A DNA stretch of 47,626 nucleotides from Alistipes sp. (GTDB taxonomy: Bacteria > Bacteroidota > Bacteroidia > Bacteroidales > Rikenellaceae). The position numbers and the translations under genes were made by a program. How positions within the stretch are numbered: position 1 is the first letter of the stretch; each line of letters opens with the position of its first letter. Location: assembly GCA_017379015.1 (NCBI GenBank), contig JAFNXN010000018.1:1-47626 (forward strand), written 5' to 3'. The notes beneath the pieces were generated by a model, which saw only the letters and a list, made by a program, of their open reading frames with translations, ran no database searches and had not been told where the DNA came from. Positions 1 through 47,626 of this stretch are shown in pieces.

Positions 1-171
1 CTTCTTCATAACTGTTTTGTTTTTTAATTGTTTATTATAAGTGTTGTTTGTTTTTTACTTTTTAGTGAATTTAGAGAGTTTAATGAATTTAGTGATTGTC
101 GCAATAGCTAAACTCCCTATATTCCCTAATCTCCTTAAATTCCCTATTTCTTGCGCCCGTTAAAAACAACA

Positions 172-204
172 CGGCACTACCGCCTATGATAAGCAGTAGT
201 GCCG
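172..204. terminator. Hairpin, possible terminator
   Basis: Nine-base arms at 172-180 and 196-204 are perfectly complementary around a 15-nt loop. On the minus strand the stem is followed by a T-rich run (complement of 161-171), so it could end minus-strand transcription. No gene directly upstream explains it, because the minus-strand gene at 631-1032 already has a better terminator. Confidence 0.4.
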
Positions 205-258
205 ATTGTTATTTGCAAAATTGTTGCTAACTATTTGACTATTAGAACATTGAGTAAT

Positions 259-267
259 GGGGGGGGG
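259..267. repeat. Homopolymeric G9 tract
   Basis: Nine consecutive G on the plus strand in non-coding DNA. It is one of three G/C tracts of 9-10 bases in intergenic DNA of this window (also 7014-7022 and 22571-22580). Confidence 0.8.
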
Positions 268-548
268 TATTTGTGGCACACGATGCAACTACTGCACAAG
301 AGGTGCAGTTCACAGCATTGCGGTATGTCGCCAAAAGGTTATTCATAGCCCAAGTCACTCAATTTCAATATGTAAAGGTAATACTTTTTTTGATACGATG
401 TATCACAAAAAGTGATTTTTTATCTTAATTATACTTAATTTATACTACATAGAAGACTACACGCAAAAGGGTAAAATCAACGCTTAAACCATTTTTGCAC
501 AAAAAGTCGTTTCACAACGCAACAACCTAATGCAATATATATCAACAA

Positions 549-576
549 AAAAGGCGGTGAAATAAAATTCACCGCC
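549..576 (-). terminator. Rho-independent terminator of the 631-1032 gene
   Basis: Perfect 9-bp stem (553-561 with 568-576) and a 6-nt AT loop. Read on the minus strand, the stem is followed by six T residues. It lies about 55 nt downstream of the stop codon. Confidence 0.8.
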
Positions 577-630
577 GATAAAGCGTAGTCCATTAGGACA
601 ACTCCTAATCATTACTATCTCTGCTCAAAT

Positions 631-1032
631 TTATCTCTCCTCTAAGCAATATACATACGACACATCGCTATAATCGACATAGAGCTGCATAACTCCATCG
701 GACTGCACTCTTAGTCGTACCGTACATCGTATGCCCTCGCCATCGACACACTTAAGCTCCATCTGGCTACCACCATCTCTATCCTCATGCACATCCTCAC
801 TATCGTAGATGGTGAACTCCTGAGGCTCCGAGCTATAGATATCGATCTGCTCACGATCGAGGTTGATGACAACAAGGATGCTTGAGTCGGTCCAGTCGCT
901 CCAATCGCTCCACATACCATCCTCACATGTACGATAAGCAAAATCGGTGGTCTTAAACTTATAAACCTGCGCATTTGCATCTACTCCCGAGAGTAGCAAT
1001 AGCGAAAATAGGGCTAATAGAAATTTTTTCAT
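631..1032 (-). CDS. Small secreted protein of unknown function
   Basis: A 133-residue product when started at the ATG at 1032. An in-frame upstream start exists, but the signal peptide (MKKFLLALF, hydrophobic core, ANAQ cleavage site) begins at the chosen ATG, and the predicted -7 box at 1071-1078 fits only this start. The mature part is about 110 residues, acidic and beta-rich, with a WSDWSDW motif and three Cys. There is no lipobox, so a periplasmic or secreted protein is likely. I do not recognise the family. The gene stands alone, with its own promoter and a strong terminator. It lies downstream of the PPIase gene, separated by that gene's terminator, so it need not be functionally linked to it. 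Confidence 0.75.
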   Translation of the reverse strand: MKKFLLALFSLLLLSGVDANAQVYKFKTTDFAYRTCEDGMWSDWSDWTDSSILVVINLDREQIDIYSSEPQEFTIYDSEDVHEDRDGGSQMELKCVDGEGIRCTVRLRVQSDGVMQLYVDYSDVSYVYCLEER

Positions 1033-1070
1033 AGTATAAAGTTTTAGGTTTCTCAATCGTTGGTGATATG

Positions 1071-1101
1071 CAAAGTTAATAAAATAAATTATTATCTCCA
1101 A
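1071..1101 (-). promoter_or_regulatory. Promoter of the 631-1032 gene
   Basis: Minus-strand -7 box TAACTTTG (complement of 1071-1078) and -33 TTG (1099-1101), separated by 20 nt. This matches the Bacteroidetes housekeeping consensus. The leader is about 35 nt. Confidence 0.7.
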
Positions 1102-1126
1102 TAGTCAAGACCTATATTTAGCCAAC

Positions 1127-1160
1127 AAAAGAGGGGCTGCCTAATAATTTAAGCAGCCCC
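1127..1160 (-). terminator. Terminator of the PPIase gene
   Basis: Perfect 8-bp GC-rich stem (1133-1140 with 1153-1160) and a 12-nt AT loop. Read on the minus strand, it runs into CTCTTTTG. It lies 28 nt after the PPIase stop. Confidence 0.8.
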
Positions 1161-1187
1161 GCGTATAAGTTAACCTAAAATACTAGC

Positions 1188-3173
1188 TTAGAAAGTAGTA
1201 TCGGTACGGTGATCAGTGATATTAGCCTTCTGAAGGAATGAAGAGTAGATAGCACGCTCGTACATAGGAGCCTCCTTCTCAGTAAGTGGAAGACGCTCAG
1301 TAGCGTAAGTTGCAGGATCTACCTCACCATTGATCTTGCTAACAACGAAGATATATGCAGCGCGGTCGCCCTTAACAAACTCTACGTTGTTGAGATCGGT
1401 TGTAGCTGCGATAGCACCAACAAGGTGTGCATCGAGGTTGTTATCAGCAAACTTAACACCAGCGAAGTTCTCGCTCTTAGCACCCTCAAATGCCTTAGCG
1501 TCAGCCAATGAAGCAACCTTAGACTTGATCACGTCATACTTCTTCTGCTGCATGATCTCACGACGGATAGCAGAGTCGTTACGAGCCTCGAACTTCTGAT
1601 CGTCGATAGCTGTAACCAAAACAACATAGGTAACGCCATCGATTACAAACTGCTTAGTGTCACCCACCTTAGCACCAAGAGCCCAGTTAGCCATATTGCT
1701 TGAGTTAGCAATACCCTGAACAGTAGTAGGCATACCGCTAAGAACATCTGCACGTGTTACAGTAGCAATGCGAGCACTCATTGACTGTGCTGAAGCAGCC
1801 TCTGAGAAGGTCTCGTTAGTGTTGCCCATAGCTGCGCTGAAAGCGTCGATCTGAGCCAATACCTCGCGGTTAGTGTCATCGCTAGGTACGATCTCGCGAT
1901 CGAGGTTAGCAGTAAGAACAAAACGCTTAGACTCGCCTACGCCATTGATCTTAACAACGGTGCTGATACCAGCATTGTTGAATGCAAAGATGTCACCAGC
2001 CTTGCGACCATTGAAGTGCTTAACCTCAGATACAGGCATCTGCGAAAGGTAGATAGTCTGAGTAGATGCATCGCTTGCCTCCTGAAGCTTCTTGAAGTCA
2101 CCACCGTTAGCAACAAGCTCCTCAACAGCCTTCTCAGCCTTAGCCATATCGTCGTAGATAGCAACCTCTACATCGTAAGACTCGGGAGCAGTGATGTCAG
2201 CAAGAAGGTAGCTTGCAGTCCACACGTTGTTCTTCACAACTGGACCGTAGCCCTTGCCAGCCTTGAATGCCTCAGCAACCTCAGCCTGCAAGCCATCGAA
2301 AGCAGTGTAGTAAGACTGAACCTTACCACCAGCAGCACGAACAGCAGCCTTGATAGCATCAGCGTTAGCAGCCTCAGCAACCTTTGCATCGAGAGCCATA
2401 ACCTCAGCCTCAATTGCGCTCTTATCAGCCTCTGTTGCCTGACGCTCGAAGCGTACATAACGAAGGGTGCGGCTACCAATCTTGGCATTCTCCTTGCGGT
2501 TAGCCTCGTAGTATGCTGCGATCTCCTCATCAGAAACCTCTACATCAGCATCAGCGATAGCCGAGTAAGGGATCTCGACATACTCACCATCGAAGGTAAG
2601 CGTGTCGGCACGAAGAGCCTGAGCAACCTCGAGCTTGTTGAGGTAGTGACCAGCAGTAAGGATATTCATGAACTTCTCGTTAGCAAGCTGCTGAGCTACG
2701 AAGTGCATATCGCGGCTCCAGTTGATGCTAAGAAGCATGTCGATCTGCTCTGGTGTAAGCTCCGAAGAGGCATACTGCTCGCGAAGATCGCGATAAGTTG
2801 AGGTGATATACTCCTCTGCCTCAGCATCAGAAACGAATACACCGATGTTCTCAAATGCAGGTGCTGCGAAACGGTTGAAGAGCAATGTCTGAAGAGCCAT
2901 AGATGCGCCCTGCTCGTGGCCGAAGTTAACGATACGACCCATGTAGTTAACAGTCTGAAGCTGGCTGTAAAGATCGCGAAGGCGAGCATACTCGTTGTGC
3001 TTAACCTCCTCACCAGCGATAGTGAAGACAGTAGGACCGTTGATGTCGTCCTCTGTAGGCTGTTTAACAAACGTATTGCTGTCGATATTAAGTGCAAAGA
3101 TCACAAGCACAACAGCAATAAGTCCGGAAATAAGAAAGCCGAACTTAGTTTTCAAAGTGTTTAATGATGCCAT
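1188..3173 (-). CDS. ppiD: Membrane-anchored peptidylprolyl isomerase (PpiD/SurA type)
   Basis: 661 residues. The N-terminus has a short cytoplasmic segment (MASLNTLKTKFG), one transmembrane helix (residues ~11-29) and a SurA_N-type chaperone region (~50-240), with a parvulin-like stretch around 335-430 and a long C-terminal chaperone region. This is the arrangement of PpiD-type periplasmic folding factors, which catalyse prolyl cis/trans isomerisation and hold unfolded envelope proteins. The parvulin segment is divergent, so catalytic activity is less certain than the chaperone role. It sits downstream of corC-like and lptC genes, an envelope-biogenesis setting. A -7 box TACCTTTG lies at 3212-3219 on the minus strand, and a terminator follows the gene. 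The symbol is by family resemblance. Confidence 0.85.
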   Translation of the reverse strand: MASLNTLKTKFGFLISGLIAVVLVIFALNIDSNTFVKQPTEDDINGPTVFTIAGEEVKHNEYARLRDLYSQLQTVNYMGRIVNFGHEQGASMALQTLLFNRFAAPAFENIGVFVSDAEAEEYITSTYRDLREQYASSELTPEQIDMLLSINWSRDMHFVAQQLANEKFMNILTAGHYLNKLEVAQALRADTLTFDGEYVEIPYSAIADADVEVSDEEIAAYYEANRKENAKIGSRTLRYVRFERQATEADKSAIEAEVMALDAKVAEAANADAIKAAVRAAGGKVQSYYTAFDGLQAEVAEAFKAGKGYGPVVKNNVWTASYLLADITAPESYDVEVAIYDDMAKAEKAVEELVANGGDFKKLQEASDASTQTIYLSQMPVSEVKHFNGRKAGDIFAFNNAGISTVVKINGVGESKRFVLTANLDREIVPSDDTNREVLAQIDAFSAAMGNTNETFSEAASAQSMSARIATVTRADVLSGMPTTVQGIANSSNMANWALGAKVGDTKQFVIDGVTYVVLVTAIDDQKFEARNDSAIRREIMQQKKYDVIKSKVASLADAKAFEGAKSENFAGVKFADNNLDAHLVGAIAATTDLNNVEFVKGDRAAYIFVVSKINGEVDPATYATERLPLTEKEAPMYERAIYSSFLQKANITDHRTDTTF

Positions 3174-3211
3174 AATTTTTTATTTTATTTTGATATTTTC
3201 ATTTAAGACCC

Positions 3212-3219
3212 CAAAGGTA
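3212..3219 (-). promoter_or_regulatory. Predicted -7 box of the PPIase gene
   Basis: TACCTTTG on the minus strand, about 39 nt before the start codon. The -33 region is weak, with only a TG at the correct distance. A second TAATTTTG-like box is at 3272-3279. Confidence 0.5.
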
Positions 3220-3315
3220 GTAATTTTTTATTAAATATCACTCTCTTAGGAGCTATTTTTGTTACCACAATCAAAATTATCTATCTCACCAGACCGAAAC
3301 ATCGCCATTTTCTAG

Positions 3316-4569
3316 CTACTGATCGATGCGATGAAGACTTACCAAGTCGAGGCGCGAAAGCTCACGACGCAATATCTTGATGTTATACGAGCCAACATTT
3401 ATCTCCTCGCCCTCGTGCGGGATACCACCATGTTGTGCGATGATATATCCTGCAAGAGTGTCATAATCGTCACACTCCTCCAAGCCGAGCTGATACTTCT
3501 CATTGAGATACTCTACCTCAAGGCGCGAAGAGAACATCCACTCGCCCTCGCCCAATACCTTCTCGACCATCTCCTGCACATCGTGCTCATCCTCAATATC
3601 TCCGAAGATCTGCTCCAGCACATCCTCCAACGAGATAATGCCCGCCGTACCACCAAACTCATCAATAACGACAGCTATGCTTGCACGTCGCTTAGTGAAG
3701 GTCTCCAACATAGCCTGAAGGGGCATGGTCTCAGCCACATAGATGGTCTTTATAAGGACATCTGAGATACTCTTAGGATTCTCAAAAAGGCTCTTTGAGT
3801 TGACATATCCGATGATATTATCAATCGTATCGTGCCACACGAAGACACGCGTATACTTAGTCTCGATAAATCGCTCGGTGAGCTCGGCAATAGATGTCGA
3901 TTCAAGGTCTACCGCCTCAACATCGACACGTTGCACCATACAGTCACGCACGCGCAAGTCTGCGAAGTCGAGCGCATTTTGGAATAGACGTATATCCTCA
4001 ACCTCCTCGCTCTGCATCTCAACATTCTCATCGCCAACAAGATTAGCCAGATCGTCACGGCTAAACTCTGTAGGCTCCTCACGAGGCTCAACCTTGCTTC
4101 CGGCGAGTCGTAGGATGAGCTGCGAGAGAAGGGTGGTAAAACGTGAAATGGGGTACAATATGACGTACATCACATACATCACTGGCGAGGCAACCACATA
4201 GTAGAAATTTGGCGAACGACGCACAATCGACTTAGGGATATACTCGCCGATAAAGATGATAATAACCGTAGATATAATCGTCTGCGCCAATGGGTTAGCT
4301 ATAGAGAAATAGTTGGCAAGCAGCAACGATATATATATTGAGTAGACAACCAAGGCAATATTGTTGCCAACAAGTATCGTAGTGATATAGTTGCTCGGAT
4401 TACGCGAGAATAGTTCAGCTATACGGTCAAACATAGGACTCTGCTTACGATCGATCTCCTCACGCAGACGATTGCGACTAAGAAAGGCAATCTCCATACC
4501 TGAGCAGAATGCCGAGAAGAGCAGCATTAAGCATATAACCACTATTTGTGTAACTAACGGAGTATCCAT
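3316..4569 (-). CDS. CNNM/CorC (HlyC) family membrane protein with CBS pair
   Basis: 417 residues. Residues ~1-190 form a DUF21/CNNM membrane domain with several hydrophobic helices and the family-typical FSGMEIAFLS-like start (here CSGMEIAFLSRNR). Two CBS domains follow at ~205-330 (ending in the EFGGTAGIISLEDVLEQIFGDI region) and a CorC_HlyC C-terminal domain at ~345-415. Family members act in Mg2+/Co2+ efflux or homeostasis; the annotation 'hemolysin' is historical. Length and domain order are complete. It lies downstream of lptC with a 100-bp gap. Gliding-motility protein GldE is a relative with the same layout, so the exact subfamily is open. Confidence 0.9.
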   Translation of the reverse strand: MDTPLVTQIVVICLMLLFSAFCSGMEIAFLSRNRLREEIDRKQSPMFDRIAELFSRNPSNYITTILVGNNIALVVYSIYISLLLANYFSIANPLAQTIISTVIIIFIGEYIPKSIVRRSPNFYYVVASPVMYVMYVILYPISRFTTLLSQLILRLAGSKVEPREEPTEFSRDDLANLVGDENVEMQSEEVEDIRLFQNALDFADLRVRDCMVQRVDVEAVDLESTSIAELTERFIETKYTRVFVWHDTIDNIIGYVNSKSLFENPKSISDVLIKTIYVAETMPLQAMLETFTKRRASIAVVIDEFGGTAGIISLEDVLEQIFGDIEDEHDVQEMVEKVLGEGEWMFSSRLEVEYLNEKYQLGLEECDDYDTLAGYIIAQHGGIPHEGEEINVGSYNIKILRRELSRLDLVSLHRIDQ

Positions 4570-4688
4570 ACTATATTAATATACAAGCCTAACAGCACTT
4601 TTCGATAGGCTTCAAAAAAATGACACCTACGACACGAGTCGACGAGCGCCATATCAGCGGCTCAACACATAGGTATCCATCGGATCTT

Positions 4689-5588
4689 CTACTCGGGCTG
4701 AGCAACTCCAATCTGCACATCAGTACGCATCTGAGGCTGTAGCTGCTGAGTCTCTGTGGAGCGACGCACTGAGTTTGATGGTGTTGTTCCCTGTCGTGAT
4801 GGCGGACGATTACCTGGGCGCATTTCAGGAGATGCCCCCTTAGGTGTCATGCCACCACCGGGACGCATGTTACCACTAGGCGCACCAACCTTCTTAGCAC
4901 CAGCCTTTTGCGGTTCTCTATTTGAGGTACCCTTCTGAGGCTCCTTTGCCGAACTACCCTTCTCAGAGCCAGATGCCTCGGGCTGCTCCTCGACAGGCGA
5001 GAAGTCGAACTCCATCTCACTCTTATACTTTCTAAAGTGGATGTTCTTAAGATCCTCATCGGCCTCGAAACCTACGCCGAAGTGCCAACCATCCGACTGT
5101 AGCACCTTGGTATCGACATTCGAGTATATCTTCTTTGTGCGGGCATCCCAGAATAGCTGCTGGGTATGCACCTCGGTAAGTCCTGTGACGACTGTATCGC
5201 CGCCCTTACGATTTTTCTTGATAATAACCACATCACCCTTAGCCTCCCAGAGCTTCTGCTTGTCGTAGTAGATGGCATAATTAGCGGTGATTGTGGCATC
5301 CTCCAACGACAATGAGTCAGAGGTATAGGTGATCATGTGAATACCCTTGCGAAACTCCTGATAGGGGTTACGCGCAAGGCTATAGCCCTCGATTAAGGGT
5401 GCTGAGAAGGAGTAGGAACGCTCTCCATTCTCAGTCATAACAATGGTACGATGTTCGCTACGCTCGGTCATAAGCGTCTCGTAGTCGTACTCCGTTGTAT
5501 CGCCAGCATTTGCACACGAGAATAGCAATGTAGCACTCCCCACAACGAGGAGTGCTAACATAGCATATCTATATAGTGGATGATGCAT
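4689..5588 (-). CDS. lptC: LptC-like LPS-export lipoprotein with a long disordered tail
   Basis: 299 residues from the ATG at 5588; a TTG three codons upstream is a poorer start. A lipoprotein signal with lipobox LFSC gives Cys25. Residues ~60-205 are a beta-rich LptC/DUF1239-like region (pattern ANYAIYYDKQKLWEAKGDVV, then alternating strands). LptC is the inner-membrane-linked periplasmic component that passes LPS from LptBFG to LptA. The last ~95 residues are an unusual Gly/Pro/Ser/Lys/Arg-rich, low-complexity extension not found in the usual ~190-residue LptC. It follows the TPR gene by 21 nt and is probably co-transcribed with it. Lipoprotein anchoring in place of a transmembrane helix is common in this phylum. 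Confidence 0.75.
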   Translation of the reverse strand: MHHPLYRYAMLALLVVGSATLLFSCANAGDTTEYDYETLMTERSEHRTIVMTENGERSYSFSAPLIEGYSLARNPYQEFRKGIHMITYTSDSLSLEDATITANYAIYYDKQKLWEAKGDVVIIKKNRKGGDTVVTGLTEVHTQQLFWDARTKKIYSNVDTKVLQSDGWHFGVGFEADEDLKNIHFRKYKSEMEFDFSPVEEQPEASGSEKGSSAKEPQKGTSNREPQKAGAKKVGAPSGNMRPGGGMTPKGASPEMRPGNRPPSRQGTTPSNSVRRSTETQQLQPQMRTDVQIGVAQPE

Positions 5589-5609
5589 GACGATCAACCA
5601 TTTAGATGA

Positions 5610-6959
5610 TTAGCGGTAACGAACTGTAGTAGCTTTACCCGATGCAAAGCCGCAACGTACAGTGTAGCCCTGACCTGCTGAAAGCTCAGCGAAGAAGCAG
5701 GTCTCCTGTGTTGGGAATGCAGAGCGATAAGCACCAGCAAGCTGACGAGCAACACGCTGCACCTCTGGCTCGTGGCTAAGAAGCTCAACAGCCTGAGTCA
5801 TAGCATCGTAAGCAGCCCAATAAACAGATGCACCACCGATGCCATCAGATGAACATGATGACGATGCGTAGCACTGACCAAGAACGAAGTAAGAGTAGCC
5901 GTTCTGTGGGTTGATTGCGTGCAAAGCACGAGCTGCAGTAGCAGCTGCTGTGTAGTTCGATGTGCTGAGCTCGATGATAGCAATCTGAGCGTAGAGTGAC
6001 TCCTTCTTTGCTGGATCGGCCTCAACAGCGAGTGCCTCACGCAAATACTTAAGAGCCTTGTCGTTCTCCTTACGATCCTGGAAGCCCTTAGCAAGGAACA
6101 ACGCAGTCTCAGATGATGGCTGTACAGTGTAGTAACGCTCAGTGATCTCGAAGAAGAAGTCGCTAGAGCAGCTTGCACGTGACATCAAAGCCACAGCCTG
6201 TGAAAGTAGCTCTGTATCATCGGGATTAGCAGCGATCTTCTGTGAGAACAACGCCTCAAGGTTGTCGCAGTTTGCAGCACCGCTATCAGCAAAGCTATCC
6301 TCAAAAATCTTCTTCTGACCTAAGCCATTCTCATCGGTAGCAGCGTCGAAATAAGGAGTAAGACGCTCATACTCAGAGAGGACCATCTCGCTAGTGATAG
6401 CATCATCGTAAGCGAAATCCTCGCAGAGGGTCTTGAAGTACATAGCAGCGATATCGAGCTTCACGCTGTTGCTAACGATAGCAGCCTCAACAGCATCCTT
6501 AAGTGATGAGCGAAGCATCTCGCGATTTGATGAGCAGTACTTGATGACGTCACGAGCCTTGAGGTCGAGGATATAGTCGCGACCATACTTAGCGTCACCA
6601 CCGAAATACTCAACACGCAAGTCGTGGATAATCATCAACGAGTCGATCAAACGTCGCTTCTCATCGAGGTTACGAGCGCGGTTAATACGATTCTTATAGA
6701 GAGTTGTACCACGAGTAAAGGTGTTTACAGATGCCTTTGGGCAGTTAGCAAGAAGCTGCTGGAAATAACCTGTTGCAGCTGCATAGTCCTTTGCATCCAT
6801 AGCCTCCTTAAGGAAGTTACTAGCTCCGATGTTCGAAGCACGCTCCTCCGCAGTGGCACCCCACTTACCATAAAGCTGGTCGTCGCTAAAATCCTGCGCT
6901 GTAGCACTAAAGCCGAAGGCAAGAGCTACAACAGCCAAAAGAAATTTTACGCTTTTCAT
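5610..6959 (-). CDS. Periplasmic TPR-repeat protein
   Basis: 449 residues with a clear signal peptide (MKSVKFLLAVVALAFGFSATAQ). The remainder is helical, with tetratricopeptide-like helix pairs, clearest at ~270-400 (ETALFLAKGFQDRKENDKAL, then LREALAVEADPAKKESLYAQ). TPR domains mediate protein-protein contact; no enzymatic motif is visible. Several Cys occur (CPKA, CSSN, CEDF, CDNL, CSSD). It lies between a barrel protein and lptC in an envelope gene block, so a role in outer-membrane assembly or LPS export is plausible inference only. A C9 tract (7014-7022) lies 55-63 nt upstream of the ATG and could affect expression if its length varies. Confidence 0.75.
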   Translation of the reverse strand: MKSVKFLLAVVALAFGFSATAQDFSDDQLYGKWGATAEERASNIGASNFLKEAMDAKDYAAATGYFQQLLANCPKASVNTFTRGTTLYKNRINRARNLDEKRRLIDSLMIIHDLRVEYFGGDAKYGRDYILDLKARDVIKYCSSNREMLRSSLKDAVEAAIVSNSVKLDIAAMYFKTLCEDFAYDDAITSEMVLSEYERLTPYFDAATDENGLGQKKIFEDSFADSGAANCDNLEALFSQKIAANPDDTELLSQAVALMSRASCSSDFFFEITERYYTVQPSSETALFLAKGFQDRKENDKALKYLREALAVEADPAKKESLYAQIAIIELSTSNYTAAATAARALHAINPQNGYSYFVLGQCYASSSCSSDGIGGASVYWAAYDAMTQAVELLSHEPEVQRVARQLAGAYRSAFPTQETCFFAELSAGQGYTVRCGFASGKATTVRYR

Positions 6960-7013
6960 AGTTTTTTTTAAAGTTTAAATTTTATTGTTTGTTTTAGTAT
7001 TTTTCATCAATAT

Positions 7014-7022
7014 CCCCCCCCC
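7014..7022. repeat. Homopolymeric C9 tract upstream of the TPR gene
   Basis: Nine C on the plus strand (G9 in the direction of transcription) in the 83-bp gap between the barrel gene and the TPR gene. Confidence 0.85.
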
Positions 7023-7042
7023 TAAGTCAACAGCCTCGCAGA

Positions 7043-8461
7043 TTAGTCAAACTTTTGGCGCACAAACCAGTAGTCCGACGTATCGTGAGAGAAGAGTGAG
7101 AAGCCAATGGATAGCTTATAGTAGTTTTGTGTTATCAGTCCCACCTTAGCACTATTCACCTCGATTGTGCCTGGTGCCGACATACGGCCATACTCAAAAC
7201 CAATGTTTATGGACGATGCACCCCAAAGACGAATTGGAAGACCAAGACCAGCAGTAAGTGCCATAGTATTAATTCCCTTGCCACCAAATGTCTGATAGTA
7301 GTTACCAACGCGAGCACCCACACGATAGGAGATACGATTGAAGTAGCTACGTGTATCGCCACGTCGTGGAGTGTACTCCACACCAAGCTTCACGGTGTGA
7401 GTATTGGCATAAGCCACATTTACATTCTCAGGGTTAGGGTTCTCGACATACGAGCCATTGTCATTACCCCAGAGAGCATAGTTATAATCGACACCCCAAG
7501 CCACCTTACGATCTACGTAGTAGATACCTGCACCCACCTGATGAGGCACACGAAGGTCGAGCTTAGCGATAGAGTTGTCAACAGGGAAACCATCAGGGAC
7601 GATGCTGTTATAGCTATCGTCAGTATATACAAAACGGTGCTCGCGAGGATTTAGTTTTCCACCAAGGTCGTAGGTAAGACCAAGGATCATGACACGCTTT
7701 TCGTTCTGAATAACATTAAACTGCGCACCTGCCTGAAACTTCACGTTGTTGACAACATAGGAGTCAACGCCGCGTGTTGATGCAAACGTACCAGAGCCAG
7801 TAACCTGGTTACTAACCTGCGTGATATACTCTCTATCGATAGTACCCCAGAGATAGCGTGCCGCAACACCCACTGAGAGCCAGCGCACAGGAGCCCAACC
7901 AATAGCGAGCTTCACCTCAGTGATATCTCCCTCACCAGCATAGAGATACTGCACACGACCAATATCTGCCCAGTTATCCTGCTGCTCATCTGTTGTCATC
8001 ATCTTGTAGCCAACACTGCTGTAAGGCGAGACATTGAAGATAGCACCAAGGTTTCGAGCGATAGGAAATGCAAGACCTATGTTGTGGATATTTGCCGTAT
8101 TGTAGACCGTGCGCACCTTGTCCAACGCTGCACCATCAGCACCATACTTGGGCTGGCTATTGCGATAGTGCGTAGCATCGATATTCACATCGAATAGGGC
8201 ACTCTTCGAGGGTGCTATGCTTGCCGCTGCTGGGTTAAGCGTGTTGATCTGCGAAGGGCTGCGCAGAGCGATACCGACACCACCCATCGAGCGCATCTGC
8301 ACCGAGCCTGGTGTAAGCACCTCGCCAAGGCCATACATCGAGTATGGCGAGTAGGCATTAACACTAGATGTTTGCGCCTCCGCCACATGTGGCAACAGCG
8401 TGGCAATCACCGCCACAAGTGCCACAACAAAACCAAATATGTAGTTACTGCTTCTCTGCAT
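7043..8461 (-). CDS. Outer-membrane beta-barrel protein (FadL/PorV-like)
   Basis: 472 residues with a signal peptide (hydrophobic ~10-27, AEAQ site). The mature start carries NAYSPYSMYGLGEVLTPG and a MRSMGGVGIALR/NPAAAS pattern, typical of Bacteroidetes FadL/PorV/PorQ-type barrels, where a plug-forming N-terminus precedes alternating amphipathic strands. The C-terminus ends in DYWFVRQKFD with a terminal aromatic pair one turn before the end. It probably sits in the outer membrane. Substrate is unknown. Its 5' end overlaps the coaX 3' end by 17 bp, so it is in one transcript with coaX. Linkage to TPR and lptC genes suggests an envelope function. Confidence 0.8.
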   Translation of the reverse strand: MQRSSNYIFGFVVALVAVIATLLPHVAEAQTSSVNAYSPYSMYGLGEVLTPGSVQMRSMGGVGIALRSPSQINTLNPAAASIAPSKSALFDVNIDATHYRNSQPKYGADGAALDKVRTVYNTANIHNIGLAFPIARNLGAIFNVSPYSSVGYKMMTTDEQQDNWADIGRVQYLYAGEGDITEVKLAIGWAPVRWLSVGVAARYLWGTIDREYITQVSNQVTGSGTFASTRGVDSYVVNNVKFQAGAQFNVIQNEKRVMILGLTYDLGGKLNPREHRFVYTDDSYNSIVPDGFPVDNSIAKLDLRVPHQVGAGIYYVDRKVAWGVDYNYALWGNDNGSYVENPNPENVNVAYANTHTVKLGVEYTPRRGDTRSYFNRISYRVGARVGNYYQTFGGKGINTMALTAGLGLPIRLWGASSINIGFEYGRMSAPGTIEVNSAKVGLITQNYYKLSIGFSLFSHDTSDYWFVRQKFD

Positions 8462-9176
8462 TGTAGTTCAAAATTCTATTCAGCCCAAAAATTACCGGCT
8501 CACAGTCTGCAAATATCGCATTTTTAATTTGCTTCGCAAAATATTTTGCGTCGCCGCCAGTAAAAATTATGCATTTTTTTACATTTTTCTTTGAAAAATC
8601 ATCAACATAGCCTCTAATCTCATGCTCAATGCCGCGCATGACACCCTGTTCGATAGCCTCACGGGTGGTACGACCGTAGGTCAAAACCTCATCCGTAGCA
8701 GTGCATAGTGGTAGCGATGCCGTGTAGTCGTGAAGGGCGCGAAAGCGAGTGGTCACACCCGGCGAGATGTTGCCACCGCGAAACGCTCCACCCTCAACAT
8801 AGTCGATGGTGATAGCCGTACCAAAATCGACAATCAGCAGATCACACTCAGGATAAAGCGTTGTTGCACCCACAGCAGCCGCAAGGCGATCGGCACCAAG
8901 AGTCTGAGGCGTAGAGTAGCTATTGGCAAGGGGCACAGGCGTCGTGGCAGGGCTAAAATTGACAACATAACCCACAACGTCACGCAACATATTGCAAACC
9001 CACTCAGCATCGCCACGTGTCGACGACACAATGGCTCGGCTAACCGCATATCGCGCAATGATTGCACGAAGCCATTCTTCGGCCACTGACTCCGACACGA
9101 AGCGTTCCACCTCACACAAGCCATTCATTACCACAGCCTTAGCACGAGTATTTCCTATGTCGACAATAAGATTCAT
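8445..9176 (-). CDS. coaX: Type III pantothenate kinase
   Basis: 243 residues, the usual length for CoaX. ASKHA-fold signatures are present: the phosphate-1 motif DIGNTRAKAVV at residues 6-16, the pantothenate site region with GADRLAAAVGA, and the phosphate-2 motif VDFGTAITIDYV. A glycine-rich FTGGDAKYFA segment lies near the end. It phosphorylates pantothenate in the first committed step of CoA synthesis, is cytoplasmic, and is insensitive to CoA feedback in characterised members. It follows mfd by 2 nt and overlaps the barrel gene by 17 bp, so it is translated within an operon. Confidence 0.95.
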   Translation of the reverse strand: MNLIVDIGNTRAKAVVMNGLCEVERFVSESVAEEWLRAIIARYAVSRAIVSSTRGDAEWVCNMLRDVVGYVVNFSPATTPVPLANSYSTPQTLGADRLAAAVGATTLYPECDLLIVDFGTAITIDYVEGGAFRGGNISPGVTTRFRALHDYTASLPLCTATDEVLTYGRTTREAIEQGVMRGIEHEIRGYVDDFSKKNVKKCIIFTGGDAKYFAKQIKNAIFADCEPVIFGLNRILNYNAEKQ

Positions 9177-9178
9177 CT

Positions 9179-12100
9179 CTACTTTGTTTGCTTTTGTTCG
9201 CCAAGTGCCGCCAAGCTACGCAACATCTCCACGCCCTCGGCTATTGAGTATATCTTTCTAACGGTCATCGACAGACGATTATTGTACTGCTTAACGACAA
9301 ACCTATCGGGCTGAGCAACAACCTTGCGCAACATCTGAAGGAAGAGCTCGGTCTTAAAGAATGGCGAGTTGTTGTCGCCCACAAAACGGACTATCATCAG
9401 ACCATTCTTCACCTTAACATGCTCCATACCGAGGTTGACCGCCTCGCGACGCAAGCGCACAACATCGACAAGCTCGATGACAGACTGCGGAAGACCGCCA
9501 AAGCGATCCTTCAGACGCTCCTTGAATGCCTCGAAGTCGGCATCATCGTGCATAGCATCAATCTCGCGATAGAGGCGCAACTTCTCAGCCTGTGAGCAAA
9601 CATAACTATCTGGTATAGAGGCATCAATATCAATGTCAATCGTAGCATCATCAACAAATGCCACATCGCGCATCGCATCGTTCTCCGTCTGACTCAAGCC
9701 CGAGGTATCGAGGCCCTCGGCACGAAGCTCCGAGATTGCCTGATTTAAGATCTTCTGGTAGGTCTCGATGCCCACATCTGCAATAAAACCACTCTGCTCA
9801 GCACCCAAAAGATTACCAGCACCACGAATATCTAGGTCCTGCATCGCGATATTAAATCCAGAGCCGAGATCCGAGAACTCCTCGATGGCACGTAGACGAC
9901 GACGCGCATCCCCAGCAAGAAGCTCCTCAGGGGGCGAAAGAAGATAGCAGAAGCCCTTGCGATCGCTACGTCCTACACGGCCACGCAGCTGATGCAAATC
10001 GCTCAGACCGAAACGGTGTGCATCGTTGATAATGATAGTGTTAGCATTACCAATATCGATACCATTCTCGATGATTGTCGTGGCAAGCAGCACATCGAAC
10101 TCACCATATATAAAGTTCATTATCAGCTTCTCAAGCTCATCGGCAGGCATTCGTCCATGTCCCACGCCAACACGCGCCTTGGGGCATAGTCGCGTGATCA
10201 TGCCCTGCAACCTTGTAAGATCCTCCACTCGGTTATGAACAAAGTAGACCTGACCACCGCGCGATAGCTCCTCCTCGATAGCATCGCGAATGACCTCCTC
10301 GGAGAAGAGGTGCGACTCGGTGACAATAGGCTGGCGGTTGGGTGGAGGTGTCGATATTACCGACAGATCGCGCGAACCCATGAGCGAAAACTGCAATGTT
10401 CGAGGGATAGGCGTAGCCGTAAGTGTAAGAGTATCAACCGATACGGACATCTGCGTAAGCTTCTCCTTGGCAGCAACACCAAACTTCTGCTCCTCGTCGA
10501 TAATAAGCAATCCGAGGTCGTGGAACTCAATCTGCTTCGAGAGCATCTTATGTGTTCCGATGAGAATATCGATCTTTCCCGCACGCAGATCATCGGCAAT
10601 ACGACGCGACTCCTTAGCCGACTTTGTGCGGTTGATATACTCAACCGTAACTGGCAGATCGCGCAGTCGCTCGGCAAATGAACGATAGTGTTGCAGGGCA
10701 AGAATTGTCGTAGGCACAAGCACCGCCGTCTGCTTACCATCACACGCGGCCTTGAAGGCAGCACGTATTGCAACCTCGGTCTTGCCAAAGCCCACATCGC
10801 CACACACAAGGCGATCCATCGGCTGATGCGACTCCATGTCGCGCTTAACGGCGGCAATAGCCTTCATCTGATCGGGCGTATCCTCCCACTTAAACGATGC
10901 CTCAAGCTCCTGCTGTAGATAGCCATCCTCCGAGAAGGCAAAGCCCTCAGAGGCCTTGCGCTTGGCATACAACGCGATAAGCTCTCGCGAAATATCCTTA
11001 ACAGCCTTCTTGGTAGTCGCCTTAAGCTTCTGCCACGCGCCGTTACCCAACTTATATATCTTTGGAGGCTCACCCTCGCCACTCTTATAGCGCGAAATGC
11101 GATGCAGCGCATGGACATTCACAAACAAGATGTCGTTATCCTTGTAGATCAGCTTAATAGCCTCCTTAACACGTCCATTCTCATTGAGCTTCACAAGACC
11201 GCCAAAGCGTCCTACGCCATGATCGATATGCACCACATAGTCGCCAACCTTAAGAGCATTAAGCTCGGCAACGGTCATCTGCTCGTCGCGCTTTATCTCG
11301 CCACGCAGACGGTAACGCTGATAGCGATCAAAGATCTGATGATCAGGATATAAGCATATCTTAAGGGCATTATCCACAAAGCCCTCATGAAGCACCATAT
11401 CGAGCGAGCTGAAGTCAACTGCACGACGACCCGACTGATGGAAGATATTATTAAGACGCTCAACTTGAGCCTTGTTTTTCGAGAGAATATATGTGGTATA
11501 ACCGCGCTGCGCATTCCAACGTATATCGTCGGCAAGCATCTCGAAGTTGCGATTGAAGCGTGGCTGCGGCGAAGTGTCAAACGTGATGGTTGTCTGAGCA
11601 GGACGCTCCCTGAGATTATTCTTTAGAAGCACAACACTGCACCCCTGAATATCTTGCAAAATGCGCTTTTGCGAGGTAAGACGCGAGGAGATAGTTCTGA
11701 CATCCTCCTCATCAGATGCCTGCTCGAGAGCCTTCTTGCGCAGGTCTAACACCTTACGCATGACGTAGTCGCCATCCGAAAACCACCATGTCGCCGAGCC
11801 CGCAAACTGCGCCAGCGAGACGCGCTCCGCCACACTCTCGCGCATCATATTGGGGATGATCTCAACCTCCTCAGGACGGTCCGACGAGAGCTGACTCGAT
11901 ATATCGAACCTACGCAGCGAGTCTACCTCATCGCCAAAAAAGTCGATACGATAGGGCTTCGACTCGACATACGAAAAGACATCGACAATACCACCACGCA
12001 CCGAGTACTGACCAGGCTCATAGACAAAGTCTACACGCTCAAACTGCTGCTCAATAAGCCACTCGACAAGCTCGCTCTGCTGCATACGCTCACCCCTACG

Positions 12101-12532
12101 CACCTTGCGCGACTGAGCCTCGAGGCGCACCCTATCGGCAACGCTCTCGGCTAACGCCTCGGGATAGGTGCAAACAGCCAAGTAGCCCTTCGTAAAACCA
12201 GCAATGGCATTGAGGGCCGCCGTGCGACGCACCACGCCTTGGGCATCCTCAGCTCCATAAGCCACCGAACGCTTATAGCCCGACGAGAAGAACGCAACGC
12301 GCTCTTCATCAAGGAGTTCATAGAGATCATTAACAAGATATGCAGCACTATCGCGGTCATCGGCGACAAAGATATGCACACCGCCCATTCGTTCCACGGT
12401 TGCTGCCGCATAAAGCGAATAGGCTCCGCCGACCATCTGCTCAAGATGGACGGTAGAGCCTATAATTTCCAAACACTTTTTTAGTTCGTTCGCCTGTTTG
12501 GACTTACGAACGATACTCTTCAATTTTTCCAT
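9179..12532 (-). CDS. mfd: Transcription-repair coupling factor
   Basis: 1117 residues, full length. The order is a UvrB-like N-terminal region (~1-350), an RNA-polymerase-interacting CarD-like domain (~425-490, starting LKVGDYVVHIDHGVGRFGG), and a RecG-like translocase with Walker A (GDVGFGKTE, ~575) and a DEEQ Walker B (~677, IIDEEQKFGV). These are followed by helicase motifs (LTATPIPRTL, ATTIIENGIDI, QLRGRVGRSDR) and a C-terminal TRCF domain. It removes stalled RNA polymerase from lesions and recruits UvrA. It lies 18 nt downstream of rng and 2 nt upstream of coaX. Confidence 0.97.
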   Translation of the reverse strand: MEKLKSIVRKSKQANELKKCLEIIGSTVHLEQMVGGAYSLYAAATVERMGGVHIFVADDRDSAAYLVNDLYELLDEERVAFFSSGYKRSVAYGAEDAQGVVRRTAALNAIAGFTKGYLAVCTYPEALAESVADRVRLEAQSRKVRRGERMQQSELVEWLIEQQFERVDFVYEPGQYSVRGGIVDVFSYVESKPYRIDFFGDEVDSLRRFDISSQLSSDRPEEVEIIPNMMRESVAERVSLAQFAGSATWWFSDGDYVMRKVLDLRKKALEQASDEEDVRTISSRLTSQKRILQDIQGCSVVLLKNNLRERPAQTTITFDTSPQPRFNRNFEMLADDIRWNAQRGYTTYILSKNKAQVERLNNIFHQSGRRAVDFSSLDMVLHEGFVDNALKICLYPDHQIFDRYQRYRLRGEIKRDEQMTVAELNALKVGDYVVHIDHGVGRFGGLVKLNENGRVKEAIKLIYKDNDILFVNVHALHRISRYKSGEGEPPKIYKLGNGAWQKLKATTKKAVKDISRELIALYAKRKASEGFAFSEDGYLQQELEASFKWEDTPDQMKAIAAVKRDMESHQPMDRLVCGDVGFGKTEVAIRAAFKAACDGKQTAVLVPTTILALQHYRSFAERLRDLPVTVEYINRTKSAKESRRIADDLRAGKIDILIGTHKMLSKQIEFHDLGLLIIDEEQKFGVAAKEKLTQMSVSVDTLTLTATPIPRTLQFSLMGSRDLSVISTPPPNRQPIVTESHLFSEEVIRDAIEEELSRGGQVYFVHNRVEDLTRLQGMITRLCPKARVGVGHGRMPADELEKLIMNFIYGEFDVLLATTIIENGIDIGNANTIIINDAHRFGLSDLHQLRGRVGRSDRKGFCYLLSPPEELLAGDARRRLRAIEEFSDLGSGFNIAMQDLDIRGAGNLLGAEQSGFIADVGIETYQKILNQAISELRAEGLDTSGLSQTENDAMRDVAFVDDATIDIDIDASIPDSYVCSQAEKLRLYREIDAMHDDADFEAFKERLKDRFGGLPQSVIELVDVVRLRREAVNLGMEHVKVKNGLMIVRFVGDNNSPFFKTELFLQMLRKVVAQPDRFVVKQYNNRLSMTVRKIYSIAEGVEMLRSLAALGEQKQTK

Positions 12533-12550
12533 TTCGCTTCTCTATAACCT

Positions 12551-14095
12551 CTACATTAGAAGCGACTTGCCCTCCTTATCGAGGTAGCTAACATCGATCA
12601 TGCCTATGCTCTGATCAGATGTTAAAGCTATACGTAGCTTATACTTGCAAATCCAACGCATTCGTCGCGACCATAATCCTTCGCTCAGATAGGCAGCAAC
12701 ATAGGGGCTGACCTTGAGGTTGACATACTTACATCCACGCTCAGCGAGCAGCTGTATCTGTCCCTCGATCTTCTCCTCGAGCAGTATCGTTGGTCCCACC
12801 TTACCAGTACCGAAACATGTTGGACAGACATCCGAGGTCTCGGCAACAGCGATTGGGCGCACCCTCTGACGAGTGATCTGCATCAGTCCGAACTTCGTGA
12901 GTGGCAAGATGGTGTGCTTAGCCTTGTCCGTAGCCATCAGCTTCTGCATCTCCTCGTAGAGGAGCTGGCGGCTTGGAGCCTTACGCATATCGATAAAGTC
13001 GATAATGACGATACCACCCATATCCCTGAGTCGCAGCTGTCGTGCTATCTCTGCCGCAGCAGCGAGGTTAACCTCAAGAGCTGTCTGCTCCTGATCGACC
13101 TCTGCCTTGGTGCGGTTACCAGAGTTTACGTCGATGACGTGCATAGCCTCGGTATGCTCGATGATAAGGTATGCTCCACGACGGAGCGATACGTACTTGG
13201 CAAATAACGACTTGATCTGCTTCGCAACATCAAAGTTGTCGAAGATGGGCACCTTGCCCGTATAGAGCTTCACGAGCTTATCCATCTCGGGTTTGATGGC
13301 ATGCACGTAGCTCTTAATCTCGTTGTAGAGAGGCTCGTTGTCGACAGTGATCTGTGAGAATGTGTCGTTCAACGAGTCGCGAATGATTGTATTCACTCGG
13401 CTCATCTCGCTCATGAGTAGCGCGGGGGCATCGCCCTTACCAAGCGCGGCGATGGCACTGTTCCATCGCTCTACTAACGAGAGTATGTCCTGCATGATGT
13501 CGATATCCTCAGCATCGGCAGCTGCCGTGCGAATGATGACACCAAAGTTCTGTGGCAACACATCCTGTGCTACCTTACGAAGTCGTTTCTTTGCAGCATT
13601 CGAGCGTATCTTTGTCGATACAAACACCTTTGACGAGAATGGCACCAACACCACATTGCGTCCTGCAAGCGAAATATCTGCTGTAAGACGTGGTCCCTTG
13701 GTCGAAATTGCCTCCTTGGCAATCTGCACCATGACGAGTTGACCCTGCTGAAGGTAATCTCCGATACGACCCTCCTTTTCGAGTGGCTCCTCGAGCTTCA
13801 TGCTCTCGACACGTACGGGGCGTTTCTGCTGCGTATGACTATCGACAACGCGACGCAACGAGTTGAAATTGGCTCCGAGGTCGAGGTAGTGGATAAAGGC
13901 ATCCTTCTCGTGACCTATGTTAACGAAAGCTGCATTCAGTCCGGGCATAATCTTGCGAACCTTGCCGACATATATATCGCCGACAGAGAAACCGGTCTGA
14001 CACTGCTCCTTGTTAAGTTCGACAAGCACCTTATCTTCGCAAAGTGCTATCGAAACTTCGGTTGGATTTACATTGATAATTAACTCTCTCTGCAT
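12551..14095 (-). CDS. rng: Ribonuclease G/E family endoribonuclease
   Basis: 514 residues, RNase G size, lacking the long degradosome scaffold of RNase E. An S1-like RNA-binding domain is at ~38-120 (VGDIYVGKVRKIMPGLNAAFVNIG). The catalytic core contains the Mg-binding IDVNSGN (~318-324) and VIIDFIDM (~360), and a Zn-link motif CPTCFGTGKVG at ~421-431. It cleaves single-stranded AU-rich RNA in rRNA 5'-end processing and mRNA decay. It follows HU and the COX24-domain gene, separated by a hairpin at 14137-14162, and probably starts the mfd-coaX transcript. Confidence 0.95.
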   Translation of the reverse strand: MQRELIINVNPTEVSIALCEDKVLVELNKEQCQTGFSVGDIYVGKVRKIMPGLNAAFVNIGHEKDAFIHYLDLGANFNSLRRVVDSHTQQKRPVRVESMKLEEPLEKEGRIGDYLQQGQLVMVQIAKEAISTKGPRLTADISLAGRNVVLVPFSSKVFVSTKIRSNAAKKRLRKVAQDVLPQNFGVIIRTAAADAEDIDIMQDILSLVERWNSAIAALGKGDAPALLMSEMSRVNTIIRDSLNDTFSQITVDNEPLYNEIKSYVHAIKPEMDKLVKLYTGKVPIFDNFDVAKQIKSLFAKYVSLRRGAYLIIEHTEAMHVIDVNSGNRTKAEVDQEQTALEVNLAAAAEIARQLRLRDMGGIVIIDFIDMRKAPSRQLLYEEMQKLMATDKAKHTILPLTKFGLMQITRQRVRPIAVAETSDVCPTCFGTGKVGPTILLEEKIEGQIQLLAERGCKYVNLKVSPYVAAYLSEGLWSRRMRWICKYKLRIALTSDQSIGMIDVSYLDKEGKSLLM

Positions 14096-14136
14096 AACTT
14101 AACAATGTAAATCTTTGTGTTTTTAAATAAATAGGT

Positions 14137-14162
14137 GAAGCTAAGGCATAGACCTTAGCTTC
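14137..14162 (-). terminator. Hairpin between the COX24-domain gene and rng
   Basis: Perfect 10-bp stem (14137-14146 with 14153-14162) and a 6-nt loop. On the minus strand it is followed by CACCTATTTATTT, a weak T tract, so termination may be partial. Confidence 0.6.
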
Positions 14163-14183
14163 TCCTATGTCTGTTAAGAAAAA

Positions 14184-14273
14184 TTACTTCTTCTTATGAC
14201 GATTCTTGCGAAGACGCTTCTTACGCTTGTGCGTCGCCATCTTATGACGCTTGTGCTTCTTTCCGTTTGGCAT
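14184..14273 (-). CDS. AURKAIP1/COX24-domain small basic protein
   Basis: A 29-residue ORF: it starts MPNGKKHKRHK and ends KKRLRKNRHKKK, with about 60% Lys, Arg and His. Such tiny proteins are conserved in Bacteroidetes and carry the COX24/AURKAIP1 C-terminal motif found in the mitochondrial small-subunit protein mS38. The family link makes a ribosome-associated role likely; that is inference. It lies 39 nt after HU and upstream of rng, in an RNA/translation setting. Too short for most gene finders, but start, stop and composition are unambiguous. Confidence 0.85.
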   Translation of the reverse strand: MPNGKKHKRHKMATHKRKKRLRKNRHKKK

Positions 14274-14312
14274 AATTGTAATATATTAAATTAGGTTTTA
14301 CTAAACTCCGGA

Positions 14313-14585
14313 TTACTTAATCTCAGCGATAAAGCTCTTAGAAGGCTTGAAAGCAGGGATATTGTGCTCAGGAATAGTGATGGTTGTATTCTTAGAGATG
14401 TTACGAGCAACCTTCATAGCACGCTTCTTGATGATGAAGCTACCAAAGCCGCGCAAGTAAACATTCTGTCCATCGGTCATAGCCTCCTTAACGCTATCCA
14501 TGAATGCCTCAACGATAGCCTGAACCTGAATCTTCTCAACACCGGTTGACTTAGCAATCTGGTTTACGATATCTGCCTTTGTCAT
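14313..14585 (-). CDS. HU/IHF-family DNA-binding protein
   Basis: 90 residues from the ATG at 14585; an in-frame start 13 codons upstream would add a non-homologous tail. It begins MTKADIVNQIAKSTG, followed by the dimer helix. The LRGFGSFIIKKRA turn and the beta-arm (ARNISKNTTITIPEHNIPAF) that inserts into the minor groove are intact. Nucleoid-associated architectural protein. It has its own promoter (14728-14758) and a long leader of about 135 nt, and is followed by the COX24-domain gene. Confidence 0.95.
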   Translation of the reverse strand: MTKADIVNQIAKSTGVEKIQVQAIVEAFMDSVKEAMTDGQNVYLRGFGSFIIKKRAMKVARNISKNTTITIPEHNIPAFKPSKSFIAEIK

Positions 14586-14727
14586 GTCTTTAAAGTTTTT
14601 ATATGTTTTATTTTTAATACACAAATTTCATCGACTACATTGCTAACATCGCAATAATCACCACAATGCAGCAATAAAATCTCAACAAATTTAGACGCAA
14701 GACAACACCTTTGCGCAAAAATGTCCG

Positions 14728-14758
14728 CAAATATACGTTGAATTGTGCGAATTTGCAA
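14728..14758 (-). promoter_or_regulatory. Promoter of the HU gene
   Basis: Minus-strand -7 box TATATTTG (14728-14735) and -33 TTG (14756-14758), separated by exactly 20 nt. Confidence 0.8.
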
Positions 14759-14833
14759 CAAAAACCGAAAATAAAATCGTTTTTATTGATATTCCGAGGG
14801 TTAAACTATCTCTCAACCACTCAGCACAGTAGC

Positions 14834-15244
14834 CTATCTAAACTGATTTAGTGCATTTGCCAACCCCTCAACAGCCTGATCGAGGCCCGACTGGATCTTA
14901 CCTCCAATCATCATTCGCATCATCATGTTGAGCTCGGCATGGAGCACCATGCGTACACGCGTATCGCGCTCATCGACCTGCTTAAGTTGAATCCAGAAGG
15001 TGAAGTCGATAGGTATTCCACCCTCGTCTGCCACAATCTTAACATGCTTATTCTCAACACGCTCTGCAATACGAAGGCCCACCTTCATGCCCTTAACCTT
15101 AAACGAGCAGCTATCCTCGGTAGCCTCCCACTCCTCGACCTTGTCTTTCATTGCAGGCGAGAGCAGATCCATGCGCGAGATAATCGGAAATATAAGTGCT
15201 GCAGGGTGGTGTATCTGTTGTTGTTTTGACTCGTACTTCTCCAT
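14834..15244 (-). CDS. SRPBCC (START-like) family protein
   Basis: 136 residues, no signal peptide. It starts MEKYESKQQQIHHPAALIFP, with the N-terminal strand and helix of START/Bet v 1-like folds, alternating strands in the middle (SCSFKVKGMKVGLRIAERV, then DFTFWIQLKQV) and a C-terminal amphipathic helix (IQSGLDQAVEGLANALNQF). This layout fits the SRPBCC ligand-binding superfamily. The ligand is unknown. It lies 36 nt downstream of tsaE, probably in one operon with porX and tsaE. Confidence 0.8.
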   Translation of the reverse strand: MEKYESKQQQIHHPAALIFPIISRMDLLSPAMKDKVEEWEATEDSCSFKVKGMKVGLRIAERVENKHVKIVADEGGIPIDFTFWIQLKQVDERDTRVRMVLHAELNMMMRMMIGGKIQSGLDQAVEGLANALNQFR

Positions 15245-15280
15245 AGTTTTATATTTTTAAGAGCACAAAGTTAGTCATTT

Positions 15281-15697
15281 TTATCTAATTACAAAACGGC
15301 GGGCGCTATCCGACAATATCTCGATGCGCACAACCATAGTATCGTCGGGCAGCAGCGCCTCGATCTTCTCGGGCCACTCCACCAGACATAGCTCACCTGA
15401 CGACAGATACTCCTCCGAGCCGAAGTCTAGTGCCTCCTCAACACGCTCGATACGATACATATCGAAGTGATAGATCGTGCGGCGACCCTCATACTGGTTG
15501 ACAATAGCAAATGTCGGGCTGGTGACATCATCCTCGCTACCGAGGTAGCGCGCTATGCGGCTGATTAGCGTGGTCTTACCCGCACCCATTGGCGCATCAA
15601 AGGCCACCACAGTACGACCATCGAGGCTCTCGACAACAGCCTCAGCAACACGATCAAGTTCGTCGAGCGACTGAATCTCAATTACTCTCTCCATCAT
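15281..15697 (-). CDS. tsaE: tRNA threonylcarbamoyladenosine synthesis ATPase TsaE
   Basis: 138 residues. Walker A APMGAGKTT lies at ~35-43; SPTFAIVNQYEG and YHFDMYRIE, both characteristic of TsaE, are present, followed by LVEWPEK. With TsaB and TsaD it supports t6A37 formation on ANN-decoding tRNAs; TsaE hydrolyses ATP to recycle the complex. There are two adjacent ATG codons; the first lies 1 nt after the porX stop, so translation is probably coupled. Confidence 0.95.
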   Translation of the reverse strand: MMERVIEIQSLDELDRVAEAVVESLDGRTVVAFDAPMGAGKTTLISRIARYLGSEDDVTSPTFAIVNQYEGRRTIYHFDMYRIERVEEALDFGSEEYLSSGELCLVEWPEKIEALLPDDTMVVRIEILSDSARRFVIR

Positions 15698-15698
15698 T

Positions 15699-17255
15699 CT
15701 ACTTACTCTTGGGTTTTAGCACAGCAAAAGGCACCATCATCTCCTCCATCGAGATGCCGCCATGCTGAAACGTATTTTTATAGTACCTTATATATTTATT
15801 AGCGTCATTATTATAGACTAAGAAGTCGCGATTGTAGGCGAATATATAGCTTGACGTAAGACGTCCCGAGGGTAGCTGAACATCCTCAGGGCGAGTCACC
15901 TCATACACATCACGCGAGTTATACGCCAGGTTACGACCCGTCTTATAGCGCAGATTTGGCGAGGTCTCCCGATCACCCGTGACACGCACCGGATTATCCA
16001 CACGTATCGTACCATGATCCGAGGTTATGATCACTCGATGGCCACGCTCGGCAAGCGACTTGAGGAGCGTATAGAGCTCCGAGTGCTCGAACCACGAGCG
16101 CGTGAGCGAACGGAACGATGCCTCATCATCGGTAAGATCGCGGATGATGTCGGTCTCGGTGCGGGCGTGCGACAATATATCTAGGAAGTTGTAGATAACC
16201 ACCGAGAAGTCAGCCTCATATATGCGCTGCATATTATCTAGGAGCTTACGCCCTGCCTCGGGGCGCACCAGCTTATCGAACGACAGGCGATACTGCTTGC
16301 CCGACTGCTGGATAAGACGGCGCAAGAACTCCTCCTCATACATATTCTTTCCGCCATCCTCGTTGTCATTGAGCCACTTCTCGGGCATCAACTTATCGAT
16401 TGCCAAGGGCATCAAACCAGCAAACAGCGCATTGCGAGCATACTGCGTAGCCGTAGGCAGGATAGCACAATAGATGTCGTCAGCCTCCACGTCGTAGAAG
16501 CCGCGCAACATAGGCTCGATGGTGCGCCACTGATCGTAACGCATATTATCGATTACCACCAACGTAGTCTTGCCCTTGTCGACCTCGGGGAATACTCGTC
16601 GGCGCATCAACGTATGCGACATCACGGGTATCAGCTCGTCGCTCTGGCGGCGGTTGATCCAGTCGTAGTAGTTGCGTGCCACAAACTTCGAGAAGCCCTG
16701 ATTAGCCTCATTCTTCTGGTAGCTTAGCACCTCGCGAATGCTACGATCCGACGAGCTTGACAGCTCGATTTCCCAGCCAACAAGTTTGCGGTAGAGTGCC
16801 ACCCAGTCGGCAAAGGTGTCGGCCTGCTGTTGCTGCTGCGCAATGCGTCCAAACTCGGAGCGATAGTCCGCCGTAGTCTGCTCGGTTACAAGCTGTTGCG
16901 AGTGCAAGTTTTTCTTTATCGAGAGCAATACCTGATTGGGATTTACGGGCTTGATGATATAGTCGGCAATCTTCGAGCCGATCGCCTTGTCCATGATATT
17001 CTCCTCCTCGGACTTAGTCACCATGATCACAGGTAGCGAGGGACGCTCTGCCTTGATCAGAGGAAGCGTCTCAAGGCCTGTCATGCCGGGCATCATCTCG
17101 TCAAGGATCACAAGGTCGTAGGCACACTCGGCAATCATCTCAACAGCGTCGTAGCCATTATTACATGTGTCGACATCGTAGCCCTTACTCTCTAGAAACA
17201 TCACATGGGGCTTCAACAGATCAATCTCGTCGTCCACCCAAAGTATCTTATTCAT
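15699..17255 (-). CDS. porX: PorX, response regulator with PglZ-type phosphatase domain
   Basis: 518 residues. The receiver domain (~1-120) has an acidic pocket (DDE at 8-10), phospho-acceptor Asp52 in VILDEMMPG and a conserved Lys in IIKPVNP (~102). A helical linker follows, then a PglZ/alkaline-phosphatase-superfamily domain (~210-510) with VVIDNMRYDQW and ITSDHGTIRVDNP metal-site motifs. In Porphyromonas and Flavobacterium, PorX with kinase PorY controls the type IX secretion system. No porY-like kinase is in this window. It implies that the organism has T9SS regulation or retains a relative of it. tsaE follows immediately. Confidence 0.93.
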   Translation of the reverse strand: MNKILWVDDEIDLLKPHVMFLESKGYDVDTCNNGYDAVEMIAECAYDLVILDEMMPGMTGLETLPLIKAERPSLPVIMVTKSEEENIMDKAIGSKIADYIIKPVNPNQVLLSIKKNLHSQQLVTEQTTADYRSEFGRIAQQQQQADTFADWVALYRKLVGWEIELSSSSDRSIREVLSYQKNEANQGFSKFVARNYYDWINRRQSDELIPVMSHTLMRRRVFPEVDKGKTTLVVIDNMRYDQWRTIEPMLRGFYDVEADDIYCAILPTATQYARNALFAGLMPLAIDKLMPEKWLNDNEDGGKNMYEEEFLRRLIQQSGKQYRLSFDKLVRPEAGRKLLDNMQRIYEADFSVVIYNFLDILSHARTETDIIRDLTDDEASFRSLTRSWFEHSELYTLLKSLAERGHRVIITSDHGTIRVDNPVRVTGDRETSPNLRYKTGRNLAYNSRDVYEVTRPEDVQLPSGRLTSSYIFAYNRDFLVYNNDANKYIRYYKNTFQHGGISMEEMMVPFAVLKPKSK

Positions 17256-17295
17256 ATCTCTAATTTCTAACTACAAATTGCTAATTACTACTATT

Positions 17296-19152
17296 TTATT
17301 CAAGTGGGAGGATGTAGTTGGCGTAGGTACTCCAAGCCGCATCACCCTTATATGTCTCGACACTCTCGGTAGGGACATAGACACCAAGCTTCTCGCTACA
17401 ACCATCGAAGATACTAAGCTCTGGGAGCTGAGGTGGCTCGATAGAGTATAGCTCCAAGTGCGTAAGCGATGGACAATACGCAAAGGCACCGCCTTGAATC
17501 TGTTTAAGGTGCTCGCTATGCACTGTGGCACGCTCCAGAGAGTGACAATAGGCAAATGCCGACTGATTGATATGTGTAACCGTGGCTGGAATATCAATCT
17601 CCGCAAGGCTCGTGCAACCCGCAAACGCAAAGTCGCCCACCACCTTCAACATCGGCGGAAGCACCACACTCTCCAAGCTCTCACAACCCTGAAACAGGCC
17701 ATCTCCAAGCTTGGTAATGCTCTCTGGTATATTCACTTCACGCAACAACAAACAGCTAACGAATGTGTTCGCTCCAAGCACTTCGAGCGACTCGGGCAGA
17801 GATACTCGCACCAACTTAGGGCAGTCGCCAAGGCAGTTGTCGCCCATCAGCGTAACGCCCTCGGGGATATCAATCTCCGTAAACTCGTGGCAGCTCATAA
17901 AGGCATAATCGCCTATCGACTTAAGCCCATCGCCGAGCTTAATATCGGGCAGAGCAATACAACCACAGAAGGCGTAGCAATCGACAGTCTCCAACTTTGA
18001 GGGGATATTTAGCTCTCGGAGAGCTACACAGCCATAGAATGTACTACTCTGGATTGTGGTGATATTATCCGATAGGCGCACCCTCTCCAAAGACTCACAC
18101 CCATCGAAGCACAAAGCACCAAGCGAGGTTACGCTATCCGACATCGTAACACTTCTTAGTTCATTGCATTCGAGAAAAGCACCATCGCCAATGGTCTGAA
18201 CGCCATCAGGGATAACAACATCGGTCAGCGACTCACACTCTGCAAATGCCGACTCGCCAATAGAGAGCAGCGACTTGGAAAGCGCGACATCCTCAAGGAG
18301 GAAGCATTGATAGAATGCCGCCTCACCAATGCTCTCTACGCCGTCGGGCAATACAATCGACTTTAGATTATTAAAATACGATAGCACGAAAGCCTTATTG
18401 CGAATCGTCGTTAGCCTATTTTTAAACTCGATAATTCCTACGCCATCGAGATATAAGTTATTGGTAATCGCAGCGTTAAAAGCACCACTACTGGGCTCGA
18501 AGATCTTGCCATCGCTTGTGGTGTAGCGGATAATATTCTTGTCGCTGGGCTGGCGAACGGTGAACTTTACCGACATTATGGGATTTTCGACAGAGCGCAC
18601 CACAACCTCCGCCTCACGGCTAATATTAGTTGTGTTGGGCTGAGTCACAAGTCTTGCACTACGCAGACCCAAGGCTCTTGTATCTGCCGAGAGCCACTCC
18701 GCAGCCTCATCGGGGACTACGACCTCGCACTCAATATTTGCCTCGTAGCGAAGCACCACCTCGCCACCCTCGGGCATAACCCAGTGGATGTTTGTATCTG
18801 AGGTCTTAAGCTGTGGCACCATACCCTGCTTTACGACAAGCTCAAAGGTCTCGCCACCCGCCTTGAAGCGATATGTCACCTTGCGCTCTTTGTCGGCTCG
18901 CTCGGCAGTGAAGGTCACCACCTCGCCCGTGGCACTACCCTTTCCACTCTTCACCGAGGGCTTGCACCACGATGTGTAGCCCGTAAGCTCCCACGCCATA
19001 TTGCTCACCACACGCACCTCGACCGTGCCACCACCAGCAGGGATCTCCACCTTGCTCTTATCAAGCGAGAACTGCACCATATCCATGTCGTTGCTACAAC
19101 CCGCAACAAACACCAAAAGCGCAACCACGAAGAGTGAAAATAGTCGTCTCAT
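17296..19152 (-). CDS. BACON-domain LRR_5 (BspA-like) surface lipoprotein
   Basis: 618 residues from the ATG at 19152, where a lipoprotein signal begins (MRRLFSLFVV, lipobox VAGC, Cys19). The longer ORF adds 35 residues without a signal. Two immunoglobulin-like BACON-type domains (~25-105 and ~110-200, each ending VKQ or VRQ) precede about a dozen ~23-residue leucine-rich repeats of BspA type, with recurring F-GC-SL--V-LP-----IG--AF pattern (for example IPDGVQTIGDGAFLECNEL). Acidic residues after Cys suggest surface export. BspA-like proteins bind host or microbial ligands in characterised cases; here this is inference. It lies 40 nt before porX and 46 nt after the NUDIX gene. Confidence 0.88.
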   Translation of the reverse strand: MRRLFSLFVVALLVFVAGCSNDMDMVQFSLDKSKVEIPAGGGTVEVRVVSNMAWELTGYTSWCKPSVKSGKGSATGEVVTFTAERADKERKVTYRFKAGGETFELVVKQGMVPQLKTSDTNIHWVMPEGGEVVLRYEANIECEVVVPDEAAEWLSADTRALGLRSARLVTQPNTTNISREAEVVVRSVENPIMSVKFTVRQPSDKNIIRYTTSDGKIFEPSSGAFNAAITNNLYLDGVGIIEFKNRLTTIRNKAFVLSYFNNLKSIVLPDGVESIGEAAFYQCFLLEDVALSKSLLSIGESAFAECESLTDVVIPDGVQTIGDGAFLECNELRSVTMSDSVTSLGALCFDGCESLERVRLSDNITTIQSSTFYGCVALRELNIPSKLETVDCYAFCGCIALPDIKLGDGLKSIGDYAFMSCHEFTEIDIPEGVTLMGDNCLGDCPKLVRVSLPESLEVLGANTFVSCLLLREVNIPESITKLGDGLFQGCESLESVVLPPMLKVVGDFAFAGCTSLAEIDIPATVTHINQSAFAYCHSLERATVHSEHLKQIQGGAFAYCPSLTHLELYSIEPPQLPELSIFDGCSEKLGVYVPTESVETYKGDAAWSTYANYILPLE

Positions 19153-19198
19153 AACCCACCGTTTTTCTGCTTTGCGAAATTTATCGTTCCAGTAGTAA

Positions 19199-19813
19199 TT
19201 ACTCTTTTCTAAATATCTTACACAAGTAACGTTCCACCACCTCACAAATTGTGGCATAGCTCAATTTCAGCCTCTCAGCAAGAGCATCCTCATCGCACCA
19301 GACCACCTCCGTGATACCCTCCTCGCGCTGTGCTCGAAGCTCGCCGCCGATGGCTCGCATCGCCCACCACTCGGTGCGCTTAAGCTCCCAACGGCCATAG
19401 GTGTCGTAGGCGTGCCACGTATGAGCTAGCGCGCTCTCGCCCACCACCTCACAGCGTATGCCCGTCTCCTCCTCGACCTCGCGCAAGGCAGCCTGCATGC
19501 CACTCTCACCCTGCTCCACATGTCCTTTGGGCAGATCCCAACGCCCTCGCGAGCTGATCATCAAGATAGCTCCCTCGCCATTATCGACGATGCCTCCTGC
19601 CGCCTCAACAAGGTGAAACTCACCCTTTAGAGCCTCGAACGTAGCCTCGACATCTGGCGTTAAGAGTGCCACATATTTGTTGTTTTCAACTTTTTTTATT
19701 ACTTTCGCTCTCGAAATTGCCATATTATCATCTACGCTCATTGCATGGTACTCCTCTGAGGGGAGCTGCGAGCAGATGACAAGGCATGTAGAGCCGAAGT
19801 ATATGGTGCGCAT
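19199..19813 (-). CDS. NUDIX hydrolase
   Basis: 204 residues from the ATG at 19813 (start MRTIYFGSTCLVICS). Starts at 19828 and 19840 add 5 or 9 residues that family members lack as far as I recall. An N-terminal domain (~1-70) precedes the Nudix fold. The Nudix box (~97-119, GHVEQGESGMQAALREVEEE then TGI) has all catalytic Glu residues. It hydrolyses a nucleoside-diphosphate-linked substrate; the specific one cannot be told. A minus-strand -7 box TATCTTTG is at 19917-19924. Confidence 0.92.
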   Translation of the reverse strand: MRTIYFGSTCLVICSQLPSEEYHAMSVDDNMAISRAKVIKKVENNKYVALLTPDVEATFEALKGEFHLVEAAGGIVDNGEGAILMISSRGRWDLPKGHVEQGESGMQAALREVEEETGIRCEVVGESALAHTWHAYDTYGRWELKRTEWWAMRAIGGELRAQREEGITEVVWCDEDALAERLKLSYATICEVVERYLCKIFRKE

Positions 19814-19916
19814 TGGGCGTTGTTGCATAGTTTTGTGCATTACCTATTGTGGCTCTCTCGCGTGAGAGGCTCTATGGCATGAGAACGCTCATGTAGAGGA
19901 GCCGACGTTACGACGG

Positions 19917-19924
19917 CAAAGATA
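19917..19924 (-). promoter_or_regulatory. Predicted -7 box of the NUDIX gene
   Basis: TATCTTTG on the minus strand with a T-rich -33 region 20 nt upstream. It lies between the divergent NUDIX and S9 peptidase genes. No equally good plus-strand box was found; a weak TAGTTTTG is at 19828-19835. Confidence 0.55.
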
Positions 19925-19963
19925 CAAAAAAGGGGACATAACTTAAAACTACATAACTTATTT

Positions 19964-22072
19964 ATGAAAAAAATTCTATTTCTTATGACATTTGCATCGC
20001 TTCTTGCGTTGGGTAGCTGCGAAGAGAGCAACCTACCTAAGCCCTTGGTTATCGACAATGCTCTGACCGAGGCTGAGAAGGAGGCTGGTAAGTTCACCCC
20101 CGAGGTGATGTGGAAGATGGGCCGTATCGGCGCGCAGACGCTCTCTGCGGATGGCTCTAAGTTGGTATATGCTCTCACTGAGTACAACATCGCCGAGAAC
20201 CGCGGCGTCACTACACTCTGGTTGCGCGACATGGCTACAGGCGAGACTAAGCGTCTCACCGACTACAACTCTTCAAACCACTCGGCACAGTGGCTCGACG
20301 AGTCGAACATCGCCTTTTTGTCGAACCGTTCAGGCTCGTCACAGGTGTGGGCTATGGACATCAACACCCTTGCTACACGTCAGCTAACTACCCTTGCGAA
20401 GGATGTTGAGGGCTTCGGCATCGCTGGCGACCACGCCTTCTACGTACAGCGCGTTGAGGTGGCTAAGCTCAAGGGCTCTAACAAGTACGAGGATATGGAC
20501 AAGTCTAAGGTGCGCATATATGACGACCTCATGGTACGCCACTGGGACTACTGGGATGATGGCTCATACCTCCACATCTTCGCTGCCGACTACAAGGATG
20601 GCAAGATTGCTGAGGGCAAGGACATTATCGGTGCTGACAAGGCATACGACGCTCCTCTTGCGCCATATTTCGACAATGCCGAGATTCGCCTCTCGCCCGA
20701 CGGCACACAGCTTGCCTACACATGCAAGCCTCTCACCGGCACCGAGTACGCGCTCTCTACCGACTCTGACATCTTCCTCTACGACTTTGCTACTGAGGCT
20801 ACACGCAACCTCTCGAAGGAGGCTGCCGAGGCTGGTGCTGACGCGTTTGTAGGCTACGACAAGTACCCTGTATTCTCGCCCGACGGCACTAAGATCGCCT
20901 TCCGTTCGCAGCGTCGTCCAGGCAACGAGGCTGACCAGCAGCGTCTTTGGGTCTTCGACCTCAAGACCAACAAGTGCGACTACATCACACGTGGTCAGGA
21001 CTACTGCGTGACTGAGGTGGCTTGGGATGGCAACGACGCTATGTACTTCGTGCTTCCATGGCGTGGCACACACCAGGTGGCACACATCGACCTTGCGGGC
21101 AACATGAAGCATATCACACGTGGCAACCACGACATCAACGCCTTCACCTTTGCTGGTGGCAAGATCGTGGCAAACATGAACACCATCTGCAAGGCCGTAG
21201 AGCTCTACGACGTAAACCTCGAGTCGGGCGAGCTCACACAGCTTACCGACGTAAACCGCGAGATCTACGACAACATCAAGTTTGGCGAGGTTCAGGAGCG
21301 TTGGATCACCACCACCGATGGTAAGCAGATGCTCACATGGGTAATCCTACCTCCCGACTTCGATCCTACGAAGAAGTACCCTACACTCCTCTACTGCCAG
21401 GGTGGTCCTCAGAGCACCGTATCGCAGTTCTGGAGCTACCGCTGGAACTTCCAGCTTATGGCTGCCGAGGGCTATGTTATCGTAGCACCTAACCGCCGTG
21501 GCTGCCCATCATTTGGTCAGGAGTGGACCGACCAGATCTCGGGCGACTACTCGGGACAGAACATCCGCGACTACCTTGCTGCTATCGACGAGGTATCTAA
21601 GGAGCCATGGGTGGATACCGACAAGCGTGGTTGCGTAGGTGCGTCGTATGGTGGCTACTCTACATACTACCTTGCGGGCGTTCACGAGGGTCGCTTCAAG
21701 GCCTTCATCGCTCACTGCGGCATCTTCAACTTCGAGTCGATGTATGGCCACACCGAGGAGCTCTTCTTCGTGACCAACGACTATGGTGGCGCATACTGGG
21801 ATAAGGATAACGCCGTGGCACAGCGTTCGTATGCTAACTCGCCACACAAGAACGTTGATAAGTGGGATAGTCCTATTATGATCATCACTGGCGAGAGGGA
21901 CTACCGTATTCCTTATAGCCAGTCGCTCGAGGCGTTCACCGCAGCACGTGTTCAGGGCATCGACGCTCGCCTAGTGTCGTTCGAGAACGAGGCACACCAG
22001 GTGTTCCAGCCACAGAACTCTGTAGTTTGGAATCGCGAGTTCTTTAGCTGGTTGAACAAGTACCTTAAATAA
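19964..22072 (+). CDS. S9 family (prolyl oligopeptidase-type) peptidase lipoprotein
   Basis: 702 residues. Lipoprotein signal MKKILFLMTF with lipobox LGSC (Cys19) and EES after it. Residues ~45-430 are a WD40/PD40-type propeller (repeated LSPDGTQLAY and FSPDGTKIAF blocks). Residues ~450-702 form an alpha/beta-hydrolase with nucleophile Ser in GASYGGYS (~560), Asp in TGERDYRIPYSQS (~645) and His in NEAHQVF (~677). All triad positions are present. It likely trims peptides at the cell surface or in the periplasm, like DPP IV/AOP relatives. It is followed by a terminator and repeat-rich DNA. Confidence 0.95.
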   Translation: MKKILFLMTFASLLALGSCEESNLPKPLVIDNALTEAEKEAGKFTPEVMWKMGRIGAQTLSADGSKLVYALTEYNIAENRGVTTLWLRDMATGETKRLTDYNSSNHSAQWLDESNIAFLSNRSGSSQVWAMDINTLATRQLTTLAKDVEGFGIAGDHAFYVQRVEVAKLKGSNKYEDMDKSKVRIYDDLMVRHWDYWDDGSYLHIFAADYKDGKIAEGKDIIGADKAYDAPLAPYFDNAEIRLSPDGTQLAYTCKPLTGTEYALSTDSDIFLYDFATEATRNLSKEAAEAGADAFVGYDKYPVFSPDGTKIAFRSQRRPGNEADQQRLWVFDLKTNKCDYITRGQDYCVTEVAWDGNDAMYFVLPWRGTHQVAHIDLAGNMKHITRGNHDINAFTFAGGKIVANMNTICKAVELYDVNLESGELTQLTDVNREIYDNIKFGEVQERWITTTDGKQMLTWVILPPDFDPTKKYPTLLYCQGGPQSTVSQFWSYRWNFQLMAAEGYVIVAPNRRGCPSFGQEWTDQISGDYSGQNIRDYLAAIDEVSKEPWVDTDKRGCVGASYGGYSTYYLAGVHEGRFKAFIAHCGIFNFESMYGHTEELFFVTNDYGGAYWDKDNAVAQRSYANSPHKNVDKWDSPIMIITGERDYRIPYSQSLEAFTAARVQGIDARLVSFENEAHQVFQPQNSVVWNREFFSWLNKYLK

Positions 22073-22112
22073 TTTTTGATTGTAGGGCAGCCCCTGCTGC
22101 CTTTCAACAATT

Positions 22113-22144
22113 ACCCCGAATGGAGTTTTCCGTTCGGGGTTTTT
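22113..22144 (+). terminator. Terminator of the S9 peptidase gene
   Basis: Seven-base arms CCCCGAA and TTCGGGG flank a 12-nt loop, followed by five T. It lies about 40 nt after the stop codon. Confidence 0.85.
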
Positions 22145-22216
22145 CTGCTCTCTCTGCTCTCTCTGCTCTCTCTGCTCTCTCTGTTCTCTCTGTTCTCTCT
22201 GTTCTCTCTGTTCTCT
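22145..22216 (+). repeat. 9-bp tandem repeat, 4 + 4 units
   Basis: Eight perfect 9-bp units start directly at the terminator T-run: four of CTGCTCTCT, then four of CTGTTCTCT. Non-coding. The reverse complement of the 47510 repeat differs from the second unit by one base. Confidence 0.95.
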
Positions 22217-22221
22217 CTTCG

Positions 22222-22354
22222 TCATCCCGAGCGAGCATTTGCGAGCGTGGGGATCTCATGATTAGCGCGTTGTGCAGGAGATTGCCACGAGCCTTGCGGC
22301 TCTCGCAATGACCAAGAGGAGGAGATTGCCACGGCTTAACAGCCTCGCAATGAC
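22222..22354. repeat. Cluster of three palindromic dispersed-type repeats
   Basis: Two elements (22277-22312 and 22321-22354) share the arms GGAGATTGCC and CGCAATGAC but carry different inner stems (GAGCC/GGCTC and GGCT/AGCC). A related element at about 22222-22258 has CGTCATCCCGAG and GGGGATCTC arms. They resemble the REP/MITE-like GTCATTGCGAG repeats common in many genomes. No coding potential. Confidence 0.8.
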
Positions 22355-22460
22355 GAAGAGAGTGTTTTTCCGCGTCGTCGCTTTGTCCCTTAGTCCCTTC
22401 GTTGCTCTCTTCGCGCTATCACATTCGGCTCAAAGAGCAAAAAAAATGATTACTTCAATG

Positions 22461-22491
22461 TTGCACAATTGACAAATTTTATTTACTTTTG
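22461..22491 (+). promoter_or_regulatory. Promoter of the 22792 gene
   Basis: -33 TTG (22461-22463), a 20-nt spacer and -7 TACTTTTG (22484-22491). Predicted transcription start about 22498, giving a leader of nearly 300 nt. Confidence 0.75.
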
Positions 22492-22522
22492 CATCAAACA
22501 TTCGACAAAAGAGAGCCAATAA

Positions 22523-22702
22523 ATGTCCTATAAGTCAACATATTACGAGCTGACCACCCTAATTTCGCGAGGGGGGGGGGATTTTTCGTCCTCTAAATCA
22601 GCACGTTACGGCTATTCGATAAATAAACTCGACTATTCTATTTTACCCTATCACCCGCCACAGAAATGTGGTGGGCGGCACTCTTTGTACCTATGTCCTT
22701 AG
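22523..22702 (+). CDS. 59-codon leader ORF spanning a G10 tract
   Basis: ATG at 22523 lies about 25 nt after the predicted transcription start and is open to a TAG at 22700-22702. The product starts MSYKSTYYELTTLISRGGG and ends RHSLYLCP. Codons 17-20 fall on the G10 tract. With one G fewer, the reading frame would stop at about 22621; with one more, at about 22594. Only G10 continues through the hairpin at 22654-22675. No homologue is known to me. It may be untranslated; the hairpins could be the functional part. Confidence 0.35.
   Translation: MSYKSTYYELTTLISRGGGDFSSSKSARYGYSINKLDYSILPYHPPQKCGGRHSLYLCP
22571..22580 (+). repeat. G10 homopolymer in the leader of the 22792 gene
   Basis: Ten consecutive G, about 80 nt after the predicted transcription start and 211 nt before the start codon. 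Tracts of this length are prone to slipped-strand mispairing. Confidence 0.9.
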
Positions 22703-22717
22703 GGGTGCTGCACCTCT
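22654..22717 (+). promoter_or_regulatory. Structured leader: two hairpins
   Basis: Hairpin 1 is a 9-bp stem (22654-22662 with 22667-22675, one G-U) closed by a GAAA tetraloop. Hairpin 2 is a 7-bp stem (22701-22707 with 22711-22717, one G-U) and a 3-nt loop that overlaps the stop codon of the leader ORF. Neither is followed by a T-run, so these are not standard terminators. Confidence 0.6.
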
Positions 22718-22791
22718 TATTCGACCTATTTAAATGCGCATCGCGCGCACGTAAGGAACAGATCTTTTTAACCTTTTAATAATTTAACACT

Positions 22792-25752
22792 ATGAAAAAA
22801 CTTTTAGCTTTATTGGCAGTGGTACTCTGCGTAGTATCATGTCAGACAGAGCCTGAGGGTCTTGACGTAAACGTCGGTGGCGAGATCGACGCTATCGTCA
22901 ATGTCACAATCCCTGAGGTTGAGACTCGTGCTGCTGGCGGCAACAACAGCGCACTCGGCGTATTTGACAATGGCGTGTTGGCTGGCGACGCTACTATGCG
23001 TTACATCCTTCAGGTTTACTACAAGGGTGAGCCTTCACAGGAGCGTCTTGTAAAGTACAGCGATGACAAGAGCGTAGCATTCGACGTTCGCCTTGTTCCT
23101 GGTCGCGACTATCAGTTCGTTGTTTGGGCTGACGTTGTAGACGGTGAGGATAAGGGCGACAAGCACTACAACACTGAGGTGCTTCACGACATCAAACTCA
23201 ATGGTAAGTGGAATGCTATGGACGAGAGCCGTGATGCATTTACTGCTACCGTTGCTGTTAACAACTACTCTAGCGCTAGCAACATCACTGTAAAGCTTCA
23301 GCGTCCTTTCGCTAAGCTTCGCGTTGTGACTACCGACATGGTGGCTCTTAGCAACATTGGCATCGAGCCTGCTAAGGCTACTGTAGAGTACACTGTTAAG
23401 CACTACAATGCTTTCAACGCATTTGAAGGCAAGGTTATCAATGACTCTAAGAACCGCGACATCAAGCACGAGGAGTTCGATATCGCAGTTTATGGCGACA
23501 ACTCAAATACCGATAAGGTTCTCTTCACTGACTATTTCTTCCCAACTGAGGACAATATCGTTAAGTTCAACCTTACTGTTAAGGAGAAAGGTGGCAAGGT
23601 TATCGGCGAGACTGTAGCATTCAACACTGATATTCCAGTTAACGCTAACTACCTTACTACTATCAAGGGTAACATCCTTACCGACGGTAAGAACTTCGAG
23701 GTTAAGATCGAGGATGCTTTCGCTGGCGAGACAGAGTGGCCTAACACTCCGGCTGGTGAGCTTGTTGCTGCAGCTATGTTTGGTGGCGAGATAACTTTGA
23801 CAGAGAATGTAAGATTGACTGAGCCTCTTAAAGTTACGTCTGAGTTGACAATCAACCTCAACGGCAAGACTATCACAACCACTGAGAAGGAGCCTGGTCG
23901 TCACCACTATGCTATCGACAACTATGGAACTCTTACTCTCAAGGGCGAGGGTGCAATCAATGCTCGTGGTATTGAGAACTTTGGTACAATGACTATCAAT
24001 GGTAACATCACAATCACAAACGTTGACACAAACGGTGGTTCTGCTATTTGGAACGAGGGTAACCTTGTAATCAACGGTGGTACTTTCACAACAAATGCTG
24101 AGGCAGGTGAGGGTAGCTACGGTAGTGCACTTAACACTCAGGTAGGTGGTAGCGCTGTAATTAACGGTGGTAACTTCACCGCTTATAGCCAGTTGACTTA
24201 TGCTATCCTCAACTATGGTGAGACTGTTATCAACAACGCTACTGTAAAGGGTAAGCATGGTGCTGTTGGATCTGCTGATGGCGCTGCATATAAGACCACT
24301 ATCAACGGCGGTTCATTCGAGCTTATGGAGAATCCTGGTGTATCTGACCACTGTACATACTATGTATCTGCAATTTACGGTGGTACATTCTCTATGGTCG
24401 TACCTGACCCTGCACACGGTGATTCAGTATTCTGGAAATCAACAATTGCTGATGGTTACAAGGTAATTGAGAATAATGGCAAGTTCAACGTTGTTTCAGC
24501 TGATGTTGACAATGTTGTAGCAAACAAAGGTGAGTTGAAGACAGTTTTGGAGGCTGTAGCTGCTGGCACAACAGACGTAGTTATCGACGCTAATGGTGCT
24601 AACATCGGTGATCTTAACTATGGTCTTAAAACAGCTTTGGTTCCTGCTGGCAGAACAGTTACTATTCGCAACGCAAATGTTCAGGGAAAAAGCTATGGTA
24701 ATGGCGTAGATGGTACAGTTATCTTCGAGGGTTGTACATTCAATAATAGCGGTGCTTACTCTATCCATTTTGACAATGGTAATGGTGATGTAATCTTCAA
24801 GAATTGTAAGCTATACGGTTGGAACTCATTTGGTTCATCTCTTAACTCTGTATCATTCGAGAATTGTACTTTGGATGGTAATGGCACTTATGCTTTGATC
24901 CGTTCTTATGTAACATTGACATTGACCAACTGCGTTATCAACACTTCAAACGCAAATCATACTGACGCATATTCAGAGGGTGTTGAGGCAGTTGCTCCAG
25001 CTACATTGACTGAGAACAATGTAACATACGTAGCTGATAACGCAGATGCTTTGGCTGATGCGCTTGCAAATGGTGGAAGCGTTGTTATGACTGACGACAT
25101 TGAGACAGAGGCTGCCACAACAGCACCCTATGGTAACAAGTACGCATATAAATTGGACGGAGGAACTTTGGATGGCAACGGTCACGAGCTATATATGGAG
25201 TGTTATGGTGACGACTACGGAATCATGACTTCTGGAGGTACTATCAAGAACCTTACTATCGAGGAGGGTTGCCGTGCCGTTATGATTATGTACCCAACGC
25301 AGGATGTTATTCTTGACAATGTTAACATTGGTGGTGATGGTGTTCTTTACCCAATTAACACCGGTGAGGCTGGCGCTGAGGGTGTTAAATTAGTTGTGAC
25401 CAACTCAACACTTGCAGGCTGGACAAGTTATGGCGAGATTGAGAGTGCATCATTCACAAATGTTAAGTTTGAGCAGGGCACATACTATAACAATATCTAT
25501 GGTCGTGTACTTAAACCATATGTAAATACTACCTTGACTAACTGCTCATTCATTGAGCATATGAACTTGGATTTATCTAAGCTTAACAATGGACATAAGG
25601 TAACATTTAAAAACTGTACTGTTAATGGTCAAGTAATTACGGCAAGCACATTCACAGTGCCTTCTACAGATGCAGAGTATGACACTGAGCTGTTTACAAT
25701 CGATCTCCCATCATGGGCTTCGAGTGTTAACGACTGCGTAATATTCGAGTAA
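22792..25752 (+). CDS. DUF6562-like lipoprotein with beta-helix region
   Basis: 986 residues. Lipobox VVSC, Cys17. Residues ~25-320 resemble the fimbrillin-associated DUF6562 family (IPEVETRAAGG, then a DYQFVVWADV/LQRPFAKLRVVTTD pattern). Residues ~330-980 form a right-handed beta-helix/pectin-lyase-like region with short repeats such as TLTLKGEGAINA, TMTINGNITI, NLVINGGTFTT, VINGGNFTAY and TTINGGSFEL. There is no visible lyase active-site motif, so a binding or structural surface role is more likely than catalysis. The N-terminal third prefers CTT/CTC Leu codons; the helix part uses much more TTG, which suggests a mosaic origin. It has its own promoter, a ~300-nt leader with a G10 tract, and a terminator. 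Confidence 0.8.
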   Translation: MKKLLALLAVVLCVVSCQTEPEGLDVNVGGEIDAIVNVTIPEVETRAAGGNNSALGVFDNGVLAGDATMRYILQVYYKGEPSQERLVKYSDDKSVAFDVRLVPGRDYQFVVWADVVDGEDKGDKHYNTEVLHDIKLNGKWNAMDESRDAFTATVAVNNYSSASNITVKLQRPFAKLRVVTTDMVALSNIGIEPAKATVEYTVKHYNAFNAFEGKVINDSKNRDIKHEEFDIAVYGDNSNTDKVLFTDYFFPTEDNIVKFNLTVKEKGGKVIGETVAFNTDIPVNANYLTTIKGNILTDGKNFEVKIEDAFAGETEWPNTPAGELVAAAMFGGEITLTENVRLTEPLKVTSELTINLNGKTITTTEKEPGRHHYAIDNYGTLTLKGEGAINARGIENFGTMTINGNITITNVDTNGGSAIWNEGNLVINGGTFTTNAEAGEGSYGSALNTQVGGSAVINGGNFTAYSQLTYAILNYGETVINNATVKGKHGAVGSADGAAYKTTINGGSFELMENPGVSDHCTYYVSAIYGGTFSMVVPDPAHGDSVFWKSTIADGYKVIENNGKFNVVSADVDNVVANKGELKTVLEAVAAGTTDVVIDANGANIGDLNYGLKTALVPAGRTVTIRNANVQGKSYGNGVDGTVIFEGCTFNNSGAYSIHFDNGNGDVIFKNCKLYGWNSFGSSLNSVSFENCTLDGNGTYALIRSYVTLTLTNCVINTSNANHTDAYSEGVEAVAPATLTENNVTYVADNADALADALANGGSVVMTDDIETEAATTAPYGNKYAYKLDGGTLDGNGHELYMECYGDDYGIMTSGGTIKNLTIEEGCRAVMIMYPTQDVILDNVNIGGDGVLYPINTGEAGAEGVKLVVTNSTLAGWTSYGEIESASFTNVKFEQGTYYNNIYGRVLKPYVNTTLTNCSFIEHMNLDLSKLNNGHKVTFKNCTVNGQVITASTFTVPSTDAEYDTELFTIDLPSWASSVNDCVIFE

Positions 25753-25766
25753 GTGTAGGGACATAT

Positions 25767-25808
25767 ACTTTTATCAGCGCTCGGCTTGCGCCGAGTGCTG
25801 ATAAAAGT
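25767..25808. other. Long 19-bp hairpin after the 22792 gene
   Basis: Arms 25767-25785 and 25790-25808 pair over 19 bp with one G-T, closing a TTGC loop. There is no T-run after it on either strand; A-rich DNA follows. It may act as a 3'-end stabiliser upstream of the true terminator. Confidence 0.7.
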
Positions 25809-25872
25809 AAAAAACACTAAACAACACTGGTCTTAATCTATTGCTTTCATAAAAATGTAACAGTGTTGTGGG

Positions 25873-25907
25873 GAGGGACATCGGCGGGTGTCCCTCTATC
25901 TTTTTTT
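25873..25907 (+). terminator. Terminator of the 22792 gene
   Basis: Perfect 8-bp stem GAGGGACA/TGTCCCTC with an 8-nt loop, then TATC and seven T. Confidence 0.85.
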
Positions 25908-25965
25908 GCTCCGCTGAGCTCTGAGTATGGGGTGAGTAGTTTCACTGCGCTCTGAAAGTTTCACT

Positions 25966-26041
25966 CTACCCAGGGTGCGCTACAGCGCACGGCAATACCC
26001 ACAGCTACCCAGAGTGGACCTCAGTCCATGGCTCTACCCAG
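25966..26041. repeat. CTACCCAG-spaced palindrome repeat
   Basis: Three copies of CTACCCA(G) start at 25966, 26005 and 26034. Between them lie two palindromes: GTGCGCT-AC-AGCGCAC and TGGAC-CTCA-GTCCA. Non-coding; looks like a remnant or member of a dispersed palindromic repeat family. Confidence 0.6.
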
Positions 26042-26110
26042 ACAACCATCACCTTCCACTTTCATCTTTGCTCTTTCATCCTGCTCTTCGTCCTCTCATC
26101 ATTGCTCGGC

Positions 26111-26141
26111 TTTGCAGTTTTAGAAAAAAGTTGTATCTTTG
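26111..26141 (+). promoter_or_regulatory. Promoter of the 26198 gene
   Basis: -33 TTTG (26111-26114), 19-nt spacer, -7 TATCTTTG (26134-26141). Leader about 50 nt. Confidence 0.85.
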
Positions 26142-26197
26142 TATTCAAATGGAGTTAGGAAACTAATAAATTTCAAATATCTAAAACTAGTAAAACT

Positions 26198-28714
26198 ATG
26201 AGAATTAAACATTTCCTCTATTTTCTCGTGGCGCTACCTCTACTATTTGTAGCATGCGACGAAAAGGCACCGGTTGACGAGGTGAAGAACCCAACAATCG
26301 AGCTTACAGCGGGTGAGGCAACAGAGTCTACACTATCGTTCACCATCGCCACAACAGAGGCTACCGACGTAGCGTGGTTGGCTGTGGAGGCTACCGAGAC
26401 CACACCAACAGCATCTGAGGTGTTGGCAAATGGTGCAAAGGTTGAGGCTAACAAGAGCGTGAGCTGCACAGCAACAGAGCTCGAGGATGCCACAGAGTAC
26501 ACAATCGTGGCTGTAGTGAAGAACTCTAAGGCTGTAGACAAGAAGGAGATCAAGATGACTACCGAGGCATCAGATCCTGAGGCTACACAGTTCAATCGTA
26601 AGTCGGCTGCCGAGGCTGAGTTCGCAGCAGAGGGCGGCAACGGCGAGATCGAGTACGAGATCGTAAACCCTATCGAGGGCGTTGAGGTGACAGCAGAGGC
26701 TGACGTGGAGTGGATCACAGCAACCGCAGGCGAGAAGATCACCTACACCGTAGCAGCAAACGACGGCGAGGCACGCGAGGGTAAGATCACAGCAGCGTAT
26801 GGCGAGCTATCGTTCGAGGTGACAGTGAAGCAGGCTGCAAAGAAGATCGACGAGCCAGAGGATAACAAGGTGGAGTTCACAGCATCGGTATATGAGGTCT
26901 ACTACTACGGCACTCAGTACTCGACAGCCTACAACTACCAGGTTTACCTCTCGGACAACGGCCTTAACGAGAATGGCAACTACAAGCAGGATGGCATCTA
27001 CTACATGCTCGACATCTACGCTGCCGACAGCGCCGAGAACACCAACTTCACACTCCCTAACGGCAAGTACACAGCATCGGAGTCTTCTAACGCCGGCACA
27101 TTCGGCATCGGCGACTATGGCGCTTGCATAACATTGGTTGACGGCGTGCCTACATACGACATCTACATGCAGGGTACTGTTACCGTTACCGACGGCAAGA
27201 TCGAGGCTAGCATAATGATGGAGGATGGCGAGATCCACCACGTAGTATATGAGGGCGACCTCAAGTTTGGTGGCGACGAGCCTGATGACCCTGAGCAGCC
27301 ATTGGAGGCTACTCACACCGCAGATAAGTGGTTGTGGGGCGGCTCATCGAGCTACGGCAACAAGTATCAGGTGGTTGGCGAGGGCTTCTCACTAGACGTT
27401 CACTTCCCAGCGCAGTATGCCCAGGAGAACGCATTGGCTGAGGGCGACTACATCTGGACATCGACAACATGGTTCGGATACAACGACTTCGAGAACGAGT
27501 TCACAACACGCTCATTCAACGTTAATGGCACATCAGTAGCCGTAGACTCAGGCTCGGCAAAGGTGGCTAAGAGTGGCGAGGAGTATGCTATTCAGCTTGT
27601 ACTCGACGGTCGCGATGGCGTGAAGTATGTGATCGAGTTCAACGGCATTCTCAACGCTAAGGAGGATGTTGGTGGCGACGAGAACATCGTGATGACATCA
27701 CTCTCGGAGGGTGTGTACAACAGCTCATACGGCTTCTACACATTCAAGGCTGCTAACGACAACATCACCTTCGACCTGCTTATCAACGACTATCAGTCGA
27801 AGAGCAATAGCATCGAGGCTAATAGCTACATGTACGCTCCTATGAAGAGCCTTGTAGGCTCTCAAGGCTACTTCTTTGTGGATAACTTCAAGCTCGACGG
27901 CGTGAAGTACAAGCCACAGGTAAACTCTACAATGAGCGTTGTTAACGATGGCGCAAACGTAGGTATCACACTTAACCTCTACATGGACTCGGGCGATCAG
28001 CTTACCGTAGTCTACAACGGTCCTGTCGGCGAGGGCGGTGGCACAACACCTTCAGAGCCTACTAAGCTCGACACACCATCAGTATCGGGCATCGCAGTGG
28101 GCAACGCCGCAACAATCAGCTGGCAGGAGGTTGCAGGTGCTAAGGACTATACCGTGACACTCAATGGCACACTTGTTAGCACTGTTACCGACACCTACAT
28201 CGTATATAGCGACCTCGAGTACAACACAACATACAGCGTATCGGTAGTAGCAAACCCAGCAGACGCCACTGCACACCTCGCCTCTGACGCAGGTACAGCA
28301 TCGTTCACCACCGAGGCAGACCCTAACGAGGGCGGCAACGAAGGTGGCAACGAGGGTGGCAACGAGGGCGGCAACGACGAGTGGGTAGGTCGCGAGGTTA
28401 GACTCCAGCTTCTTGCCTACATGGACAACGTACTCTACACCAACGTAAACAACGAGAGTAAGTACTTTATGACCGCATTCCGCAATGGCATCGTAGCTGG
28501 TAAGTTTGTTATTGCTGGGGAGAACAAGAGCGAGGAGATCATGACCTCTGGTCACGCAACATCGCAGTACGGCTTGTTCGGTGGTACAACTCCATTTGCT
28601 GATGGCGACACCATAGAGGTTGTCGACAATGGCGATGGCACATACACCATCACCTATCGCGTAACCGTAAACGACGAGAAGCTAACAGCAACCTACAGCG
28701 GCGCTTTACAGTAA
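26198..28714 (+). CDS. Array lipoprotein A: FN3-like, BACON and repeated beta domains
   Basis: 838 residues, lipobox FVAC (Cys20) then DEK. Order: FN3-like domain (~33-121), BACON (~137-214, ending EVTVKQAAK), array-type beta domain (~225-357, with YYYGTQYS, LSDNGL, GIYYMLDIY, then HHVVYEGDL), two more divergent beta domains (~365-500 and ~505-630), an FN3 (~640-715), a flexible linker of four NEGG units (~719-735) and a final beta domain (~738-838). Likely surface-exposed and binding. It opens the array and has its own promoter and terminator. Confidence 0.8.
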   Translation: MRIKHFLYFLVALPLLFVACDEKAPVDEVKNPTIELTAGEATESTLSFTIATTEATDVAWLAVEATETTPTASEVLANGAKVEANKSVSCTATELEDATEYTIVAVVKNSKAVDKKEIKMTTEASDPEATQFNRKSAAEAEFAAEGGNGEIEYEIVNPIEGVEVTAEADVEWITATAGEKITYTVAANDGEAREGKITAAYGELSFEVTVKQAAKKIDEPEDNKVEFTASVYEVYYYGTQYSTAYNYQVYLSDNGLNENGNYKQDGIYYMLDIYAADSAENTNFTLPNGKYTASESSNAGTFGIGDYGACITLVDGVPTYDIYMQGTVTVTDGKIEASIMMEDGEIHHVVYEGDLKFGGDEPDDPEQPLEATHTADKWLWGGSSSYGNKYQVVGEGFSLDVHFPAQYAQENALAEGDYIWTSTTWFGYNDFENEFTTRSFNVNGTSVAVDSGSAKVAKSGEEYAIQLVLDGRDGVKYVIEFNGILNAKEDVGGDENIVMTSLSEGVYNSSYGFYTFKAANDNITFDLLINDYQSKSNSIEANSYMYAPMKSLVGSQGYFFVDNFKLDGVKYKPQVNSTMSVVNDGANVGITLNLYMDSGDQLTVVYNGPVGEGGGTTPSEPTKLDTPSVSGIAVGNAATISWQEVAGAKDYTVTLNGTLVSTVTDTYIVYSDLEYNTTYSVSVVANPADATAHLASDAGTASFTTEADPNEGGNEGGNEGGNEGGNDEWVGREVRLQLLAYMDNVLYTNVNNESKYFMTAFRNGIVAGKFVIAGENKSEEIMTSGHATSQYGLFGGTTPFADGDTIEVVDNGDGTYTITYRVTVNDEKLTATYSGALQ
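28325..28376 (+). repeat. 12-bp coding tandem repeat (NEGG linker)
   Basis: Four 12-bp units encode NEGG repeats between domains of lipoprotein A. Units differ at synonymous positions, so the repeat is not brand-new. Confidence 0.85.
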
Positions 28715-28740
28715 AGGCTTAGGCTATACATGTAAAATTT

Positions 28741-28771
28741 TAGGGCTACCCTCGGGTAGCCCTAATATTTT
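28741..28771 (+). terminator. Terminator of the 26198 gene
   Basis: Perfect 10-bp stem (28741-28750 with 28755-28764), CTCG loop, followed by AT-rich ATATTTTAT. AT pairing can extend the stem on both sides. Confidence 0.8.
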
Positions 28772-28807
28772 ATATATAGGTACTTGTTTAGTAATTCTGC
28801 CCGTTTG

Positions 28808-28839
28808 TTTTGAAAATTGCAAAATTTTAATTAATTTCG
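28808..28839 (+). promoter_or_regulatory. Promoter of the 28879 gene
   Basis: -33 TTTTG (28808-28812), 19-nt spacer, -7 TAATTTCG (one mismatch to TAnnTTTG, 28832-28839). Confidence 0.6.
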
Positions 28840-28878
28840 CATAAAGTTATATAATCAACCAATAAATATGTGTGCCCC

Positions 28879-30198
28879 ATGAAAAGATTTGCGATGTTAT
28901 TCGCACTATGCAGCATACTCTTTGCTGCGTGCGACAAAGAGAACGACCCCATCAACACACCCGAGCCTATTGCCGTGGAGAGCGTGGTTGTGACACCCGC
29001 CTCGTGCGAGCTTGCTGTATCCGAAGAGAAGACTTTAAGCGTGGAGATACTCCCCGCCGATGCAGAGTACACGCTCGAGTGGATATCGACAAATAGCGAT
29101 ATTATCGCCGTTGAGGATGGCACGATCAGAGGCGTTGCCCCAGGCACAGCCATCATCATGGCAAAAGCGGGCGACAAGACTGGCAACTGCACGGTGACAG
29201 TGGTTGGCACCCCAGTAGAGTCAATAACCCTAAACTACCACGAGCTAGAGCTTGAGGAGGGCGGCGCATTCACACTATCAGCGACGATAGCCCCCGAAGA
29301 TGCCGACAACAAGTCGATACTATGGAGCTCCTCAGCACCCGACATCGTCAAGGTAAACGGCGCGGGCAACCTCACCGCCATACGCCCAGGACTCGCTGTA
29401 ATCACCGCCAAGGCGGGCAACTGCACCGACGAGTGCGCCGTGAGAGTCAATGCTGCACCTCTGAGCGTCGGCGACTTCTACTACTCGGACGGCTCATGGT
29501 CGCAGTCGCTCGACCCTACACGCACACCTATCGGCGTAGTATTCCACGTTGGCGACATCACAGCCTCTGACCCAGCACTTAAGGCGGAGCACCCATACTG
29601 CACACACGGCCTCGTGGTGGCTCTCGACGAGCAGACTGAGATGGGCTGGCAGACAAACTACCTCGAGTATAACGACACGGTAGGTCGCTGGGTAGAGCTT
29701 AACACCAACTACGAGACAATAACCACAGGCTTCGAGCTTGAGGACAACTATAACCGCGCCATAGGCTACAACAACACCAAGGCAATCGAGGCATTCAACG
29801 CCGCCGAGGAGAATGCTGCATGGCCCGTGGAGGCTGTTCAGTATGTCGTAGACTACCGCACCAAGGTGCCAGCACCCGAGACAAGTAGCGACTGGTACTT
29901 AGGCTCTTCAAAGGAGCTATCGTTGCTCGTATCAGGACCTTACGACCAGAATATCTGGGATATTCGCGATCAAGGCATCACCATCGAGAACAAGAAGCTA
30001 ATCAACAAAAAGCTTGAGCAGATTGAGGGCGCATGGCAGATTGGCGTTCAGATCCCTGTAATGATGTTCTACTGGACTAGTACCGAGACAACTTGGGAGA
30101 TGGCGGGCCTTATGATGCCGATGAATGGTCAGATGCCTCACGGCTTCAAAGGCGACAACGTTGCATTCTACACCGCACGTGCTATCTTGGCATTCTAA
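28879..30198 (+). CDS. Big_2-type Ig-domain lipoprotein
   Basis: 439 residues from the ATG at 28879; a GTG three codons upstream is unlikely. Lipobox FAAC, Cys18. Two bacterial Ig-like (Big_2) domains lie at ~32-112 and ~113-198, each with the typical VTPAS/ILPADAEYTLEW and GVAPGTAIIMAKAG pattern. The C-terminal ~240 residues begin VGDFYYSDGSWS and include WYLGSSKEL and FYWTSTET, as in major-paralogous-domain-like surface proteins of the phylum. It carries neither a BACON domain nor the array domain, so it interrupts the array as an unrelated lipoprotein. Own promoter and terminator. Confidence 0.82.
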   Translation: MKRFAMLFALCSILFAACDKENDPINTPEPIAVESVVVTPASCELAVSEEKTLSVEILPADAEYTLEWISTNSDIIAVEDGTIRGVAPGTAIIMAKAGDKTGNCTVTVVGTPVESITLNYHELELEEGGAFTLSATIAPEDADNKSILWSSSAPDIVKVNGAGNLTAIRPGLAVITAKAGNCTDECAVRVNAAPLSVGDFYYSDGSWSQSLDPTRTPIGVVFHVGDITASDPALKAEHPYCTHGLVVALDEQTEMGWQTNYLEYNDTVGRWVELNTNYETITTGFELEDNYNRAIGYNNTKAIEAFNAAEENAAWPVEAVQYVVDYRTKVPAPETSSDWYLGSSKELSLLVSGPYDQNIWDIRDQGITIENKKLINKKLEQIEGAWQIGVQIPVMMFYWTSTETTWEMAGLMMPMNGQMPHGFKGDNVAFYTARAILAF

Positions 30199-30218
30199 AA
30201 CCTACACAACTAATAATA

Positions 30219-30250
30219 AACGGAGGTACATCACGTATCTCCGTTTTTTT
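30219..30250 (+). terminator. Terminator of the 28879 gene
   Basis: Seven-base arms AACGGAG and CTCCGTT around a 13-nt loop, followed by a T-run of about seven. Confidence 0.85.
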
Positions 30251-30267
30251 AATTTTGAAACTAACTA

Positions 30268-30299
30268 TTTGGAAAGAAATACCATTTTTTATAATTTTG
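30268..30299 (+). promoter_or_regulatory. Promoter of the 30339 gene
   Basis: -33 TTTG (30268-30271), 20-nt spacer, -7 TAATTTTG (30292-30299). Confidence 0.85.
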
Positions 30300-30338
30300 C
30301 AGAAATGAAATATATTAATTAAATTAATAATCAAACTT

Positions 30339-31205
30339 ATGAAAAGAGTATTTTACCTACTACTTGCACTTCCACTGCTCGTTGCTGCGTGCGAGCCTGA
30401 TAAGAGTGATCCTCAGCCACAGCCCAAGCCCGAGCCCGAGAAGGAGTATGCTGCTGAACTAACACTCACATCGGAGGCAGAGATGAATTTCGATGCCGAG
30501 GGTGGCGAGGGTGTTATCACCTATACTGCAGAGATGGTTGAAGTTACCCGTACCGAGCCAGCAGTTGTTGAGGCTAACTGTGCGGCTACATGGGTTACAG
30601 ACCTTACTGTTGCCGAGGATATTACCTTCACCGTAGCTACCAACGAGGCAGAGGCTCGCGAGACTAAGATCGTGGTTACATACTGGGACAAAAAGTTCGA
30701 GGTTGCTGTTAAGCAGGCGGCTAAGTTAGAGGAGCCAGAGCCACCAAGGACTATTCACTTTGAAGCGAAGCATCTTGACGGCATCTACTATGGCGATATG
30801 TACTCGCCAGGCGTTGCCAACTACTACGTATGGTTCTCGGATCTCGGCCTAGGTCAGGACTACGCACCCTACGCTGGTGGCACTTACTACCGTCTTGACC
30901 TATACACCGACGAGTTCCACGCTGGCTTTGATAGGCCTACAATCCCTGCTGGCACATACACACTCGACCTTGCCGACACCACAACAGCTGGAACGCTAGG
31001 CTACATCCACTCACTCTACTTCGCATACGACGAGGCAGGTAATATGACCACTGGCTACGAGGGTTATCGCTTCTCGGCTGCTGAGCTGCTTGTTGACGAG
31101 ACTGGACTTATGACGCTCACAGCGACTATCGAGGGTCATACACACATCGTTACATTCCAAGGCACGTCAAACATCGACGACATCAACAACTATGGCGACG
31201 AGTAG
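30339..31205 (+). CDS. Array lipoprotein B: BACON plus one repeated domain
   Basis: 288 residues, the minimal version of the array architecture. Lipobox VAAC (Cys18), a Pro/Lys/Glu linker, a BACON-type domain (~40-128, ending EVAVKQAAK) and one array domain (~139-280, with YYGDMYSPGVANYY, FSDLGL, GTYYRLDLY, then HIVTFQG). Its BACON segment (30438-30726) is nearly identical in DNA to that of the next gene (31555-31843). Acidic residues after Cys suggest surface export. Function unknown. Own promoter and terminator. Confidence 0.8.
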   Translation: MKRVFYLLLALPLLVAACEPDKSDPQPQPKPEPEKEYAAELTLTSEAEMNFDAEGGEGVITYTAEMVEVTRTEPAVVEANCAATWVTDLTVAEDITFTVATNEAEARETKIVVTYWDKKFEVAVKQAAKLEEPEPPRTIHFEAKHLDGIYYGDMYSPGVANYYVWFSDLGLGQDYAPYAGGTYYRLDLYTDEFHAGFDRPTIPAGTYTLDLADTTTAGTLGYIHSLYFAYDEAGNMTTGYEGYRFSAAELLVDETGLMTLTATIEGHTHIVTFQGTSNIDDINNYGDE

Positions 31206-31275
31206 CCCCCGAGAGGTGTATAGTTAACCACGACCTACGCTTTGGCGGAATAGAAAGGCTAGTTTAAACCTACAC

Positions 31276-31311
31276 AGCGTCATCTTGAAATGATAGATGA
31301 CGCTCTTTTTA
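31276..31311 (+). terminator. Terminator of the 30339 gene
   Basis: Perfect 10-bp stem (31276-31285 with 31295-31304) and a 9-nt loop, then CTTTTTATT. The stem core GCGTCAT/ATGACGC recurs in the next gene's terminator at 33391-33427. Confidence 0.85.
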
Positions 31312-31344
31312 TTAATGACACAACTCAAAAAAAGCATACAACTC

Positions 31345-31375
31345 TTGCAAATTAAACTAAAATTGATTAATTTTG
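31345..31375 (+). promoter_or_regulatory. Promoter of the 31445 gene
   Basis: -33 TTG (31345-31347), 20-nt spacer, -7 TAATTTTG (31368-31375). Confidence 0.85.
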
Positions 31376-31444
31376 TCTATGATCGAGCAACACTAGAAAA
31401 TAGATATACTAGAAATTATTCAACAACTAAAACTAAATAATACT

Positions 31445-33370
31445 ATGAAAATCAAACATTTATTCTATCTATTGCTTGCATTGCCATTGGCATTTGCTGC
31501 TTGTGAGGAGCTCTCTCCAGAGCCAAAACCAGAACCAGGTCCAGGTCCAGAGCCCGAGAAGGAGTATGCTGCTGAGCTAACACTCACATCGGAGGCAGAG
31601 ATGAATTTCGATGCCGAGGGTGGCGAGGGTGTTATCACCTATACTGCAGAGATGGTTGAAGTTACCCGCACCGAGCCAGCAGTTGTTGAGGCTAGTTGCG
31701 CGGCTACATGGGTTACAGACCTTACTGTTGCCGAGGATATTACCTTCATCGTAAGAGCCAACGAGGCAGAGGCTCGCGAGACTAAGATCGTGGTAACATA
31801 CTGGGGAGAAAAGTTCGAGGTTGCTGTTAAGCAGGCGGCTAAGACAGAGGAGCCTGAGAGTGGCGTTAAGTTCGCAGCTACATGCCTCGATGGTGACTAC
31901 TACGGCGACGAATACTCACCAGGTGTAGGCAACTACTACATATTCCTTTCAGACCTTGGCTTAAGCGAGGATGGTGAGCCTTATATCGGTGGCACATACT
32001 ACTCTGTAGACCTCTACGGTCCATTGTTCGAGGGCGAGGGCGACATCACACTCCCTGTCGGCACCTACACATTCGATGCAGAGGATACTTGTGCAATGTG
32101 GACCATTGGTAACTACTACTCAGGTTACGCTAAAATTAATAGTAGCGAGGACTACGAGACATATACATTCACCGATGCAACACTTGTTGTTACCGAGACT
32201 GACGTAACACTCACAGCCACAATTAATGGCGAGGTACACACCGTAACCTTCGAGGGCAAGGGCAATATTGCCGACTTCTCATCAACTAATACAGAGGTCG
32301 AGTTTGAGCCTAACTACGCCTTTGGCTACTACTTTGGCGACATGTACACCCCTGGTGTGGCTGACAACTTCTACTTCTTCATCTCTGACCTCGGTATGGA
32401 CGAGGAGGGTTACGCACTGCCAAATGGTCAGTACTTCCGCTTCGACCTCTACACCGAGATCGTTGATACCACCAACGGCATCGAATTGCCCGATGGCACA
32501 TACGAGTTCGACGTGAACAACACTTATGCCCCTGGCACATTCACCGACGAGTACTCTATGTATTATAGCATGGATGAGTACGGTTATGATTATGCTGCTA
32601 CCGCACTATTCTCTGAGGGTACATTAGTCAAGGAGGGCAACAAGATCAGTGTAGAGGTTATCATCGATGGCACAACCATTACTTTTGAGTTCGAGGGCAT
32701 AATCGACATCTACGACTCTCGCACCCCAGAGGAGGATCCAGAAGACCCAGAGGATCCTGAGAACCCAACACCTGGCGAGAGCTACTCGACACTCACTGGC
32801 GACTTGGAGCTCAACATTACCAACGCATTCTACGCCTTGGAGTACTACGGTGACTACTACAGCGCAGATACCGACAACTGGGTACTCTACCTCTACGAGG
32901 ACATTGAGACTCTGGATGGCGCGTTCATTATGCTCGACTTCACCAACGACCCATACGCTGACAATATCGCTGGCACATATACTGTAGATGATGGCGACTG
33001 GACCTACGAGCAGTACACTTACTTCCCAGGATATGTTGATGGCGATGATATGTGGGGTTCATGGTACACCGAGATGGTTGCTGGCGTAGATCTCACTGCT
33101 ATAGCACCTCTCACCAATGGCGAGATTAAGATTGAGTGCGCAGGTGACATCTACACCATCACATTCGACTGCGTAGACGATGCTGGTCACAAGATTACTG
33201 GTAGTGTTGTAGCTAATCCTATCGACTACTCAGCAATGGCACTCTCTGCTACAAACGTTTCTAAGAAGCCAGCTAAGAAGAGCTCAAACAAGGCTGTTTC
33301 GATGCAGAAGAGCAAGGTTGAGCCTATGAGCAAGAGCACAACCGAGAAGAGAATCTTGACTGCTCGATAA
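31445..33370 (+). CDS. Array lipoprotein C: BACON plus three repeated domains
   Basis: 641 residues. Lipobox FAAC (Cys20), then EE and a Pro/Glu linker. BACON-type domain ~43-135, array domains at ~146-280 (YYGDEYSPGVGNYY), ~284-425 (YFGDMYTPGVADNFY) and ~443-600 (YYGDYYSADTDNWVLYLYED, a divergent subtype shared with genes E and F). The last ~40 residues are Lys/Ser-rich and basic, unlike the acidic rest. Domain number differs between neighbours, as expected for expansion by internal duplication. Own promoter and terminator. Confidence 0.8.
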   Translation: MKIKHLFYLLLALPLAFAACEELSPEPKPEPGPGPEPEKEYAAELTLTSEAEMNFDAEGGEGVITYTAEMVEVTRTEPAVVEASCAATWVTDLTVAEDITFIVRANEAEARETKIVVTYWGEKFEVAVKQAAKTEEPESGVKFAATCLDGDYYGDEYSPGVGNYYIFLSDLGLSEDGEPYIGGTYYSVDLYGPLFEGEGDITLPVGTYTFDAEDTCAMWTIGNYYSGYAKINSSEDYETYTFTDATLVVTETDVTLTATINGEVHTVTFEGKGNIADFSSTNTEVEFEPNYAFGYYFGDMYTPGVADNFYFFISDLGMDEEGYALPNGQYFRFDLYTEIVDTTNGIELPDGTYEFDVNNTYAPGTFTDEYSMYYSMDEYGYDYAATALFSEGTLVKEGNKISVEVIIDGTTITFEFEGIIDIYDSRTPEEDPEDPEDPENPTPGESYSTLTGDLELNITNAFYALEYYGDYYSADTDNWVLYLYEDIETLDGAFIMLDFTNDPYADNIAGTYTVDDGDWTYEQYTYFPGYVDGDDMWGSWYTEMVAGVDLTAIAPLTNGEIKIECAGDIYTITFDCVDDAGHKITGSVVANPIDYSAMALSATNVSKKPAKKSSNKAVSMQKSKVEPMSKSTTEKRILTAR

Positions 33371-33390
33371 ACCATTTCGACTAATACTCA

Positions 33391-33427
33391 AAAAAGCGTC
33401 ATTCCGAAAGGATGACGCTTTTTTTGA
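33391..33427 (+). terminator. Terminator of the 31445 gene
   Basis: A-run, GCGTCAT/ATGACGC stem extended by CC/GG around a GAAA loop (one bulged T), then a run of seven T. The A-run makes it potentially bidirectional. The T-run also supplies the -33 TTTG of the next promoter. Confidence 0.88.
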
Positions 33428-33453
33428 TGTTTTCATTTTTTTTCATATCTTTG
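33423..33453 (+). promoter_or_regulatory. Promoter of the 33506 gene
   Basis: -33 TTTG (33423-33426), 19-nt spacer, -7 TATCTTTG (33446-33453). It overlaps the preceding terminator. Confidence 0.85.
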
Positions 33454-33505
33454 TGTTAGTGCTGTCCCCCTACACTGAGAATTTTATACTACTAACTACA
33501 CGACT

Positions 33506-34543
33506 ATGAAAGTTAAACACCTTATCTTTATGGTGTTGGCACTGTCGCTAACACTCTCAGCATGCGAGCCTCAAGCTCTCGAGGAGGACAACAACACAGA
33601 AAATCCTCAGCCTGACCCAGACCCAGATCCTCAGCCAGACCCAGATCCAGATCCTCAGCCAGACCCAGATACTGTATATTTTGAGGCGCACCACTCTAGC
33701 GGAGCATACTATGGCGACCAATACTCACCAGGCGTCGACAACTACTTTATCTCGCTATCGGACAATGGCTTCGATGCCAATGGCTATGCGCAGCCTAACA
33801 CAACATACTACCGTCTAGACCTCTATGCACCAAAGCACGCGGGCGAGTGGCAGGAGCTGATGCCACTACCCCTTGGCGAGTATCGATATGATGCCGAGAA
33901 TAGCTTTGAGGAGTGGACATTTGCTGCCGACTACTCAGGATATGTGACAACTAACGACACAGATGTATCTGCCCAAATAGAGTTTGAATCGGGCAAGCTT
34001 GTTGTTGAGGAGAATAGAACAACACTCACCGTAGTTATTGAAGGCAAGACCCATATTGTGACATTCACCGGCGAGCACATCATCGCCAACGTAAATCCTA
34101 AGCCTATAGGCGACAATGAGCTAAAGGTGGAGCACGCCTATGCACTATATTATGGTGACAAGTTTACGCCCGACACTGCCGATAACTTCTACCTATATTT
34201 AAGTGATAAGGGTCTTGATGAGTATGGCTTCGAGTGTGCCGGCGGCACATACTACACCTTTGACCTCTACACCACCCTATCCGACGATATGACACTACCC
34301 GAGGGCACATACCATTGGGATGCCAACGAGACCCTTGCCCCAGGCACAATAAATAGATACTACACCAAGTATTACGTGTGGAACGAGGAGGGCACAGGCT
34401 ACTCTGATAGTGCCTACCCCACTAACGCCACACTTTCCATCAGCAAAGAGGGCATCACTGCCGAGGTGTGGTTCGACGAGGCTAAGCACACGGTAACATT
34501 CGAGGGCAGTGCTACCATCTACGAAATACAAGAGGAGGAATAA
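33506..34543 (+). CDS. Array lipoprotein D: two repeated domains, no BACON
   Basis: 345 residues. Lipobox LSAC (Cys20), then an acidic stretch (EPQALEEDNN) and a Pro-Asp-Gln linker of repeated PDPDPQ units (~34-56). Array domains at ~57-195 (YYGDQYSPGVDNYF, SDNGF, TTYYRLDLY, HIVTFTGEH) and ~203-343 (YYGDKFTPDTADNFY, SDKGLDEYGF, GTYYTFDLY, HTVTFEG). The BACON domain present in its neighbours is missing, and the rigid repeat linker takes its place as a spacer. No terminator is visible before the next gene. Confidence 0.8.
   Translation: MKVKHLIFMVLALSLTLSACEPQALEEDNNTENPQPDPDPDPQPDPDPDPQPDPDTVYFEAHHSSGAYYGDQYSPGVDNYFISLSDNGFDANGYAQPNTTYYRLDLYAPKHAGEWQELMPLPLGEYRYDAENSFEEWTFAADYSGYVTTNDTDVSAQIEFESGKLVVEENRTTLTVVIEGKTHIVTFTGEHIIANVNPKPIGDNELKVEHAYALYYGDKFTPDTADNFYLYLSDKGLDEYGFECAGGTYYTFDLYTTLSDDMTLPEGTYHWDANETLAPGTINRYYTKYYVWNEEGTGYSDSAYPTNATLSISKEGITAEVWFDEAKHTVTFEGSATIYEIQEEE
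33605..33670 (+). repeat. Coding tandem repeat (PDPDPQ linker)
   Basis: Near-identical units encoding PDPDPQ spacers downstream of the lipobox. Length change would preserve the frame in multiples of three, giving spacer-length variation. Confidence 0.8.
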
Positions 34544-34565
34544 CAAGAATAAAAAGACTAAAATA

Positions 34566-34597
34566 TTTGCATCTTCAAATAAATTTACTTAATTTTG
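34566..34597 (+). promoter_or_regulatory. Promoter of the 34664 gene
   Basis: -33 TTTG (34566-34569), 20-nt spacer, -7 TAATTTTG (34590-34597). Confidence 0.85.
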
Positions 34598-34663
34598 TTC
34601 AAGTATTGATAGATTTACAGACTACATAGATAACATAATTCAATAACTAAAACAGATAAGACT

Positions 34664-36775
34664 ATGAGAATTAAACATTTACTCTATCTATTGCTTGCAT
34701 TGCCATTGGCATTTGCAGCTTGTAACGAGACCGAGGATCTTACCCCTGCGCCTGAGAAGGAGGCACAGTTGACTCTTACGTCTGCGGCTGAGATGAATTT
34801 CGATGCTGCGGGTGGCGAGGGTGTTATCACCTACACTGCGGAGCTTGTTGATGTAACACGTCAGGCTGATGGCGATGTACCAAAGGTTAGCGTCGCATGT
34901 GAGGCTAACTGGGTTGAGCTTGGCAATCCCGACTTTGAGAGTGTTTCATTCACCGTTGCAGCTAACGAGGCTGAGGCTCGCGAGACTAAGATTGTTGTTA
35001 ACTACGCAGTTAAGAGCATCGAGGTAGTTGTTAAGCAGGCGGCTAAGCAGGAGACTGGCAAGGAGTATGTTATGGATGCAGAGCTAGCTTCAGCTACACG
35101 CATTGCAAGTGACGAGTTGGATCTTCCAAACGACCACTTCGCTATCGTATTTGTAGACAATGACGAGAATCTATCTGTAGGTGTTGTACTTAAGGGATCA
35201 GAGGGCGACACACTTCTCCAGGCTGGCGACTATACAAGCGAGGCTGAGAACTTGATCGGTGGCTCAATATTTGTATATGAGACTGAGGATGAGTATGAAT
35301 TCACTCAGGGTAGTGTAAAGGTAGAGCTCGAGGGCACAACCTACACATTCGACATCGAGCTAGTTTACGAGGATGGTGGTCTATACCACTTCACCTACGA
35401 GGGCGAGGTAGCGGACATGGAACTTCCTCAGACTCCTGAGGCTGAAGAGTTTGTACCTGTAAAGGTTGAGGCATACCGCGAAACAACGTGGGATCTTGGC
35501 AACTTCGAGCTCGACCTCTATATAGATGCTAAAACATGCCACTACCTCGATATGCAGGATAATGTAAATCCTAACGATAAGTACCTCACTGCAGGTCACT
35601 ACTCAATGAAGGATGGTAGCATCACCAACTGGTCGAACTTTGTTCACAATATCGAGACTGGCGAGGGTGCCTATGTCGTTGATGCCGAGATCGACCTTAC
35701 ACACAACGAGGATGGTACAACTAACATCAAGGGTTACATAGAGTCAGAGTATGGTCAGCGCATCGAGCTTGACTGGACAGGTGTTGTTGAGGGCTTCGAC
35801 TTCTCAACTGAGGAGCCTACTCCAGGGCCAAGTGATGTAGTGTTTAATGCTACATACTTTGGTGGTAGCTACTACAACGTTGGCGTACACAACTACTATT
35901 TTGCACTCTCTGATGTTGAGATTACTGGTTCAGAGGCTGTTGATGGCGCAACATACTACTACTTCGACATCTACTCTACGGAGATTAACAGCGACATGAC
36001 TATACCTAACGGCGTTTACACATTTGATGTTTCAAACAGCTACTCAGCAGGCACATTCACTGAGGAGTATGGCTTTGGCTTCCATGTTAATGGCGACGAG
36101 CGTATTTGGTATCTCTATGCTGAGGGTAGCAAGCTAACTGTATCGGACAACAAGATCGTTGCAGAGCTTGTTATGTTGGATGGCACAAAGCATGTTGTAA
36201 CATACGAGGGTAGCCTATCACTAGGTAGCACAAACAATGATGAGGAACTCTCAATTGGTCTTAGCAGCGATATGGAGATCGACGTTACAGGTTGGACAGT
36301 AATCCCAGAGTACTACGATCAGTACTACTCTAACGACACTGACAACTGGTATGTACACTTATACGAGGATATTGAGACTGGCAACGGTGGCTACATTATG
36401 CTTGACCTATTGGCAGACTACGCTACATCAGTAGACTATCGCGGAACATTCACATGTTCTGAGGATCCTGCTATCAACACATTCTTGAGTGGTCGCATCG
36501 AAGACGATTACTTGACAGGTAGCTGGTACACAGAGCTAACTGATGGAGATATAAGTGGACTAATGGTTCCATTTACAGATGGTACTATCACCGTAACATT
36601 CAATGATGACGGCACACAGACTTTCAAATTCGACTGTACGGAAATCAATGGTTACAAGTTCACCGGTAATGTAACTTGCGAGGTATATGCTGGCGGATAC
36701 TCAGCTATGAGCAAGGTTGCTACAGGCAATCACAAGAGCCTAACAATCGATTTTGGCAAGAAAGTAGTTCGCTAA
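34664..36775 (+). CDS. Array lipoprotein E: BACON plus four beta domains
   Basis: 703 residues, the member with most domains. Signal almost identical to gene C (lipobox FAAC, Cys20). BACON-type domain (~36-127, ending VVVKQAAK). Two divergent beta domains (~134-255 and ~266-385) are followed by a typical array domain (~390-525, with SYYNVGVHNYYFALSD and HVVTYEG) and a last domain of the YYDQYYSNDTDNWYVHLYED subtype (~535-690) that matches the C-terminal domain of gene C. A short basic tail ends FGKKVVR. Own promoter and terminator. Confidence 0.8.
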   Translation: MRIKHLLYLLLALPLAFAACNETEDLTPAPEKEAQLTLTSAAEMNFDAAGGEGVITYTAELVDVTRQADGDVPKVSVACEANWVELGNPDFESVSFTVAANEAEARETKIVVNYAVKSIEVVVKQAAKQETGKEYVMDAELASATRIASDELDLPNDHFAIVFVDNDENLSVGVVLKGSEGDTLLQAGDYTSEAENLIGGSIFVYETEDEYEFTQGSVKVELEGTTYTFDIELVYEDGGLYHFTYEGEVADMELPQTPEAEEFVPVKVEAYRETTWDLGNFELDLYIDAKTCHYLDMQDNVNPNDKYLTAGHYSMKDGSITNWSNFVHNIETGEGAYVVDAEIDLTHNEDGTTNIKGYIESEYGQRIELDWTGVVEGFDFSTEEPTPGPSDVVFNATYFGGSYYNVGVHNYYFALSDVEITGSEAVDGATYYYFDIYSTEINSDMTIPNGVYTFDVSNSYSAGTFTEEYGFGFHVNGDERIWYLYAEGSKLTVSDNKIVAELVMLDGTKHVVTYEGSLSLGSTNNDEELSIGLSSDMEIDVTGWTVIPEYYDQYYSNDTDNWYVHLYEDIETGNGGYIMLDLLADYATSVDYRGTFTCSEDPAINTFLSGRIEDDYLTGSWYTELTDGDISGLMVPFTDGTITVTFNDDGTQTFKFDCTEINGYKFTGNVTCEVYAGGYSAMSKVATGNHKSLTIDFGKKVVR

Positions 36776-36801
36776 ACATTGAACCTCAATAGGGTTTTCA
36801 T

Positions 36802-36832
36802 ATAGGGTCACCTTCGGGTGACTCTATTTTTT
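36802..36832 (+). terminator. Terminator of the 34664 gene
   Basis: 11-bp stem with one G-U (36802-36812 with 36817-36827) and a stable TTCG tetraloop, then TTTTTA. Confidence 0.88.
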
Positions 36833-36833
36833 A

Positions 36834-36863
36834 TTGCACATTGCAAAAAAATCACTATATTTG
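36834..36863 (+). promoter_or_regulatory. Promoter of the 36903-38175 pair
   Basis: -33 TTG (36834-36836), 19-nt spacer, -7 TATATTTG (36856-36863). 29 of 34 bases (36831-36864) match the promoter at 44625-44658. Confidence 0.88.
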
Positions 36864-36902
36864 CCCGAGATTAGGATAATATTTTAAAAAAGATAAAATT
36901 TC

Positions 36903-38129
36903 ATGAAGAAGATTTTTTCATTTATGCTACTCGCATCACTACTTGTGGTAGCATGCGACAAGGGCGGTGACGAAAACGTTAAGCCAACGCTTAAGATCAC
37001 CTCTGAGAGCACTATCGAGCTTGGCATTGAGGGCGGCACAGCCGAGATCACCTACACCGTGGCAAATGGTGCTTCGACAACTGTAAATATCTATGAGACA
37101 ACATCGTGGCTTGACACAACAGTAGAGCCATCGAAGGTAATTGTTACCGTAGATGCAAACGATGGCATGTCGCCACGTGAGGCTAAGATCACCGTTAAGT
37201 ACTACGATGCATCAGAGGAGATTATCGTTAAGCAGGCTGGCAAGAGCAGTGGCGACTACGATGTAGAGTTCGTCGGCAAGCGTTTCGAGGGTATCTACTA
37301 CGAGCCAACTGGTTCGAGCATGGCAAACTACTACGTTATCATCTCGGACCGTGGCGTAGCTATGGATGGTACACCAAAGGCTGGTGGCACCTACTACTTC
37401 TTCGACATGTACTCAGCAACAGCTGCTGAGGATGGCTACCCACTACTTCCAGAGGGCAACTACTCATACGACACAACAAATAGCTACGCGGACCTAACCT
37501 TCAGCGAGGAGTTGAGCTGGTATGCTGTGATGGGTGCCAACGGTGAGTACAGCAAGACAGATGAGTTCACAAGTGCCTCAGTAAGCGTTACGAAGAATCG
37601 CTTTGAGGCTGTAATCGAGCTTGCCTCAGGCGAGAAGCACCACGTAGTTTACGAGGGTGAGTTGCTCACTGCTGTAGGATATATCTACTCTACATTTACC
37701 GAGGATGTCGAGTTTGCAGTTGAGGATGCTACAATCAGCGCAAACCTCTACGGCGACATCCTTGAGATTGGTCAGCAGAACTGGTATATCGAGGCTGTCA
37801 AGGGCAGCGACCTCTTCATGATCGAGGTGTTCACCCCAAGCACCACCTCTTTCGACGGCATTTATCAGATGCTGGATCCCGAGGCTCAGGACTATACTAA
37901 CCGCTTTATCCCTGGCATGATTGGCGAAGACGGCCTTGTCGGCACATGGTATGCAAAGGTTACAGATGGCTCTATCAAGGGTGATGTCATGGCACCAATG
38001 GGTGATGGAATCATTCGACTTACAACATCGGGCAATACTCTCACCATCGAGTATGGTTGCAAGGATGATGCTGGCAACAACATCACTGGAAAAGTATCTG
38101 GCGCACTAACCATTAATGATATGCGCTAA
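36903..38129 (+). CDS. Array lipoprotein F: BACON plus two repeated domains
   Basis: 408 residues. Lipobox VVAC (Cys18), then DKGGDEN. BACON-type domain ~27-113 (ending EIIVKQAGK), array domain ~120-255 (IYYEPTGSSMANYYVIISDRGV, here split: IYYEPTGSS then MANYYVIISD; GTYYFFDMY; HHVVYEGEL) and a divergent final domain ~258-405 (QQNWYIEAV, LVGTWYAKV, then ITGKVSGAL). No terminator separates it from the next gene, 45 bp away, so the two are likely co-transcribed. Confidence 0.8.
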   Translation: MKKIFSFMLLASLLVVACDKGGDENVKPTLKITSESTIELGIEGGTAEITYTVANGASTTVNIYETTSWLDTTVEPSKVIVTVDANDGMSPREAKITVKYYDASEEIIVKQAGKSSGDYDVEFVGKRFEGIYYEPTGSSMANYYVIISDRGVAMDGTPKAGGTYYFFDMYSATAAEDGYPLLPEGNYSYDTTNSYADLTFSEELSWYAVMGANGEYSKTDEFTSASVSVTKNRFEAVIELASGEKHHVVYEGELLTAVGYIYSTFTEDVEFAVEDATISANLYGDILEIGQQNWYIEAVKGSDLFMIEVFTPSTTSFDGIYQMLDPEAQDYTNRFIPGMIGEDGLVGTWYAKVTDGSIKGDVMAPMGDGIIRLTTSGNTLTIEYGCKDDAGNNITGKVSGALTINDMR

Positions 38130-38174
38130 TAGCGATAAAGACAAAACATTAAACCAACTAATTAATAACCAGTT

Positions 38175-39920
38175 ATGAAAAAGCTTTTCTATCTATTGCT
38201 TGCATTGCCATTGGCATTTGTAGCATGTGATGATCCTGATCAGGGCGTTGATGAGCCACAGGTACAGGATCCAGTATTAAAGGTCGTTGAGACTACTATC
38301 GACTTCGCAGCTAAGGGCGGCAACGGTGATATTCACTACGTTGTTGAGAACGCTGTTGAGGGCACTAATGTTAAGGCTACTTGCGAGGCTCAGTGGGTTA
38401 GCGATATCAACGTAGCCGAGAAGATCACCTTCACCGTAGCAGCTAACGAGGAGACCGAGGCACGTGAGACTACTATCGTTGTAGCTTATGGCGAGCTCTC
38501 AAAGAGCGTTACTATCAACCAGGAGGCTAAGGCTGAGGCACCAGCAGTACCTAAGCTTGAGGCTGTAGAGTCTACAGTTGAGTACGCATGGGATGTTACC
38601 TCTGGTGAGGTTGCATTTACTTTGGAGAACCCTATCGCTGGCGTAGAGGTTACTGCTAAGACATCTACAAGCTGGATCTCACAGGTTCAGGTTAAGGATG
38701 GCAAGATTTTGTTTGCCATGGAGAAGAACATGGGCGAGGCTCGTGAGGGTAAGATCACTGCTGAGTACGGTATGTTGGAGCCTATCCAGTTCACTGTAAA
38801 GCAGAGTGCATACGTTGCTCCAGATCCAGTTCTTACTGTTGACAACAACACTTTCGAGTTCGATGCTGAGGGTGGTAACGGTTCATTCACATACACCGTA
38901 GAGAACCCTGTTGCAGGCGTAGTACTTGAGGCTGAGGCTGATGTTGAGTGGATCACTGAGGTTACTGTAGCTGATGGCAACGCTTCATTCGCAGTTGCAA
39001 AGAACGAGGGTGACTTGCGCGAGGGCAAGATTATCTTGACATACGGCAATATCAGCGCAGAAGTTGTTGTTAAGCAGCTTCCATCAGGCTACGATCCTAA
39101 CATGAACTACAGCATCTTCGGCGTCATCGAGACATGGGCAGATCTAAAGCAGGAGGGTAAGCAGTGGAACGTGACATTCGTTGAGCACCACGATATCCTT
39201 GGCGATATGCAGACTACGATCAGCTTCTACAACGAAGAGGCTAACATCCAGCACCTTAACTCTGGTAGCTACTCAGTAGCAAACGGTGGTATCCTTGTTA
39301 ATAGCTTCTCACAGAATGGCTTCTCGATTTACCGTGGTAACAGCTCTGACGCTGCCGACATCGCAGACGCAAACTTCGAGGTAACGGCTGATACTGACGC
39401 TCACATAATTACTATCGAGGGTTCTTTCAAGGTAGGCAACAATATTATCACGTTGAACTACACTGGTGAAATCAGAGGTATGGATATTAGCAAGCCTACT
39501 AACGAGGCTATCAACATTACTGACTGGAAGACTTTCACTGGTAAGTATTGGAATGGCTACGATGATGATAGCGAGTTTATGTTCCAGGGTCGCTCAACTG
39601 ATGGCTCAGTAGAGATCATGTTTGACTGCTACGCATTCCCACGCGTTACCGACAAGATTGCACCTGAGGGTACATACACTATCGCTCCATGGGAGGCAAA
39701 GGATAACTACCTGGGCGACACTCTATATGTAATGGATCAGTCACACATTACATATAATACTATTAAGGGTAACCTTTCTGAGGGTACATTGACCATTGAG
39801 CATATCGAAGGCGGTTACACCATTACGTTCGACTTTATCGACACTCTTGGTCGTCACTTCACTGGCTCATATAGCGGTGCGTTGACTGCTGGCTCAACTG
39901 TAATAAACCCAACCATGTAA
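38175..39920 (+). CDS. Array lipoprotein G: three BACON domains plus beta domains
   Basis: 581 residues. Lipobox FVAC (Cys18), then DDPDQ. Three BACON-type domains follow one another (~34-113, ~120-212 and ~217-308), each with the VEWI/AQWV-like Trp, AREGKI/ARETTI strand and a VKQ or INQ end. Two beta domains (~318-440 and ~445-575, ending RHFTGSYSGALTAG) make up the rest. No promoter is seen in the 45-bp gap upstream, so it depends on the promoter at 36834. Signal-peptide DNA 38189-38220 is identical to that of genes C and E. Confidence 0.8.
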   Translation: MKKLFYLLLALPLAFVACDDPDQGVDEPQVQDPVLKVVETTIDFAAKGGNGDIHYVVENAVEGTNVKATCEAQWVSDINVAEKITFTVAANEETEARETTIVVAYGELSKSVTINQEAKAEAPAVPKLEAVESTVEYAWDVTSGEVAFTLENPIAGVEVTAKTSTSWISQVQVKDGKILFAMEKNMGEAREGKITAEYGMLEPIQFTVKQSAYVAPDPVLTVDNNTFEFDAEGGNGSFTYTVENPVAGVVLEAEADVEWITEVTVADGNASFAVAKNEGDLREGKIILTYGNISAEVVVKQLPSGYDPNMNYSIFGVIETWADLKQEGKQWNVTFVEHHDILGDMQTTISFYNEEANIQHLNSGSYSVANGGILVNSFSQNGFSIYRGNSSDAADIADANFEVTADTDAHIITIEGSFKVGNNIITLNYTGEIRGMDISKPTNEAINITDWKTFTGKYWNGYDDDSEFMFQGRSTDGSVEIMFDCYAFPRVTDKIAPEGTYTIAPWEAKDNYLGDTLYVMDQSHITYNTIKGNLSEGTLTIEHIEGGYTITFDFIDTLGRHFTGSYSGALTAGSTVINPTM

Positions 39921-39941
39921 CGAACATAATTCGTTAAAAAC

Positions 39942-39985
39942 GAGAGGCTGACTTTTAATGTAAAGTTAGCCTCTCATTGTTTTAT
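39942..39985. terminator. Bidirectional terminator between converging genes
   Basis: 14-bp stem with one G-T (39942-39955 with 39962-39975). It is followed by ATTGTTTTAT on the plus strand and GTTTTTAACG on the minus strand, serving the 38175 gene and the 40057 gene. Confidence 0.85.
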
Positions 39986-39998
39986 AGATACAAAATAA

Positions 39999-40027
39999 GA
40001 GCTATCCCCCACACTGAAGAATAGCTC
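39999..40027 (-). terminator. Second hairpin, possible minus-strand terminator
   Basis: 7-bp stem (39999-40005 with 40021-40027), followed on the minus strand by TTATTTTG. It lies 30 nt after the 40057 gene's stop. Confidence 0.5.
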
Positions 40028-40056
40028 CTTACTTATTATACATCTATCTACCTGCG

Positions 40057-40632
40057 CTAGCTCACCACCTCGGCATTAACCTTCACGTAGTTATAACCCA
40101 TACGCTTAAGCTGCACGGCAACACCCGCCCTAAACATCACATTCGTGGTGCGAGCAAAGACATGGAACGCCATGACGCTCTGTGCCTCGATACCCTCCTT
40201 GCGGATAAGGCCCTGCGCAACCTCTGCCGTGGTGCGAACCATATCCTCGACCTTCTCGGCAGCCTCGCTACCTAGTGGGTGGCAGAGCAGTATCTCGGTG
40301 ATATACTCGTCCATGCAGTCGAAGCCACGAGGAGCAGTAAAGAGTTTATGTAGATCCTCCTCCTTCTCATAGCGTGACCACTCCTTGTCCCAAAGCACCG
40401 CAGCACCCATACCCTCGTACATTGCCCAAGCAATGGCAACAAGGGGGTACTTTGCGATCTCAGGCACAGCATCTGCCATGTATGACGGCTGAGCATCGTG
40501 CCACTTCTCATTTAGCTCCTCGACCTCGAGTAGCTGTCCTTCGAGCCAGCCGAGCGACGAAAGACGCTCCACAAGGCTCTTGCTAAGCGACTCCTCATAA
40601 CGGTTGAGAATGTCGCGCTGTTGATCTGTCAT
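40057..40632 (-). CDS. Conserved-looking cytoplasmic protein of unknown function
   Basis: 191 residues, no signal peptide or membrane segment, mostly helical. It begins MTDQQRDILNRYEESLSKSL. Recognisable segments are YPLVAIAWAMYEGMGAAVLWD (residues ~62-82, here split: YPLVAIAWAMY and EGMGAAVLWD) and a C-terminal MRAGVAVQLKRMGYNYVKV-like helix-strand. I do not recognise the family. It is the last gene of the valS-rnhA-flavin reductase operon, 20 nt behind the flavin reductase gene, and codon use is like its neighbours, so it is a real gene. Confidence 0.7.
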   Translation of the reverse strand: MTDQQRDILNRYEESLSKSLVERLSSLGWLEGQLLEVEELNEKWHDAQPSYMADAVPEIAKYPLVAIAWAMYEGMGAAVLWDKEWSRYEKEEDLHKLFTAPRGFDCMDEYITEILLCHPLGSEAAEKVEDMVRTTAEVAQGLIRKEGIEAQSVMAFHVFARTTNVMFRAGVAVQLKRMGYNYVKVNAEVVS

Positions 40633-40652
40633 AGCTTCAATAAGTTATGATG

Positions 40653-41246
40653 TTATCTTCGTTTCTTTGTTGTCTTCTTACGTACCGACCAGCCAAAGTG
40701 ACCAAGCATCTTACCTAGCGAGAAGTACTCGCCGTGCGAGTATACTATGGGGCGAGCCTTCTCCAACGAGAACTTGCCCGTCTCGGGGTCGATAAACCTC
40801 TCATCGGCTTCGATGCCTACGACATCGGCTATAAACATATCGTGCGAACCAAGCTCCACAACTTGCCTTACACGGCAACATATCGAGAGTGGCGACTCGG
40901 CAACCAGCGGTGCTGCAACATGGTCGTTAGCCATAGGCGTAAGCCCCATCGCCTCCCACTTATTCACGTCGCGCCCCGAGCGCACGCCACACCAATCTGT
41001 CGCACGAGCAAGCTCCTCGGTGGTGAGGTTGATGACAAACTCACCCGTACGACGTATGATGTCGTAGGAGTGACGCTCCTTGCGCACCGAGATGTAGCAC
41101 ATCGGCGGATTGGTACACACCGTACCCGTCCACGCCACGGTGAGCAGGTTGTACTCCTCGGGCGTAGCTCCTGAGCTCACCAACACCGCAGGAAGCGGAT
41201 AGATGAGCGTGCCTGGCTTCCACGACTGCTTCTTATGCTCCGTCAT
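40653..41246 (-). CDS. Flavin reductase-like (FMN-binding split-barrel) protein
   Basis: 197 residues. The flavin-reductase-like fold is recognisable by the N-terminal KPGTLIYPLPAVLVSSG, NLLTVAWTGTVCTNPPMCYI (FMN phosphate-binding region), SYDIIRRTGEFVINL and the ATDWCGVRSGRDVNKW segment, with the family-typical PIVYSHGEYFSLG close to the C-terminus. It likely binds FMN; the electron partner is unknown. The C-terminal KKTTKKRR tail is basic. It overlaps rnhA by 14 bp. Confidence 0.9.
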   Translation of the reverse strand: MTEHKKQSWKPGTLIYPLPAVLVSSGATPEEYNLLTVAWTGTVCTNPPMCYISVRKERHSYDIIRRTGEFVINLTTEELARATDWCGVRSGRDVNKWEAMGLTPMANDHVAAPLVAESPLSICCRVRQVVELGSHDMFIADVVGIEADERFIDPETGKFSLEKARPIVYSHGEYFSLGKMLGHFGWSVRKKTTKKRR

Positions 41247-41691
41247 AGCCTACATCTTCAAGCAGGTTATCCGATGATGCAGCAGCCACGGCAAGCTCAT
41301 CGCAACGGTTATTCTCCACCGTGGTGGCGTGACCCTTGACCCATATAAAGCGCACGTTATGCTCGCGATAGATGCGCAAGAAACGCATCCAGAGGTCGGG
41401 GTTCTTCTTGCCCTTGAAGCCTGTGCGCTCCCAGCCAGCCAGCCAGTTTTTGTTCACAGCCTCAACGACATACTTCGAGTCGGAGAAGACCGTAACATTG
41501 CTACCGCGAAAGCGCAACGCCTCCAAAGCTACGCATACCGCCATAAGCTCCATGCGGTTGTTTGTCGTGAGGCGAAAGCCCTGCGAGAGCTCCTTGCGGT
41601 GAGGTCCCGAGAGTAACACTATGCCGTAGCCTCCGCGCCCGGGGTTGCCGAGCGCAGAGCCATCGGTAAATATTCTAATATCTGCTGCCAT
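41233..41691 (-). CDS. rnhA: Ribonuclease HI
   Basis: 152 residues, the usual length. All catalytic residues are in place: Asp10 (FTDGSALGNPG), Glu48 (NNRMELMA), Asp71 (FSDSKYVVEAV), His121 (VKGHAT) and Asp131 (NNRCDELA). It cleaves RNA in RNA-DNA hybrids. Its start codon overlaps the valS stop codon by one base (TAATG), so translation is coupled. Confidence 0.96.
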   Translation of the reverse strand: MAADIRIFTDGSALGNPGRGGYGIVLLSGPHRKELSQGFRLTTNNRMELMAVCVALEALRFRGSNVTVFSDSKYVVEAVNKNWLAGWERTGFKGKKNPDLWMRFLRIYREHNVRFIWVKGHATTVENNRCDELAVAAASSDNLLEDVGYDGA

Positions 41692-44315
41692 TACTTAAGG
41701 GCATTTATCTGCTCCTTGATGGCTGCAATCTTAGCCTCAGCATCAGCCTGCTTAGCACGCTCGTTAGCCACAACCTTCTCGGGTGCCGACTGCACGAAAC
41801 GCTCGTTCGAGAGCTTCTTCATAACCGATGCTAGAAAGCCCTCGAGATACTCGAGATCGGCTGTAAGCTTCTTGATCTCAGCCTCCTTGTCGATGCTACC
41901 CTCCAAAGGTATGAAGTACTGCGTAGTCTTCACGATGAATGCTGCTGCTGCGGCATCCTTCTCCTCGACAGCCTCAACTAGCTCGATGCCACCGAGCTTA
42001 ACTACCGTAGCGATAAACTCTGCTGGGTAGTTCTCATCGGCGATATAGCGAAGCTTGAGAGCCTCACGCTGTGGGATATTCTTCTGCTTGCGCACGTTAC
42101 GTATTGCCGACACGATCTCCTCGGCAAGGGCAAAGCGTGCCAAGATCTTCTCATCGGCCTTACGCTCAGCCTTAGGCTGCTGTGCGATGACGATAGACTT
42201 AACATCTGCCTCAGGCTTAAGATCCTGCCATATCTCCTCAGTGACAAATGGCATGAATGGGTGCAACAGACGCAATAGCTCATCGAAGTAGTGCTTAGTG
42301 CGTGCGATGGTCTCGGCGTCGATAGGAGCCTGGTATGCTGGCTTCACGATCTCGAGATACCAGCCGCTGAAGTCGTCCCAGAAGAGGCGATATAGCTCGG
42401 TGAATGCCTCAGAGATACGATACTGCTCCATGTCGTGGTTGATGCGCTCGATACGCTCAAGCATAACCTCGTCGAACCAAGCGATGGCCTGCTTTGCAGC
42501 ATCGGGCTGCTCGATGGTTGAGTCCACCTCCCACATATTTACTAGACGGTAGGCATTCCAGATCTTGTTGCAGAAGTTACGACCCTGCTCGCAGAGTGCC
42601 TCGTCGAACATCACGTCGTTGCCGGCCGATGTAGACATGAGCATAGCCACACGCATACCATCGGCACCATACTTAGCAATGAGGTCGAGTGGATCGGGCG
42701 AGTTACCGAGCTGCTTCGACATCTTACGTCCGAGCTTATCGCGCACGATACCTGTGAAGTAAACATTCTTGAATGGACGCTCCGCGCGCCACTCGTAGCC
42801 CGCCATGATCATACGTGCCACCCAGAAGAAGATGATATCTGGACCTGTGATAAGGTCGTTTGTAGGATAGTAGTACTCGATCTCAGGGTTGTTAGGATAG
42901 CGAATACCATCGAATACCGAGATAGGCCACAACCACGACGAGAACCATGTGTCGAGCACATCCTCGTCCTGGCGCAAGTCTGCCATTGTGAGCGACGCAT
43001 CCTTCTGCTGAGCCAATGCCAAGGCCTCCTCAGCAGTCTCAGCCACCACATAACCACCCTTAGGGAGGTAGTATGCAGGAATGCGCTGACCCCACCATAG
43101 CTGACGCGAGATACACCAATCCTTGATGTTCTCCATCCAGTGACGATAGGTATTCTTATACTTTGCAGGAACGAACTTGATGATATCCTCCAACACAGCC
43201 TTTGTAGCTGGCTTGGCAAGCTCCTCCATCGACAAGAACCACTGCATCGAGAGCTTAGGCTCGATGGCTACGCCGGTACGCTCCGAGTAGCCCACATTGT
43301 TTGTATAAGGCTCAACCTTCTCCATAAGGCCGGCTGCTGTGAGGTCACCCTCGATAACGCGGCGGCACTCGAAACGCTCCATGCCCACGTACATGCCCAC
43401 CTTATCGTTGATAGTGCCATTGTCGTTGAAGATGTCGATAGCCTCAAGGCCATACTTCTCGCCGAGCATATAGTCGTTCACGTCGTGCGCAGGGGTCACC
43501 TTCAACGCACCAGTACCGAACTCAAGGTCTACATACTCGTCGCGGATAACAGGTATCGAGCGACCTACCAAAGGCACGATCACACGTGCATCGGCAGGAA
43601 GATCCTTGTAACGCTCGTCGTTAGGGTTCACGCAGAGAGCCGTATCGCCAAGGATGGTCTCGGGACGTGTTGTTGCCACGATGATATACTTATCCGTGCC
43701 CTCGATCTGATAGCGTAGGTAGTAGAGCTTACCCTGTGACTCCTTGTAGATCACCTCCTCGTCCGAGAGTGCTGTGCATGCCGAAGGATCCCAGTTTACC
43801 ATGCGCACACCGCGATAGATGCGACCCTTGCGGAAGAGGTCCACGAAGACCTTTATCACACCTGCTGTGCGAGGCTCGTCCATAGTGAAGCATGTACGCT
43901 CCCAGTCGCACGATGCACCGAGCTTGCGGAGCTGCTGGAGGATGATGCCACCATGCTTCTCCTTCCACTCCCAGGCGTGCTTGAGGAACTCCTCACGCGT
44001 GAGCGTCGACTTGTCGATACCCTCAGCCTTAAGCTTAGCAACCACCTTTGCCTCGGTAGCGATAGATGCGTGGTCGGTTCCTGGCACCCAGCAGGCATTC
44101 TTGCCCTGCATACGTGCGCGGCGCACAAGCACATCCTGCAACGTGTTGTTGAGCATGTGACCCATGTGCAACATACCTGTCACGTTGGGTGGTGGGATTA
44201 CGATTGTATAAGGCTCGCGAGCGTCAGGCTCCGAGTGGAAAAGGTTCTGCTCCATCCAGAAATCATACCATTTCTGTTCGATGAGCTCGGGTGAATACTT
44301 GTCTGCTAGCTGCAT
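41691..44315 (-). CDS. valS: Valyl-tRNA synthetase
   Basis: 874 residues, full length. Class I signature HMGH at 50-53 ([15 protein letters not shown]), the CP1 editing domain in the middle (~190-330, with [12 protein letters not shown]), the KMSKQ loop at ~528-532 ([16 protein letters not shown]), an anticodon-binding helical domain (~600-740) and a C-terminal coiled-coil arm (~805-874). It charges tRNA-Val and clears mischarged Thr. First gene of a four-gene operon with a strong promoter at 44388-44418. Confidence 0.97.
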
Positions 44316-44387
44316 AATTCTCTATATTTTTGTTTGTTACGTTTCAAGGGCTGTTGCGCGCACATATATATAGACACACACAACCGA

Positions 44388-44418
44388 CAAAGATAATAAA
44401 AATTTTGAAATATACAAA
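44388..44418 (-). promoter_or_regulatory. Promoter of the valS operon
   Basis: Minus-strand -7 TATCTTTG (44388-44395), 19-nt spacer and -33 TTTG (44415-44418). Leader about 70 nt. Confidence 0.85.
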
Positions 44419-44624
44419 CACTTAAGGCGGCAAGATTGTTGCAATGACAGGAAAGCGGTGAGCTAAGAGTGGAAAGTTATTTCGTTAGCAACTAACGCCT
44501 TCTCTCTTTTTCACTCATTTGCTGTGTCTTATCGTCACTTAAGTGAAAGCTTTGCGACGCCACTTCATCACTCGCAACAACCGACCCACACAAAGCAGAT
44601 AATTCCAAAAAAAACGCTCGTAAC
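44419..44624. other. Intergenic region between divergent valS and 44790 operons
   Basis: No gene supported. It contains a CGTTAG-CAA-CTAACG hairpin (44483-44497), a perfect 12-bp palindrome TCACTTAAGTGA (44535-44546), and a short GATTGTTGCAATGAC stretch reminiscent of the palindromic repeats at 22277-22354. A minus-strand ORF here lacks a credible start context and is probably not a gene. Confidence 0.5.
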
Positions 44625-44627
44625 TTA

Positions 44628-44657
44628 TTGCACGTTAGGGAAAAATCACTATATTTG
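44628..44657 (+). promoter_or_regulatory. Promoter of the 44790-44936 operon
   Basis: -33 TTG (44628-44630), 19-nt spacer, -7 TATATTTG (44650-44657). Shares 29 of 34 bases with the promoter of the array gene at 36903. Leader about 125 nt. Confidence 0.88.
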
Positions 44658-44789
44658 CACACTCTGTGTAGTGGACTAAGCGGTGAGGATGAGAGAGATG
44701 TGGTTAAAATAAAAAACTTAGCAACACTGCACACCAACGTTAAAACGCTAACAATAAATTATTTACAAATATTTTAGTTAAGGTTAATT

Positions 44790-44921
44790 ATGATCAAAAA
44801 GTCAATCTTCGAGGAGTATGTAGCTCCTGAGATGGAGGTCATCTCAATGGTTGTTGAGGCTGGCTTCAGCCTATCGTCGGGCATCGCAGATGCTGAGGAG
44901 GACGATTTTGGCGATTTCTAA
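44790..44921 (+). CDS. 43-residue small ORF with APEMEV motif and acidic tail
   Basis: ATG at 44790, TAA at 44919-44921. It begins MIKKSIFEEYVAPEMEVIS, has a GFSLSSG centre and ends ADAEEDDFGDF. No signal peptide. I recall similar 40-60-residue proteins with a YxAPExEV start and an acidic or aromatic end in front of fimbrillin-type genes in Bacteroidales; their function is not known to me. It lies 14 nt upstream of the 44936 gene and shares its promoter, so the two are co-transcribed. The Lys-rich start, conserved-looking middle and acidic tail would suit a small regulator, chaperone or precursor peptide, but none is shown. Confidence 0.65.
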   Translation: MIKKSIFEEYVAPEMEVISMVVEAGFSLSSGIADAEEDDFGDF

Positions 44922-44935
44922 AAACTATTGCAACA

Positions 44936-47440
44936 ATGAAGAATTTGTTTAAGAATCTGATGCTTGTTGCAGTAGCTGCAATGGCATTTACGGCATGTAC
45001 CGAGACAAACGACGAGGTTAATGCTGTAGTTAAGAAGACAATTGTCACTGGTGTGGCTTCATTTGGCGACGACACCCGTTCTGGTTTCACTGGCTCAGAG
45101 GTCACTGAGGATGAGAATGGCGAGAGCGTTACAGTTTACAAGTCAGCATGGGACGGCGGCGAGAACATCTTGCTCTTCGCGGAGAATGGACTTGAGACTA
45201 GCGCAACTATCAACGCAGAGGGTAAGTTTACTGCTGAGTTCGAGGGCGAACTTCCAGAGAAATTCTATATGACAGTGTGCTCGCCTGCTGTGGCTTGGTC
45301 AAGCATGTACAACTACACTATTCCTGCTGTGCAGACTCCACGTGCTAACTCTGTAGACCCTAATGCTCACATTCTTCAGGCACAGAATGTTTACGTTATT
45401 AACGGCACAGCTGACCACTTCAACATGCAGCACCAGGTGGCATACGGTAAGATGACCGTTAACACTCCTGCTGAGTTTGTTATCGACCATGTTGAGATTG
45501 CGCTTAATGGCGTTTTCTCTAACTATCCTCGCAACCTCAGCTACACAATCAAAGCAGACAACGTAGAGAACAACGTATTCTGGTTTGCTACTGAGCCTAT
45601 CACTGTTTCAGACTTCACTGTTACTGCTTACGACGCTGAGGGCAAGGCTTACACTAAGAGCGTTACAATTCCTGAGGGCCGCACGCTTGCGTTCGGCTAC
45701 GGCCGCGTAGGTTCATTCTCAGTGTCTGAACTTAAGGAGTACAAGGCGCCAGATACAGTAATGGATTCTGCAAAGTATTATTTCGACTACAACAATTATG
45801 GTGGCTACGATAATTGGGGTTATGTAGTATTTGAGGATGAGTTCCTTGGTACTTTAGTGCTTAACTGCACATTTGACTCTGGTTTGTATTTGGATATCTG
45901 TGAATATACTAGCGGAGCAAATGCGTTGGGTGTGCGTTTTGATGTTGGCTACTCTTATTATAATGTAGTAGGCGGAACTCCTTCTTCGTTGAATTATAAT
46001 TATTACAACACAATGACCGTAGATGTTGTTGATGGTAAGTATAGTATCAGCCTTGATGTTAAGAATGATAATGACGAGATATTGAAGGCTACATACGTAG
46101 GTGACATCGAGGGCTTGGGATACCCAGACCTTCGTACTCAGCTTGAAACACCTAATGTAAATGCAACCGCTGAGGGTAATGTTATTAATATCTCATGGGA
46201 TCCTGTTACTGGTGCTGATTATTACTATATATTCTGTAATATCGGTGGTTTAGAGCCGATTACAACAACCGAGACATCAGTAAGTATTGAGGCAGCATAT
46301 AGTACTCAATATCAGTTTATTATTCGTGCTGAAGCGAATGATTCAAATCCTGACTATAGAACATCACAGGATAAATACTTCGATGTGACAACAGGCAAGG
46401 ATCCTAATGCGTTTGCAGCAAATATTGCTACAGATTTGTATTTTAATGGCGATGGAGATTTAGTCTTCGTTGTTGATGCCTATGAGACATTCAAGGTTAG
46501 GTTGAATAGTGCTAACCGTCCAAATAATACTACAATCTTGGCGGGTGATTATACAGGTATTAACTCTAGTACTGTTGCAGAGGGTCAATTCTCAGTTTAT
46601 CAGAAGATAAAGGGTGGTTACAACGAGGGTTGGTCTTCTACAAAGACTGCATCAACAATGAGCGTTGAATACGTTGACGGACAGTACCTAATCATTATTG
46701 ATTATGTTAGTTCTTGGGGCGGAAGCGGAGAAGTTGGCTACAAGGGTGTACCTACCGGATGGGATCAGCCTGTTGCAGATACAACTCCAGTGATTAAACT
46801 TGATACAACAAGCGTTGAGCTTATGCGTGCTGGAGGTTCAGTAGATGTTAATGTAACTTTGAAGAACATTACCGAGCCTATTGTAGCAGAGTCAAACAAT
46901 GCACAGTTCACAACTTTAGTCAATGGTAATGTTGTAACAATTTCTGCTCCTGAGAATAATACTGGAGCTGATATTGATGGCATTGTTACTATTTCTGCAG
47001 GTGGTGTTTCAGCGCAGGTTATGGTTAAGCAAGCTGCTGAAGATGTAGTTGCTGAAGTAACTTGGAGTTATTTTCTAGATTCAAGCAGCTCAGGTGTCTA
47101 TGGTCACATCTGGAATGTGTCAGGTAATGACCTTGATGGTTATCCTGTTTCAGCACAAATAACTATGGATTCGCGCAATGGCTATACTACATCATCTAAT
47201 TTCACAGCTGGTACATATAATTACCACGCTCAGTATGCTGATGGCAACTTTGGAGATGGTATGTGGTTTACAATGAGAAATATTGAGTTTAGAGGTACTT
47301 CATATAGTAATTATGATGTTACAGGTACATTGACAGTTGAGGTTGTTGATGGTCGAACAAAGATTACTGCTGATATCTATAATTACGTGAATGGTTACCA
47401 GACTACTAAAATTACAACTTTCGTAGGTTACCTAAACTAA
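44936..47440 (+). CDS. Chimeric lipoprotein: fimbrillin-like N-terminus, FN3, BACON and repeated domains
   Basis: 834 residues. Lipobox FTAC (Cys21). Residues ~25-270 resemble the fimbrillin/Mfa-like family (TGVASFGDDTRSGF, SAWDGGENILLF, YMTVCSPAVAW, YGRVGSFSV). Then come a beta domain like those of the array (~278-400), an FN3 domain (~405-490), a second beta domain (~497-620), a BACON-type domain (~628-705, ending AQVMVKQAAE) and a last beta domain (~710-834). DNA before about 45,750 is GC-richer than DNA after it, matching the fimbrillin/array boundary, so the gene looks like a domain fusion. Probably surface-exposed. Confidence 0.82.
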   Translation: MKNLFKNLMLVAVAAMAFTACTETNDEVNAVVKKTIVTGVASFGDDTRSGFTGSEVTEDENGESVTVYKSAWDGGENILLFAENGLETSATINAEGKFTAEFEGELPEKFYMTVCSPAVAWSSMYNYTIPAVQTPRANSVDPNAHILQAQNVYVINGTADHFNMQHQVAYGKMTVNTPAEFVIDHVEIALNGVFSNYPRNLSYTIKADNVENNVFWFATEPITVSDFTVTAYDAEGKAYTKSVTIPEGRTLAFGYGRVGSFSVSELKEYKAPDTVMDSAKYYFDYNNYGGYDNWGYVVFEDEFLGTLVLNCTFDSGLYLDICEYTSGANALGVRFDVGYSYYNVVGGTPSSLNYNYYNTMTVDVVDGKYSISLDVKNDNDEILKATYVGDIEGLGYPDLRTQLETPNVNATAEGNVINISWDPVTGADYYYIFCNIGGLEPITTTETSVSIEAAYSTQYQFIIRAEANDSNPDYRTSQDKYFDVTTGKDPNAFAANIATDLYFNGDGDLVFVVDAYETFKVRLNSANRPNNTTILAGDYTGINSSTVAEGQFSVYQKIKGGYNEGWSSTKTASTMSVEYVDGQYLIIIDYVSSWGGSGEVGYKGVPTGWDQPVADTTPVIKLDTTSVELMRAGGSVDVNVTLKNITEPIVAESNNAQFTTLVNGNVVTISAPENNTGADIDGIVTISAGGVSAQVMVKQAAEDVVAEVTWSYFLDSSSSGVYGHIWNVSGNDLDGYPVSAQITMDSRNGYTTSSNFTAGTYNYHAQYADGNFGDGMWFTMRNIEFRGTSYSNYDVTGTLTVEVVDGRTKITADIYNYVNGYQTTKITTFVGYLN

Positions 47441-47459
47441 AAAATAGATAATCCTTTTT

Positions 47460-47494
47460 CGGAGCTTCCTTTGCGGGAGGCTCCGATTTTTTTT
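47460..47494 (+). terminator. Terminator of the 44936 gene
   Basis: 10-bp stem with one G-U (47460-47469 with 47476-47485) and a TTTGCG loop, then A and eight T. Confidence 0.88.
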
Positions 47495-47509
47495 GTAGGA
47501 GGGGGAGGT

Positions 47510-47626
47510 AACAGAGACAACAGAGACAACAGAGACAACAGAGACAACAGAGACAACAGAGACAACAGAGACAACAGAGACAACAGAGACAACAGAGACA
47601 ACAGAGACAACAGAGACAACAGAGAC
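47510..47626 (+). repeat. 9-bp tandem repeat, 13 perfect units to the window end
   Basis: Thirteen perfect copies of AACAGAGAC run exactly to the last base, so the array continues beyond the window. It lies about 15 nt behind a terminator T-run. Non-coding. Confidence 0.97.

What the first reader, a model, noticed from the sequence alone, without database searches (positions are those of the whole stretch)
26198..39920. Array of paralogous BACON lipoproteins carrying an unassigned repeated beta domain
Seven lipoproteins (26198, 30339, 31445, 33506, 34664, 36903, 38175) and, at a distance, the 44936 gene share a beta-rich domain of about 130 residues. Its markers are YYGDxYSPGxxNYY, then SDxGL, GxYYxxDLY, an ALPxGxYxxD stretch, and a final strand H(I/V)VT(F/Y)EG. 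The copy number per protein ranges from one to four, mostly next to a BACON-type domain. I cannot match it to a named Pfam family. An array of surface lipoproteins differing in domain number looks like a diversifying binding system (glycan, mucin or partner bacterium), which is inference.
Basis: partly seen in the sequence, partly recalled or inferred. Interest (0 to 1): 0.8.

Follow-up and report, generated by a model that had tools for sequence, protein, structure and literature searches.

The report
Surface lipoprotein array with uncatalogued domain
A gut bacterium carries a row of lipoproteins built from a shared stem and one to four copies of a protein domain that the family databases searched do not list; the domain has relatives in other genera and probably helps the cell capture something at its surface, but what it binds is unknown.

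Summary
The array is real. Profile comparison puts Y, a C-terminal domain (C) and most other repeats of these genes, including those of 38175 and one of 44936, in one superfamily, so "one to four copies" holds at that level. No Pfam-A, NCBIfam or PDB match was convincing. Y has 16 matches (E 1e-5) in this incomplete genome and occurs in 43 of 101 sampled genomes of the genus, but in 4 of 295 of the order (own genome included). Remote relatives are scattered lipoproteins of Bacteroidota, a few in SusC/SusD operons or beside subtilases. The array sits in an old slot near an S9 peptidase. Its genes diverge faster than neighbours but keep orthologues. BACON stems, not Y or C tips, show recent exchange between paralogues (300 nt, 94%; similar pairs in 3 of 15 genomes). 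Six of seven window genes have their own promoter-like site; no invertible switch was found. Best reading: surface ligand-capture lipoproteins with recombining stems and stable, diverged tips. Glycan binding is possible, not favoured by context.

The parts
26198..28714 (+). lipoprotein gene, 838 aa: BACON-like region, Y domain (26864-27256), two X-type repeats (27311-27655, 27665-28033), weak fn3 segment, C-terminal repeat of unclear kinship
30339..31205 (+). lipoprotein gene, 288 aa: BACON stem (about 30444-30740) and one Y domain (30747-31163)
31445..33370 (+). lipoprotein gene, 641 aa: BACON stem, Y (31859-32257), Y (32291-32698), C domain (32780-33235)
33506..34543 (+). lipoprotein gene, 345 aa: no BACON match, Y (33668-34072) and Y (34109-34507)
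34664..36775 (+). lipoprotein gene, 703 aa: BACON-like stem, two X-type repeats (35057-35419, 35447-35818), Y (35831-36211), C (36251-36700)
36903..38129 (+). lipoprotein gene, 408 aa: BACON stem, Y (37257-37658), C (37683-38123)
38175..39920 (+). lipoprotein gene, 581 aa: three BACON domains and two superfamily repeats (39126-39494, weaker; 39495-39917) without the Y motif
30429..30728 (+). BACON block 94% identical to 31547-31846 in the neighbouring gene, with diverged flanks: recent stem exchange or copying
31547..31846 (+). partner of the BACON block 30429-30728
44936..47440 (+). distant gene with a lipoprotein-like start, 834 aa; only the middle repeat (about 46403-46771) is supported as a remote superfamily member
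28870..30198 (+). Big_2 lipoprotein inside the array, not a superfamily member; 85-87% identical in the three congener loci where it was seen
19964..22072 (+). S9 peptidase; its orthologue lies next to, or within about 3 kb of, the 26198-type gene in six congener loci

Best explanation
The array encodes lipoproteins built as lipid anchor, BACON stem, then one to four copies of one uncatalogued ~110-150-residue domain superfamily (Y, C and X types, beta-rich by eye) as tips. Shown by sequence: lipoprotein-type starts, the shared superfamily, the old genomic slot, separate promoter-like sites, faster divergence than neighbours with orthologues retained, and recent exchange of BACON stems but not of Y or C tips between paralogues. 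Inferred: the proteins stand on the cell surface; each tip captures a different ligand (peptide or protein fragment, cofactor or glycan) for TonB-dependent uptake or in concert with secreted peptidases; the stems are interchangeable spacers, which is why recombination can homogenise them without changing specificity.
For: Superfamily: hhalign Y-C 98.1%, Y-S 98.2%, C-S 98.6%, X with Y, C and S 92-98% over nearly the whole domain (S = eight single-domain relatives of other families, A5), against at most 1.4% for BACON, Big_2 and reversed profiles. With strong Y and C copies masked before recruiting, Y matches the two 34664 repeats and 38175-c2 at 96-97% and two 26198 repeats at 92-93%; C matches the 34664 repeats and 38175-c2 at 96-97%. 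Lipoproteins: 75 of 78 Y/C genes fit my lipobox pattern (starts were chosen to favour one). Own promoters: 51 of 75 genes with TTTG-17..23-TANNTTTG within 160 nt upstream, shuffled mean 1.8, max 4 (consensus in PMC7366714, passage); in the window 6 of 7. Stem exchange: nearest neighbour in the same genome for 21 of 105 BACON copies (200 label shuffles: mean 7.4, max 18), 7 of 106 Y (mean 6.7), 0 of 50 C (mean 3.1); five gene pairs in three genomes at 0.89-0.96 nt identity in BACON, none at 0.85 or more in Y or C; identity falls sharply at the end of BACON in all three genomes. Context: remote relatives in SusC/SusD operons (G282, G390, G306), beside S8 subtilases (G282, G221), and in the own genome a BACON-Y-Y gene about 120 nt behind a row of DUF4465, PKD, DUF5074 and TonB-plug genes.
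Against: No ligand, structure or expression data. Masked C profile against the 26198 repeats gives only 12-13%, 38175-c1 only 60% to Y and 41% to C, and the last repeat of 26198 at most 9%, so not every repeat is tied to both Y and C. Acidic residues after the lipid cysteine (mean 1.85 D/E in +2..+6) do not set the Y/C genes apart from 41 other lipobox ORFs of the same loci (1.56), so surface exposure is not discriminated. The genome has three SusD matches, none on this contig. Of 20 wider relative loci, 15 gave no BLAST hit to any of eleven reference SusC, SusD, peptidase or B12-locus proteins; five had a SusC hit, not always adjacent, and one of these a SusD hit. The B12-type link is one genome only: the closest congener relatives of that gene are array genes. 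The exchange signal rests on 3 of 15 genomes, and on the signal-peptide side the boundary is clear only in the window pair.
Confidence: 0.5

Rival explanations
1. Glycan- or mucin-binding adhesins: the tips are lectin-like and attach the cell to host mucin or plant polysaccharide.
For: BACON is named for carbohydrate association and mucin was predicted as a substrate (PMC11216935, passages); remote relatives occur in SusC/SusD operons; one Y copy of 31 has a weak AlcCBM31 hit, E 0.038.
Against: Only 38% of BACON domains lie in PULs (PMC11216935); no SusD near this array; in one SusC/SusD operon the partners are a metallopeptidase, DUF4302 and a subtilase, which suggests protein rather than glycan use.
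Confidence: 0.25
2. Coat or decoy proteins under pressure from phages, antibacterial toxins or host antibodies: the tips vary to escape recognition and have no specific ligand.
For: Orthologues of 26198, 33506, 34664, 36903 and 38175 are 38-75% identical in the best local alignment, against 81-93% for the S9 peptidase and the four genes 40057 to 41691; paralogue number varies and in three genomes the array lies in two places.
Against: Orthologues with the same architecture persist across species; tips are not shuffled; no invertible element found.
Confidence: 0.15
3. Structural spacers only: the whole protein including Y and C domains is a passive stalk or envelope lattice.
For: Repeated domains in tandem; DUF1735 and BACON are proposed membrane-bound spacers (PMC11216935).
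Against: Y keeps six residues (N29, S35, Y51, Y57, Y76, G139) in 31 of 31 aligned copies, though these may be structural; tips differ in kind between genes while stems are interchangeable.
Confidence: 0.1

Closest known systems
BACON-domain lipoproteins (PF13004)
   Same: Lipoprotein anchor and N-terminal BACON stem followed by variable C-terminal domains, in Bacteroidota (PMC11216935, passages).
   Different: The C-terminal domains are a superfamily without a convincing Pfam-A or NCBIfam match, repeated within and between genes of one array.
SusE/SusF-type surface glycan-binding proteins (compared from recall)
   Same: Lipoproteins with several beta domains; a few remote relatives stand in SusC/SusD operons.
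   Different: No SusD near the array; no PDB chain matches the Y, C, X or S profile below E 0.013.
DUF4465/BtuH B12-binding lipoproteins (PF14717)
   Same: Accessory lipoproteins of TonB loci; one Y-Y gene of this genome follows a locus with DUF4465.
   Different: No profile relation: hhalign at most 0.1% for Y, C, X and S (one of the ten DUF4465 rows, L147, was read in a wrong frame).
Lipocalin_4 (PF13648)
   Same: Best hit E 0.079; 3 of 31 Y copies show one.
   Different: 14.3 bits against a cut-off of 22.4, and only over residues 75-140 of 146.

Membership tests
BACON-domain protein (PF13004) | Match at or over Pfam's curated cut-off (25 bits) | tested here: met
   31445 (25.0), 36903 (32.4), 38175 (67.5, three stretches); not met in 30339 (24.8); no match reported for 26198, 33506, 34664
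Any Pfam-A or NCBIfam family, for the Y, C and X domains | Match over a curated cut-off | tested here: not met
   Best Pfam E-values: 0.0085 among 31 Y, 0.019 among 15 C, 0.003 among 16 X sequences (bits and cut-offs are printed only for the first member of each set). Nine window proteins against NCBIfam: none over its cut-off
Lipocalin_4 (PF13648) | Match over the curated cut-off | tested here: not met
   14.3 bits against 22.4
DUF4465 (PF14717) | Profile similarity over the domain | tested here: not met
   hhalign at most 0.1%, with one wrong-frame row among ten and no positive control; no DUF4465 hit in the Pfam scans; PDB 9fct_B, a DUF4465 chain, aligns to the S profile at E 0.16 from the signal peptide onward
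SusE/SusF-type glycan-binding proteins | Encoded beside SusC and SusD | tested here: not met
   SusD matches of this genome lie on C6 (two) and C28 (one), the array on C32; met for remote relatives in G282 and G390, and in G306 with SusD judged by eye
SusE/SusF-type glycan-binding proteins | Binds glycans | not testable with these tools
   No binding data
Phase-variable surface system | Invertible segment at promoters | tested here: not met
   No inverted repeats of 30 nt or more in 25800-40056; in eight gaps scanned, close hairpins and palindromes of 11-33 nt and two wider-spaced pairs of 13-14 nt at 85-86%
Surface-exposed lipoprotein with export signal | Acidic residues after the lipid cysteine | tested here: inconclusive
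   51 of 75 have two or more D/E in +2..+6, but so do 25 of 41 control ORFs

The most novel reading that the evidence does not exclude
An undescribed Bacteroidota surface-domain superfamily, outside this family often a solitary ~180-260-residue lipoprotein, has been built in some Rikenellaceae into a modular tip array whose BACON stems are homogenised by recombination while the tips specialise: an interchangeable-stem, fixed-tip capture system serving several uptake routes, possibly including cobamides.
Probability: 0.35. Interest if true: 0.7.

Novelty: new variant of a known kind. Interest (0 to 1): 0.5.

Why it matters
It offers a profile for a domain that recurs in many lipoproteins of one Rikenellaceae genus with ruminant-colon members, and links them to scattered orphan lipoproteins of other Bacteroidota families. 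Exchanged stems with stable tips are the reverse of what a shuffled-tip antigen system would show, and can be tested by strain comparison and by single-domain binding assays.

Tried and rejected
PDB sequence searches: none with Y at E up to 10; best with C 4uid_A, E 0.013 over 30 residues, with X 0.58, with S 0.094. One remote relative (L101) matches a GH16 chain, 8va4_A, E 2e-6, over its residues 20-128, its BACON part. DUF4465 kinship: not supported. Mobile origin: no match of the 31445 protein in plasmids or phages and none of the 33506 protein in viral contigs. PHROGs: eight proteins, best E 0.013. Phase variation: no sign. Decayed C domain behind 30339: none recognisable by eye in six frames. 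Conserved B12 link of the Y-Y gene: not found in congeners. Export-signal enrichment: not discriminating. Literature: searches for BACON with lipoprotein and Alistipes, mucin and Bacteroidetes, Rikenellaceae, lipoproteins, tandem and domain of unknown function, glycan-binding protein and gene conversion, and Rikenellaceae listed no title or abstract start describing such an array; listings are capped and only the cited papers were opened, as outline or passages.

Rows dropped or limits: only copies covering at least 75% of the model and above 15 (BACON) or 60 bits (Y, C) were compared, from 15 genomes chosen because they hold array loci (14 with G handles and the contig L042). Profiles A2-A5 lean towards their own members. 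The 44936-r2 profile was recruited without masking and may hold array repeats. LRR, DUF6562 and 44936-N controls are single sequences. Reverse-profile controls were made for Y, C and S, not X. SusC in G282 was named by eye and served as BLAST reference.
Full report
What is there. A profile of eight hand-cut copies finds the Y domain in six genes: one copy each in 26198, 30339, 34664 and 36903, two each in 31445 and 33506. 38175 and 44936 lack it. In the whole, 78%-complete genome it finds 17 matches at E up to 0.1, 16 of them below 1e-7, on six contigs. So the domain is not a chance pattern.

One superfamily, several types. 26198, 31445, 34664, 36903 and 38175 hold further repeats. A C-terminal domain (C) recurs in 31445, 34664 and 36903, with a weak match (16 bits) in 38175; in the congener loci read, architectures such as BACON-Y-C, BACON-Y-Y-C, Y-Y, Y-C and BACON-BACON-Y-C recur. 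Profile comparison puts Y and C together (98%), and X-type repeats (26198, 34664, 38175) with both at 92-95%, while BACON, Big_2 and reversed profiles stay at or below 1.4%. With strong Y and C copies masked before recruiting, Y still matches six of the seven X-type repeat profiles: 92-97% for five, 60% for 38175-c1, and 0.5% for the last repeat of 26198. The masked C profile matches three at 96-97% but 38175-c1 at 41% and the 26198 repeats at 9-13%. Of the 44936 repeats, the second reaches 93-99%, the first 2-56% and the third at most 12%.

Beyond the genus. All tallies include the own genome. With the first Y profile, 43 of 101 genomes of the genus and 4 of 295 of the order match at E 1e-5; with a 31-row profile 53 of 200 of the family, 4 of 22 genera. 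The C and X profiles reach 17 and 19 of 295 genomes of the order, several through solitary ~180-260-aa lipoproteins. A profile of eight of those (S) matches 15 of 296 genomes of the phylum, some of them only over the signal peptide. Ten wider relatives gave no Pfam match over its cut-off outside their BACON parts. Named relatives are five MAGs labelled Alistipes sp. or Rikenellaceae bacterium, three of them from roe deer or yak colon.

Genome context. In six congener loci the S9 peptidase lies next to the 26198-type gene (four) or about 3 kb from it (two), and in G022 the other side (40057 to valine-tRNA ligase) is also the same, so the slot is old. In G073, G059 and G091 array genes lie in two places. 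Best local alignments with the window: S9 peptidase 83-93% (6 loci), the four genes 40057 to 41691 81-92% (G022), the Big_2 gene 85-87% (3 loci), 33506 orthologues 62-74%, 34664 orthologues 38-60%, 26198 orthologues 38-75%.

Stem exchange. Genes 30339 and 31445 share a 300-nt block at 94% identity that coincides with BACON; third-position identity falls from about 0.9 inside to 0.4-0.6 outside. A sharp fall at the end of BACON is also seen in G059 (0.99 to 0.37) and, over a longer stretch, in G071 (0.86, 0.66, 0.42); there the signal-peptide part is itself 0.84 alike, so the left boundary is clear only in the window pair. Over 15 genomes, BACON copies have their nearest neighbour in another gene of the same genome in 21 of 105 cases, more than any of 200 label shuffles (max 18); Y in 7 of 106 and C in 0 of 50, no more than shuffles give on average. 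The effect is modest and driven by few genomes. It may be gene conversion or recent domain copying; the data do not separate them.

Expression and location. 51 of 75 Y/C genes have a promoter-like site within 160 nt, against a mean of 1.8 in mononucleotide shuffles. In the window 6 of 7 genes have one with a perfect -7 element; 38175, 45 nt behind 36903, has none. 75 of 78 genes fit my lipobox pattern, but the acidic stretch after the cysteine is hardly more marked than in other lipobox ORFs (export signal described in PMC5080379 and PMC6222051, passages).

Function. Nothing here shows a ligand. In G282 a wider relative stands in a run SusC, SusD, Peptidase_Mx1, DUF4302, relative, Peptidase_S8; in G221 another stands before Peptidase_S8. 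In G390 and G306 (one genus) a relative precedes SusC and a SusD or SusD-like gene. Fifteen of the 20 wider loci showed no such neighbour. In the own genome a BACON-Y-Y gene follows DUF4465, PKD, DUF5074 and TonB-plug genes with about 120 nt between; DUF4465 proteins bind B12 in B. thetaiotaomicron (PMC13398666, abstract start in the listing) and such loci hold accessory proteins of unknown function (PMC8941943, abstract). I read this as capture at the outer membrane for uptake, with the ligand class open.

Verdict. A known kind of object, a paralogous surface-type lipoprotein array, made of an uncatalogued domain superfamily and with an unusual pattern of exchanged stems and stable tips.

Noticed in passing
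L059 (G000:C12:28000-40000), 3-7640: DUF4465, PKD, DUF5074 and TonB-plug genes followed by a BACON-Y-Y lipoprotein on the same strand: looks like a B12-type locus with a Y-domain accessory gene.
   Followed up: partly
L121 (G213:C3:10000-29900): In another genus of the family, two kinds of ~490-540-aa BACON proteins largely alternate in a tandem array; one kind ends in a C-type domain.
   Followed up: no
L116 (G282:C17:8000-26000), 195-12023: SusC, SusD, Peptidase_Mx1, DUF4302, multi-repeat superfamily protein and Peptidase_S8 in one row: possible protein-utilisation locus.
   Followed up: partly
L148-L164 and L167: A BACON-BACON-Y-C frame of 498-537 aa recurs in 18 of 20 regions fetched because they held Y matches; in 14 of the 18 a 620-645-aa single-BACON frame is its neighbour.
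   Followed up: no
window 22792-25752: DUF6562 lipoprotein-like gene between the S9 peptidase and the array; no counterpart at E 1e-10 in the congener loci compared.
   Followed up: no
window 17296-19257, minus strand: BspA-type leucine-rich-repeat gene with a BACON domain close to the array.
   Followed up: no
window 28870-30198: Big_2 lipoprotein inside the array, much better conserved than its neighbours; the start may be GTG 28870 or ATG 28879.
   Followed up: partly
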